A stretch of 64,000 bases of DNA from Amphiura filiformis (Eukaryota; Echinodermata; Ophiuroidea; Amphilepidida; Amphiuridae). Numbering within the stretch: position 1 is the first letter of the stretch; each line of letters opens with the position of its first letter. The position numbers and the translations under genes are program-made. The stretch lies in the NCBI RefSeq assembly GCF_039555335.1, contig NC_092635.1:54813755-54877754 (forward strand). Direction: 5' to 3'. The notes beneath the pieces were generated by a model. The model did no database searches. It saw nothing but the letters and a program-made list of their open reading frames with translations, and was not told where the DNA came from. Positions 1 to 64,000 of the stretch are shown here, piece after piece.

Positions 1-1249
1 TAAATGTCTATTGAGACCCAATTAAAGGTTCAGTGATTATTTTCAAAACGGTTATAATTGAGTTTTGATCTTATAATTACATTTTGCATCAAAATAATTC
101 CAAAGATGTTTAATTTTTTCAGCACCGAGATAACCAAAAGTGACCACTTCTATGATATTGGGGCCAAAATAGCTCAATTTCAAGCACGGTCTTAAATTGT
201 CAATTCGACGAGGACTTGCGTTTTGAAGCTAATTTCTCGTATGCGTTTAAGAATGAAATCGCGTATTTGTAGACGGAAATAGAAAAACAGACTTTTTTCT
301 TTGCAAAGACATCAGTTTCAGTCAAAAATCTCAACTTTTTGGCACTTAAAATCAGGTAATAATCATGTCCATAGCATTTAAAAATGAGTCTTGAAGGGCA
401 CACACCACTAAATAATCGTCCCATTGAAATACACGGGAAAATGCAAGAAAGTAAGTTTGTTTTTCTACCCCATGTAACAACATTTTTAATATTTTGATCA
501 AACCAATGTCTTAAATAAAGATGAAACTTTTATTTAAATTTAATTTTTGGGACAAGTTAAGACAAACTTGAGAGATACGAACTCCTGAACAGCGCCATCC
601 CGAATTTCAGCCGACACGCTCGCCTCCTTACCAGGTCCGGCCATGATATTGTTCCGAGGGCCTATTACCCATGCACATTCGATTCAGAAAATTTTCTGAA
701 CAGATATGTAATGTTGAGCTCCTATTCTATCTTTTTATCAAAACAACCAAGAGTCACTCAAATTTGGTTCCCTCGGGACGCCGATATATTTCGTGATAGG
801 TGCTATTTTTTACCGAACTATGAAGGGTTACACCAAATGCGGAAGGATTTAGTGTAGTGCACCCATCAGTCATCACACTTTTTATAGCTTCAATCCCTGG
901 CCCAGGCTTGTCAGCCTTTTAATTATTTCTGTACAACAGGAGCTAACAGTCCGGGTTGACATCTGATTGGATGAACTACTGCCCTCTAGTGGTTGTTTGA
1001 TTACAGTATGTGTGAAACATCATCTATTGATCTCCGAGTTGGTCTTCTGTAGTCTGACGTCATGTTTGCATGGGCTATTGTTAATAATTATGTAAAGAGA
1101 AGTTGAAATTATTTACCTGTAGCAAAAATAACATTTTATGACATAATTCGTAAAGGGGATTTGCTTGATTTTCCCCCAAGTACAAAATGCATAATAACTT
1201 ATGAACAATAAGGTTTAGTATTGAGATGGTGCTGTTTCCCACTGCACAA
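1..1249. other. Intergenic DNA, nothing recognised
   Basis: AT-rich, no credible coding frame; the 74-codon minus frame at 200-424 lacks any family signal. Confidence 0.6.
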
Positions 1250-1720
1250 AGTTAATATTTCATTATTAAGGAGGCTGTGTACTCTCAGACATGCATGTAG
1301 TAAAAGTGCAATAACTTTGTAATTATTCGCAAAAAAAATATAAAAAGTATACATTTTATGAAGGCAAGACATCAATAAATCTTAATATAAATACAGATAT
1401 GGGGTAAAAACAACAATTATGAAGAAAATCTCAAAAAAGTGAGTTTTTGGCAATATTTGTCATAACAAAAAACACTCTTTCCAAAATATTTTATTTTGTT
1501 TTTAGCTCAATCTTGAGGCTCCATTCCAAAAACGTTTTTTTAATTTTTTTTTTGATATTGGCCTTATTTTTTGAGATATTGACCATATAAGGCATCAAAT
1601 TGAACTTTTTAAAATTCACAAGCGCCTATTTGCACAAAATGATGCCTAAAATCGGAAATAGACCAAAATATAAAAAAATGAGAAAACCATTTCTTGAGTC
1701 GATCATGCTTTTTACGATGA
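1250..1720. repeat. Dispersed AT-rich repeat related to 19,190-19,640
   Basis: Both regions share CTCTCAGA, a TGCAATAACTTT/TGCTATAACTTT block, AAAAGTATACATTTTnTGAA and an ACACAGAT/ATACAGATnTGGG block in the same order. Identity is low. Confidence 0.45.
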
Positions 1721-3139
1721 TCATATTTGCTTACCTATAGATGCTGTATTTATCGTGTACCTAAATCGTCATTTTACGGAGAAAATGAACATTGAAATAA
1801 CGGCCGTTGAAGTTTAAAGTGGTCACATTTTGCACTTTCATCGAATCTCGCAGGAGAATGCGGCAGTTTTTATTTTTCTACCTTACATTACATAAACATC
1901 GGGTAAATCCACGGCCCCTTGAGAAGTTTGAGCGAAATCCATTCATAACTTGATATTTAAATCGGGGAAAGAACTTGAAAAACCCCACATTTTATCAGCA
2001 AAAGCGGAGCCATTTGACCACTAGGTTTTTGTGCTTCCGTGGTGTTTCCATAAGATGCGCCGCGCATGCAGATAAGCGTCGGCGTATCGTAGCATATTTG
2101 TGCGTTAACAAATTGCGCGATACGCAACGCGATGCGTTGTTGCGCGGATATACTCTGCTGGTACAACAAAGATTTTCTTTCCTTTTCAATTTCAAACACG
2201 AGTGGAATAGTGAAATAAAATCCTTAAAATATTGCAGTTGGAGTTTACAAATCTGGATTTTCATTCCTTGTATTTATAAAAAACATAACAAAGTACAAAC
2301 ATATCAAAAAAACTCAATTTTGCGAAAGAAACAATGTCTAGAGTACACAGCTGCCTTAATTAAAAACTTTCTTTAGACAGGGTAGCACCTTCAAAGTCAA
2401 ATCACTGGTTTTCAAGGAGGCCCTGCAAACACGCTATTACCATCGAGATTTTCTGGATGCTATTACGTAACTTTTACATACGTACATAACAATATATCGT
2501 TAAGGGTTGTTACCGATCTTTACAATAAGACAAATAAAAATTAAAGCTAAATACATATAATAATGCTAAAACAGTTTAGAGAAGAACATTAGGGTAAATA
2601 GATCAAAGAATTTGAATTAGTAAATGTATAATGGAGTACACCATCCAATGTCCATCAGAAGTGAAACCTTTCTTCAAATTCGGCTTAGGTCTAAACAAAA
2701 AAATTGTTTGATTGGTGTAACATAAAAAAATATGATAGGTCGGTCGGCAATTTAAAAAGAAAATATATTTTTTAACACACATTTTAAGTGGTAAATTGCG
2801 TATGATAAAGGCCTTGGAACTTTTTTATTTCTTTTTAAAAAATTTTATTGATGTATTTTTATTTTTTAAATATTTGTGCAAAAAATATAAGAAAAATGTC
2901 TAGGGTCGGGCCTATTTTTGGGTCGCTCGGGTTACGCCAATCAAACAATTTTTTTGGCCTTATGAAAAGGTGTGTATATTTTAAAGGAAAGAAAATAGAG
3001 AGTGGGTTAATTGTTTTTTCTGTAAGAAGTTCCTGATTCTGTATTCATGTTTCAGTTTGTTGTCCACATTGTACAAATAACTACGTAAGCAAGAAACACT
3101 CTTTTTTAAACTGTCAAATTATGTTAATAAATCATTCAT
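1721..3139. other. Intergenic DNA, small CG-rich patch only
   Basis: The only feature seen is a CpG-rich patch near 2,055-2,150 with several GCGC motifs. The overlapping frames through it have no recognisable protein. Confidence 0.5.
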
Positions 3140-3961
3140 TATAATTAACTGTGCAATTGTGTAAAAGTCGTAAAGAAATTGCCTCTATGTGCAGCATTTA
3201 ATGACATGACGCACTTACACACAGATTGCCGCGCTTAACTATGCAAGTCATGTACTTCCGTGTTTTTTACTTAAATTGTACTGCCTGAATTGGACAAAAA
3301 AGTTTAACTTTAAAGTTTAAATGTTAGAGCCAAGATGAAAGGCTTCCTTTGGGCTATTTTGGTTATAATTAACAATGCAATTGTTAAAAGTCATAAAGAA
3401 ATTACCTGTATGTGCCGCATTTAATAACAATACAATTTATGTACTACCATGTTTTTTACCTAAAATTGCTCTGAAAGAAAGAATAGTTTACCAACCCAAA
3501 TTAAAACTGGGTACTACTAGTGTAGGCAATCAAGGTATACAATTATACACAAACAAATATTATGCAGGTACCAGTTTTAACCACCATTTATCAGTGGGAG
3601 CTGGTAGCCTAATGGATAGGGTGTCCATCTAGAGATCGGAAGATTGTGGGTTCAAATCCCATGTTGGCACATTCCCTTGCTTTTTTAAGTCGGGTTGTAT
3701 GCTGGTCGGGATTTGTGTTTATTTGTTGTCTTTTTTAATTGTAACACTTTGGGTTGGTAAACTGCATGTTCTTTCTTTTTTATTAATTATATTCAGTTTC
3801 CTCTTGTAACGAGCAATCATTCCCCATTGTGTTTATTTGTTCTTGTGCAGAATGCGTAGCCCCATTACTTACTTTATTAAAATTGCTCTGCCTTAATTGG
3901 TCAAAAAAGTTTTTTTAACTTGAGAGTCAAGATAAAAAACTTCTTTGGGCTATTGTAGTTG
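3140..3961 (+). repeat. Tandem duplication, second copy split by the SINE
   Basis: The segment from about 3,140 to 3,360 (starting ATAATTAACTGTGCAATTGT) is repeated from about 3,364 on (ATAATTAACAATGCAATTGT). It resumes after the SINE at 3,891 and ends with a shared TTTGGGCTATT. The insertion is therefore younger than the duplication. Confidence 0.65.
3474..3877 (+). mobile_element. tRNA-derived SINE-like insertion with 13-bp target duplication
   Basis: Flanked by direct repeats TAAAATTGCTCTG (3461-3473 and 3878-3890). Contains an A-box-like TAGCCTAATGG (3605-3615) and a perfect B box GGTTCAAATCC (3649-3659). The acceptor stem does not pair, so it is not a functional tRNA. The outer parts contain inverted copies of TTTACCAACCCAAA (about 3489-3502) and TTTGGGTTGGTAAA (about 3749-3762), which is unusual for a plain SINE. 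Confidence 0.7.
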
Positions 3962-4122
3962 AAAATCCATACATCACTCCCTTTGGAAGACATCACCTTA
4001 TTCTCCTAAACAGAGAGTGTGAATTTCAAATGGGGTTGCCTAAATGGGTGACTCCATTTGAAATCTACACCCCCTGTGTTAGAAGATTTAGGGTAATGTC
4101 TTACATATGGGTGCAGGGGTAG
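3948..4122. mobile_element. ~190-bp palindromic MITE family (GGCTATTCCAGTTGAAATCC), copy 1
   Basis: A diverged copy with TTGGAAGACATCACCTTATT and the central inverted TCAAATGGGGTTGCC / ACTCCATTTGAAATC. Confidence 0.6.
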
Positions 4123-4699
4123 CATTATTTTTTTGAATATTTACAGCATTTAAAGAAGAAAAAACAGGTAACAACCCAGGGTAACAACAATAATAACAAC
4201 TTCAAAATTAAGAGTAACATGCAATTATAGCAATTATTACTGGTAATAATTACTACTGGTAATAATAGAGTGGCTCCGGAACCAGGGGGGGGGCAGTGGC
4301 TTTGGAAAAGTACCATTGGTTCCCCTCCCCAATAATTAAGGCCAGGCACCATTTACCCCCCCGCCAATATTTAACATCTTCCGGAGCCGCTTATAATTTT
4401 TATTATTTTGTAAATTAATCTATCACTGGACCTAAATTTGCATCTAACTTTGCTATTGTGGTTTTATTCTTGAAGATAGTTTGAAAAGCTTCTTGGGGGT
4501 ATACCAGTATAGATGTGCGAGGCCTAACATTTGATAATAATAGTGACACAAATGTCACAAATTTGTGGTTGAATCTGCATTGTAATCACATGATTACAAT
4601 TTACGTAGGAAAATGACAAATTACGACAGAGATTACACTGCTCCAGCATTCATGTACCCATACCTAAACACTTGTCAACCAAAAAGGGAATCACCGCTA

Positions 4700-4892
4700 T
4701 TAAGCTACTTGCAGTTCCGCCATTATGCTACTATGTGCGGGGAGAGCCTCGAACTGGCAGCATACATGAATGGGAATTGAACTAGTCATAACGTTCTGTG
4801 TAAGGTTACATAATTCTTCCTTTCATGTATGCTGCCAGTTCGAGGCTCTCCCCGCACATAGTGCATAATGGCGGAACCGTGCAAGTAGCTAA
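4700..4892. mobile_element. Foldback (MITE-like) element
   Basis: About 71-bp arms, 4700-4771 and 4822-4892, pair almost perfectly (e.g. CGAACTGGCAGCATACATGA against its complement), with a 50-bp loop. The ends read TTAAGCTACTTGC / GCAAGTAGCTAA. Confidence 0.85.
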
Positions 4893-5134
4893 TTCATGTG
4901 TTAAATTAGTTAGGTAACGTCAAACAAACCCAGCACGTCAAAGTCCACTGCTATATATAGCCCTCATGTGTTGTAGGTGAGAGTGAGGAAAGCCTGTTAA
5001 GGTGATACTGCACTATAAGCTATTTTATGGGCACATTTTGTATAATGATGAAATAATTCTGGTTTTTAAATATCATAGATATGCTACGATCATCTCCAAA
5101 AAAAATCTACATAACAGAAGTTATTTTGGTGTCT

Positions 5135-5296
5135 TGAGCAGGGCCAAGTGATTTGCGCGGAAAAAATAGTCAATCGCGCGCAGATTGCGCGGAACTTTTT
5201 TCTGTGCAAATCATGTATCCCTGCCCATAGGAAAAAATAACCAACTGCGTGGAGATTGCATGGAAAAAAAGTTCCGTGCAAATCACTTGTCCCTTG
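5135..5296. mobile_element. Foldback element with AAGTGATTTGC ends
   Basis: The left GGCCAAGTGATTTGCGCGGA and the right TCCGTGCAAATCACTTGTCC are inverted repeats. An inner copy of the same arm lies near 5,200, so the element looks partly duplicated. Confidence 0.6.
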
Positions 5297-5299
5297 TCT

Positions 5300-6200
5300 T
5301 GAGATATTGAGGTTTGTCACAAATTTCCAGCTTTTTCAAACTGATATTTGACACTTAAAATAATTACGAGGGGGTACATCCCTGCTCAGACACCCCTCTG
5401 CTTCGAACAAGCGGGACACGATGACTGCTTTGTATTTGTGACCATATTTTACATTTTGCAAATTTTTTCTCAAGTTGCCCCCCCGACTGCTCTAGATTTG
5501 CCACTGCTTGGAATTGATCCTTGTTCTGTAATAAACCTATTTATATGTATGAAGTTTCTGTAAAGCATTTCAAAGTCTTAACATTTTTGAAAAATCTAAA
5601 AAGGAAACAAACATATGACAAAACACAGAAATTGAGGAGGGAGGGGATGAGAATCAAAACTTAAATTTGTAATTGATGTTACTTTTTCAATACTTTAATA
5701 ATTTAAATACATTTGCAGCACTTTTTAAATTAAAAAAAAGTATGTTTTGCATGAAAGTAAGATAATTTATAATATGACCTGGTCACCCGGCCTGGTCAGT
5801 CTCGCCTTAACATCACAGTGCGTCTTTAGCTGTCTTTGCTATTGTTTTGTGTTTACTAAATCTACCTGCGTCTGTTTTTGCGTACCTGTTAAATAAAAAT
5901 TTCAAATGTCTGCGCACACAGATATAGTTTGCTGACTTCAATTCACTTTTAATATGTAAGCTTTTCTTTTGTTGTTGTTCAACAACTGATAACTTTGACC
6001 TCAGACTAGTACCAACTTTGTGTCAGGTGGAGAAAGTTTGTACCATGAAGTACTTGTAGCAAATATTGTTTGCTGTGGATATATAGAATTACTCATACTG
6101 TAAGCCATCAATTTAATTCTAACCGGCCTGAGTACTACAAATAGGGGGCCTACTACAAACATCTTCACTACACATGCATGCATCCCAGTGTTGTGATGAT
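5300..6200. other. Intergenic DNA, nothing recognised
   Basis: AT-rich with no convincing gene or repeat structure. Confidence 0.5.
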
Positions 6201-6224
6201 GCAATCACCCTTCTGTTGGCCATG

Positions 6225-6305
6225 CCAGCAAAAAACCTCTGGCTAAGTGTCAACCACCTAGTGCTTGGCATGCGAGGGGTCTCGGGTTCGAATCCCACCC
6301 AGAGC
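6225..6305 (+). mobile_element. tRNA-like SINE head
   Basis: Contains the B box GGTTCGAATCCC and a 6-bp acceptor-like pairing CTCTGG...CCAGAG. The middle reads GTGCTTGGCATGCGAGGGGT, shared with the minus-strand element near 9,450. The missing normal D-arm argues against a real tRNA gene. Confidence 0.5.
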
Positions 6306-7180
6306 AAACAACTTCTTTGTTTGTTTTTCTCTCATGCATGGTGGTCAAATACGGTATAAAAACAAATATAAAGCACTGGAGAAAGAAAGAAAAACATTAA
6401 AAGACATTAAAAAATCAATATATTTTTGTTTTTGTTCTTTTTTTAGTCATTTTTTACTTCTATTCATATAGTCACTTTTTACTTCTAGTCATTTTTTACT
6501 TTTAGTAATTTCTTACTTCTATAGTCACTTTTTAGTGCAAGATGAAATTTCCAATGGGCATAATGTGTGACCTGAACAGAATGGAAGACTTTGGAAGATT
6601 ACCAAACTTAAAACCAAACTTATTTCCAGCCTTCACAGAAGGGGGTGCCTCCCACCCCCACCCCCCCAATCAGGACAAAATCACCGAAAATCCATTTTAT
6701 AGGGCGAAATGGTCATATTTTGGGCATTTTTGTAATTTTTGCTCCCGTAAAATTGAACTTTGCCTCCCGATTGCCCCCTCGGAAAAAAAAAAAAAAAAGC
6801 CTGGTGCCACCACTGTGTCCATGACTTTTGCAGAATTTTTTTGTGTTTATTTGTATTTCACTACTGAGATTTGACTTTGACAAAAGAAAAATATTTTGGT
6901 AAGTATAATAATACAGTCGTATGGTGCAACCAGTCCTTGAATTCACAAACTTGACCCAAATCAATTAATATTCGGACAAACAATTCTGTAAAAGGTGCAA
7001 CAAATGCATCAGTGACCTGAAAAATAGGGAAGTTTACATTGCATAATATATAGGTCTATGTGAGAATTAACAACAAAAAAATGAATTAAGGCTAAAAGGA
7101 AAAGTGTACACTAAAAATCTCTCATGTTTTTCCAGCAGTTCAGGGGTGTATTAAACATTCCAGAAGTATGTATTTTCCCC

Positions 7181-7585
7181 TATAGAGTACCGAAGTGATG
7201 ACGTCACAGAAAACTTTTTTTGCATTTCAGCGTTTTGAATACCATGTATCGGTGAAGCATGATGAAAAACATCCACAGTCCAAATTTGGTGGGAATCGGA
7301 TCATGAGGGCCCGAGATATGGCCGCATTAATACCTAATTAGCCCCATTGAAATCAGTGTAAATTGGCCTGGTTCCAAAAAGTTATGAACCAGGCCAATTT
7401 ACACTGATTTCAATGGGGCTAATTACGATATTCATACGGCCATATCTCGGCCCTCATGATCCGACATTCCCACCAAATTTGACTGTGGATGTTTTTCATC
7501 ATGTTCTACTGAAATATGGTCATGAAAATGCTGAAATGCAAAAAAGAAAATTTTATGACGTCACACTTCGGTACGGTACTCTATA
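7181..7585. mobile_element. 405-bp near-complete palindrome (foldback element)
   Basis: The two ~195-bp arms pair over almost their full length with few mismatches, meeting near 7,380. The ends read TATAGAGTACCG / CGGTACTCTATA. No coding capacity. Confidence 0.9.
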
Positions 7586-7662
7586 AATTAATGAGGCTTT
7601 GTTTGATTTAGGAACAGTTGATGAGGGTCTTTTAGAACTTTAAAATCTCCAGCACATATGAC

Positions 7663-7935
7663 CTAAAAGAAAATATGTATTGCTAAGAGAAAAAATGTAT
7701 TGCTAAAAGAAAAAATGTATTGCTAAAAGAAAAAATGTATTGCTAAAAGAAAAAATGTATTGCTAAAAGAAAAAATGTAGAAAAAATGTATTGCTAAAAG
7801 AAAAAATGTATTGCTAAAAGAAAAAATGTATTGCTAAAAGAAAAAATGTAGAAAAAATGTATTGCTAAAAGATAAAAATTGAAAAAATGTATTGCTAAAA
7901 GAAAAAATGTATTGCTAAAAGAAAAAATGTACTGC
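7663..7935. repeat. 20-bp tandem repeat array with some 11-bp short units
   Basis: The unit is TATTGCTAAAAGAAAAAATG, repeated about a dozen times. At two or more places a shortened unit (TAGAAAAAATG) interrupts the phase. The first and last units are diverged. Frames read across it are only repeat peptides. Confidence 0.95.
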
Positions 7936-8417
7936 TCTCCACAAATGGTCCCAAAAATAATATAACAATCCCAAAAAATATAATAATAATGCCAAGTCTT
8001 GAAAGCAACCATATTCATCAAATTTGATGACTTTAGATTTGCACAATTTAAAATGTATCCATAAATATTTTAGATGTTTTGAAAGGCAAAATTGGCCAAA
8101 TATGAAAATTTTGCTAGATAGTTCCAAATAATGTAAAGGATCAGGATTAGGCTATGTTTCATTTGGCAAAATGGTATAACATTTTCAAAATCCAAAACAA
8201 TTAATGCTGTATTTTTCTGGAATTAGGAGGAATACTTATTTTTAGGTATAGATGAGACAGGAAGGTGATAGGGATAGAGGTGTATGCTTATTTAACATCA
8301 CCTTGGTGATTGGAATGCATCAATTAATATCACATGAGTTCAAAAATTAGGGTTAGATTTCTACAGTTCTGGTTGAAGGTATTTATGCTCTTCTTTTTCT
8401 TGATATTTAAAACCTGA

Positions 8418-8790
8418 TGGCTCGGATAGCAACCTTTGGACAACCTTTCTGGGACATGAGAGCACATCAGACATCAAATTGCATTTTGAATACAAGGGAT
8501 GTCCTTCTGATATCAAATAATTGCGATATAATACAAAGTATGGCAAATTATTAAAAATTGATATTTTCGATATTTAACAGTCCTCAAAGTAAACTTTATC
8601 AATCTAATGATACTTAAAGTGTATGTAGCTGGGAGGAAAAGCTGACAAGTATACGAAAGTTTTAAGTGTGTATATCGTTAGATTAATTAAGTTTACTTTG
8701 AGGACTGTTAAATACCAAAAATAAAAAAATATCAAATTTTAATAATTTCCCATAAAAATTGTATTATATCGCAAATTAAAAATAATAAAT
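8418..8790. mobile_element. Foldback element, GGATAGCAA family, copy 1
   Basis: The inner arms (about 8,545-8,612 and 8,667-8,748, with AACAGTCCTCAAAGTAAACT) pair well. The left end, TCGGATAGCAACCTTTGGAC, matches the copy at 12,471. The right end is missing. Confidence 0.7.
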
Positions 8791-9394
8791 CAAAATTATT
8801 TACTGACTTTAGTGTACACCTCAGTCCTTGTTGGTTGTTGTATTGTTTCTTTCTATCTCTTGGTGTACCTATTTTGACCCATATTTTAAGAATTCTATCC
8901 TGTTAATAGGCATGGGGAGCCTAATTTGTGCAAAATATGGGTCAAAATGTTTGACTTAGAATGGCATATATGCTTATTGCATGCTCCTGTGAGTATACCT
9001 TCCTGCCCTGGGCATCCTGCTAGTCTGCTACCATTTTTTTGGTTATTCCAAACATCCTTTATTTTTAGGATCTTTGGTTATTCGCACCATCCAAATGAAA
9101 CATATCCCAAGTCTGAAAAATTACTTTACTGGATTATCACTGGATATGTTTCTGGAATCCCAGCCACACCCCTCTTTCCCTGTCATGAACATGATGAAAG
9201 GTTATCACTAACTTCTCATGCAGGAAAAATGTACATCACCCATTTAATTACGAGCACTACTTTTGGGCTCTGTTGCGGCCTAGTGCCCAGAGAGGTTGCG
9301 TTAGCAAGCAACTTTTGGGCTCTGTTGTGTAACCCTAACACTGAACACTGCTTTTTGCTATCGGAAGTTAAAGAAGAAACAAAAAAGGAGAGAA

Positions 9395-9515
9395 GATGAA
9401 CAAAGAAGTCACTTGGTACTCCCAGGATTTGAACTTTAGACCCCTCGCGTGCCAAGCACATGAACCCCGACCGGTAGCCACATTGGTTGGGCTGGTGGGC
9501 TGGTATGGTATGCCC
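9395..9515 (-). mobile_element. tRNA-like SINE head, minus strand
   Basis: On the minus strand it reads GTGCTTGGCACGCGAGGGGT followed by a B-box-like AGTTCAAATCC, the same core as the copy at 6,225. It runs towards the GAGTA microsatellite. Confidence 0.5.
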
Positions 9516-9547
9516 AGCGATTCCCGTGAGCATATAGCACTTGGCAC

Positions 9548-9604
9548 TGGGAGTAGAGTAGAGTAGAGTAGAGTAGAGTAGAGTAGAGTAGAGTAGAGTA
9601 GGAG
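9548..9604. repeat. GAGTA pentanucleotide microsatellite
   Basis: About ten near-perfect AGTAG/GAGTA units in a row. Confidence 0.95.
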
Positions 9605-9937
9605 TAAGAGTAGAGTCAAGTGACACTAATTGTGTGCGTGCAAAATGATGAGAGTTGTTAAAAATGCTGTTGACTGTTGTAGTTGCTAGGTTGGTTCCCC
9701 TCCAACCCTCATACAGTCAGAACTAAAAAATTCTGAAGATTCAACTCTTTGGGACAAATATTGCCAAAGTTTAGATTTTCCTTCGAAATTGACTTTGCCC
9801 CTCCCCTCCACCCCCCTTCTGAAAAACATTTTGGTGCCACCGCATCCTTATCTGTCTTTGGTCATCATTATCATTAGTTATCAAGTACTATATAGCCTAA
9901 TTTGAAAAATAAAGAGACTTATAACATCATGTATTGA

Positions 9938-10360
9938 TTAGAGGTTAATAACTGAGCATCGGTTATTTGGAGGGCATTGTGAAAAATCTAAACATTTTGC
10001 CTTTGGAACCATTGGATATTCCGAGGTCCAAAGCAAAATGTTTAGATGCAAAGTTATTAAACCTCATTCATAAACATCACTTTCATCTCTTCACTTTACA
10101 AAATATCACAAAAGTTTGTAAAAATGAACAATTTGTACATTTTGCCTTTTCAAAAGTTGAACAGGCTATAAACAGAAGTGCGAATAACAATCTGTGCAAA
10201 TATGGGGGAACACAATCCAAATACGGTAGCCATCCTAGATGGGACGTAGATTGTACCTTAGATAGGATTCCCTCATTTCTGTTTATAACTTCCCACCAGT
10301 CAGCTGTTGGATCACAACAATACGGTCTGATGAGGGAGTCTACAATCTAAGTCATGTCTG
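9938..10360. repeat. Dispersed repeat related to 57,857-58,370
   Basis: Starts TTAGAGGTTAATAACTGAGC and contains a small hairpin around CCAAAGCAAAATGTTTAGAT. The same order of blocks recurs at 57,857. The open frame over 9,967-10,350 is part of the repeat and not a gene. Confidence 0.6.
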
Positions 10361-10454
10361 TGATCCACTGCCTGAGAGTGAGATTGCAACTATATACATC
10401 TAACATCACAACCAGAAGTGACTTCCAACCAGCTGATGATTGGATCATGACAAT

Positions 10455-10630
10455 CAGTGGCTGGGGGGGCATTGAGGGGCAAAGTGAATTTCAGGGGGGG
10501 GGCAAAATAACCGCAAAAAGGTGAAATTTCATAATTTTGGGTTTTTACTGGGGGCAACAGGGGGGGCAAGAGTTCTGACTGGGGGCATTTACCCCCTCAT
10601 GCCCCCCCCGGTGGCACCACCACTGACGAC
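10455..10630. repeat. G/C-run repeat with CAGTGG...CCACTG ends
   Basis: Runs from CAGTGGCTGGGGGGGCATTG to GGTGGCACCACCACTG. Similar G/C-run sequences with CAGTG or GGCGCCAC ends lie at about 11,440-11,630, 43,512-43,700, 50,195-50,235 and 50,697-50,765. This looks like a short, abundant non-autonomous family. Confidence 0.5.
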
Positions 10631-11439
10631 AATACAGCTTTGAGAAAGTCAGTGGTTCACTGATGAAACCATCATCAAATTGAGCTTTTAGTTTAATTAT
10701 GTCAGGCCCTGTATGAAATTATCGATTGGCTCCAAACAAAGGATTTGAGCCGGTGTCCTTCACCGTAGTTACGGCGGAGTGCAGTCCATTCAATCAAATG
10801 TTGTCATCAACCTATTTGATCGTAGGGCAGGGTTATGTGTGTGAGACGAACTGTCACGGTAGATTGCAATCATGCTTTTGTTGAATGCATTTGAGTAGTC
10901 CGCCATATTTACGGGATGATACGTCACAAGCAAGGCCTCTATATTGCCAGACATGATGAACCCATTTCATTATCATAATCTATATTATTTTTCTCATTTA
11001 GGCGTGACTATATTGTATACCTGACTTGTCCTTCACTTATAAAAGAACAAAACAGGATATGATTCTTACCTGAGTCCTTTCAGTATTTATGAAAGTTGTA
11101 AAACAAGGGCAAAACAAAACCTTTTAGTTTTGTTTTGGTTTAACAAATATCCATGGAACTCAATTGATTGCACAATGGAGGGGAACATTTTTCATACCAC
11201 CAAACTCCCAATAAAGCCCTCGTTTTTGCAAGTTGTCTTTCCTCAAACTATTTGGGTTGTGATGATGGGTTGCAAGCAGAGAGCAAAAAGTTTATATTAT
11301 TCTCATCCTAGGTGATTCCTGATTGGGGGGGGGGGGCAGGCCAAACTTTCAGGTCAAACTTATCCTGGGGCATTAATATTGCACTGCATTTTTAGAGTTC
11401 TTCACGCACATTCTGTAAAAAAAACAATTCAGAGCATCA

Positions 11440-11632
11440 GCAGTGTCAGTGCCACATGGGGGAAAATTCCCTCTCCCAGTCAGAACTCTTGTCTCCCCAG
11501 TAAAACCTCAAAATTAACACTAAAAAAAATCCACTTTTTGTAGCAATTTTGGGCAAAATATATTTTACCCCCCAATTGACTTTGGCCCCCATGCCCCCCC
11601 CTCCCAAATAATTCCTGGCGCCACTTAGCATT
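11440..11632. repeat. C-rich repeat with CAGTG...GCGCCACT ends
   Basis: The left AGTGTCAGTGCCACATGGGG and right TTCCTGGCGCCACTTAGC resemble the ends of the G/C-run family at 10,455, in the other orientation. Confidence 0.45.
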
Positions 11633-12470
11633 AGCGAATGACTTTAACATGTTTAATAATCATTTTACTTCCCCTGGAAATTTTGCCCAGTGCACCCACC
11701 AATGACCACAGCAAGTATGTTTAACATTTTGCAACATAACATTTGCAACCCCCCCATGACTCACAAGATATTAATAGGCCTACCTCAAATGTCTTAATAT
11801 TGTGATGAAAAAGGTGGGTGGTTACTATAATTAGCACCACTGATAATCCGGTAATGATGCCCAAATTTGGAATTAAGTTATAGGTGTAATTTGCTTACGT
11901 GTCATTACACCTGTCACCCATGGGCTGTAAACTTTCTGTGACATCACCCGCTGCTTGCGTCAAACGATTAAAGCGCTTTTATTCTGATTTCTGTGGAATA
12001 AGTCTTAAGTTGATTATTAGCTAAAAACACACGTAATTAAGTGGTGTTGAACTTACTACTGGAACTATTATTTCTACCCTGAAAACTGGAACTATTTGAA
12101 TTTCTGCATGATTTCACAGCAATGTGGAATAGTAAATGGAATAGTTTAAGTACCTTTTTGTGTGTTTGAAAGGTCACCTAGTTCCTGTTACATGTACCCA
12201 AGGTCCTGGGTAAAGAAATGACCAAAGTTGTGAACTGAATTCAATGACCCATTCCTGGATTGAAAACTTGATATGCAAAGTCATTCCACTGACAATAGTG
12301 CACAAAGAGAGCGCCAGTAAACAAAGTGTCATTGTAGTAATTTGATTGATTCCTGTAATAAACTATTAAGGAATGATTTTCCATTCAAATTACATAGAAT
12401 TTTATAGGTACTCTAATTTTGTTTTGTTCTTTATCTTTTTTAAAGGAATTTCTTGTCAAAGTCTGCATGA

Positions 12471-12986
12471 CTTAAGGGATCGGATAGCAATGTTTGCACA
12501 GTGTTTTTTATAGGACATGAGAGCATATCGGACACATCAAATAGCATTATGAATACGAGGAATGTCCTTCTGATATTAATTTTTTTTTAATTTGTGATAA
12601 AGTACACATTTTATGGCAAATTATTAAAAATTTATATTTTTGACATTTAACAACAGTCCTCCAAGGAAACTTTATAAATCTAATGATATATGTATGTCAA
12701 GTATTATGTAGCTGGGAAGAAAAGCCATCCATCATTTGAAACTTTTGACCTTTTGCATTGAAGATACACATTTTTTTCCCCAAAAGACCTACAACTAAAA
12801 TATTTAGTCTTAATTTGCCATAAAATTTGTATTATCTTGTGAATTTCAAAAAATCAAAATTAATTTGATATCAGAAGGACATTCCTCGTATTTAGAATGC
12901 AATTTGGAGTGTCTGATGTGCTCTCATGTCCCACAGTCCCACAAAAAATACTGTGCAACTGCAAACGTTGCTATCTAATTTCTTAA
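12471..12986. mobile_element. Foldback element, GGATAGCAA family, copy 2
   Basis: The ends CGGATAGCAATGTTTGCACA and its complement TGCAAACGTTGCTATCTAAT bound a palindrome that includes GACATGAGAGCA / TGCTCTCATGTC and GAATGTCCTTCTGATAT / its complement. Confidence 0.8.
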
Positions 12987-13746
12987 CCATTTGAGTTAAG
13001 AATTATAATTTGTTTTACTTCCACCTTAATGTGACCTCTGCACGTAGTGCTAAAAATATAAAAAAAGATTTCCGGGTTCAAGTTTTTGTAGAAGGTTTGA
13101 GTATGCAGTTTTGACATTTTTGAAGGATCCCGTTTTATTTTTGCTCAAATCAAATCTCTCACCAATATGTCAATCAATATCAAAGAATGAATTCAAGTTT
13201 TGACTTCAACACTACACTATTTTTCGCTTATCTAGAACATTTTCACTAGTCCGACTAGCGTCTTCAGCAGATGGTGATGCTGTGATGATATCTTGTCTAC
13301 GATCGGGATATTCCTCACTGATGACATCATGTGATTGACAGTATGACATCATAGGATCCTAAAGTTTTTTAAGTGCTTTTCTGCTCAAATCCCAATTGGG
13401 CGATTTATGTTCAAAATGCATGTATTTGGTGCTTTTCTGGAATCTAACTTGGGCTTAATAAGAGTCGTTTCACGGCCTGGTGAACCAATTTGCTGTGCCT
13501 TGGAGTTTTGGCAACACTTATTAGACTCATTTCCATTGCCTCTTCTGCCATCCGATCATGTAATCTGGATCCTCCTCAGAAATATAAGCAGGCTAATATA
13601 GTCACCCAATGACAAAATATCCTCCTTACGCGGTATCGTTCCCTTGTTTTACCTATTATTGATTTCTGTTCCCCAGTTTGGTTTGTTTATCGCAAAAATC
13701 ACATTAGCACCCTGAAACTATTTAACTTCTTGCCACCAGGTTCATA

Positions 13747-14840
13747 TTGGGTCAACGGCGGGGGGATCAATCATGTGGGGAACGTCTCAAACAACTCAAC
13801 ATCATGGATCTTAATAACAGAAGGAAATATTTGTCTATGTGTTTTGCCTGTACTTGTATATTAAATTGTAACGCGTTTGGTTTCAGCAATTGGTCTGCAA
13901 ACACACATCACTCAGAAAACTTAGTTTTTAATCATAAAATCACGCCAAAAACTGACAGTTTCAAATTTACCATTGCTGTAAATTTCTCTCACCTATGGGC
14001 TGGTTTGCCAAATTCTGTAAAGGATCATTTTATCTTGTACAAGGGCACAAAGTCTTTTAAAAAACATTTGAAAACTTATTTAGTAAATAATAGTACTGAA
14101 GAGGACTCTTAAATTTTGTTGTCTCGGTTTTCTGCTCAGTGACCTACTTTATCCGTCTTCATGGCCTGTGTTGGTCTGGTGGGTGGGAGTGGGGTGTTGC
14201 TGGGTGGGTTGGTTGGGTTCAGGTGGGCCGGGGAGGGGGGGGGGGTAAATCCATGTGTCTGATAGGTAGGGGTCACTGAGCAGATTTCCATCTTGTAATA
14301 ATGTATATGTAACAATGTGTACATCCATATCGGGAGGGTGGGCTTGTCGGCTGCTGCATGTGTCTCTTTTCATTTGTTGGCCTTGGGTGGATGCCGGACT
14401 CGTCCCGGGTCCCGGGCGCTTGGGGTCGTCCCCGGGTTGCCTGGTTTGGGAATCTTTTCTGTATTCCTTCATGTAGGCAATGTGGCTTGGGGATGATTTG
14501 GAGTGGCCTTCACGTGGCATGGGTCTGGTTGCATGGGTCTGGTTTTTGTTCCTGGCTGGCTGGTAGGTGGGGGGAGGCGCATGTGGTGGCTGGCGGGTGC
14601 ATCCTTGTGATGTGGATGTACACACAATGGGTTTAAATAGTGCAATAGTGCAATCTTTTTATGTAATTGCCCCAATGGGTTGGAGGAGTCACACCTTTTG
14701 GTGACAGTGTCTTGATGCTTCTGACTCTTCCTGGCTAGCCCATTGGGTCTATTTTACTTTTGTTTCCTTTTTGTATGTATTATGTAATTTTACTTTTGCT
14801 TTTTGATGTATTTTAGCGAATTTGTAAAATAAAATAAAAT
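13747..14840 (+). mobile_element. Decayed LINE 3' end (CR1/L2-like) with AT-rich tail
   Basis: The open frame 13747-14112 looks like the C-terminal end of a LINE reverse transcriptase protein (NRRKYLSM..., HLWAGLPNSVK..., KSFKKHLKTYLVN). A 3' UTR with G-rich stretches follows and ends in an AATAA-type short repeat near 14,828-14,842. The 5' limit is unclear. The lower-strand reading of 14,149-14,625 is Pro-rich and only a shadow of the G-rich UTR. Confidence 0.55.
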
Positions 14841-14849
14841 AAATGACTT

Positions 14850-16600
14850 TTTTGTCAATTGTGGCATTGCTCAATTTATGTTCAGGGCTTTTAAAATTAT
14901 TCCGCTTTCAGTCTTGCTTAGCTCTATTACTCAAACTGAAAAGATTTCTACCACAAGCATTGAAATGATGCTGAATGTCCTACATATTTTAACATTTTCT
15001 TTCACTGGTAAAATTCCCCTAGAATGTCCCTGTATTATTTTCATTTGCATTGCTTTGTCCAGCTAGGCCTTGAGACCTATCTTGGTGTAATGCACTTTAC
15101 AGAACCTCTCTAAAATAATCATGGTCACTGAGCAATATCTATTTTATGTCAAGGAAAATTCAAATTACTTCTCTTGTACATGTTGTACACGCCAAAAACA
15201 CACTTGGACCAATATTTCCTATATTCCTATTTTTGAATTCTTAATATATATTCCTATTTTGCTACAAAATGTCCTATAATTCCTCAGTGTATTTTTCTTC
15301 CCAATTTTAATAGGAAATTAACATGTTTGTTTCTTCACTTTGTTTTTTCTGAGTCGCTTCTTGTGCTGTTGTCTTAAATTTTCAGCAGGTCAGCAGATAG
15401 ATTTTATGGGCCTCTATAAAATTTTAGTCGTCATAAATGATGCACACACCATGCAAAAATTAAAATAAATTAAAAATAGGGTAGCGTTTTTTCTTTCCAT
15501 ATTTACAAATTCATATAATTTGGTATGAAATTTACAAAATGTTTTGCCTGTTTGTAATTTGTATCACACAACTAGTATTAAAAATCAAGCCCGATAAACC
15601 TTATAAATCATTTACCATTATATTTTGCGGTGAACCTGCATTTTTAAATATTTTATATCTAAACAATTTATATTGTGCATACTTGTTCCCAAAGTTGGTA
15701 ACCTTGTATGCATTCATGCTTGCAATGTCAAACAATTGTTCCAAAACAATTGAAAACACACCTTCTTTTTCAGAAATAAAAGATGAATTTGGCAATGGTT
15801 TGGTATCCTGTTGTACCGACTTTTCAAAATAAAATCAGCTACAGGCAATAAAACACCGCATTATTAATATGTTTTTTGAAGATGTGTGGTATTATTCATT
15901 TTTCCAAACTTTTGTGATCATGGTGATGCAGCACAACTTATTTTAGTACTCGGATGTCAACACTTTTTCAAAACTTATTGTCATTTGAGTCTTTTTACTT
16001 TCAGTATGTAACTAAGTTTATAGTTATGCAAACAAACATGCTGTGTCACATGCTGTACAAAATGTACTTAAAGGAACAAACTAAAAATTAAGTGATGTCC
16101 TGTAAATGAAAGTCCTTTTGTTAGCTTTTGTTAGGGGAGAGAGGGTCAAAAAGTCATGATTACATTTGTGTTAAATTATCATCAAAAGTTGATCTTTGAA
16201 CACTTGAACCATGAATCGAGACATTGGGATGTATTCTCTAGATCACGTCTACGACTCGCTGCTAAGCCAATCAAGAACCTGTGGGAATGAGACTACCAAG
16301 TCCCACGGCGGAAAGTGCAGTGAGCCTGGACATCTGTGATCAAGATGACATAACCGGTCATCGAAAGCTCAGAAAGTGAGTACTATTTTACTGGATTTGT
16401 CTACCAAAAAATCATTAATTGATCTTTTAAGGTTGGAATTTTCAATATTACATTACATTACAGAGAGGGAGAGAGAGGCTCATCCCGTGGGGGGGGGGCA
16501 CTCACTAAAAATGGGTGATGGGATGTACGGCCACATTGACCCCCATTTTTCAACTCCCTCTCACCCAATGGCCCTCTTTTTTGTTTTCATGTCACCAAAA
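14850..16600. other. Intergenic DNA, no gene recognised
   Basis: AT-rich; the 97-codon frame at 15,539 has no visible domain. Near 16,225-16,380 a more even-composition stretch ends GGTCATCGAAAGCTCAGAAA, probably an old mobile-element end, unidentified. Confidence 0.5.
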
Positions 16601-16609
16601 GATCCCCCT

Positions 16610-16740
16610 TGTTTAAAAAATTTCTGGGAAAATTTTCCCCAGTCTCACAGAAAGACCCCTTTTTTGGGCTTTCTCACTGAAAGACCCCCCTTTTTGGTAT
16701 CTAGGCTCTCACCGAAAGGCCCCCTTGTTTGAAACTGCTG
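16610..16740. repeat. Short degenerate tandem repeat with GAAAGACCCCC core
   Basis: The block CTCACnGAAAGnCCCC recurs three times about 45 bp apart (near 16,643, 16,676 and 16,709). A related AAAAGATCCCCC lies near 16,600. Confidence 0.5.
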
Positions 16741-16997
16741 TCCAAACATCCCCGTCACTTCCAAGAAAGTCGAGTGCCCCCCTCAAAAGCACATTCGTTC
16801 ATAGGATGTCTAAACTTTTAGGTTGTTCCCTTACAGCCTGGAAGAAATACCCAAGAACAAATTGGGGGGAGGGGGTGCTGTATGTCTGTTACTGCATCCA
16901 ACAATACATCGGAAAAGGGGTAGCATTTTCACAATGTGGCATCGTTTGACATTTTTGGCAAATTGAGGTACTTTTGGTGATCAACTCAGAACTCATT

Positions 16998-17278
16998 AGG
17001 GACCGTTCACAAACACTTGTTAGGGGGGCCTGATGCAAAAGGGGGGCCCTGAAAAATTTGGACCCTCCTAGGGGGGGGCTTAAAAAATGACCACAAATTT
17101 TCCTGGGAAAATTGAGTTTATATGCTTTTCTATGGGGTTGACCCATAATTTTCATGTCAAAAAAGGGGGGGGGCCCCTGAAATTTTTGAGGTCTGTTAAA
17201 GGGGGCCCCGAAAAATTTTCGCAATAAAATTTTTTTTTTGCATCAGGCCCCCCTTACAAGTGTTTGTGAATGGTCCCT
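16998..17278. mobile_element. Foldback element with AGGGACCGTTCACAAACACT ends
   Basis: The first ~43 bp (to CTGATGCAAAA) are the inverted copy of the last ~45 bp (from GCATCAGGCCCCCC to GAATGGTCCCT). The interior has several G- and C-runs. Confidence 0.8.
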
Positions 17279-17660
17279 TAGTGATAGTGATAGACAGAGT
17301 GACACAAATTGGTGACATATACGCTGTTATTTAATGATATCTTAAAAATTAAAAGAAGACATATCTGACAGTGAAAACTAACATTTTGTTAAAAGAAATG
17401 CAAATCTATTTTTATGTAAATGTTACACCATGGCATTAAAGAACTATTAGAATTGTGATTATTATGTATTATGATCCAATTGGAGAGAAATAGCTGAAAA
17501 ATGTCAAATATTCATTTTCATTTAAACAATTTCTGTGGTCAAATTACAATTTGTGTTATTTCAAAATTAGCAAAAGCCAAATACCACACCCAAGGAACAA
17601 TAATTGTATGACCACAAAGTTTTTTCAAGCATTTTACCTGTTTGAGCTTGTACAAGCTTG

Positions 17661-17704
17661 TAATCAATCAATCAATCAATCAATACATCAATCAATCAAT
17701 CAAG
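17661..17704. repeat. AATC tetranucleotide microsatellite
   Basis: Consecutive AATC units, with one ACATC interruption. Confidence 0.9.
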
Positions 17705-19189
17705 CAAAAAAAATGTTCATTGGATAGTGTGAATTTCCACATTCCCAAAATACTGTTATTTCCGAATTCGCACTCTTGTACACTCATAAAAAGACCTTCG
17801 AACCTATTCTTTGATCAGCTTGTAATCAGTGAGAATTAGTAGGCTTTTATCGCTATGCCGAAAAGTAGACCCACGTTAAGAGTGATAGAGTTGATCTGCC
17901 TGGTCTATATTTTGCATGTTAAAGAAAGTATAGGACTTCAATTTTAATTTGTAATACTTCTTCTACTCACAAAGCAATTCTTCAAATAAAATATATTAAT
18001 ATTAATCCGCCATGTTATAAGGCCCGCTGATAATTTTTTTAATATCAGCTGATCAAACTATAATTATGCTGGGGACACAAACTCATATTTTTCAGTGTGT
18101 AAAACAGATGAAGCAGATCAGCTCAAAAAGAACTCCTTTGTGTGTGCGTTTCCTAATTTTCATTAATCCAGACAATTCAAGGATGTCTGCATTTCTTTCA
18201 ATATAATTTTTTTGTCTTGATATATCTTATTCAACTACAATACTGGTATAAAAATGCCGAGTTGATGACTGCATTATTTATTTCATTGTTACTTCAGCAG
18301 AGGGTAATGAAAGGGGAATACCCTGTCCTGATTTGTGGCACCAGATTTGTATAGTACAGGGAACAAATAATAGGTTAAGCAACATAAAAAAGAAACCCTC
18401 TAAATGGGCAAACAAGTCAGGTTAGTCAGCCATTCCGCCCCTTCTGGAGGGAGCCTAAGGGTAATTTTCACCTTGCAGTCCTAAAATTATTGTCTACTTC
18501 CTTATAGACACTATTAAGGTTTTAATACAAATTAATACAAAAAAGGTGAACATTAGTGTTACTTTGGTCATAATCAGGTGAATTTTGACTCTTTGTTGAA
18601 ATGTGTTGAAATTTGCTAAAGAAAGGCTACTGCCAGGGTTCTCACTTGCAGCCCTGTGGGATTCTGGCTGCCCTAGTAAGATTTTTGGCCTTTTCTGTGC
18701 TTTTTCCATTTTCCATCAACAATATCCCCCTTGAAAGTTGTCTTTCCCACCTCAAAAAAGTCCTGGCTATGCTACTGAGAGGTGTGTCTTTTCCAAAAGG
18801 AAATTAGTTGTTATATTCAGATGTTATGTAATAGGTGTCACATCAACAAAATATGGGGGGGGGGGGTAATAAAATGAAAGAATTTCAAAAGTGGAGAAAA
18901 AAAGTGAATCTTGAATCATAAGATTTCATGATTTTTTTTGGTGAAAAATCCCCATGATGAAGCAATTATCATGAGAATGAAACCACCATTCTCAATAGAT
19001 GTGATATGGTTCCCACTTGAATCAGGAAGGAAGGAAGTGATATTATCAGTTGTTCCACAGTCGGTATGCTGCCAAGGATATCCTCTATCTACATCCCTTT
19101 ATCTAAAGCATCACACACCCTTTCTGTAGTTTTGGTACTGTAACCACAAAGTACTTCCAGTTACCTGAGAAAATGACTATAGAAAAAAA
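17705..19189. other. Intergenic DNA, nothing recognised
   Basis: AT-rich with G-runs near 18,850. No supported gene. Confidence 0.5.
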
Positions 19190-19640
19190 TGGTTTACCAT
19201 GTGCATTACAGTGCACTCTCAGAAATACATTAATTAAGAAGTGCTATAACTTTTTAATTATTCATGCAAGCAGGGCTGTAACTACGCTGACTGGTGACGT
19301 TTGGCACTAGATGCTGGCTGTCCGGCACAAAATAACAATTTAAAAAGTGCTTTACTTCATGAATTTGATAGTAAAATTAGCTACAACCCTGCATGCAAGA
19401 AAGTAAAAAATAAAAGTATACATTTTTTGAAAGTGAATTTGTAAAGAAATCTAAATATTAACACAGATTTGGGATAAAAATAATGATTTTGGAGAAAATC
19501 ACAAAAAACTATAGAAAAAGGAAAATCCAAATGTTGTTTTTTGTGTTTTTGTAATCTACAGACTTCATTCTTAGTTTTTTTTCATTTTCTGGATGGTGAA
19601 ATTCAAAAATGTTAACTTGTGTTCTTTTTGAAAAAAAAAA
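19190..19640. repeat. Dispersed AT-rich repeat related to 1,250-1,720
   Basis: Same block order as the copy at 1,250, with an extra ~110-bp segment near 19,270-19,385 (around the ACTGGTGACGTTTGGCACTA stretch). Confidence 0.4.
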
Positions 19641-20722
19641 ACAATCGAATAATTTTCTGGGATTTTCTGGGTACCCATGTTAAAACCGGGGTTTCTGGAG
19701 GTAACCTCTATCAAGACTTGTTTTAAGTAAATATATACCCCAAGCGGGACCAGATTTCTATAAAAACATACACTTAATAGGACTAGACTAGTTTTTGCCA
19801 GGAGTTTCGATGAAAGTCCCCCTAGAAGTGCACAAATATGACAACTATTGAATCAGAAATGAATTTTGAAAGTCACATTTCGTTTTATTTTTTATCAAAA
19901 ATTCCCAAAAATGAAAATTTGGCACCCCTTTAGAGACTAGAAGAGGTGCATTTGATATCCCTAGCAGAACTATAAGAGACTAGGAATATGATATCCCTAT
20001 ATTGAGCAGGCATCCGCAAATAACGCGTTCCCGGGTGGCGCACAACACCCTTTGATTTAAAATTTGTGTATTTATTTGTAATTTTATGTCTGTTGAAATA
20101 AATGAACGCATGCACAAAAACATGCCAGGAGATCCCTCCTATACCACTTTCATTGGCCCTAAGGCGGAACCCTGGACCCCATGCATATGCTATGCTCTAT
20201 TTGGTTAATAGTTATTTCATTTTTTATTGTGGCACTTCACAGAATCTATTTGAGAATGCCTGCTATAGAGTCATTTTTTGGATTTGATACCACTAAATTG
20301 GATTCTCTGGACTAGCACTAGTCTCGCTTTTTTCGGATCAGGCATGATACCCAGCCAGAATCCCAGGTACCCCCTGGATATTTTAACCCTTGGGTCTGAA
20401 AAGTACAGACCCTGTCCCATGTTTACCGGGGGTCACCTTATTTACAAAAGGGGCTATTTTGGGGCTGCATCTAATGGAAGTAATAATTATTAGTACCCCG
20501 CCATCCATATTCTATGCAGCTTTATTGAACTTCCCCAGATGGTGAATTGTTTCCAACAATAACAACAAAATGTTATGACACAGCAAAATAATAATAGCAA
20601 TTGAACACAATTGTTTCCTTTGTAGTTTTATATCAAATATACCAAACATGTTCACAAATTCACAGTGATACAATATAAAAATACTACATACGAAATTTTA
20701 ATCTTTCTAGGAGATCAACATT

Positions 20723-20907
20723 GGGCTATTCCATTTAATCCATACACCCCCTCTGGAAGACATGACCTTAATCTCCCACACAGGGGTGTAGATTTCAAAT
20801 GGAGTCGCCCATTCAAATGACCCCATTTGAAATTCACACTTCCTGTGTGGAAGATTAAGGTCATGTCTTCCATAGGAGTGTATGGATTTCAACAGGAATA
20901 CCCCATT
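20723..20907. mobile_element. ~190-bp palindromic MITE family, copy 2
   Basis: Arms with GGAAGACATGACCTTAATCT and its complement AGATTAAGGTCATGTCTTCC around the centre TCGCCCATTCAAATGACC. Confidence 0.85.
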
Positions 20908-21834
20908 GAAAATAAGTGAATGCAAAAGTCTGCAATATACTTTACTGAGTAATTCCACTTGTTTCCAGTTATACACTTTTACAGCAGGATTTAAAAGTAA
21001 CATTTCAGAGGTACGATACATTTTGAAGATTATTAGACACCATTGCATATAAGTGCGAAAAGAATACTTTGCCAATTTTGAGACAACAAGTTCAAACATG
21101 AAAAGGGCAAGGTGATTTCCTTTAGTTTTTCATGCTTGTTGTATTGCAGATCTTATAGTCTGAGAAGAAAACTTGATACTTATAATCAAAGCCTATGTGG
21201 GAGTATACTTATAATCATAAAGGTGGGGGAAGAGGGTACTGGGGTGATACACACCTACCCAAATCCACCCTCCAGTACACTTTTTGGTAATTTTTGCTGC
21301 CAAAAGGTCCCAATTTGAAGGAAATTAAGCTTTTATCAGTGAAAATGTTAAAAAAGACACTTTTACATGTAAGCATTCCACCCATCTCCCTCCAAAAGGT
21401 TCACATTTTAGAAATTATACTTCCCTCCCCTCCCCTGGGACTGCTTATTTTGCTTACTTTTTGTGGATATGATATACCTCATTATTTGTTAAAACATTTT
21501 TAGTGATAAAACCATTTGCACATTATTTACAATTTTAAACGGTAAATAAATCTCTTAACTACTACTATGCTACAATATACATGGAACTAACACTACATTT
21601 TAATACGTACTGTACATTGTATATATTGTACCTGCAGACACAAACCTCAGCTCTTGAGGAAGTGACACAAAATATCAATTGATACAATGCAACATTTTTG
21701 ACAGTTTGCACCAAAATATGTATCTTGGAATTTAATAATTCTAGATAAAGGCACTAAGTAGATCAAGGAAACTACAAGTTAACATGTTTTCTTATTTAAA
21801 TTACTTTAGTTTACAAGCCACATTGCAATATCTT

Positions 21835-22190
21835 TTAAGGTGGTACTACACCCCTTGATAAATTCTTTTTGCATTTTTCTCAAAAAATAACTACACACTG
21901 GTAACAAAAGTAATGTATATTATAGGGGCAATGAATCCAGTTACTTCACTGAAATTTCAATGATTCAAGACAAGTGGTTCATTATATATGTTAAGAAATG
22001 AGGTACATTCTAGCAGTTCTTCTTTTCTTATCATAAATAACATACCGCATGTCTTGAGTCATTGAAAATCCAATGTAGTAACTGGATTCCTTGCCCCTAT
22101 AATATACATAACTTTTGTTACCAGTGTTATTATTTTTTGAGAAAAATGCAAAAATAGTCAAATTTATCAAGGGGTGTAGTACTACCTTAA
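21835..22190. mobile_element. TTAA-bounded foldback element, copy 1
   Basis: Bounded by TTAA. The ends GGTGGTACTACACCCCTTGA / TCAAGGGGTGTAGTACTACC are inverted. Near-palindromic over ~355 bp, with TATATTATAGGGGCAA and its complement inside. Confidence 0.85.
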
Positions 22191-23068
22191 ACTTTCTGTC
22201 TAACTCTCTTAATATTATTTTATTCCAAAGTTCAAGGTATCAAAAAGAAGACAAATACCACTAAAAAATGGGTATATTCAGGTACAACAACAGATTGAAA
22301 TAAACAGGTAGGTATTCAAGTTGTAACAAAAGACCATTCAACTTGGGAGACTTTAACAATAATATGCACAGAAATCAAAAGTTTGAGTTCAAAGAACAAC
22401 TTTTTTGTTGTGGTTACATGGTGTTTGATCACCCATACTGTAATTATAGTCTGGTAACTTCCTTGTGCATTCCAGGGTATATGATCATGGTATGATCAAG
22501 TCTCATTTGAATTAATGACCCATTACCAAAGACCAATCTACCTCTGTGCATAGTGAGTCACTTGATTACATTTGTATAGTGTTGAGTGTACCAAGTATAG
22601 ACCTGTAATGGTACATGTATTATATTTATTAAATTGTTTGCAGTTCAAATCACATTGCATTCAAAATGGTATTATATGAAGTGTGTGAAAGAACAAGTAA
22701 TAGGAACTGGATAATATAATCTTGAAGCATTGTGATCAATTTGCAACTGACCTGAAATCCCATTTGTATTTTTTGTCTTTTTCAAATGCCATATATCAAG
22801 TTTCAGAAACCAACATCCTTGTTCAATGTTCCATGTAATTAAAGTTAAGTTCTATAAGGACATGTTTTCACCACTCCAGTGTAGAGATGCAGAGTTGACA
22901 CAAATAAAAAGTACTAACCACAAATTAAGTAATTTACAAAAGAATGGGGTAAAAAAATATTTCGTCTGAGTTAGTTTGTTGTACAGTATTTAATCTACAT
23001 ATTACAAAACAAAGCAAAACATAGCTTACTGTTAAGTTTTTCACAGACATGTTACTTAACACATTAAA

Positions 23069-23379
23069 TTAAGGGGGTACTACACCCCTGTCCAATTTTG
23101 TGCCTATTTTTGCATTTTTCTCAAAAATCATAGCACATTGGTGACAATTAATATATGTATATTATAGGGGCAAGGACTACAACTACTGCACTAGAAATTT
23201 TATTTCAGCACAGACAACAGTTGTGGAGTTACTTGCCTTGAGTTGCTGAATTTTTAGTGCAGTAGTTGTAGTCCTTGGCCCTATAATTTACATATCTTAC
23301 TTGTCACCAATGCGCTATAATTTTCGAGAAAAATGCAAAAATAGGCACAAAATTGGCCAGGGGTGTAGTACCGCCTTAA
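23069..23379. mobile_element. TTAA-bounded foldback element, copy 2
   Basis: Same ends as the copy at 21,835 (GGGGGTACTACACCCCT) and the TATATTATAGGGGCAAGGA block, but a different central part. So it is a separate subfamily. Confidence 0.8.
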
Positions 23380-24458
23380 CATTTTATGATAATGCAATGC
23401 TTCTCTCCCACAGTATATTCCACATTAGTACTGGTAAAATTATGAAACAAATATGCACAAAATAATCATTTCTTTTATAAACAAAATATTTACAAAACTG
23501 CTCATTTCTGTTTTGGTACAGCTTCGCCAGAATTATGATTTGAAGTTTACTAGCTAACATTATCACCCCCAGATTTGCAGTTCAGTCCCTATATATGCCC
23601 TGAGATATATGCATGGTAGAAATACTTTGCATCTAAAGCAAACAAAATTATTTCACACTTTTGGCAAAAACATTTGTTGCAAGATTTTGTTTTGTAAAAT
23701 TGGTAGTGCACAAAATGCAGGTGTTGAGATCACCAGGATTGAATTACCCCTACTGAACTGTGTCATGGGTTCATTGATGTTAGCTCTTCAAAATGATTCG
23801 GGCAAGAAACGAACCAGAGAATGAAACAGAAAGTATATGCAGAGAAGTTCCATTGAGGTTTTTGTGAGAATCGTCACCTAGCTGGTGATTTATGTAACTA
23901 ATACTGACTTACCATAGACCTCTATATTAAACTTGTCAGTATCGTACCTAATTTTAAATGTTACTACTTTTGAATTTACAGTACATCACAAGACCAAACA
24001 AAGTGAAAGACATTTTAAAATGGATTGATTGACCAATGAGGTAACATGTAAGAAATGTCATGCAATGAAATTCTCAGGCAGGAACTTCTAATGTTTAAGA
24101 AAAGTAGATTGTTATCTATTTACTGCTATGTTCTGTCCAGCTTGATGCATGAAATTGAAGTTTAACACCAAAGTTGTGTCGGTATATATATTCACCAAAA
24201 AGCTGATATCCCAATTGCTTCTTTCAACCATTTTTACAATTCAGGAGAGGAAGTTAAATGAGAGAAATAGATGAAGCTAGGAGAAGGAGGGAACATCCCA
24301 CTTACCCAGGGGCAGATCTAGGGGATGTGCAATGGTGCTAGCTCCCACTTAACTCCTCCTTGGCAAATCTGAAAATTTGTGCAATGCAAAAAACACCCAC
24401 TCTCAGCCAATTGTACACCCGTCAACATCACGACACCCATTCCCTTTCAAGTAAAACA

Positions 24459-24464
24459 TTTAAT
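24459..24464 (-). terminator. Candidate poly(A) signal for DUOXA last exon B
   Basis: ATTAAA on the minus strand about 90 bp past the stop at 24553. A GT-rich stretch (GGGTGTCGTGATGTTG) follows 20-50 bp further on, the expected place for a downstream cleavage element. Confidence 0.5.
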
Positions 24465-24552
24465 TTTTGGCTGGATAATCTATACAGTCATATCAATTCA
24501 AGCTGGACAAAGTATAGCTACCCTATAATCCTAACTATGTCTAATCTACAGC

Positions 24553-24703
24553 TTATTCAGTTTTTGGAGCTTCTTCTGTTTCAGCAGGTGGAGCAGCTTC
24601 TTCATCAGCTGCCTTTTCTTTTAATTGTAGATCTGACATTTGGACAGCTCCTGAACCTCCATTTACTGGTTTCACAGAGTCTCCGTTCATTCCACCATGG
24701 TCT
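24553..24703 (-). CDS. DUOXA: DUOXA alternative last exon B, acidic tail
   Basis: Terminal exon with a strong acceptor (pyrimidine-rich, CTTCTACAG) and TAA at 24555-24553. It encodes about 50 residues, Gly/Asn-rich at first and then acidic and alanine-rich (KAADEEAAPPAETEEAPKTE). It also matches the phase 2 donor of exon 8, so it can replace exon A without a frame change. A foldback repeat ends about 90 bp upstream of the acceptor. Confidence 0.72.
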
Positions 24704-27700
24704 CTGTAGAAGGCAAGGTAAGGTAAGCATATGCCAGTGTAGATAGATTTAACATTATACGAGTGGATATTCATACATACGTAGTGGTATAAAAAAGATT
24801 TTAACTGAGTTTAACTTCAACATTACACTATTTTTCGCTCACATGGAATGTTTCCACTTGTTCTACTAGAGTCCTCAGCAGATCGTACTTGTTGTACAGG
24901 TGAAAACGTTCCAGGTGAGTGATAGATAATAATAGTGCTGAACTCTTTTAATTAGTATTCAACATGAATTTATTTGTGTCAATTCACCTTCGTAGTGAAT
25001 ACATCATACCTTAGTCACTGGTTTGCGCTTGGTTTGCATACCCATTGACTTTGTTTTGTGATAATTTTGATCATGGTCCTGAACACAGATATCCTGAACC
25101 AGTTGACCTGACAAAGTTTGATTTTAACATCACACTATGGTGGTGAATAGACAAATACAGGGCGCTATTCCATATACCCCAACAGAAGATGATCTTCATC
25201 TTCCACACAGAGAGTGTGAATTCCATTTGAAATCTACACCCTAGTGGGAGATTAAGGGCATGTCTTCCATATGGGGATATGATTTCAACTGGAATAGCTC
25301 AATGTTTCTGTTAGTGGAGTAGCTGCATTTATACCAATACACCAATGAAAGTATCAAAATAAATATTTTCTTAAATTCACAAGGATTTAAAATAGATAGT
25401 TTCATGTAGTTTGAGACCTGAAACATACAACTTATAAATGTAAAACATATGTTTAAAATAAGTTGTGTATATTGAAACTATACATTAAGCAAAAGCTATT
25501 ATTATATTTTAGCTTATTTTATAGCTTTTTTGTTGCACTAGGTCAAACATTTGCCTATCTCAACAATTTGCAGAACTCTGCATTGCTGATATCATTATCA
25601 TGCGTTGGTACAATCAGCAATGGTGCTATTCAAAATGACTGGTAGTGGTACCTGTTAGTTCCTAGTGATTATGGACAAGACTGTCACATCATAATGCAAT
25701 ATAATATCCATCTAAATTGTAGATTAATGTTATGAAGTTCATAAAACTAAAAATCTTCTCATCAAATTTATAGGTCATCCACACCCTCGTCAGGAACCAT
25801 CTCATCAATTAATAGGACAATCTTGTCAATGCATCTACCAGAGTTTCGCCAGACGCCAGGCATACAACCAATCAACCTGAGGACAACCAAGTGAATCTAC
25901 CAGGAGAACTGAAACTGAAGATCTTTGGTCGTGAAAATGCTACATTGCAACTATTATCAACACAGCTGTTGTCAAATCAAGTCAAGTATACTATTTTGCA
26001 ACCATTACAATATTATTTGTAATATACATTTCGATATTAAAACAACAACTTCAATAGTTGATACTTTCAAATAACAAACGAAATAAGAGAACTGATGCAT
26101 CACCACAAATATTATTTTGTATTATCTTTTTTTATCCTGGTGAAGGCCACTTACTAAATAATTGTCTGATTAAAGTGCAATACCAAGGTAACATGGTACA
26201 GAATCTTTGTGAAACAGAAACTATCTAGAAAAACTTTCACAGACTAGGGCAATAAGATGTCAGAGAAAAAAAGTATCTTTATGTTTAAAACAATGCAACA
26301 CTTTATTGTTTTCTTCTGTTTTTTAAACTGTGGCTGTGGGTAAAGCACATGTATGAAGGAGATGGTACTTTCCTGCCAAAAAGTGGGTCTTATGTTAATC
26401 TTCCGAGGTCCTATCTTAGAACTGGTAAATAATTTACATGTCAAATGTAAAGTTGTAATTGTTATTTGTTAATACACGTTATGTGGATAGACCTGTCTAT
26501 ACATTTCATTGTCAAATCTGAATATGGTTCATTATGTCAAAGGGATTATAACAACATAATGCTAATATATAGTTTTCATATATTTATTTATTGCCATACA
26601 GGTAGATTACTTTGTTTTACTATTGGTGAATACTAGGTAAGTACATGAATATCTTTGAGATTTTTGTCTGTGTAAACTATATTTAAGTATGATTTTATAC
26701 TAGTAGGATTAGAATGGTAATGATCAGTTATTACAGTATTTGTTAAGGCCATACCAGTGCAGAGTATCCAATTCCCAACAAAGACACAAATACACAACAA
26801 AATTTGAATTATGGCCACCTACACAGGTACACCGTTTCCAAGGGGGTGCCAAAGTACCCAACGGGTACACCCCTGTGGGTGATAACCTCCAACCGGAGGT
26901 GTTTGAACAGTATAGAGCAGAAGAAGTACACACATACATGTAGTACCAAGGCTGGTACTGCACAGGACCCACAAGCAATACTACTGCACTGGTGTTCCTG
27001 TGGTACTACACTGGTTCTCCCCTGGTACTGCATAGTACCGGCCAAGGTACTTTGTGACGATCGTGTACCTGTGTAGACAGCCCCAATAGCAATCTTGTAG
27101 TGAATATTTAGAATGTTTTGATAACATTACCATTTGGGTTGTAGAATTGTTTTGAAACATTTCATCAACACGCACAATTTCTTGCAGTCCATATAAGTGA
27201 AACCAAGTTCTACTGTTCCATGGTGATAATATTTAATTTTCTTTTCTTTAAAGGTTGTTTGGCACAATTACATGGTATGATTACTGAATACTCTTAATTA
27301 TTTTGAATGCAAAGCCACTTTTTTTATTCATCTAAATACAAGAGGGCAATCATTATGATGAGTCATTCTGATTGTCAACAATCACTACCTTCAAATATGA
27401 ATCTAATGCCTTTAACTGAAATGGACTTAACAAGTGGATTCAATATTAATTTTAAACAGTTATACTAAAATATGTACAGTACCAATTCTGTGTTGTAGGT
27501 GTATTCATGACTGTTTTTAATTAATGCGGACATTGACGTATGCTTCATCCGTTGTGGGCTTTTCCGTGTTGTTCCCTGGCTTGTGTGTTGGAACTTCATA
27601 GGTTGTATTAGGTGTTGGAACCTCGTAGGTTGTATCAGCTTGCATAACGCCTCCCATTTCCATTTGATCTTTCCTTTGTCCGTTTTTATGTGCGTACAGT

Positions 27701-30700
27701 GATCGTGAGCCATTTTGTCTGAAGTTACCAATGTAAATGGAGTTCACATCAAAGTTGATATAAGGTCTAAATTCATGTTGCTATGAATGCTGCAGTGCTG
27801 ATTTTTGCAACGGCAAATAGGCTGTTCCAGTTGAAATCCATACACCCTTATGGGAGACATCACCTTAATCTCCCACACAGGGGGTGTAGATTTCAAATGA
27901 AGTCACCCATAGTCGGGTAACCCCATTTGAAATTTGCACTCCCTGTGTGGAATATTAAGGTCATGCCTTTCATATGGGGTGTATGGATGTCAACTGGAAT
28001 AGCCCAATAGACACAAACCGACAGTACAGAATCGCCACCAGAAGCCTCCACAAGCATAGGAGTTTGTCCAGATTGTTTTGCAACACATTGCCCAATTCTC
28101 GCTATTCGCAATAAGGGCGCCGTCAGCGGTTTGCGATGTATCATGGGAAAAATAGTGATGTATCATGGGAAAAATTAATTGTGCACATTTCAAATCACAT
28201 TATTAAGTATTATTGAGAATGGATTCGCGTGTAACACCTTTATTTTGACAAACTGAAAAATATATTGTCACGTTGTTCCTATGTAATAGCATGGTAATAA
28301 AATTAATTGTGACTTGATGTCACATTATTTTCCCATGATACATCACCTTTATTTTTTCCCATGATATATCGTGTAAACTGCTGGCGGCGCTTTATTGCGT
28401 AATAGCTAGAATTAGCATGTTATTTGTTATGTTTTTGCAACATTACCAGAAGCATCCACAAGCCTGAAAGTTTTACCAGGTTTCTTTTTGCACCACATTG
28501 AATGAGCTTGTTATTTGTTATGTTCTTGCAACATTGTGTTCTAATCACAATACACATACAAAGTTATGGTTCCGAATTACTACCAGAAACCTCATGTCCA
28601 GGTATTTTTGCACCAAATTGATCGATTAGCTTGTTATTTGTTGTTTTTGCAACTTTTATTGTTATAATAGCAATGCAATCAAAGCTATGTCGTCATCATT
28701 TGTTTAGAATCACCACCAGAAGCATGCGAGTTTTACCCCCGGTTTTACCAGGTTTGTATTTTGCACCACATTGACTGATTAGCTCGTTATATGTTAACTT
28801 TTAATATTCTAATGACAATACAATCAAAGTTATGTAAGCTATACTTTGGTTTAGACCTACATGTTAGTTGTCCAGTTTAATTATACCAAGAAATATGCAA
28901 AAAAACAACCACCTTTACATCTCAATGTTATGTGTGTGCTAATTGTATGCCTATACCGGGGCCTATACTCATGTTATTTAAAAAGGGTAAATTGCCAAGT
29001 AATCAAGTGTGAAGTAGATGTGTTTATTAATAATTTATTTTAAAAGTGATTTATTTAGCATTATATTTTCATATTTCTAAAGTTACAATTGACTGATTGC
29101 AAATATTTTTGAAGTTGCAAATGGTTAAGTTGAAAAAAAATGTGAATATGATTTAAAATGTTATATTGGCTTACTAGACTTACTTTGTTGTTTTCTGTTG
29201 GAAGCTTTATTCTGTATCTCCGATTCTATGCTATTTTAATTTTATTCCAGAAATGTCAAGTCTAGCTATTTTATAGGCTTTAGTACAGAGCTCCCATGTA
29301 TTTTTGTTTATTGATAATCCTATGATAAACAAGTAGCTCAGCCCCAATTTATTGCAAAGGATCATCTCTTATACTTCTCTTATACTTGTTTTCAGCAAAG
29401 ATGTCACCCTGACATGCCATCGGACATGCCCGAGGAGTTTTGCTGATATGAATGCAACAAAGCAAATATATTATGGTGTCTCCGCAGGTTTTCATTGTTA
29501 TTGACTTTTAAGCCATTCCTTAAAAGGGATCACTGATATTACCATTAATATCTCTTCAAAAATGATAAAGGTAACATCCTGGCTGAAATAGGTAATGGTG
29601 AGCCTATTGCAAAGTCCTAGCACACACTTTAACCACAAGTAACACATATTGCAGGAAACAATAGCACCAGGACACACACCTAGCAAATTGATCCCAAAGC
29701 AGGAAGTACATACACCAAAGATCACAGCAAAAATGCCTATACTTGAAAATGCTGTTTAAAACAACCCTGGGTGAACTAAAAATTAACCCTCTCCATGCGG
29801 GTGTCTACCGCAGATGGCAATTTTTATTTAATTCAAAAATGTCAAAATTGTACATTTTTATGTCCATATTTTGAATCTGCATGAAAAATGCATTAAAATG
29901 AGTACAAATAAGCCTAGCATTGATTGATTCAGTGCTTTTGATATTTTGAGAAAAATAACTTTGAAGCCAATGGCTATGGCATGCAGAGCATCAAACAAGT
30001 AGTTCAAAATTCTTAATCATTCTTAATGAATATTTTAAGCACTATTTTATTCACCCACCAAACAGTGTTGCTTAAACTTTTAAACAGTGTTTAATGTGTA
30101 TCAATTTCCTATAGTCATCAAATATCAACATAATAGCTTATTCAGTTATAATTTACTGGCTAATATTGCACAATGATTTCATTAGACAGTACTAAATGGT
30201 GTTGTGTAATTAAGAATAAAGGGTAAGGCATTATCATTTACACCTAAATAAATATAATTCATAATACAATGTGTATATTTTCAATCTTGAACTTACAAAA
30301 TGCATCTTTGTGTATGAAAGTAAAATTAGCATGAAGCTAACTAAACATTTGCAAGCTCAATGAAGCTTATTTAGTTACAGAGAAAACTATGAGACAAGCC
30401 TGCATACATAAAAAGACCTATAGTTGCAATGTAGCATCTACAGGACAGAATACCAAGTCTACCAATTTCAGACAACACTTTGAAACATGAGGAAAGGCAC
30501 AAGCAGCAAGAGAATAACAATAACAATGGCTGTGTCATTCCATTTAAAATCCAGCACTACCCCTGTGGAAGATTTTGGGAATATCTTTCACAGGGGGAGA
30601 TTTTCAAATGGAATTAGCACATTAACTGACTCTTTTGTAACTCACCCTCCCTCTATGGAAGATTCATGTTGAATCTTTCTTAGAGGGTGTATAAAATTCC

Positions 30701-33700
30701 TATGGAGCTGCCTAATATGTTCATTCTATTTGAACTTCATACTCCCCATGTAGAAGATATATCCAAATTCTTCCACAGGGGTAGTGTGGATTTTAAAAGG
30801 AAGAGCTCAATAGTCTCCTCCGCCGCCAGATTGATTTCGCTTGATCACCCCACACAAACAGTCTGCCAAATGGCAATGATAACACAAGCTCTATTTGATA
30901 GGCTAAAATCTTTTACGATGTGAAAGCATGTCATCCAGCACGAATTGTAACGAAGCTTTCAATAAGTTAATGACCATTCATGATTCATCGTGAGCATAGT
31001 CACATGTAATCGAACTCGGCTGAACACAAGAATAGTGCCGGGATTTGTTTCGGACAGATGCCAATCAGGACTGGCATTATATCATGTTACAATTGGCAGA
31101 CGTTTTGTGTGGAGATCGAGCGGAATCAAACTAGCCGCTGTGGAGACTAACAATAGCACCATATAGAACACTACTTGCGATTCCAGAAAAATATTGCACA
31201 CATTTTTTTTTGCCAATTGCCAATAAAAGTCAGATTGCAATATTTTTCCAAGTCGTTTGAAAGTGGGCCAAAAACATGTATTTCACATAGCATAAGTCGA
31301 CTCATTCATAAATTTTTGAGTGTGGGCTTTTTTCATAATTTGAATATATATTTTGATAATTGTGACGTGTCATGTCAAAAGGAGACACTTTTGGGCAGGT
31401 TATCAATTTTGAGATTTTTACATATCCTAAATATAGAGATATTTTGCTCCACTCGGCCGTTTTCCCCAATGAAATCGGACATTCCTAAGCGAAGATATTG
31501 AGTTCGTAAGTTATGGTATTATAAAATTGGGAATTGAGATATCAGCCTTTAAAAATATTATTGACAATGTTGGGAATAGGAATTTCCTTGAAAAATGTTT
31601 GAAAAAATACAAGATACCAGTTATATTCCGGTCTGAAACTATCAGACAATATTTTTAACATTAATAACATCACAAATTCGCAACAAACCCAAATTGTGAA
31701 AAAAATACCACCGGGTAGATTATTGGCTATTTCTCCATTTACGATCCTGCCCAAAAGTGTTTCCTTTTGACATGACACGTCACAATTGGTTATAAAATAG
31801 ATTAGAAACTTTAGTTTTCAAAAAACTTAAAATGGATAACCTGAAATTAATCTTTGCACAAGTCTTCGGGCTTGATTACACAACATACGTAAAATACCCT
31901 AAAAACGCATGTTTTGACCGTTATTCCCAATAATTTGACTTTTGATGTCAGTTAGTTTTAACTATAAAGGATTAGGATTTGGCTAAGTTACAGTTGGCAA
32001 AACAGGATAATATGTTTTTAATCCCAAGTAATGAGTGCTGTATTTTCCTAGAATCAGGAGTGGAACCTGGCACACTACATGTAGACTAAGGTCATGTTCA
32101 CACTATGCCTGTTTTGCCCTGTGTCCCGGGTACAACCCGGGTTGGTTATAAGTGTGAACAGGAAAAAACCTCAAAAAAAATCGACCCGGGTCAATTTTTT
32201 TCAACCTAGGAAAGAGTATGTTAAAACACGTGTCAAATCTGGTTATGACTCGGGTCAATTGTAGTGTGAACAGAAATTCACTGTTTGACCCGCATTACTA
32301 GAAGTAAACATAACCATTATCACCCCATTTCTATTGTGTCTGTCTGCACTGGGAAAAGAATGATTCAGTTCTTTGGCAATAAAATCAATAAACATCTATT
32401 CCTGAGATAAGAAAGTTATTTTCATGCAAACAAATTACTAGTATTATCGAATCAAGAAGTAAAAATTTTTTTTCTGAGTTATTAACCCAAGACAGAAGCA
32501 ACTAGATAAATTACATAAGGTGGAATTAGAAAATAAAATTTAAAAAATTAGCATAGTTAGGCCGGGAGCCTGTTATATATACCGGTAATAGTCAATGACA
32601 GAATATGTATACGCCTGCATCATCAGTAGGCTTAGGTAAAATAATCAACCCGGGTCAATTTTCTTCATGAGAGTGGCTATAGTGTGAACAGAGATTTTTT
32701 GACCCCGGGACCCGGGTACAACCCGGATTAACCCGGTCCCGGGTAAATAATTCATATGTGAACATGACCTAAGCATCACATATCAACTGCAACAAGATGT
32801 AGTTGTTTTATCTAGAAACCTTTTATCAAATGTGGTATGAGCAAGCAAAATCAGTCTGAAGTCAAGCATATTCAGGTTTCATTTTTCTACTTTGATGTAT
32901 GAAGCATTTGCAAAGCTACATTTTGCAGAAAACCATTGAAATTGGCAAATAAGCAATTGAAGGGTTCCAAAACCCTATAGCAAAGAGAAATCATTTTGTT
33001 TGACTATATCTCAAAATCAATATTTCCGACTTCTACTGCTTTTGCTTGATAACATCACAAATATTGAATATGAAATTGCAACTTATTTTGTTACATTACA
33101 CTTTTATTAACAAATGTAATATATTGGAAGATTTGTCTCTCTCTCTCTCTAGCTCACTCAACTCTCTCTGTACCACTGGCATACCAGGCAAAATTTTCTA
33201 AGTGGGTCAAACTTGCTGACTCAAGAGGAACAAGAATATAGTGGCCTCAATTCAAATGTGTTATTCCAGTTGAAATCCATTCACCCCTATGAAAGACATG
33301 ACTTTAATCTTCCACACAGGTAGTGTTAATTTCAAATGCATATACCTGAATGGGTTATTCCATTTCAAATCTACATCCACGTGTGTTAGGCTGGGAGATA
33401 AGGTTTTGTCTTCCATATGGGGGTGTAAGGATTTCAACTGGAATAGCCCAGTGTTAAGCCTCAACTTGAGCTCACTGAATAGGGCTTTCAAAGTATTATT
33501 TATTTAGTTCTATGTCATTTTGGTTCACTTGTTGTGACAGCTATCCCACAGGTTGAACATGAAGTTTGTAAATAGTTTTATGGAATAAAGAATGTATAAA
33601 TGTCCTTGTGGGGGAACAAATAAGATCACCAAGGAGCAGACAACTTCCAGGGCTACATAAATGCCAAAAAATGCTTGGTCTACTCTCTGTGCCAAATAAA

Positions 33701-36700
33701 TCTGTGCCCCACCCTCAAGCACATGCTATGAAACTAAATTTGCAAATCTTGAATGGTCTATAAATGATGCAAGCAAGATAATTTGGCATATTTCCATACT
33801 TTTTTTGTAAGCCTTTGTAGAACATTTTAAGAAAAGGTACCCCATAAACACATGTATCTGTGCTACCCCCATTTTAACCTGCAAAACGTTTCTTGCCCCC
33901 CTCCCCCATTTTGGGTTGCCAAATATTTCTCCCTCCCCCATTTCATTTTACCCGGGGCTGATAATTATTACACAGTCCCCAAAAGTTATATAATACCTGT
34001 ACTGTACATTGGCTGTGCACCCCATACACCACCCCCTGAACACACACCCGCACAAACACTCCTTCCAAAATCAATTAAAACATCACCACTATAAGCAATA
34101 CAAAGCCAATGGGACAAGAAGTACTTACGTGGTCTCTGGTTCTGGTTCTTCAGCTATTGCCTCTTGTCCCTGTGAGTAACGAGGTGCTGGCTTAGGTTGA
34201 CGTCTGGTCTTCTTTGTCTTAGATCGCTGCTTGAATTGAGGTCTGCTTGCCACTTGCTGTTAGATGAGTACCATATGGTGAAGGAATATGGCAGCAAGTA
34301 CAAGGTGCATGGAAAGGAAAGACAAGATGTATAGGATTAGCATTGGTAAACATCCATTTCTATTTCATCATTTTTTTCATCTGTACATGTCATACGACAG
34401 TCAACATTAATAGGTAAATTTTCACAGGAAAATTTTCTGGACACGTGACCAATGCATATCAATGTGAGTGTAACCTCGAGCCTGATCCCTGACCCCCGGC
34501 GGTGACCTCGCTATTCAAGTATAGTATTCTTGGCCGCAATTTTGATAGAAATTTGTGCATTGCAAATTTATTGAATATTATGTAATCTTAATTTCTTCAC
34601 AATATCATTAAAACGTAATTTCAAAAATATCTATTTATGGAAAAAAATATTTATCTACGGAAACTCTTACCATAATATTATAAACTTGCGACAAGTCACT
34701 TATTTTGCATCAAAGGAGGAATTCTTCCTATTCAAATACATTGGAAGACCACCCGCTGTGCTCGGGGTCACATTCCATAATGCTAATGTGTGTGCGCCCA
34801 TGGGTGTCACGTGTACAGAAAAATTTCCCGTGAAAATGTACCTATTAATTTTGACTGTACGAGATGATCATTGATAAAATCGAGGGTTTAGGGTACCTAT
34901 CTGCAATAGCTGCCCTTAAAACATTTAACAATGTCTAGATCCTATATCTAAAATATGACATCTGGCAGCTATTGTAGGTAAGGCCTTCTTGCCCTGAACC
35001 ACCGAAATGACAATGCAACTAGACCCGTCTTAGACATGAAACCTGTTGCTCTGCGAGTAGCCTTTAAAGGCCCATTCAGTGATTTGCTCATCCGGATGAT
35101 CGTAAAAATCATCCAAATTCAGATTTTGGTACCATTGTCATTGTCATAGATGTATAACATAGCATGCGAGTGGTTCAGCCGAAAGCTGTGTATTTAAGAC
35201 AAAATAAGGCATTTTACACGAATCTGTAATATATACTGACAGTATATAAATTAGTTACATGTATTTGAATGGGGCTTCAACTACATCAATACTGCTGTTT
35301 TCTTGTTATTTTGCCAAATTTTTCATTTCAAAAATACCAAAATAATGACAATTTGAATGACTTATCCTTCACTTTTAAGCAATTTATATACAATTTGTTT
35401 TACACTTGCGCTAGGATCACTGAATGGGTCTTTAATGTTGTTGCTATATGAGGCAAATACCCTAAATTGATGAAGATAATTTTAATGATTTGGATCACAT
35501 TATCATCATCATCATGGTCATCATTTTCCGTCATCATCACCATCATCATCGCATCTAACCCTAGCAGTAAAATATAGGGTTGAAATGTGCAATATCGGGC
35601 CAATGGGTAATTTAAGGAGTTTCAAGTTTACAATATCATACACCATAATATCAAATGGCGTCATATGATGTGGTATTTCTCCGTAGATGTTGCAGAAGAG
35701 GGCATTATCAAGATTCAAGAGATTCAGGATTCTTTTATTGTTCAAAACCTTACTAATAAGGTACAGAACATAAGCACTTAACATAAAATTTCAGTACGGC
35801 ACAACAATTTCAGGAGTTCATTCGAAATCAGTGCACCCACTGTGTGAATTTCAAATGGGATGACCTGAATGGGTGACTCAATTTGAAATCAACACCCCCT
35901 GTGTGGAAGATTAAGGTCATATCTTCTGCAGGGTGTGTATGGATTTCAACTGGAATCGCCCATTGCTGGATTGATCCCATGTGTAAAATAAAAGATTTGC
36001 TTACCGGAGGTGCATCATCTGACATTGCCATGGCTGGGGTCTCGCCGTGTTCATCCTCATTTTCGTACACAAATGTTTCCTCAAAATCTATCAGAGGATC
36101 GACATTGAAGAAGGAACTGACTTTTTCTGGCTCAAAATAATCCAAGAGTACCACAAGAAGTCCGCATACTACCGAGACAATACCTGCAGAAAAACGTATG
36201 AGCACAAGTCTACTGGTAATTTCATAATATTTACTCCATAATTTATGCATTACATTATTATCTAACAGAATATATCCCATTCAGTTATGAAAGCTATAAC
36301 ATGCACAGGGGCAGTTCCCTTAAATCAAGAAAAAGCCTGCCAAAACAGTCAAATTTCAGCCAATTTTAGCCTCTGAGCACCTCTCCCCCATTGACAATCT
36401 TGGAGCCGTCCCTGATACAGTGTGAGATTGCCATTGGGATGTATGGTTGAAGTCGAACATATTACCATTGGCAAGTGATAATCAATGCCAGGATCGATGC
36501 AAATAACTGATGGTTTACAAATAGCACATTTATTGATATAGACAAAGTGATATAGACACAGTTATAATATCTAACCCTAACATTAATCATAACATAGTCG
36601 CTACTAAATAGTGGCTTGTTAACTACTGGAGTAACACTGTTGCACTGGCAACAAACAGTCCCAAGTTTTCACCCAATCAGATGTGTCCTTTTACTATTAT

Positions 36701-39700
36701 GCCTCTCATTTTCATCCAATCAGATGTGTCCTTGTATTACGACTTTCAACTTACCAGCAACTAAACATACATAGAATGAAGCTCCTTTATGGAAGATTAG
36801 TTTCTTTTCATCCGTAAACGGAATGATCATCTCCGAACCAAATCTCACCGATGCGTAGATAATGTTACCAGTAATCATGGTGACGCCGGTTGCCATCAAG
36901 AAATAGGCTCCATAACGGACCACGTTGAAGAAGAGGATTAGAGAGATGAGATACAGAGGGAAAGCGGTCCTGTAGGAGAAAAGGGTCATAATGAATATCA
37001 TGTTAAAGGCGAGATGTTATACTCCTTCACATCATGCATCGTAAAACCTTGATAGTTAGCATATGTGCTTACTATCAAACGCTTTTGAAAACATGAAATT
37101 GCACCAAAGTCCGGCGTTTCACCAACCGAGCTAATGGTTAAGACACACATTTGCAGGTTTACTTGTTTGTATGTAACTACAATGTATGTGTATCAATGAT
37201 TTGCTCAAAACCCTTTACACTTTTGTGGATGGGACTCTTTATGTTTTAAAAGCGCTCGATAGAAAGCACATGTGCTAACTATCGAGTTTTTACAGTATAT
37301 TATTATGATCATAAGAGAACTAATATGTACCAGAGAATAATCCAAGTGTAGTATCCAGCCAGACGGTAGGAACGGCCCCATCTGATATCCTCTCCATCCA
37401 GTGTGAAATATTCAGCTATCCACAAAATTGGATAAGGTTTACCCAACCACTGTGCCTCACGGAACTCGCGATTAATTCTACCGGCTGTTGAGAGAAAAAC
37501 AAAGATGATCATTATTTTGTAAAATTAGGTACTATGTGGGGAGGGGGGAGGTCATTATTATAATTAAAATTAGGTTTGGAGTAGGCAAGTACCCCCCCAA
37601 CAGCCACCAGATCAAGCAGAGTGGAGGTGTAGCTTTTATATCGTCATATCATCTTTATCGAGCTTCTTTAGGGGTCGTTTTGTTTGGTCATGTAACATAT
37701 AGACCTCTTCCACAGGGATCCCTAAAGAACCACTTGTATAATACGGGACAGTTGACTATGTACAACCTCCTAAAATGTCTTGGATGTGGTAGGTATAACC
37801 TTAAAAGCTTACATTATCATGCCCCCCCCACTTATTACTTGAAGAACACCTTGACCAAATTCGTTTTGCATGCCGGGTTTGCATGTTACGTTTTTACAGG
37901 ACTTACAAAATCTGCCGAAGCCTATTCTTCCTTGGCCACCGTAGAAATGGAATCGCTCATTGTAATTAATTACTTCTTCCGTGGCTTTCAACTCATGATG
38001 GTCAGCTGGAAACAGGAATATAAAAATGAATGTCATCATAAATGAGTGCATACTGTACATTTAAACAAGAAATGTCTTTAAAAAGACAACACCATGGATG
38101 AAATTCATGTTTCATAATTTTACATTGACAAGTACTTGGAATGCTAGTAATTTTTTTTGTGTAGCACATGCACAACTAACCGGGTTGGAAATGTTGTTAC
38201 CACGAATACCACCAATGACATACTATAAGCTAAATTGAAAAATGTGTGTTAAATATGTCTACATTTAATTTATACTTAATTTATACTTGTACAAACAAAG
38301 GGATCAATGGAAATCACATCCACCGAGTTTCGCATCAATCCAACAATCTATATTCAGACGACTTTGTGATTACGTTTTATGACATGACTTTAAAAAAGCA
38401 CTAACTGAGAGCTACTAAGGCAACGTGAAATAAATTGATAAGGGACTATTATTATGTTGTTGATGTGATGAACAAATTAAAAACACAACTTATTTTTGAT
38501 TTTAGATTTATCTGAAAGTGAATATGTATTTACAGTTACAATGTAAGAACAAAGACAATACTGATATGCCTGATTTAACAAGTTAATTATCAATATCGAT
38601 ATCTGCATGATGGTATTTTCTTTTCTTTTTTCCTCTATTGCTCCCCTTCCTTATTCCTTCCCCATCCCCTTTGTTACAATGTATTAAGTTCCCCTCTTTT
38701 TTCCTTTTTTATTTGTCGTTTCCTTTCCTTCCCTTTTGACCCCAAGTCTTGACCTTTTTATCCTCTTTCTCTCCTCCTTTTCTTTCCCCTTCCTTTTTTT
38801 CTTCCTTTTCTTAGTTTATTTCCCCATTTACTTTCACTTTTAACCCCTTGTTCTGCAACCCCCCCCATTTTTCCAGTACGAACGAGTTTCCCCTAGCTAC
38901 GCCACTGGTCATAACCTGAGCCGTATATAGCCCTAAAATACGGTAGAAATATGTTTTTAGTAAACAAGACATTTTCCAACATGAAATATGATGTGCCTAC
39001 CTTTAAGGGTTATGTTCACCGCATTCAATCCTATTTTGACGCCAATATCCGCTTCTATTTCATGCGTTTCAAAGGCTTTGTAATATGTTGGCGTATCGTG
39101 GAGTTCAGCTACCTCCCATTCCATTCCATATAATCCCACTGTGTATAGGAAAGCGGGAAGTTCAAAAGAGTTAAAACAACGCATGCATAAGAAATGCGCG
39201 GAAATAAGTTTAAGTGTATAACATGATGACAATTAATTAAAACAGTCTTTAATTGCGTTTTTCTACAGAATGGTGATTTTGAGCAATTATGGACACATCT
39301 GTGTATAGTAAACAGTATTAGGCCCTATTTGAAGGATACCGGTACAAATTGTATAAACGGGTGGGTAAACGGTCAGTCCGGAAGTGTTTAAACTGATCAT
39401 TCCGAATGATCGCATCCAAGAAAGTTGCGTAACAATAGAAATCATATTAATTTGTTATGGATTTTGAAGTCGATCAATCTCTGCGCTTTTGAACTAAATT
39501 TTGATTTAAACTCCAAAAATGTTAACAAGACAAGCAAAGCTGTAGTTCCAGTAACTGTAACTCGTCGTACTTCAGGTCCGTAGATGTCATTATGTTTATG
39601 ATAAAGACTGAAGTCTTGCTGGCAGGACTAGCAAAGCTGAAGATAAACATATGATGGAGGAAAATCAAAGTCGCATGCCAACATTAAAAAGATTAGAAAA

Positions 39701-42700
39701 CATAATTTGTACTTACACATGATTGATACTAATATATAGGAGCCTATAAAGAACCGTATCGAAGCGTATAGCCGCTGTAAATTGAAAAAAGAAAAGAACG
39801 TGCATTAAATTAAGTATAGGCCTACATGTAGGCCCAAATGTAAGTCTACAAACTGATGTTATAATCTTCTGATACAAATGACAAGATACTGTTTTAAAAA
39901 GGAAAAACTTATCAATATTTAGGCCTATGCCGTTTGTTTAAAGTAAATTGGACATCGTTTTCATATCACAAAGATTTATTGCCTATTTTGGGCAGGGCCA
40001 GATTAACCTTTTTGGGGGCCCTGCTGCAGGGCCAGATTAACCTTTTTGGGGGCCCTGCTGCCAGCCGAAAATTTGGAGGCCCCCAACGCACTGTGAGGAA
40101 GGCATGTGCCCTCAAGCAGTGGCCAGCTCGGGGGTAGGGGCTCGCGTAGCAAGCGAGGGGGACAGGGTGGACGAAGTCCATGGGCCCCGCGAGTTCAGGG
40201 ACCCCGAGCAATAAAGCAAAAATTAAATAAGGGCTGATAATGGAGATGATAAAAGCAGACCCGGGTTTACCATTGGGCCAGATGGGCCCGGGTCCAGGGC
40301 CCCCAAAATTTAGGTGCAGTGCTTATGATTAATGCAATTGTTGCCAATATTGCTAAAAACAGTGCCTATAAGTTTGCCCATGGTCCTTTTATTTAGCATA
40401 ATTTTGCCTTCATAATTAATGACTTAAAGGAGTATTTCGTGATCCTAGCATCCTCTATTTATGTCATTTTCATTAGATATCCACGGAAAAACCTATTCCC
40501 AAAATTTCAGTTGATTCCGATTTTGCGTTCGCGAGTTATGCATGATTATGACGTGTATTATTACACTGCTCCATAGACAATGCGTTGTAATTTCGTTCTG
40601 GTGCACCAGAACGAAATTCAAATTTCACGATATTTTTGCTAAACGAATTAATCTGCAAGAAATATTTTGTACATTAACATTATGTAGCCAGAGGTTTCCA
40701 ATGATATAAAAATCTCAACTTTTTTTGAGAAAAGTTGGGGGATGAGGCTGTGGATCACGAAATGCCCTTTTAATTTACATAGGCCTAATTGCTAATTATG
40801 CAAATTATGTGGAGGCAATGTATTGTACAAGTCACTATATTATTATGCCACTTAAGCTCAATTTTAGACCCAAATTATGAAAGTTAACATTGGGGACTAT
40901 TTGGCATAAGCACTTTGATTAACGCATAGCTTTTACCTTGGTACTTGGTAGTTCTTCCTCCTAAATACTCCAAAAAGAGTTTTAACTGGAGGTCGGAGAG
41001 AGTGGTCTAATTGATGTGAATTGCAGGGTCGGATTTGAGAGCTGTTTTGAAGGTCAATGGTGAAGGCTGTTCTACTGTGGTATGAAGGAGTCTGTTCCAT
41101 TCCCTGGTGGTTCGGATGAAGAATGAGTTTGCATTTGCATCTGTGTTTGTGTGTTGCTGCTGGAATTGCTGTGAGTGTCCTCTTCTGGGTCTGGTTGTTT
41201 TGGGCTTGATGTGGTCGGAGTGCTTAATCTCCAGGTGGCCATTCAGGATCTTATAGAAGCAGGTAAGCCGATGGCACTTCCTTCTTTCCTGAAGCGAGGA
41301 CCAATTCAATTCTTTCAGGATGGCAGTGATGCTGGTATCTTGCCCATAAGTGTTGGACACAAATCTTGCAGCCCTCTTCTGGACTCTTTCAATGGTGTCA
41401 ATGTTCTTCTTGGTAAAGGGGTCCCAAGAAGCTGTGGCATAGTCTAAGTGGGGTCTAACGAGCGTCAAGTACAATTTTTCCTTGACAGATGGAGCACAGT
41501 GATAAAAATTTCTTCTGATGAAGTTAAGCACCCTGGTTGCTTTTGATGTAGCATACTCTGTCTGTTTGTTCCAACGAAGATCACGTTGAAAGTGGACACC
41601 TAAATACTGGGTATTATTCGTCTCCTCTAGGTCGACTCCCATCATGGAGTAGTTGCAAGGTTCTGGATTCCTCTTGCGGGTGATCCTCATGGTTTTACAC
41701 TTTGATGGATTAAATCTCATGCCCCATGTTTGGGCCCATTCAACCATTTTGTCTAAATCTGCTTGTAGCTGGTGTTCATCTTCAGCTGACTTGATGTTGT
41801 TGTAAACCAGGCAATCATCAGCAAATAAGCGGGTGGTACTAGAGATGTTTTCATGGATGTCATTTATGAACATGAGGAAGAGATGAGGACCCAAAACTGT
41901 CCCCTGTGGAGCTCCACTGAGAACTGGTTTCCAGTCGGATGAGTTCCCATTCACCACTACACGCTGGAAACGTTTGGTTAAGAAGGAAGCAATCCACTCT
42001 TTGGTTTTATTTCTGATGCCATAATATCCTATCTTGAGAAGTAGCCGGTTATGTGGCATGACATCGAAAGCTTTTGAGAAGTCAAGCACTCCCAAGTCAG
42101 TAGTATGTTTACTGTCCAGATTCTGTAGCAAATCTTGTGAAGTGAGGATGAGTTGGGTTTCGCAGGATCTCGCTTTACGAAAAGCATGTTGGTTGTCTGC
42201 GATGATGTTAAACTTGTTCAAGTGTCTCATCACCTGACTATCCACGATGTGCTCCAACAATTTGCAACATGTACTGGTCAAGGACACCGGCCTGTAATTG
42301 GCAGGATCGGTGGTGGTACCTTTCTTGAAAATGGGGCTTATGTTTGCTCTCCTCCAGTCGAGTGGCAATGAACCAGAGTCCAAGGACTGTTGAAATATGA
42401 AAGTCAATATAGGCGCAAGTTCGTGAGCCGCCAGTTTCAAGGCCTGGTTCTGGATCTCATCTGGTCCAATTGCTTTGGAAACTTTGATGTCGTTAAGAAG
42501 TTTCTCGACTCCTTCAGTCTGGATTTTAATCTCAGGCATGTCTGGGTATGGACTATCAGGCAAAATGGGCATTGATTCCGGATCTGAGTCTTCTCTTGTA
42601 AAAACACTCTGGAACTGGTTAGCAAGAACCTGGGCTTTATCAGAGTCACTTGTAAACAGCTCGCCGTCAACCTTCAGTGGCTGCACACCAGTGTTATCTT

Positions 42701-44177
42701 GGCGTCTGGATCTGATGTAACGCCAAAATATTTTGGGGTCTTCTGACTCAGCTACTGTCTGCACATGTTCTCTGTGTGCCTTCCGGAGAGCTCGGTCCAC
42801 TTGCTTGCGGATACTGCAGAACTTATCCCAATCAGATGTTAAACCACTCTTCTTTGCTCTCACGTAAGCTTTTTCCTTCTTGCTGCAGAGGCGCTTCATC
42901 TTGGAGTTAAACCACGGTGCCGGCGGTCTACCTTTAACACGCTTATGTGGAACTAGTTCAACCACGAGCGAGTTCAGAGAATCTTTAAACCAGGTCCAAT
43001 TTCCTCTACGGTACTTGTCTCCGGCAGACGAGCAAAGAATTCTTCGCTCAAAATAGACGATCTTGCTTTGAACTCACTCTCGTCGACCTTACGCCACAGA
43101 GGGATGTTTCTGGGGGGTTTAACTTGAAGCTTGGCTTTGGTGGAAATGGTGCTCTGGATGATGCAATGATCACTTATGCCTGCATGTGGCCTCACATTTT
43201 GCATCAGAGAAGGATGAGTGGTGAGCAATAAATCAAGTGTGTTCTCAGTCCCATTCACATCTTTCCTGGTAGGAAAATTCACTTTCTGTGACAGGAAATT
43301 ATCATTAATAATTTGGATCAATGAAGTTTGGAGTTCACCTCTGGGTATCACTTCCTCATCAAATAAAATTAATGTTATTCTCCGTCAAACAAAACGAAGC
43401 ACCCGATTTGTCTCAGATTTTGAGAATGATGATCATGGATCCTTTGCCCCTTTATGATAAGTACATGTATAAACTTCAACAACTGATGTCCGTGGATGCC
43501 AGTCTTGCTGCATGCAGTGGCGGCGCCACCGTGGGGAAAAATGCCCCCCCCCCCTTCATAACTCGTTCCACTACCCCGATGCCCCCCCCAAAAAAAAAAA
43601 CCACCCCAAATTAAGACAATTTCCACTTTTTGCTGATTTTACCCACCCTGAAAATTAATTTTTCCCCCTCCCCCTCCGTTGTTCTCCAAGCCCCCACCCC
43701 CATAACCGAGGTCATTCTTGAAGGACTAAACTTTTCTTTTGAGGACATTTCCAAAATCGGGATATTTCCCGAAAAAAATTGAGAACATTTTGAAAAAAGG
43801 ACCCATCCATATACCAAAATAATTGGCCTAGAAAAGGGGGCCATGGATGCTAGTATATACCAAAAGGCGAAATGTTACCGCCCCCCCACCAATGTTTGCG
43901 GACCTCCCCGTGCCGTGTGTTCATGATCCACAGTTAATTGCCGCACTTAGATGATTTCAAACTAATTGTAGGCCTAATTGGTATCAATTTTAAGTGCCTA
44001 TATTGTACTCACTTGCCATCCTCGTATACCAGGAATAATGAAGATAAAGCTCACAATCACGATCAGAAATGCGGTAACAAATCCAATTTCCAAAACATCC
44101 ACAGTAACAGCAGTTTTCAACGGACCATAGGCTGCTGGATAGCCCTCATTCCTTAGGGCACTATATGGAGCACCCAT
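24553..44177 (-). CDS. DUOXA: Dual oxidase maturation factor (DUOXA), whole coding span, two alternative last exons
   Basis: DUOXA is an ER/plasma-membrane partner that lets dual oxidase mature, leave the ER and release H2O2. Joined exons: 44177-44013, 39774-39717, 39138-39001, 38005-37907, 37484-37331, 36969-36755, 36183-36005, 34256-34129, then either 27766-27517 or 24703-24553. Predicted proteins are 461 or 428 residues, longer than human DUOXA1 (343) because of the tail. All junctions have GT/AG and matching phases. About five membrane segments are visible (residues 32-50, 61-76, 198-222, 225-246, 267-290). The long loop between the second and third holds the family-typical VNITL glycosylation site (N116), INYNERF (133-139) and SYRLAGYYT (192-200). 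The start codon has A at -3 and G at +4. The gene is divergent to DUOX on the other strand. Family call is near certain from recognised motifs; exon ends are read by eye. Confidence 0.93.
24796..24955. mobile_element. Foldback element ending ~90 bp upstream of DUOXA last exon B acceptor
   Basis: The left TTCAACATTACACTATTTTT and right AATAATAGTGCTGAACTC arms pair imperfectly around GTCCTCAGCAGATCGTAC. A single related arm occurs at 13,197-13,290 (CTTCAACACTACACTATTTT ... GTCTTCAGCAGAT). Confidence 0.6.
25161..25303. mobile_element. ~190-bp palindromic MITE family, copy 3
   Basis: A shortened copy: the left arm has a diverged end and the right arm ends GATTTCAACTGGAATAGCTC. It lies in the DUOXA intron before last exon B. 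Confidence 0.7.
26812..27085. mobile_element. Foldback element with CCTACACAGGTACAC ends
   Basis: The left GGCCACCTACACAGGTACAC and right GTGTACCTGTGTAGACAGCC are inverted. The interior is rich in GGTACC/GGTACT motifs. Confidence 0.7.
27323..27328 (-). terminator. Candidate poly(A) signal for DUOXA last exon A
   Basis: AATAAA on the minus strand about 190 bp past the stop at 27517. It is the nearest canonical hexamer downstream. The GU-rich element after it is weak. Confidence 0.45.
27517..27766 (-). CDS. DUOXA: DUOXA alternative last exon A, tyrosine-rich tail
   Basis: Terminal exon with TAA at 27519-27517. An acceptor AG just before 27766 gives an in-frame start (PYINFDVNSIYIGN). A second possible acceptor before 27718 is in the same frame and would shorten the tail by 16 residues. 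The tail has a tandem YEVPT repeat (two TTYEVPT units) and ends AYVNVRIN. It fits the phase 2 donor of exon 8. The AATAAA at 27328-27323 lies about 190 bp downstream. Acceptor pyrimidine tracts are weak, so the exact start is uncertain. Mutually exclusive use with exon B is inferred, since A contains a stop. Confidence 0.72.
27819..28008. mobile_element. ~190-bp palindromic MITE family, copy 4, just upstream of DUOXA last exon A
   Basis: A complete copy from GGCTGTTCCAGTTGAAATCC to GTCAACTGGAATAGCCC. Its edge is about 53 bp from the acceptor of DUOXA last exon A (27766). Confidence 0.85.
28010..28805. repeat. Degenerate long-unit tandem repeat interrupted by a foldback element
   Basis: The block with CACCAGAAGCnTCCACAAGC, GTTTTACCAGGTTT, TTTGCACCACATTGA and TTGTTATTTGTTATGTTnTTGCAAC recurs about four times (near 28,030, 28,440, 28,575 and 28,705) at roughly 130-bp spacing. 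The first unit is separated by the element at 28,099-28,408. Confidence 0.6.
28099..28408. mobile_element. Foldback element with CGATGTATCATGGGAAAA arms
   Basis: The ends CTATTCGCAATAAGGGCGCC and GGCGGCGCTTTATTGCGTAA are inverted, as are GATGTATCATGGGAAAAA (twice on the left) and TTTTCCCATGATACATC (twice on the right). Confidence 0.75.
28806..30525. other. DUOXA intron 8 DNA, no further feature recognised
   Basis: Lies between exon 8 and last exon A. No exon with matching phase and splice signals stands out. Confidence 0.45.
30531..30815. mobile_element. Related longer foldback element
   Basis: The ends TTAAAATCCAGCACTACCCC and GGGGTAGTGTGGATTTTAAA are inverted. The outer design resembles the ~190-bp family but the interior differs. 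The lower-scoring open frames here are repeat readings. Confidence 0.65.
31355..31790. mobile_element. MITE with 42-bp inverted ends (ATTGTGACGTGTCATGTCAA)
   Basis: The left ATTGTGACGTGTCATGTCAA...CACTTTTGGGCAGG is the inverse of the right CCTGCCCAAAAGTGT...GACATGACACGTCACAAT. The interior matches 56,045-56,435. Confidence 0.8.
32086..32773. mobile_element. Foldback element with CTAAGGTCATGTTCACA ends
   Basis: The ends CTAAGGTCATGTTCACACTA / ATGTGAACATGACCTAAG are inverted. Multiple CCCGGGTACAACCCGG and GACCCGGGTCAA motifs repeat inside in both directions. Confidence 0.75.
33130..33172. repeat. Imperfect CT-rich microsatellite
   Basis: TCTCTCTCTCTCTCT run followed by an imperfect CT-rich stretch in DUOXA intron 8. 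Confidence 0.7.
33260..33450. mobile_element. ~190-bp palindromic MITE family, copy 5
   Basis: From GTTATTCCAGTTGAAATCCA to GATTTCAACTGGAATAGCCC, with the usual central inverted blocks. In DUOXA intron 8. Confidence 0.8.
34129..34256 (-). CDS. DUOXA: DUOXA exon 8, basic cytosolic tail segment
   Basis: A 128-bp exon between AACAG and GTAAGT, phase 0 in and phase 2 out. It encodes about 42 residues with a polybasic run (KQRSKTKKTRRQPK) followed by an acidic EEPEPETT end. I see no counterpart in the human tail. It is called from splice signals, an open frame and phase fit. Confidence 0.78.
35500..35556. repeat. ATC/CAT trinucleotide-rich stretch in DUOXA intron 7
   Basis: Interrupted CATCAT units on the plus strand. 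Confidence 0.8.
35821..35964. mobile_element. ~190-bp palindromic MITE family, copy 6, next to the DUOXA exon 7 donor
   Basis: The left arm is eroded and the right arm is complete (GGATTTCAACTGGAATCGCC). It lies about 40 bp inside intron 7. Confidence 0.75.
36005..36183 (-). CDS. DUOXA: DUOXA exon 7
   Basis: Encodes residues 277-336: the last membrane segment (SVVCGLLVVLLDYF) followed by the cytosolic tail start. VSSFFNVDPLIDFEE parallels the human LKAFFN...DPMLEW stretch. It ends in phase 0 at a GTAAGC donor. A palindromic repeat begins only about 40 bp beyond the donor, inside intron 7. Confidence 0.93.
36755..36969 (-). CDS. DUOXA: DUOXA exon 6
   Basis: Encodes residues 205-276, the hydrophobic core with membrane segments 3 and 4 and the start of 5. 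YGAYFLMATGV corresponds to YGGYMLLATGI of the human protein. The loop after segment 4 (SEMIIPFTDEKKLIFHKGAS) matches the position of the human loop ending LHLGAS. Acceptor CTACAG, donor GTAAGT. Confidence 0.94.
37331..37484 (-). CDS. DUOXA: DUOXA exon 5
   Basis: Encodes residues 154-205: the end of the luminal loop and the entry to membrane segment 3. The blocks PYPILWIAEYFT and GRSYRLAGYYTWIILW match the VLYLAEKFT and YRLAGHYTSAMLW blocks of human DUOXA1. Acceptor CAACAG; donor GTACAT is weaker than its neighbours. Confidence 0.93.
37907..38005 (-). CDS. DUOXA: DUOXA exon 4
   Basis: Encodes residues 121-153, with EVINYNERFHF matching the ETINYNEEF block of vertebrate DUOXA in the luminal loop. 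Acceptor TTTCCAG, donor GTAAGT, phase 1 to 1, so exons 3 and 4 are both symmetric. Confidence 0.92.
38608..38880. repeat. Long polypyrimidine tract in DUOXA intron 3
   Basis: About 270 bp almost wholly C/T on the plus strand (TTTCTTTTCTTTTTTCC and similar), i.e. polypurine in the DUOXA transcript. Not a simple period. Confidence 0.85.
39001..39138 (-). CDS. DUOXA: DUOXA exon 3
   Basis: Encodes residues 75-120 of the large extracellular/luminal loop. TYYKAFETHEIEADIGVKIG and VNITL align well with the human SYKAF...ADIGLQVGL...VNITL region. N116 of NIT is the conserved N-glycosylation site. Acceptor TACACAG, donor GTAGGC, phase 1 to 1. Confidence 0.93.
39717..39774 (-). CDS. DUOXA: DUOXA exon 2
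   Basis: A short 58-bp exon with acceptor TTTACAG and donor GTAAGT, entering in phase 0 and leaving in phase 1. It encodes about 19 residues (RLYASIRFFIGSYILVSIM) forming the second membrane segment. It is supported by the phase match to both neighbours and by the hydrophobic profile expected at this place in the family. Confidence 0.85.
39990..40060. repeat. 34-bp direct duplication, GCAGGGCCAGATTAACC
   Basis: Two perfect adjacent copies of GCAGGGCCAGATTAACC followed by TTTTTGGGGGCCCTGCT. Confidence 0.9.
40425..40772. mobile_element. Foldback family with GTGATCC ends and GGTGCACC centre, copy 1
   Basis: The ends AAAGGAGTATTTCGTGATCC / GGATCACGAAATGCCCTTTT are inverted. The centre is the perfect palindrome ATTTCGTTCTGGTGCACCAG and its complement. 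Confidence 0.75.
41007..42965 (-). CDS. LINE reverse transcriptase (jockey/CR1-like), 652 aa open frame
   Basis: Reverse transcriptase part of a non-LTR retrotransposon, used for target-primed copying. Visible RT motifs: GPDEIQ (168-173), NYRPVSLT (223-230), LDFSKAFD (294-301, catalytic Asp 295), GAPQGTVLGP (351-360), RLFADDCLVY (379-388, the FADD catalytic pair), and the C-terminal RPHLDYATASWDP and ERVQKRAARFV typical of jockey/CR1-type elements. The frame is open throughout. It continues upstream from the endonuclease piece in another frame, so one small indel near 42,980-42,990 breaks the original ORF. The copy lies in DUOXA intron 1, in sense with the gene. Confidence 0.92.
   Translation of the reverse strand: MVELVPHKRVKGRPPAPWFNSKMKRLCSKKEKAYVRAKKSGLTSDWDKFCSIRKQVDRALRKAHREHVQTVAESEDPKIFWRYIRSRRQDNTGVQPLKVDGELFTSDSDKAQVLANQFQSVFTREDSDPESMPILPDSPYPDMPEIKIQTEGVEKLLNDIKVSKAIGPDEIQNQALKLAAHELAPILTFIFQQSLDSGSLPLDWRRANISPIFKKGTTTDPANYRPVSLTSTCCKLLEHIVDSQVMRHLNKFNIIADNQHAFRKARSCETQLILTSQDLLQNLDSKHTTDLGVLDFSKAFDVMPHNRLLLKIGYYGIRNKTKEWIASFLTKRFQRVVVNGNSSDWKPVLSGAPQGTVLGPHLFLMFINDIHENISSTTRLFADDCLVYNNIKSAEDEHQLQADLDKMVEWAQTWGMRFNPSKCKTMRITRKRNPEPCNYSMMGVDLEETNNTQYLGVHFQRDLRWNKQTEYATSKATRVLNFIRRNFYHCAPSVKEKLYLTLVRPHLDYATASWDPFTKKNIDTIERVQKRAARFVSNTYGQDTSITAILKELNWSSLQERRKCHRLTCFYKILNGHLEIKHSDHIKPKTTRPRRGHSQQFQQQHTNTDANANSFFIRTTREWNRLLHTTVEQPSPLTFKTALKSDPAIHIN
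42974..43395 (-). pseudogene. LINE endonuclease domain, C-terminal remnant
   Basis: This is the 3' part of the apurinic-like endonuclease domain of the same LINE. NFPTRKDVNGTENTLDLLLT and the GISDHCIIQSTI block (SDH motif) are typical of the end of this domain. A stop at 42,976-42,974 follows a frame change relative to the RT frame. Upstream of about 43,395 the frame is closed and similarity stops, so the element is 5'-truncated, as is usual for LINEs. Confidence 0.85.
44013..44177 (-). CDS. DUOXA: DUOXA exon 1
   Basis: Encodes residues 1-55 and ends in phase 0 at a GTGAGT donor. It holds the short N-terminus (starting MGAPYSALRNEG) and the first membrane segment, ending in IIPGIRGW, a stretch matching the start of vertebrate DUOXA proteins. 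The ATG at 44177 is the first one in frame with this exon and has a strong Kozak context. Confidence 0.93.
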
Positions 44178-46768
44178 TGTGAAGAATACTTACTTCTTCA
44201 CTTATAATGAAGGGTTTTGTTTTAAAGGGAGTCCGATCCAAGCGGAGCAGCCTTCCACACCTAACTTTTTTCCTTCAAAAACAAAATGGAGGTGCGTCAG
44301 TTCCCTATTTTGAAGAAACCTTTTCCGTGTATGACAGAGTGGTATAGATTTGTGGATGAGAAAACTGCTAACACACAATCAATACTTATTCATAGCCCAG
44401 TGCCTGCATGGTTGGGTTGACATCACAGACAAGTGACATAAAAACGGAAAGTATTATTATGCAAAACACGCCTTTCAAAATAGCAAGGTTTAACAAACAG
44501 TGGTATGTGTATACGTCTTTAGTTAAACCCCTTACATCATGACTTATAGGTGTGTTAACATGTACAATATCACTACGCGGGGTAATTCCTAAAATGGAAA
44601 AGACACAGTCAGACACCTGATCAATAAAATCAATTAAGATCCGGATTACGTTCCGGGGTTACGTTTGAGGTTTTAAATAGGTCTATATGTTTTTATTTAT
44701 AATTTTCTTTAATTGTTATTTATATATGTATATCTGCCTACTCTATGTTTGTATAATTTATCAATAGGCCTATTTAATATTTTTCAGACTATAATAACTT
44801 AGACTAAAATTTAGTGTGCACACCGTTAGGCCCTATTTCCAGGGTAGCGCAGATATGAGAGCATGCACGACACCCTTATCATCGTAATTATATGAAAAGA
44901 TGGAATTTTTTCCCAGGAGTGGGTCTAGAATTTATAAATGATCAAGTTGCCATGGGACTGAGCACGCTAAGAAATAAAAGTTCTAAAAAGTTCCTGAAGT
45001 TGTCCTCTCATGAGAGCCCTTAGAGGTTCCTCTATAATGAACCAAAACTCATGTGATTCCAAAACCGTCGAAAATGGCTCCAAAAATGTGACACAGAACC
45101 GTTTTCGGTTAAGGGTTCTCCAAAGTTAAAGAACCTTTTTGAGAGGTTCATGAGGGAAGGTTCTCCTGAGAGGACAAAATTGCCGACAAAATATATAAAA
45201 GGTTTAGAACCTTTATTTCTTAGGCTAAATTAAATCATAAGACTGACTCGGCATTTTAAGGGGGGGGGGGGGGTTGCTTGATGGCGTCATACCGTGCAAG
45301 GGATAACTTCATGCGGCGGTGGATAACGTAATCTAATTGGTAACTTTTTGCAGGTCATCTCTTCAATCAACTCTGGAGTTCAAGTCTTTTTTAGATCTAT
45401 CAGAAAGTGGTTGTCTAATTTCAAGCAAAATTCTTCCTAAATCACAATGCATCATTGGCCCTCATGGATGAAGTTATACCAAGTCGTCCTGTCGCTTGTA
45501 GAAAATCAATTTCTATAGATGTGTAAAGATTTCAACTTATAAAAAGTAACTTGCAAAAAGCTGTCAAAGTACACACCCACTTTGTTTACTGTCCTTTTGT
45601 ATATAGTTATTAGTTTCGAGCACTTTTACAACAGTGTATCTCTGCATGGCACTCAATTCAATTTGACCAATGGTGCGTCAACAAAATTATAACTCCGGAT
45701 TTAATAATAGTAGGCTAATAACTAATATAACACATAATCAAGCAAAGCATTCCAAACAAAATCATCCAATTTAGCCAACCTTGTTGATCCTGTTGTCTTT
45801 AACAAGAACATTAATTTTTGGGATTGCATGCTGATACTAGTCGAAGTTCTTTTGAATTTAATTTATCATCTAATGTCCTCAGAACCGCTTCAGAAAAATT
45901 CACCGATGATGAGGCATTCACAGGTTTTATCATAAAAAACACAGATATGAATAATATGTATTTAACTTCATTTATTTATTTTGATGAAACCGTGCAAATC
46001 GAATTCATCAATTACACTTGGGCTAAATTGTGGCCAATTGCTGATGATTGCACTGATAATAATTTTTGTGACAAATATCTTTTAAATTTAACAATGAAGT
46101 AGGCCTATATATGGTCGCGGGATCGGGAGTATGACAATAATATTAATTCATGATTTTTAAAATATCTTAATGTGCAAATGCAAACTTGAAATCACAGCAA
46201 ATCCCAATGAGTAAGGGGACTCGTGTTTTATCTTCTGATTTTCCAACGATCATTCTTCTCTGAATCGATTTAATTGGTTGTCAAACTCATTGACTTAACT
46301 TCTATGCACGTCACACCGGTTATGTCACCTGGCGGAAGGGTACACAATTTGCAGCCTCATCACACATTTAAGTAAGGTTGATAGTGGTGCCGAAAAGTTC
46401 ACTCATCCGAGGAAGACTATTATCATAAATTATTCAGGACTACAATAGGAAATGCCGTGCTAGGACGAATGTGTTTGGTTGGTAGTTTACGAAAGAAAGT
46501 CGTGACAATTCAAGTCACTGCATTTCCAGGCTGTTAAACCCTGCTTCACGACAGTGCATGTGATTTGTAGGAAACTTTGGGATTTGGTGTTCAGGGGCAG
46601 GGCATTCAAAGACATCAACAATCTGCATAATTTTCGCTAGCCGAATGTCATCAAGTTTGCCGAGGATGAAGATCACAACCTTATGATTCCAATATAGGAT
46701 TTGATTTATCGTAACGGTGTATTTATATTGAACTTTTTACTTAAAATAAGGATATTGAAATTAACAAA
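44178..46768. promoter_or_regulatory. Putative bidirectional DUOXA/DUOX promoter region
   Basis: This 2.6-kb interval separates the divergent start codons of DUOXA (minus) and DUOX (plus). It has no convincing ORF, so both promoters and 5' UTRs should lie here. I see no clear TATA box in a decisive position. A foldback repeat occupies 44,966-45,226 and a G-run lies near 45,258-45,274. An AAGTAAGT word followed by a short inverted repeat sits just upstream of the DUOXA ATG. Promoter status is inferred from gene geometry only. Confidence 0.55.
44966..45226. mobile_element. Foldback element in the DUOXA/DUOX intergenic region
   Basis: The ends GCTAAGAAATAAAAGTTCTA / TAGAACCTTTATTTCTTAGG are inverted. 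Nested inner inverted motifs include GTCCTCTCATGAGAG / CTCCTGAGAGGAC. Confidence 0.75.
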
Positions 46769-46832
46769 ATGATGCCCAAAGTGGGCTTAATATTTACGCT
46801 GTTGGCGTTCTTAGGATCGCAAAGAAATTTAG
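46769..46832 (+). CDS. DUOX: DUOX exon 1, signal peptide
   Basis: Two adjacent ATGs start a 21-residue hydrophobic leader (KVGLIFTLLAFLG core), followed by a strong GTAAGT donor in phase 1. The first ATG has A at -3. A secreted N-terminus is expected because the peroxidase domain of DUOX faces outside. Confidence 0.85.
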
Positions 46833-49800
46833 GTAAGTGAACTGCACATGTACAATTCATGTTTGATTTTCTGATTGCCGTATACTGTACATGTATATAT
46901 AAATCGATATGTTTGTATTTTACAGCCTTGTCTGGTATTTTACTTTATAGAAGACTTGGGAGTTTCTTCGCAGGCATTATTGTGTGCGTTTCGCAAACTT
47001 TTTAATAGTAGCTGAAGTTGGTTCCCGGGAGTTGGTTGCTCTGCATGCAACAACCGTCGGGAGACAATATTGGTATCTCGATGTTACATTTAACCCTGGG
47101 ACATTAACATTATTATGTTTTGATGAATCCAAGTGTGTGAAAATATTGGATCCAATAGGCCCTAAAATGATAAAATTGGATACTTTACGCCCAATATTTA
47201 TTGGTCTCACTAGTAATAATGAGTTTTAAAATATTGGACGAGACGTATTTAAATAGCTCGACCAATAAATATGGACTCAATGGATCCAATTTTATATCAT
47301 AAATACCCAACTGGATGATTGATACATGCCGTCTTTGATACAGATTCAGTCATCAAAAGCAATTAGGCCTATATTTATAATCCTATAATGATTGGATATA
47401 AGAAATTGATACTTGATGGAATAAAATTATGTTATTATAAGTTTACTGTGGGATATCGCCAGGTCCAGCTAGTCTCTGCTGTCTTCGGAAGACGAGAATT
47501 GGGAAAATGTATCTTGCAAAACTTTTTTGACTCGCTGAATAGAGGACTACCGAGCATGATATAATTTTGAGCTATGATATTAATATTTTCTTATATTTAA
47601 TTACACAACATCCGTGGAACCAATTAACGTCTGGAACCTTACATTTGAATATAATAGATATTAATTGATTCGTGAATGGAAATAATGTACGGTTTTAATG
47701 ACTTTTAATAGATGATTCAACTATATTTTTTAATGTTGCTCGATTTTCGCATGCAGAATTTTTACTTCCGCATGTAAAATGGGAATGGATAGGTGTGATC
47801 TGGTAGTACTGAAAAATATAGGCGGCGCTGTTGCAGTGGAAACCGGGATTTAGCCTGAGAGCTATAGTTTGGCCCATAAAGTCAAGTTTGCATGTATTAA
47901 ACCGGGGTATTAAAACTTAACACTTTAGAACCCGGATTCCCGGAAACGTTGCAAAAGTTTTGCATGGAATGATACCGGTATTTAAGGAAATGCTCTGTAT
48001 CGGAGTATTTTAAAAGGGCATATCGTGATCCACAGCCTCATCCCCCCACAAAAAAAAAAAAAAGTTGAGATTTTTATACCACTGGAAGCCTCTGGCTACA
48101 TAATAAATGTTTATGTACCAAATATTTCTTGCAGATTAATTCGTTTAGCAAAAATATCGCTAAATTTGAACGAAATTACAACACTGGCCTCTAATGGAGC
48201 GGCCTACACATATTCATGCATAACTCGCAAACGCAAAACGGGAATCAACTTAAATTTTGGGAATAAGCTTTTTTCGTGAATGTCTACTGAAAAATGTCAT
48301 AAAAAGAGGATACAAGGATCACGAAATCTTCCTTTAAAATCAACCATGACCAAGTAAAAAAAGTGTTAGTGTTCACGTCCGCATCGAAATTGTGGGGGTG
48401 TGTGTGTGTTTTCGACATAGTCCGCAAAAACTTTAAGGAAGTTATTATATTGGCCCCATGTTTGGTTATTCCTTCATGTAATTTTACACGAAATTAGGGT
48501 TAAGGTTAGGGTTAGTTTAGGATTAGGATTAGGATTATGTCCAATAAGCATTTTCAAGCAGGTTTTGTGCAAATCAATCCATCATAACCATCAAATAAAA
48601 ATTTAGTGCAATTCAGTATGTTTCATACAATTTGAACGTCGTCTGATGTTAGATTTAATACTATTATCGGTAATTAGATTTTCTGATTTTGACAACATTT
48701 TGGTTTGTTTTGCCATTATATAGCCTATATTTATCTTATGTGATGAAATTTGGCGATAGTAGGCCTATATGTTTGAGAATATTTGAAGGGGAAGGTCATA
48801 ATTTCATGAAACTTGGAAAATATGAAAATTGGTGGCAGCCAACTTTTTTCAATGTTATCGGATTCATGAGGTCAAATAAGTACAGGATAATGAATTTATC
48901 ATGAAACTTGTTGAAAATGATCAGCAATATCTAGGCAAACTTTTCCAATGTCATTTCAAGGTCATCCGATGTCAGAATTATAAGGGAAGATTTCCATGAA
49001 AGCCAGTAATTTGCTAGTCAATATTAGAAAGTTATGTGGAGGTCATCCGAGGTCAAAATATATTCTTGAATTCAAGTTTATAGGCTGTCTTGTTTAAATT
49101 TGGTGTCGGGGAAAAATTAGGACCAAAGGTCGGGTTTCTTGATGCCGTTGGAATCGGCATAACATGAACTTGAACTTTCTCCCTATATTGACTCCAGACC
49201 TAAACGTTCGAGTTTCAAGTGAAAGGTTGTCGAACTTTATACATGTAGGTTCAATTATTTCAAACTTCAATACTCAAAAATCATACCAATGTATTTCCTT
49301 TAGTCATAAGGATTCTCCGATTCAGGGTTGACCATGGTTTGACTTTGACCTATGAACCGTTCTTGAAATATTTGGCTCTATGGGGGTCAAAAAAATACAA
49401 AACTGCTCAGATTTTGATAAAAATGGTGTCAAAATGTTTTGATAGGCCTATAACAATTCAAATAAAGATATAGAATTGCACGATCTACATCAAAATACGT
49501 CAAGGTCAGTAGGCCTCAGTGGTATAGGGCCTACTTGACTTGACTTATTTTGCTGTTACATAGGTAACGAAACATCCTAGATTGTGAATGAATCTACTTT
49601 TCTAAAATATCAGTTAATTCGTAAGCCCTGTATAGGCCTACATTTGCTTACATTGAATTAGCGAGTTAGGCCAAGAATATATATAATCAGGTAGGTCTAA
49701 AAAAAAAAAAAAAAAAAGAAGATATATCGGAAACAAGAGTTGGTCTGTATCGAGTTTGCACATCTGGGAGAAAGTTCAGGAAACCGGCATCTCGTATCGG

Positions 49801-52800
49801 AAACTATGGTACGAGATGCCGGTTTCCTGGAACTTTCTCCCAGATGTGCAAACTCGATACAGACCAACTGGTATCCATTTCCTGCGAAGACCATTATCAT
49901 TATCAGATTCTCGCGATCAGAAGCTATCAGATTAGGCTATAACTCTTTACGGGCGGATACGTGGTGGGTGCAGGGCACCCCAACCACCACTAAAAAAAGG
50001 CAACGACAACGCACAAAGGGGAAAAAAGAGAGCATAGAAAACCTATTCAGACGGTGGGAATGTACGATTTCCCCCGTTTTGTGCAAAATTTTCCGACTTC
50101 GATATCCGTGGCCCGTAGCCACCATAAAATATATGGGTCGATCAATTTCGAGACATTTTTGGGGAACCTTCCTTTAAAAAATGGATCTGCGCCTGCAGTG
50201 GCGTAGCCAGGGGGGCCGGGGGGGGGGCAGATTCCGCCTCCCTGCTCCGTTGTGGAACATGATGTTAGGCCTATATCCCCCTCCCGGGATGCTTGCCACC
50301 TGACTTGAGACCTTTTTTTACCATATTCGTAAAATATCTGGAACCGTACGAAGAATGCAGGTGGCTGACCAGTAAACTGGGGTTTAAATTTCGACCTGTG
50401 TGTATTGTAAAAGCCTTACTTGCGGTTCATTAAATCTTTCTACACATCCATGTATTTCTTTTGAGGCTGGGGGGGGGGCTGAATCCGCCGCCCCTGTAAT
50501 GGTCCTGTTTGTGAAATAAACAAGGAAGTTGAATTGTGATCTATAAACATGGCATGGTGTAATTTTAAGGAAGCAGAAATGTTGTTATCACTTCCTTAAT
50601 TTAGGACATATACCGACGAGTGACCTGTTTTAATCTCTAAACCATAACTCTGATCGCTCTGCCTCGAGAAGGGCGGCGTGGTCCCAGGACTTTCGCCAGT
50701 GGCCAGAGGCGACGCTAGTGGGGGGGGGGGGGGGTATGGTGTGTGACACCTGACACCCCCCCCCCATACACAATTTTGTCGGCAAAAATTGACTGTTGTC
50801 GTAAAAACCGTGTGATTGTCGGCAAATGTAGTAAAAGCTACCTGATTGTCGGCAAATTGCCAGTCATATAAAAGATTAATGTGTTACGAAATTGTGCTGT
50901 TGTTACGCAATAGACCTATTGTGAATGCTAGCGCTAGGCCTTATATAGTAGGCCTATTACAAACATTTGTGTCGAAAAAATGATGACTCCTACCTGGATG
51001 CTTCACGCCCAATGTTTATTGGTCTCGCTATGAGTTTTAAAATATTGGCTCGTATAGGCCTAGGCCCCCATGTTTCGCCCAATTTTTTTTAACTCATAGG
51101 CCTACACCGGGGCCTACACAAATGTAGCTCTACCAATATGGGCTCAATTGATTCCCGGAATGAATCCAATTTTATATCAAAATTGTGGCGTCCCCACCCC
51201 CTCTCGTTAACAGAGCATCCACAGAAAAATAATATTCGTTGACAGCATTGATGAGGGGCAGTCCACCGCGCTTTGGGTATGCCCCTACGTGCAAATAATA
51301 AAGCCCTGACAGGATCGGGCATAGAAGAGCCGAGCTTTTAGAAACCGACCCGCAAACCGAGTTAAAAGGCTACGGGCTGTTAATAGCAGTATAAACCATA
51401 AACTGCTTGGCGGAAGTTTCTGAATTTTGATGCGAGATTCAAGAATTCAGAATTACGATTGAAAGGAAGTATACATAAATCAAATAGGCAGATAACTATG
51501 TTTCTTCAGATCAAGAAAATGCTCGGCATCCACTCCCAGGGTAACCACTGCGTGGAGATTTCCGACACAAGGTAAACAAAGGCGAAATACAATGAAAATG
51601 ATGTTGCTAGGCTAAACCTTTAACATGTTCATGATGGGCACTTCGTGATCCACAGCCTCATCCCCCCACTTTCTCAAAAAAAGTTGAGATTTTTATATCA
51701 CTGGAAACATCTGGCTACATAATGTTTATGTACAAAATATTTCTTGCAGATTAATTCGTTTAGCAAAGATATCGTGAAATTTGAATTTCGTTCTGGTGCA
51801 CCAGAACGAAATTACAACGTATTGTCTATGGTAGACATGATCACATTTTGAACATGTGAGGGCGGGCTTCATTAAGCTTACTTGTGCACCAAGATCCAAG
51901 GAAAATGAAGAAAATATGGATTTTGACCCTCAAAACTCCAATGTAGCATGATTTTTAGAACTGCATTTGAATAATATTTAATACTATCAAGTAATGAAAG
52001 CCACATTTCATGAAACATTTATGAAAGTTTTGTAAAATGGCCCTTCGTGCTCAAAAATTTAGCCATAAAATACAAACACACATGTTATGACATAGGAAGC
52101 CATTGATTATGCTGGGACACACAATTTGGCCCATTTTGGGACATTCAAGCGAGCATACTTTTCCTCATAACATTGCCAATTATAGGCCTACACACATGAT
52201 TGACCCTTCATTTTTTAAGTTAAATGATTCTCTTTTGAATGAAAGCAATTTTAGATGAATTTATTAAATTTCAAAATTTTATGAACATGCCTATCTATGG
52301 AGCAGCGTAATACACATAATCATGCATAACTCATAAACGCAATATCGGAATCAACTGAAATTTTGGGAATATGCTTTTTCGTGGATATGTACTGAAAAAT
52401 GTCATAAAAAGAGGATGCTAGGATCACGAAATACTCACTTTCATATATAATGTACCGGTACATGTACGATCTTTTTTTCAGAATATACCTTTATTTTGTT
52501 AAAAACCGATTTTTTGGCATATTTGTAATACTTACACATGTTCCAACTTAAATCCATGAGCAAACTATCAAAATCGCCCTATTTGTAGTCAGGGGTATAG
52601 CTAGGCAAATTTTAGTGCCGGGTGAAATTTGTATGAAAATTGAAATGGACAATGGTATAAAAAAAAATTGAAATTTTGATAAGAATTGCTTATTTTTATA
52701 CTGATTGTTCATGTTCTTTTGAAACATTGAGACTTGAGTGCCTGGTATTTAGGCTCAAAATTAACTTGAGTGCCGGGTGGAAATTAGGAGTGCCGGGCAG

Positions 52801-55800
52801 GTCCGCCCGCCACCGCCCAGCATAGCTACAACCCTGTTTGTAGTAAAACGGGATGATTTTCTGTTGGTTCGACATATTATCATAATTTTTCAGATTATGA
52901 TAATGTGTCTGAACGATCATAAATCGTAGTCTCCTACGAATCCAATTTGGTTACGCTCCCTCCACATGTGGAGGGAGCATAACCAAACTTAGCCCGAGGT
53001 ACTCACACCTCCGTCACTACGATTTCCACTGTCCTTCTCCGTACGAAGGTCTGAGACTCCTGAGCATATCTGGTCCAGGGTACACATAAAATACCACCTT
53101 TTCTCATAAATACCACTTCCTATCAGTCCTCACGTGAAGATGAGACTTAAACAAAACATATTTGGTGCATGTTCGTAAATTTTGAGCACATTTGAGGATG
53201 TAAAAGACCAGACTTGTGACTGTTATCGTCGCCGTGTTTTGAATTCTTCCTATAAATAGATGCTGTCAGTGTGACGTCATCACCGCGACATGAATAGGAG
53301 ACTAACTCTGAGGCCGCACTTGTCGTCCTCATCCAAAAAGTCTGAGATATTTTGAGTGATAGAGGTGAAGTTTATGTTGTTCATGTTGTTTCTTTGCAAA
53401 TTCCCCATGTTTTTCGCGTCCAAATGTATTGGGAACTTTCATAATGATTGCATATTATCATTTTGGAAGAAAACAAGAAAAATCTAAAAATTTAAAAATA
53501 TCGTACATTAAGGCTTTAACTAACACATGAACAGCATGGACTACAGGCATGACAGGAAAAACTTCAGGCTCAGCAGCCCAGGGTTTATCATTGTAGTATG
53601 CTAGCTTTATCCAAAAATAAATAGGCCTATATTATGATCATGATCTCCGAGTTGAAATGATGACCCAGCCATACATGTTTATTTATATACAAGCTATACC
53701 AGTAGCTCGCGGGTGGTGAGAACAAAATTGTTAAAAGTAATCCTCCTAAAGTCACTGATCCAGACAGACCTGGGGGACAGACGTCACAAATAGACCAATG
53801 CATTAACTTATTTATCCTGCGTCACTTGGAAATCTTCACCCTGACGTTATAAGTCCAAGTCTGACCGACATGGTGCCAACTACTCCACTATACGACCCGA
53901 CAATGTTGTCAACTTCCCCTACCAATATCCGACGTCAGGCCTATGCTTGTGTGTTATCAGGGTATGCACACGCTTGACGTCACGTCACACATATCCAAAA
54001 ATTTGTGAACGGTTACATGCATTTTAAGTGATGCAGCGGGTGATGGGAATCAACTTTCATTAGCCTAATGGGGCGCATGATTGAGTGAGAGAGATTAGGT
54101 CACAGCTGATTGGTATGATACTGAGAATGAAAATTAGAAAAATCTTATTTTCTATTTATAGGCCTATTATTATTTGATTGGATACAATCACTCTGGTATG
54201 TAGGGCTTTGAATGGGGCTATTACTTTTAGTAATAGAACTGAGGGCACAACCTGGTTGATGAAGTTACACACACAACTGACGAAAGCTCGACCACTCACG
54301 CAGGGACAGGATGCACCCCGGATCAGGGTCGGATCCAGGAATTTTTGATAAAGGGGCGCCTTTTGGTCGACGACGAAAAAAATGTGTTAAAGGGGGTTAC
54401 CCCCTCGAAAACTCAACGGTTTTGGCCCATTGTTTGCTGTTCATGGCCGAATTGGTTCCTTTTTTTAAATTTCTTACAATTTTTGTATTTTTAAGTTTCC
54501 GGCGCCCTTTGCTAGTCAAAAAATAGCGCCGGTTGCGCCCCCCCCCCCCTAAATCCGCCTCTGACCGACGGCACACTCGTAGAAATAATGTTTACTGAGT
54601 TTGTCCTTCCATTCTCTTAATGTAATGAGCTCCTAAAATAATGCACAGGGTAAAGCAAACATACCAAAACAATAATTGTGCTTTCCATTATTTGTTTATT
54701 TCAGTTCTGTCTCAAACAACAACCCTGGAACCAACGGAACCCCCAGTTACTGTTGTGGAGACAGAGGCACCTACCACAGCGGCTTCCACAGAAGGTCCAC
54801 CAGGCACAGTGGATCCTGATGCAGATATAAGTACATATACTGATGATGAAATAGTGGAGTATGAGAGTAAGTAGATCAATCCTGAGGGCAGGGCACCTAT
54901 GTTTCATAACCACTAAGGTATAGGGCATTTTTTGTTTTAGCTATAGTCCCCTCTCCAGAAGTACCGGTATTTAATTATATTTGTACTTGCTCAACATGTA
55001 GCATTCAATGCGAATTTTGCTACACAATTCGATGCGGTTCTTTTTAAAACGGCCTAAAATGAGGCTATAACGCCCTTTCCAGCAATCTCTAATATTAATC
55101 TCCATGGACTTGACAAGTAAAATTGAAAAGGTCCATAAAAAAAAGAACGGCATCGAATTGTGTAATAGAATTTTTCAAAAAAATCACTGATTTAAATCCA
55201 AATTTTTTTACCATTTTTGATAAATCATGTAAGTATATTTCTTTTTTAAATTGACTGTTTTACTTCATTCCTAATGCTTCTACAGCTTTTGGATACAAAA
55301 TTACAAATACCTCTGTGTCCTTTTATCTATTGCTAAAACTTCATCTTCAAGGTGCAGAATTCAACAGGTTTTTTTTCCATGATTTAAACAATTTTTTTAG
55401 TTTTTTGCTACATTATACATTGACGCCCATTATTATAGTACCGTATATACTATATTTTCCTTGGCATAGTCAGGAATATCATAATGAAAGGACCTCGCTA
55501 TATAGACTAATCCAATTTCACACATTCCTAGACCTCAATGTCAGCCATATCAGGGTCCCCGTCGGATGTGGTCTTGGCGGGATTTTAAACTGCATTCCAT
55601 CACTTGTGTTACACATAGACAAAAGAATGATGAAAGTGTACAACACAATACAAGAAAACATCAATTTTAAGCAGTTTTAAGCCACCCAATTGGGTAGTCA
55701 CAACAACAGTTTGGGTCCCAGTAATGGCCAAATGAATTCTGACCATCACTTTGCTCGTTGGATTCACCTATATCTGTACACAAAATTACATTAAAGCACC

Positions 55801-58800
55801 CACAAACATGATTCCTCTAGTGTACAAAAATATTAGGATAAACTTGTAGACTGCATATTGAGCTCACGGTGTACAGTAATGACATACTTATTCCTTTTTA
55901 TTGTGATTTTTGTACAGAACTAGTTGGAGTCTTTGATGAGTATGTGCATAGAGAATATGAAGGCTATGATGGATGGTACAATAACAAAGCTCACCCTGAT
56001 TGGGGAGGCGCAGGTGAGTGGTCATAATTATTATTTACTCTCAAGATCAATTGTGAGGTTTTTACATATATCTTAAATAAAGAGATATTTTGCTCCACAA
56101 CGCCGTTTTCCCCTATGAAATCGGACATTCCTAAGCGAAGATATTGAGTTCGTAAGTTATGGTATTATAAGATTGGAAATTGAGATATATCGGCCTTTAA
56201 AAATATTATTGCCAATGTTGAGAATAGGAATTTCCTTGAAAAACGGCTCAAAAAATACAAGATGGCAGTTATATTCCGGTCTGAAACTATCAAACAATAT
56301 TTTTAACATTGATAACATCACAAATTCGCAACAAACCCAAATTGTGAAAAAATTACCCCCGGGCAGATTTTTGGCTATTTCTCCATTTATGATCCTGCCC
56401 AAAAGTGTCTGCTTTTGACATGACACGTCACAATTAATGATCGATCAAAAATTTGATTCATTTTTCAATTTCATCCACATTCATACTTTTAACATTTAAG
56501 GTGGTGCTACACCCCTGATAAATTTTGTGACTAATTTTACATTTTCTCAAAAATAACTACACACTGGTAACAAAGTTATGTATATTATAGGGCAAGGAAC
56601 CCAATTACTTCACTGAAATTTCAGTGATTCAAGACAAGTGGTTCATTATATATGTTAAGAAATGAGGTACATTCTAGCGGTACCTCTTTTCTTATCATAA
56701 ATAACATACCGCTTGTCTTGAGTCACTGAAATTCCAGTGTAGGAACTGGATTCCTTGCCCCTATAATATACATAACTTACCAGTGTGTTATTATTTTTTG
56801 AGAAAAATTCAAAAATAGTCACAAATTTATCAAGGGGTGTAGTACCACCTTAAACCAACCCTCTTCTTCTCTCTCTCTCTCTGTCATAAAGCTTCATATT
56901 TGCATACCGTATATTCTGTAATAAATGCCCCACTCTAATAAATGCCCCCGCCATTTTTTTCAAACCAAACTGTTTCATGCACTGTCAAAATACCATACAC
57001 CACCCTTATTTTTGAACATCAATCTCCGATTTCATGATATCCATATGTGAGCGACCATTGTTGTCAACATTGTTTACAGTATTTGTAGAAATTCCGTATT
57101 GGTTGTGGAGCACCGCAGCACTGCAAGATGGCACTAGCAATCTTTTAACAGGAATTATCGTTGTAAAAAAGACCACTAATTAATGCCCCCCCCCCCTTTG
57201 AAAATGTTATGCCTCGGTGACATTTATTAGATAATATCGAGGGTTGACAAACAGAAGGCCTTAACTCAAAAAGTGCCTTTTTGAGAAAAATGAGTAAAAT
57301 AATATTTTGCATTGAGATGTGACCAAGTATTATTGTGCTATAGATGCAATAGGAAGTTGAATTGAGTTAAGGCTTTATGATTTTAAGAATCTGTGGTATT
57401 ACAGATTATTTTGGTACCAAAATCTCAAAATGGCCAAAAGTGAGGCCTTCTGTTTGTCAAACCTCGATATACGGTATATAAAACGTAAATGAATGAAAGA
57501 ATATTGTGTAATCAAAATTATGATTCACTCGGATAAATCACTGAATCACCTTTTGAATATTAAATGGCTGGCTAGTACACTCAATATGTTGCTTACATTT
57601 GACTTGTGTAGAAATGGCATTGACTCGAAGACTACCAGTAGCATATGAAGATGGTGTGTACTCTATGGCAGGCAAAGATAGACCCAATCCTTTTGAAATC
57701 ACATGGAACACAATGAGGGGACTCACAGGAAAAGCTTCTTTTATGAACAGAACTGCATTCTTGGTCTTCTTTGGTAAGTAACACTTTACACCCGGGACTT
57801 TACATGATCATCAGTTTTCACACACAAATATACTGCAGGATCCAATTTTTTTAATTAGAGGTTAATAACTGCGCATCAGTTATTTGGAGGGCATTGTGAA
57901 AAAACATTTTGCCTTTGGAACCGAGGAATATCCCGAGGTCCAAAGCAAAATGTTTAGATTTTTCACAATGCCCGACATATTACCGATGCAAAGTTATTAA
58001 CCTCATTCATAACCATTACTTTAATCACTTTACCTTACAAAATAACACAAAATTTTGCTCAAAAGTTTATAAAAATAGATGATTTTTACATCTTCCCTTT
58101 CCGAAAATCGATCAGGCTAAAACATGACGACCAATAACAAAAGTGCGTATCACAATCTGTGCAAATATGGTAGCGCGCAATCCAAATACGCGCGCAGTTT
58201 GTTCGCCGCACAACAACACGCAAATGCCAGTCAATTGTGTGCGACATTGGAACAATTACGCATTTTGCGGTCAATTGTGAGATATTAATGACCTCGATTT
58301 GCGTTCGCCTTTTCACAAATAACTAAATGTAATTGGATCGCACACATCACGTTTATTAATGAGGTTATGAATATTTGATATTCCTTGCATGTGGGGTCAT
58401 TACCCTGATGGCCTAGTACCATAGTTTAAATTTCCTTTTCACATTAGGGTAATAGTATCTGGGTATTACAGTTCCCCGCAACTTTTATGCCCCTGTCAGA
58501 CTTTCTTGCTGCGGCAAGCGGCATGGCGTTCATTTGTCTGCAATGCCCATGCGTCAGTGACTCGGCAGTATGAAACCAGCATTATGTTAAGCTTGAAGAT
58601 ATAAAGGATGGACGGAGGGCTTCCATAAACAAGAGAAGCTACAGGGTGTTGTGTTATTTTATTTTAATTATTCCTAATTACATTAGGGGCTCACTGTATT
58701 ATCAATTGTGTTCAACAAATTTTGGAACCGATTCTAGGTGCGCAGTTCATAGTTCTATAAAATATATCCATGTACAAAGTACTCACATTTTTGGAGACTT

Positions 58801-59835
58801 GACATTGTGAAACCGGGTTTCTTTAGTCATGAGTGATGACTTGCTCCAGCAGCACTGGTGGTGTTTCTAGAAGACGTAGTGTTTCAAAAAATTGCAATAG
58901 AATTACACTACATCTTATAGAAACACCACCAGTGCTGCTGGGTCAATTTAGTCATCAATTTTGACACCAGGCAAGTAAGTTTTGAAATGTCCAAACATGT
59001 TAGTATTTCTTACATTTATATGTTTTATAGAACTTAAACTGCCAATGGAACATTAAACTATCCAAATGACCCTGTTCAAGAATGTTAGATACCCAGTTAG
59101 ATGTAGATGCCCAAGAGAATGTGAGAATGGGTTATTCCAGTTGAAGTTCAATATACCCTCTATGGAAGACATGACCTTAATCTCCTACACAGGGAGTGTG
59201 AATTTCAAATGGAGTCGCCCATTCAGGTAACCCCTTTTGATATTCGCACTCCCTGTGTGGGAGATTAAGGTCACATCTTCCATAGGGGCTGTATGGATTT
59301 CAATTGGAATAGCCCAAAATACCAACCTGTCCAACCATGAATGTCAGTCCAATTGTGACCTAAAAACCAGGAACAAGTTTCAGATTCAAATGTCATGAAA
59401 TTAGTCATTTGAAAATTTGAATTTTTTTGGGGGGGGGGGGAATTCCATCTTTATAAGGCTGTATTAAACTAAAACAACGTGCCTGTCAACTTGCGCCGGG
59501 TTTTGTGGGAGCGAGTCGCAATTGTGCTTGTGAAGATATAATCCGATTGTCACAAAACATGACGAAACTGCACCTGTGAGTGGTCCTTTTTTTCTGTCAC
59601 TCAAGTACTTGAGTAAATCATGCTTTCTCTCAACATCATTTCAGGACAACAAGTTGTGGAAGAAATTCTTGATGCCCAGAGAGGAGGATGTCCTGTGGAA
59701 TATGAGAATGTACCAATCCCAGAATGGCATGAATTCAGGAATACACCCGAGACTGAACACTTGACGGAAATGCCTTTTGTTAGGACCAGATACAGCTTTA
59801 ACACAGGATTTTCACCTAATGTCCCAAGGGAGCAG
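46769..59835 (+). CDS. DUOX: Dual oxidase (DUOX), 5' part, exons 1-5
   Basis: DUOX is a membrane flavocytochrome producing extracellular H2O2, with an N-terminal peroxidase-homology domain, EF hands and an NADPH oxidase core. Only the first 225 residues are here. Exons: 46769-46832, 54705-54866, 55918-56013, 57612-57773, 59645-59835, all with GT/AG and matching phases. Residues 1-20 are a signal peptide, 22-75 a Thr/Pro/Glu-rich spacer, and from about 90 the peroxidase domain: YDGWYNN (92-98), AYEDGVYSMAG (118-128), RPNPF, an N-glycosylation site NRT (153-155), VFFGQQVVEE (159-168), GGCPVEY, and TGFSPNVPREQ ending at 225. These match animal DUOX in order. The distal-histidine motif of true peroxidases is absent at VFFGQQVVEEILD. 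The gene continues past the window end; a retroelement fills intron 5. Confidence 0.94.
47130..47300. repeat. Dispersed repeat related to 50,995-51,180, in DUOX intron 1
   Basis: Shares TACGCCCAATATTTATTGGTCTC, GAGTTTTAAAATATTGG and AATCCAATTTTATATCA-like blocks with 50,995-51,180. Internally it is also inverted (ATATTGGATCCAA / TGGATCCAATTTTATA). Confidence 0.55.
48011..48338. mobile_element. Foldback family with GTGATCC ends, copy 2, reversed, in DUOX intron 1
   Basis: Reads TAAAAGGGCATATCGTGATC ... GGATCACGAAATCTTCCTTT. The central palindrome is largely lost. The open frame at 48,025-48,279 is inside this repeat. Confidence 0.75.
48492..48537. repeat. Short telomere-like TTAGGG/TTAGGA stretch
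   Basis: About seven degenerate units (TTAGGGTTAAGGTTAGGG, then TTAGGATTAGGATTAGG) in DUOX intron 1. Confidence 0.75.
49740..49867. mobile_element. Short, nearly perfect foldback (arms ~57 bp)
   Basis: TTGGTCTGTATCGAGTTTGC ... GAGATGC on the left is repeated inverted on the right with only about one difference, around a ~14-bp loop. Confidence 0.9.
50995..51180. repeat. Dispersed repeat related to 47,130-47,300
   Basis: CACGCCCAATGTTTATTGGT, GAGTTTTAAAATATTGG and GAATCCAATTTTATATCA in the same order. Confidence 0.5.
51634..52441. mobile_element. Foldback family with GTGATCC ends, copy 3, with ~470-bp internal extra segment
   Basis: The left half (to TCTATGGTAGACATGATCAC) and right half (from CTATGGAGCAGCGTAATACA) match copy 1. 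Between them lies unrelated DNA, about 51,835-52,295. Confidence 0.7.
52442..54300. other. DUOX intron 1 DNA, little recognised
   Basis: Apart from the palindrome at 52,947, there is no gene, exon or clear repeat. Confidence 0.45.
52947..52987. repeat. Short near-perfect palindrome GCTCCCTCCACATGTGGAGG
   Basis: Arms of about 20 bp meet without a loop, with one mismatch. Could form a hairpin or cruciform. Confidence 0.85.
54325..54570. repeat. Dispersed repeat with GGGTCGGATCCAGG / AAATCCGCCTCTGACC ends
   Basis: The ends are imperfectly inverted, and internal GGGGCGCC and GGCGCCCTTTG motifs are also inverted. It lies just upstream of DUOX exon 2 and explains the local open frame. Confidence 0.5.
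54705..54866 (+). CDS. DUOX: DUOX exon 2, Thr/Pro-rich acidic spacer
   Basis: A 162-bp exon between TTTCAG and GTAAGT, phase 1 on both sides. It encodes residues 22-75: repeated TxxEPTEPP and APTTAAST-like motifs, then an acidic part (DPDADIS, YTDDEIVEYE). The composition is mucin-like and predicts O-glycosylation. Human DUOX1 has no comparable insert. The exon can be skipped without shifting the frame. Confidence 0.85.
55012..55176. mobile_element. Foldback element in DUOX intron 2
   Basis: The left GCTACACAATTCGATGCGGT and right GGCATCGAATTGTGTAATAG are inverted with extended flanks (GAATTTT / AATTTTTC). Confidence 0.75.
55918..56013 (+). CDS. DUOX: DUOX exon 3, start of peroxidase-homology domain
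   Basis: A 96-bp exon, phase 1 to 1, acceptor TGTACAG, donor GTGAGT. EGYDGWYNNKAHPDWGGAG aligns with the FDGWYNN...W.S start of the peroxidase-like domain of DUOX proteins. Confidence 0.95.
56045..56437. mobile_element. Second copy of the GTGACGTGTCATGTC MITE, left end missing
   Basis: Highly similar to 31,410-31,790 including the right terminal repeat. It lacks the left terminal repeat. It starts about 30 bp into DUOX intron 3. Confidence 0.75.
56496..56853. mobile_element. TTAA-bounded foldback element, copy 3, in DUOX intron 3
   Basis: Very close to copy 1 along its whole length, including the centre ATTCTAGCGGTACCTCTTTT. TTAA at both ends. Confidence 0.85.
57233..57471. mobile_element. 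Foldback element in DUOX intron 3 with ATATCGAGGnTTGACAAACA ends
   Basis: The left GACAAACAGAAGGCCTTAAC and right GAGGCCTTCTGTTTGTC are inverted. A C-run repeat (ATAAATGCCCC) flanks it at 56,920-57,200. Confidence 0.75.
57612..57773 (+). CDS. DUOX: DUOX exon 4
   Basis: A 162-bp exon, phase 1 to 1. It encodes RRLPVAYEDGVYSMAGKDRP, a signature of DUOX, then NPFEITWNTMRG and MNRTAFLVFFG with a conserved NRT glycosylation site. Acceptor TGTGTAG, donor GTAAGT. Confidence 0.95.
57857..58370. repeat. Dispersed repeat related to 9,938-10,360, in DUOX intron 4
   Basis: Shares GAGGTTAATAACTG, TTGGAGGGCATTGTGAAAAA and the CCGAGGTCCAAAGCAAAATG hairpin with the copy near 9,938. The end ATTAATGAGGTTATGAAT is inverted to the start, pointing to a non-autonomous element with inverted ends. 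Confidence 0.6.
58846..58941. repeat. Hairpin, CCAGCAGCACTGGTGGTGTT arms
   Basis: About 36-bp arms with a ~24-bp loop, in DUOX intron 4. Size is within the range of a small foldback; no evidence for a processed small RNA. Confidence 0.8.
59130..59315. mobile_element. ~190-bp palindromic MITE family, copy 7, in DUOX intron 4
   Basis: A complete copy from GGTTATTCCAGTTGAAGTTC to CAATTGGAATAGCCC. Confidence 0.8.
59645..59835 (+). CDS. DUOX: DUOX exon 5
   Basis: A 191-bp exon from TTTCAG to GTATGC, phase 1 in and phase 0 out. It encodes residues 162-225 including RGGCPVEYENVPIPE and FVRTRYSFNTGFSPNVPREQ, matching the region just before the NQ.T.W.DGS.IY block of DUOX. That next block is not found before the window end. 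Confidence 0.95.
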
Positions 59836-59925
59836 GTATGCCAAAATAGGGAGTCGTCTTAAAATTTTGAAATATATGCAAGAATTTGTGTGGGGGGGGG
59901 TGGGTATCGTCAAGGTTTTCCATGA

Positions 59926-59966
59926 AATTTCCAACTGAAATTTATACCCCCTGTGTGGGAGATAAA
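59926..59966. repeat. Half copy of the ~190-bp palindromic MITE, cut by the DIRS insertion
   Basis: The sequence reading ACCCCCTGTGTGGGAGAT matches the family copies at 20,723 and 59,130 and then breaks off where the GC-rich element begins. Confidence 0.6.
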
Positions 59967-60767
59967 GAGACTCAGTACACCGGTCGATCTTACCGTTTCC
60001 GATGTTGATTAAGATACTTCTTGCATCGATCCCGAGATGCGGAAAAAACCAATAGTCATTTTGTCCCACATAAATGAATAAATAACAAAACCCCCGATCC
60101 CCGAGTGGACTCACCCATTCGGTGACGCCACACTACGATAATCACCCCTTATCCTCCTTGGTTTCTAGATGAGATAGACGTGTGGATTTTTCTTTACCAA
60201 CGCTAAGTATCATTACGAACCAAAGGACGAGATATACAGTTTGTTTGTTACACTGAGGTAAAAACCAACCAGTATAGTCGCTAGGGAGATAGTTTTGACG
60301 ACATTTTTCGGCTAGAAAAGTGACAAAAACGATCCAAAAACTTAGCTTGTATGTGTGTTTCCGTTCATATACGGGGCACACGTTTTCAAAATGGCCGCCC
60401 TTAGGACGCCATTTTATTTTTGTTCTCACGTAAAACAACTATAACAGACTAGTAAGTTACAATAGATGTTTGTACAGTACTGTGTATACATGTATGGTGA
60501 GTGATTATCGCTATGTTTATGGTGTGCTCTATCGTTATATCTTTCAGTACGCGCCTGATGACGCCGAGTTACTGCTAAGAGTTCGGTGGGTTTCGAAGGA
60601 CCAGCCTGACAAATCTTCCCCAAAAGGTTTTCAGTTTTTCATCCCTTTGTATATATATTTTTATATCATACCACTACATCAGCGCCAGCCACTGTGCGTG
60701 TGGGTCTGTTTATTGGGCTTGAGCTTGTGTTCGGGGGGGTAGTGCTGTACGCTCCCCGATTACCACA

Positions 60768-61256
60768 ATGTCTAGGCCTTGTCAATCATGCCCTTCCTTG
60801 TACCAGAGTGGGACCCGTGATCCACTCTGCTACTCCCACAGGGATTGCTCTAAATCAAATAAGTGTGCTTCCTTTTGCATAGGCTTATCGGACATCCACT
60901 TCGAGGATTTAGAAAGTAGCGCTCGTTTAGGTCTTCGACACAGACAGAAGACGAAGACTAAGAAACAGAGGCCTACAGGTAAGATTGATATGGTAGGTAC
61001 TAGCGAGGCAGGCAAGGGCCACGCTAAGGTAACCTCTGGGGCTCCGGTCCCGGGCAAGCAGGCGGACCCTCCGGGGACTGCTAGCGAGCCCGAAGGCCTA
61101 GCAGCCAGCGAAAGCACTGACTTTACGTCCAAGCTAGTAGCAGGCAGCAGGGCGGTACTTGCCCTAACAGGCGAGTACCAGTCTACCAGTGAGATCTCTA
61201 GCGAAGCTTCTTGCAGGTGGACACCCGTCTATTGCTGGCTAACGAAGCGGGTCTAG
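60768..61256 (+). CDS. DIRS-like gag, N-terminal part
   Basis: A 162-residue open frame starting MSRPCQSCPSLY. The first 40 residues hold about seven cysteines and one or two histidines (CQSC, CYSHRDC, CASFC), suggesting a zinc-binding module. It then becomes basic (RQKTKTKKQR) and Ser/Ala/Gly-rich. It belongs to the GC-rich retroelement. I do not recognise a precise family for this N-terminus; the gag assignment comes from its place ahead of the pol. Confidence 0.6.
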   Translation: MSRPCQSCPSLYQSGTRDPLCYSHRDCSKSNKCASFCIGLSDIHFEDLESSARLGLRHRQKTKTKKQRPTGKIDMVGTSEAGKGHAKVTSGAPVPGKQADPPGTASEPEGLAASESTDFTSKLVAGSRAVLALTGEYQSTSEISSEASCRWTPVYCWLTKRV

Positions 61257-61540
61257 CACCATGAAGTAGCCGGCGACGGACAGTATGCCAAGGGTACCCG
61301 GCTTGCCTGGGTTGAATCCTAGCATACAGCGTGCAGCGGACTTGCCTCGGCCGGTCTGTAGCACGCAGCGTGCCAGTGGAACCCGGGCTTGCCTGGGTTG
61401 ATCCACGGCACGCAGCACGCTTCGTTCGCCCCGCAAGGGTCGAATGAAAACGTGCATGGGTTTAGCAGAGACGATACGGGGCTAACGCTTCAGGTGTAGT
61501 CTTAGCAGAACCAACTGGGGTTGTCACACGGCAGCGTTCC

Positions 61541-63708
61541 ATGGTGGGACCGCCGAGTGATTCCCTGGGCCTTGGAATGGCTGCCGGCTGTCCTCCGGGA
61601 CTGGCTAGCGGCTATACCGGGGTGGGGCTCGCAGTCGCTCACGGGACAGCGACCCAAGTGCAAACAGTGGCAGCTACCGAGGACGAAGCACGGCTTGACT
61701 TCAGTGGTAGCCACTATGCACGCGCGCCCATAGCTGCCGTGAGTGGTCCGCCACACACAGCGACCTTGGGCGAGGCTCGAGAGGTTAGGGTAGGTAGTTT
61801 GAACAGCCTGGCTGATCAACAACCCACTTATGTCCTCGAGAGCCAGCAGAGCGTGGGTGATCCATTACAGTCAATGGGTCAATTACCCTCTTATGATCGA
61901 TCACTATCTATTCAGCGGAGCATGGCTCCATTGATTGATACTGCCTATTCAGGTAGCGAGGTGACTGATCGAGGGTATACACGCTCAGCTACCCGTGATA
62001 CTAGGCAAGCTCCCTTTAGCCAAGGGACAGCCAGTATGGCGGGTACCCATACACACGGCTTGATCCTCTAGCGGGAAACGCTGTGAGGCATGGGTACAGT
62101 GGTACGCAGCCGGGAGCCCTACCGGGCACCTACGCTACAACCACGCAGGTACCGCAGTACTCGTCCTGGTTACCACAGTCTCTGTGGCAACAGGGGGAGG
62201 CGGTACTGGTACTGCCGCTCCATGGGGTTTCCCTGGTGGCGGATCCTTTCAGGGTCAGCTACCAACAGGGTATGCCCCGTGGTATCCGCCGCAGGGTGGT
62301 TTCTTCCACGGTCTTCCACCGTGGCAAGTGCCGCCTAGCGTTGGGCAAGCAGTACCACCAGTTGTTACCCAACCGGCGGCGAGTGGCTAACCCTGATACA
62401 GCTCAGGGTAGGCCGCACACTGCTATGGCTAGGGCGACAGCAGCGAGAGCGTCGGCGGATCCCGGGTGCTATAGCTAGCATCTCGGGGTCTAGCGGGAGT
62501 ACTCCCTCTTCTGCTGGTGTTCAGTTGGCTAGCCACACGGTGGCGACACCTCCCTGTCCACCTTCAGATGCCCGTCGTCAGACCTCTTCCTCATCAGAGA
62601 GTGAGTCAGAGTCTGAAGGCGAGGGAAAGGAGTCGGAAGATGAAACCAGTAGCGACTCACAGTCTGTTGAGACTGTGCAGCTAGCTTCAGGTATCCTTCC
62701 CCGCTTCCCCGTGAGGAACTCGCTAGCAATGGTCTGCCTGCGGACACCGCTGAGGTGATGAGCCGTGTGGCCCAAGGTTTGGGCCTGGCTTTCTCTCAGG
62801 AGGAGTCCGTTCAGGAGGACCAGGGCATCTTTTCAGTAGGATGCCCAGCTAGCTGGCGTCCACACAAGGGTCGCCCGCACTTGCATTCCCGGCGGACCTC
62901 AAGGGTAGGTTTCAGTAGGGCTGTCAGGCTCGCTGGAGCTTCGACGCCGCGTGCTTGCACGCTTCCACCGCGTGTTTCGCAGGAGGACTACTGAAACCTA
63001 CCTCAGGGTCCCTGACATGGATCCAGACGCGTTGCCAGCGCCTGCCGCTAGCGGCCAAGGCGCACGGGTCGTTTCTCCCCCAGTGGGAGGAGGAGCTAAA
63101 GCTCATCGATAAGCGAGCACGCCCGCTCATCAGAGTCTCTAGCGTCGCTACCACGCTTGCCGAGCACCTCGGTAGGAAGGTAGCGAACGACCACGGGCAA
63201 CGCGGAACTCTTCCGCGAGGTTAATCTGTTAGCGGTGCTAACAGCTAACCTCAACGAGAGTTCTATGGGCCTAGCCCATAGGATGTCATCGCGCCGCCGG
63301 GGGAATGCCTGTCTGTCCCTCCAGTCAACTTACGGCTCCGACTTTGCTGATGCAATGAAGAAGTCAGACTCGGTGGGACAGGGGCTACTTTGGACAGGCC
63401 TTTTTGCGCTACGGTTGAGGACCGGGCAAAGAAGGCCACCAATGAGAGCACTCTGAAGAAGTCGGAGGCTGCCCTGACCAAGGGAAGGGCAGTAAGGCGA
63501 AGAAGAAGCACAAGAAGAAGAAGTCTTCTAAGCGTTCTTCAGCGCCAGCTCCGGCTTCAGCAGGACGCGCACCACAGACTACACCCGAGCCCGAGGCTAC
63601 TCCAGCACCTCCCAAAAAGACTGGGAAGCGCAAGAGTAGGGCTGGACCAGATGGCAAGCCCCTAAGAAGAGCCGTTCTTCTAAGGGTGGCAAACCAGATC
63701 GGTCCTGA
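61541..63708 (+). pseudogene. DIRS-like gag, middle and C-terminal parts, frame-broken
   Basis: Coding-like segments change frame several times: 61541-62071; a Gly/Pro/Trp-rich piece about 62184-62390; a Ser/Glu-rich acidic piece 62525-62700; a stretch with AEVMSRVAQGLGLAFSQEES near 62,745-62,805; one with QWEEELKLIDKRARPLIRVS near 63,085-63,145 resembling the helical part of DIRS gags; and a Lys-rich tail (KKKHKKKKSSKRSS) near 63,500. A stop at 63706-63708 would end gag. Repeated small frame changes mean either a decayed copy or indel errors in the assembly. Confidence 0.6.
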
Positions 63709-64000
63709 GGGCACGGGCGGTCGACAGTCCATGCCGGCAGGTTTGGACTTCCCACAGGGATTCCCCTGTGGGCGGCCGCTGTGCATTACGCCCAGAGATG
63801 GCATGCCATCTCACCGGGCGCCTGGGTATTGTCAGTGGTCAGTGGGGGTTACAGGCTGGAATTTACCAGCCACCCTCGTGGCGCCTGCACAATTCAGAGG
63901 TCCACGGTAGTGCCGCCAGACGGCCCCCAGCGCCGGGCACTACTGTCAGAGGTCACTCAGCTTCTCACGAAGCAAGCGATTGTCCCGGTCTACCCCCCTT
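63709..64000 (+). CDS. DIRS-like pol, start of reverse transcriptase (cut by window end)
   Basis: Open frame to the last base. GIPLWAAAVHYAQRWHAIS, then GAWVLSVVSGGYRLEF and VPPDGPQRRALLSEV followed by LLTKQAIVPV. This order is the characteristic entry of DIRS/Ngaro reverse transcriptases (W..I..D.WVL..V..GY.LEF, then LL.K.AI.PV). It follows the gag stop directly in the same frame, so translation may involve a separate start or readthrough. The catalytic motifs lie beyond the window. Confidence 0.75.

What the first reader, a model, noticed from the sequence alone, without database searches (positions are those of the whole stretch)
24553..34256. DUOXA has two mutually exclusive last exons giving different cytosolic tails
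The exon 8 donor (phase 2) fits acceptors at both 27,766 (or 27,718) and 24,703. Each last exon has its own stop and its own candidate poly(A) signal. Tail A has about six tyrosine motifs, including a duplicated YEVP and a terminal YVNV (a Y-x-N pattern of the kind bound by Grb2-type SH2 domains). Tail B is short, Glu/Ala-rich and has no tyrosine. This would let splicing switch a signalling-competent tail on or off.
Basis: partly seen in the sequence, partly recalled or inferred. Interest (0 to 1): 0.75.

Follow-up and report, generated by a model that had tools for sequence, protein, structure and literature searches.

The report
Brittle-star DUOXA with optional tyrosine tail
A brittle-star gene for a helper protein of a hydrogen-peroxide-making enzyme has one confirmed ending and one predicted, still unproven, alternative ending that carries a tyrosine motif seen in many related invertebrate proteins.

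Summary
The window holds the Amphiura filiformis (brittle star) DUOXA gene. Exons 1-8 plus tail B (24703-24553) give exactly the 428-aa NCBI protein "isoform X2" (P0001). Tail A (27718-27517) is an open, phase-matched, hydrophilic 66-codon frame with its own stop and AATAAA, but I found no transcript or homologue of it. ORF length is not evidence (43 phase-matched frames of 45 aa or more) and codon bias is neutral.

The best support is family-wide. Y-x-N occurs in the cytosolic tails of 50 of 66 non-redundant invertebrate DUOXAs (9.5 expected; 0 of 1000 shuffles; 49 of 65 without P0001), and in 0 of 117 scored mammalian-type DUOXA1 tails. Tail A's TDEAYVNVR ranks 2nd of 77,152 open 9-mers for this profile. 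Annotated sea urchin isoforms differ likewise: X1 has two Y-E-N, X3 none. Three other echinoderm alternative-type tails lack it.

Anatomy partly confirmed; tail A use about 50%; the signalling switch is inference. "No tyrosine" holds for exon B alone: shared exon 7 has YEN.

The parts
44013..44177 (-). DUOXA exon 1 (coding part, from ATG)
   Evidence: identical to P0001
39717..39774 (-). DUOXA exon 2
   Evidence: P0001
39001..39138 (-). DUOXA exon 3
   Evidence: P0001
37907..38005 (-). DUOXA exon 4
   Evidence: P0001
37331..37484 (-). DUOXA exon 5
   Evidence: P0001
36755..36969 (-). DUOXA exon 6
   Evidence: P0001
36005..36183 (-). DUOXA exon 7 (ends phase 0; encodes the shared VYENED)
   Evidence: P0001
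34129..34256 (-). DUOXA exon 8 (basic segment; phase 2 donor at 34129; reading into the intron stops at once)
   Evidence: P0001
24553..24703 (-). Tail B, confirmed last exon (49 residues plus stop)
24459..24464 (-). ATTAAA, candidate poly(A) signal of tail B
27517..27718 (-). Tail A, candidate alternative last exon, best acceptor (66 residues plus stop; YEVP x2, YVNV)
27719..27766 (-). Extension of tail A if the weak acceptor 27766 is used (adds PYIN and YIGN)
27767..27780 (-). Further extension in frame with exon 7 (phase 0), weak acceptor at 27780
27526..27552 (-). TDEAYVNVR, Y-x-N site ranked 2nd of 77,152 open 9-mers of the window
27323..27328 (-). AATAAA, candidate poly(A) signal of tail A

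Best explanation
This is the Amphiura filiformis DUOXA gene, encoding the multispanning partner that brings the H2O2-producing dual oxidase to the membrane. It has one confirmed C-terminal exon (tail B) and, most likely, a second last exon in intron 8 (tail A, entered at 27718). Tail A would give the cytosolic tail a Y-x-N phosphotyrosine docking site (YVNV) of the kind most of the invertebrate DUOXAs examined carry, plus two YEVP sites. Shown: gene, exon phases, tail B, the motif match and the Y-x-N enrichment in the family. Inferred: use of tail A, by competition of the weaker, nearer acceptor and poly(A) site with the stronger, distal one. Also inferred: phosphorylation of the tyrosine when DUOX-derived H2O2 or a receptor tilts the kinase/phosphatase balance, and recruitment of a Grb2-type SH2 adaptor to the DUOX complex.
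For: Exon model and phases. Pfam DuoxA E 2.8e-84. P0001 identical through tail B. 27718 is in the top 2.5% of 486 local AGs and, narrowly, the best-scoring one among those listed that open a phase-2 frame of 50 aa or more (5.70; next is 26421, 58 aa, 5.30). Y-x-N in 50 of 66 tails against 9.5 expected, 0 of 1000 shuffles reach the site count; 49 of 65 without P0001. N-x-Y, Y-x-x-N and F-x-N are not enriched. A profile trained without P0001, P0002 and P0022 ranks TDEAYVNVR 2nd of 77,152 open 9-mers. Y-[DE]-x-P, as in YEVP, is also enriched: 12 of 66 against 3.0. Hydrophobic content of tail A is as low in only 3.4% of 910 sampled open windows. S. purpuratus X1 and X3 share 342 aa, then split into a tail with YENG and YENT and a tail with no Y-x-N. 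pYVNV is the high-affinity Grb2 site of Shc Tyr317 (PMC10968029, passages).
Against: No tail A homologue: 10 candidates, none at E<=10 (only cluster representatives are searched). No listed protein ends in tail A; P0001's cluster has 2 members and isoform X1 could not be read. Codon usage neutral. Tail A does not align significantly to other DUOXA tails by best score (18 of 150 shuffles do as well) or to five chosen tails (57 to 697 of 1000 shuffles). Its profile score, 11.3, is below the median of the training sites, 15.2, and the top hit in the window, YQNIYSNYE at 31332-31358, also lies in intron 8 and is probably chance. Alternative-type tails of P0005, P0009 and P0011 lack Y-x-N.
Confidence: 0.5

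Rival explanations
1. Tail A is not an exon. It is a chance open frame in intron 8 that happens to contain tyrosine motifs, and DUOXA in this species uses only tail B (plus some unrelated isoform X1).
For: 43 phase-compatible frames of 45 aa or more; neutral codon usage; no homologue; a second, probably chance, profile hit in the same intron; another frame with a nearly equal acceptor (26421).
Against: 27718 combines a good acceptor, correct phase, low hydrophobicity, AATAAA and a site that fits the family profile. From the window-wide rate a 66-aa frame would hold such a site with probability about 0.0015 (my arithmetic). In the shared 21-nt part of the two YEVP repeats the only two differences are synonymous.
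Confidence: 0.35
2. Tail A is the last exon of a different, nested gene on the same strand in intron 8, not of DUOXA.
For: Tyrosine-motif tails are also typical of receptors (recalled); intron 8 is 9.4 kb.
Against: Ten minus-strand open frames between 27893 and 33947 gave no Pfam match (not every frame there was tested, and small exons would be missed). The motif fits the DUOXA family profile.
Confidence: 0.1
3. Function rival: the conserved Y-x-N is not an SH2 site but part of a PTB-type site of the Numb class. Fly DUOXA (NIP) was described as Numb-interacting, and an Asn-to-Ala double mutant is defective in Numb binding (PMC3895674, passages).
For: N-x-x-F in 17 of 66 tails against 8.1 (2 of 500 shuffles); Y-x-N-x-x-F in 4 against 0.24; N-P-x-Y in 5 against 0.9.
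Against: N-x-x-F is far rarer than Y-x-N (50 of 66) and absent from tail A. The same paper reports that the Numb-binding mutant rescues flies and doubts that the interaction matters.
Confidence: 0.15
4. Function rival: YVNV and related sites are Y-x-x-hydrophobic endocytic signals that set DUOX surface level.
For: YVNV fits the pattern (recalled). [quoted passage not shown]
Against: Y-x-x-[LIMVF] is not enriched in the family (35 sites against 33; 388 of 1000 shuffles as high) and without Asn it is depleted (15 against 32); Asn at +2 is the enriched feature.
Confidence: 0.08

Closest known systems
Primate DUOXA1 C-terminal isoforms ('isoform 2', 483-aa chain in PDB 7d3e; a mandrill relative of 479 aa, P0136)
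   Same: DUOXA protein with alternative C-terminal tails after a common membrane core.
   Different: No Y-x-N in any of the 117 mammalian-type tails scored; the alternative sequence looks unrelated.
Strongylocentrotus purpuratus DUOXA isoforms X1 and X3 (P0008, P0006)
   Same: Identical first 342 aa, then a tyrosine-richer tail with two Y-E-N or a tail without Y-x-N.
   Different: The sequences split before the basic RRRP segment that by eye resembles Amphiura exon 8, so the branch seems to lie one exon earlier (no urchin DNA seen). The X1 tail does not align significantly with tail A (195 of 1000 shuffles).
Shc Tyr317 (pYVNV), a Grb2 SH2 ligand
   Same: Identical Y-V-N-V core (PMC10968029, passages).
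   Different: Shc is a soluble adaptor (recalled); phosphorylation of the DUOXA tail is not shown.
Drosophila NIP/moladietz (fly DUOXA)
   Same: A DUOXA described as anchoring an adaptor (Numb) at the membrane (PMC3895674, passages); mol sustains ROS signalling in regeneration (PMC5550008, passages).
   Different: PTB-type partner; the word 'isoform' does not occur in PMC5550008; the fly sequence was not examined here.

Membership tests
DUOXA family (PF10204) | Profile match over the membrane core | tested here: met
   E 2.8e-84, residues 20-305 of the 428-aa form; human DUOXA1 chain E 1.3e-40
DUOXA family (PF10204) | Head-to-head neighbour DUOX, as in mammals | tested here: inconclusive
   Four plus-strand open frames beyond the 5' end (45815-46102, 46951-47229, 47986-48279, 49701-50177) gave no Pfam match; smaller exons were not scanned
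DUOXA family (PF10204) | Supports maturation and surface delivery of DUOX | not testable with these tools
   Needs expression experiments
Alternative last exon | Common donor in phase with two acceptors, each exon with its own stop and candidate poly(A) signal | tested here: met
Alternative last exon | Both exons present in transcripts | tested here: inconclusive
   Tail B: NCBI isoform X2. Tail A: not found; isoform X1 not readable; no RNA-seq access
Grb2-type pYxN docking tail | Y-x-N in a cytosolic tail | tested here: met
   YVNV in tail A; enrichment in the family; the cytosolic side is taken from knowledge of the family
Grb2-type pYxN docking tail | Tyrosine phosphorylated and bound by an SH2 protein | not testable with these tools
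   Needs biochemistry

The most novel reading that the evidence does not exclude
DUOXA proteins of invertebrates are phosphotyrosine docking subunits of the DUOX complex. A conserved acidic-hydrophobic-Y-[E/V]-N site in their cytosolic tail recruits Grb2-type adaptors, coupling local H2O2 production to Ras/MAPK signalling. Mammalian DUOXA1 lost it, and some echinoderms (sea urchin X1/X3, brittle star tails A/B) placed it under splicing control.
Probability: 0.3. Interest if true: 0.75.

Novelty: new variant of a known kind. Interest (0 to 1): 0.45.

Why it matters
DUOXA is usually described as a trafficking and activity partner of DUOX (PMC7265977, passages). A strongly enriched Y-x-N motif in its cytosolic tail, seen in octocorals, molluscs, annelids, arthropods, tunicates and hemichordates among others, suggests that it also docks signalling adaptors beside an H2O2 source. 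If true, this links redox bursts in wound response and regeneration, which brittle stars perform extensively, to receptor-type signalling. It also makes the role of alternative DUOXA tails testable in sea urchin and brittle star.

Tried and rejected
ORF length as evidence: rejected, 43 comparable phase-matched frames exist.

Homology of tail A to other tails: by best local score not significant (A: 18 of 150 shuffles reach it; long A from 27780: 28 of 150). Against five chosen tails, 195, 59, 409, 697 and 57 of 1000 shuffles reached the score. The mean score over 119 tails was higher than in all 150 shuffles for long A and in 147 of 150 for A; I count this as weak because Y-x-N itself contributes.

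A hidden urchin- or starfish-type alternative exon in this gene: in tblastn of 13 echinoderm tails against the window, the clear hits in the part of the output I could see were to exons 7, 8 and 9B only; the output was cut in the middle. Four weak hits fell on the tail A frame (E 0.28, 6.3, 15 and 16), none significant.

Exon 7 to 27780 splicing: frame fits, acceptor weak. Nested gene: no Pfam support in the ten frames tested. Endocytic Y-x-x-hydrophobic reading: not enriched.

Identity of NCBI isoform X1: could not be retrieved. P0001's cluster holds two sequences and only the 428-aa one is shown. If representatives are the longest members, X1 is not the 445-aa tail A form; unresolved.

Papers: DUOXA with Grb2 (24 papers hold both words, 10 listed), DUOXA with phosphotyrosine (17, 15 listed), DUOXA1 with tyrosine phosphorylation and cytoplasmic tail (1). 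In the titles and abstract starts shown, none concerns docking on the DUOXA tail; none of these was opened for this point. (wider term sets, listings) showed none either.

Mended on checking: an earlier count called 57 representatives 'non-echinoderm', but three named echinoderms were among them; recounted.
Full report
WHAT IT IS. The gene on the minus strand is a DUOXA (PF10204, E 2.8e-84). Eight exons (44177-44013, 39774-39717, 39138-39001, 38005-37907, 37484-37331, 36969-36755, 36183-36005, 34256-34129) with GT/AG junctions give 378 codons plus two bases for the ninth-exon joint (1136 bases). With tail B (24703-24553) the translation is identical to P0001, 428 aa, named by NCBI 'dual oxidase maturation factor 1-like isoform X2 [Amphiura filiformis]'. 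The window is therefore from this brittle star, and tail B is an annotated C-terminus. A second transcript-derived protein, P0002 (no source name, 79% identical to the query), has an end homologous to tail B (tblastn E 9.6e-07).

TAIL A. From 27718 the frame runs 66 codons after the joint Thr to a TAA ending at 27517, with AATAAA at 27328. I scored acceptors with a small matrix made from the eight supported acceptors of this gene. 27718 scores 5.70, in the top 2.5% of the 486 AGs examined in 34100-24300. 27766 scores -7.70 and 27780 scores -3.72. Tail B's site scores 18.88, or 12.76 when left out of its own matrix. Eight sites make a weak matrix; the ranking is a guide only. Among frames of 50 aa or more, 27718 has the best acceptor, but narrowly: 26421 opens 58 aa at 5.30. 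In all, 43 phase-compatible frames of 45 aa or more exist, so openness proves nothing.

Coding signal is mixed. Codon log-odds are neutral for tail A (-0.048 per codon; 16% of 910 sampled open windows as good or better) and positive for tail B (+0.279). Hydrophobic content is as low in 3.4% of those windows, which lie near 14 kb and 60-63 kb. The two 27-nt YEVP units are in frame. Within ACA ACC TAY GAR GTT CCA ACA they differ only at two synonymous third positions; the remaining two codons differ in sequence and sense. Reading from exon 8 straight into the intron stops after one codon.

THE FAMILY-WIDE MOTIF. A homology search found 187 proteins and listed 120. I aligned all 120, cut each tail after the DFEETF column of P0001, and kept 66 representatives below 75% core identity. 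Y-x-N occurs in 50 of 66 tails (67 sites). Within-tail shuffles give 9.5 proteins and 10.5 sites on average, at most 21 sites in 1000 shuffles. One of the 50 is P0001 itself, through exon 7; without it the count is 49 of 65. Controls: N-x-Y 9 of 66 (9.9 expected) and F-x-N 11 (8.2), Y-x-x-N 9 (9.8). The membrane core has 16 Y-x-N in 21,143 residues, the tails 67 in 7,655. Preferred context is Asp/Glu at -4 to -2, Ile/Leu/Met/Val at -1 and Glu at +1. After removing 12 representatives that are or that I took for echinoderms, 43 of 54 have it (8.5 expected). Of 56 named proteins listed, 39 have it. Named species with it include octocorals, molluscs, a brachiopod, annelids, a bryozoan, a priapulid, arthropods, tunicates, an amphioxus and hemichordates. 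Named proteins without it include Saccoglossus P0041, Ptychodera P0029 and P0094, Pollicipes, Anabrus, Saccostrea P0047, and B. lanceolatum P0033. Y-[DE]-x-P, the YEVP type, is also enriched: 12 of 66 against 3.0.

In another search with a mouse DUOXA1 fragment (678 found, 120 listed; the named ones are mammalian DUOXA1), 117 could be cut at an anchor and 0 of 117 have Y-x-N. Other vertebrates and DUOXA2 were not examined.

TAIL A AND THE MOTIF. A profile from 98 distinct Y-x-N sites, trained without P0001, P0002 and the Amphiura paralogue P0022, scored all 77,152 stop-free 9-mers of the window in six frames. TDEAYVNVR of tail A ranked second (11.29; the training sites have a median of 15.2). 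The top one (YQNIYSNYE, 12.34) is also in intron 8 at 31332-31358 and looks like chance; the shared exon 7 site ETFVYENED ranks eleventh (8.39). From the window-wide rate, a 66-aa frame would hold such a site with probability near 0.0015 (my arithmetic).

ECHINODERM PARALLELS. S. purpuratus isoforms X1 and X3 share their first 342 residues. Against a general rule: P0005, whose tail clearly matches the X1 tail (score 200), lacks Y-x-N, and so do the tails of P0009 and of Patiria P0011, which differ from the usual starfish type. Over 14 proteins that I assign to this echinoderm clade (some by similarity only; leaving out the Amphiura form, S. purpuratus X1 and crinoid P0018, which has YAN), 1 has Y-x-N (P0014), as expected by chance. 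Paralogues are mixed: P0016, P0017, P0020, P0021, P0022 and P0046 have it; P0028, P0053 and P0078 do not.

MECHANISM, MOST LIKELY. The nearer, weaker acceptor and poly(A) site of tail A compete with the strong distal tail B acceptor; a splicing or 3'-end factor favouring tail A would add a YVNV tail. Grb2's SH2 recognises pYxNx, and pYVNV is its high-affinity site on Shc (PMC10968029, passages); Asn at +2 is critical (PMC7337045, passages). That DUOX-derived H2O2 inhibits phosphatases and so favours phosphorylation nearby is recalled knowledge. The C-terminal region of DUOXA2 matters for sorting of DUOX2 in cultured epithelial cells (PMC11555622, passages). Each step after the sequence is inference.

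VERDICT. Anatomy confirmed with corrections; tail A use about 50%; signalling switch plausible but unproven. Exon 7's YEN and exon 8's tyrosine mean that the tail B form is not silent by default. The enriched Y-x-N in invertebrate DUOXA tails is the stronger and more general finding; I found no paper on it in the searches named under Tried and rejected.

Noticed in passing
41007-43073 (-) and 42974-43384 (-), DUOXA intron 1: Non-LTR retrotransposon: 688-aa reverse transcriptase frame (RVT_1 E 5.9e-34) preceded by an endonuclease-type frame (PF14529 E 6.7e-05, below its cut-off).
   Followed up: partly
27814-28006, also near 59128-59317, 20720-20905, 33262-33450, 3945-4113, 35847-35962, 25216-25303: Short dispersed repeat of about 185 bp that matches itself on both strands; seven places in the window, one 34 nt upstream of the tail A open frame. 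Probably a MITE-like element.
   Followed up: partly
31402-31787 and 56046-56435: A stretch of intron 8 of about 390 bp repeated at 92% identity 25 kb away.
   Followed up: no
60700-64000 (+): Several long overlapping open frames with no Pfam match in the four tested; possibly a retroelement or unknown gene.
   Followed up: no
7663-7936: Tandem array with a 20-bp unit, about 14 copies.
   Followed up: no
31302-31484 (-), intron 8: Open frame with NIYSNYE that scores above tail A's site in the DUOXA Y-x-N profile; taken as chance, but a second candidate if junction reads point there.
   Followed up: no
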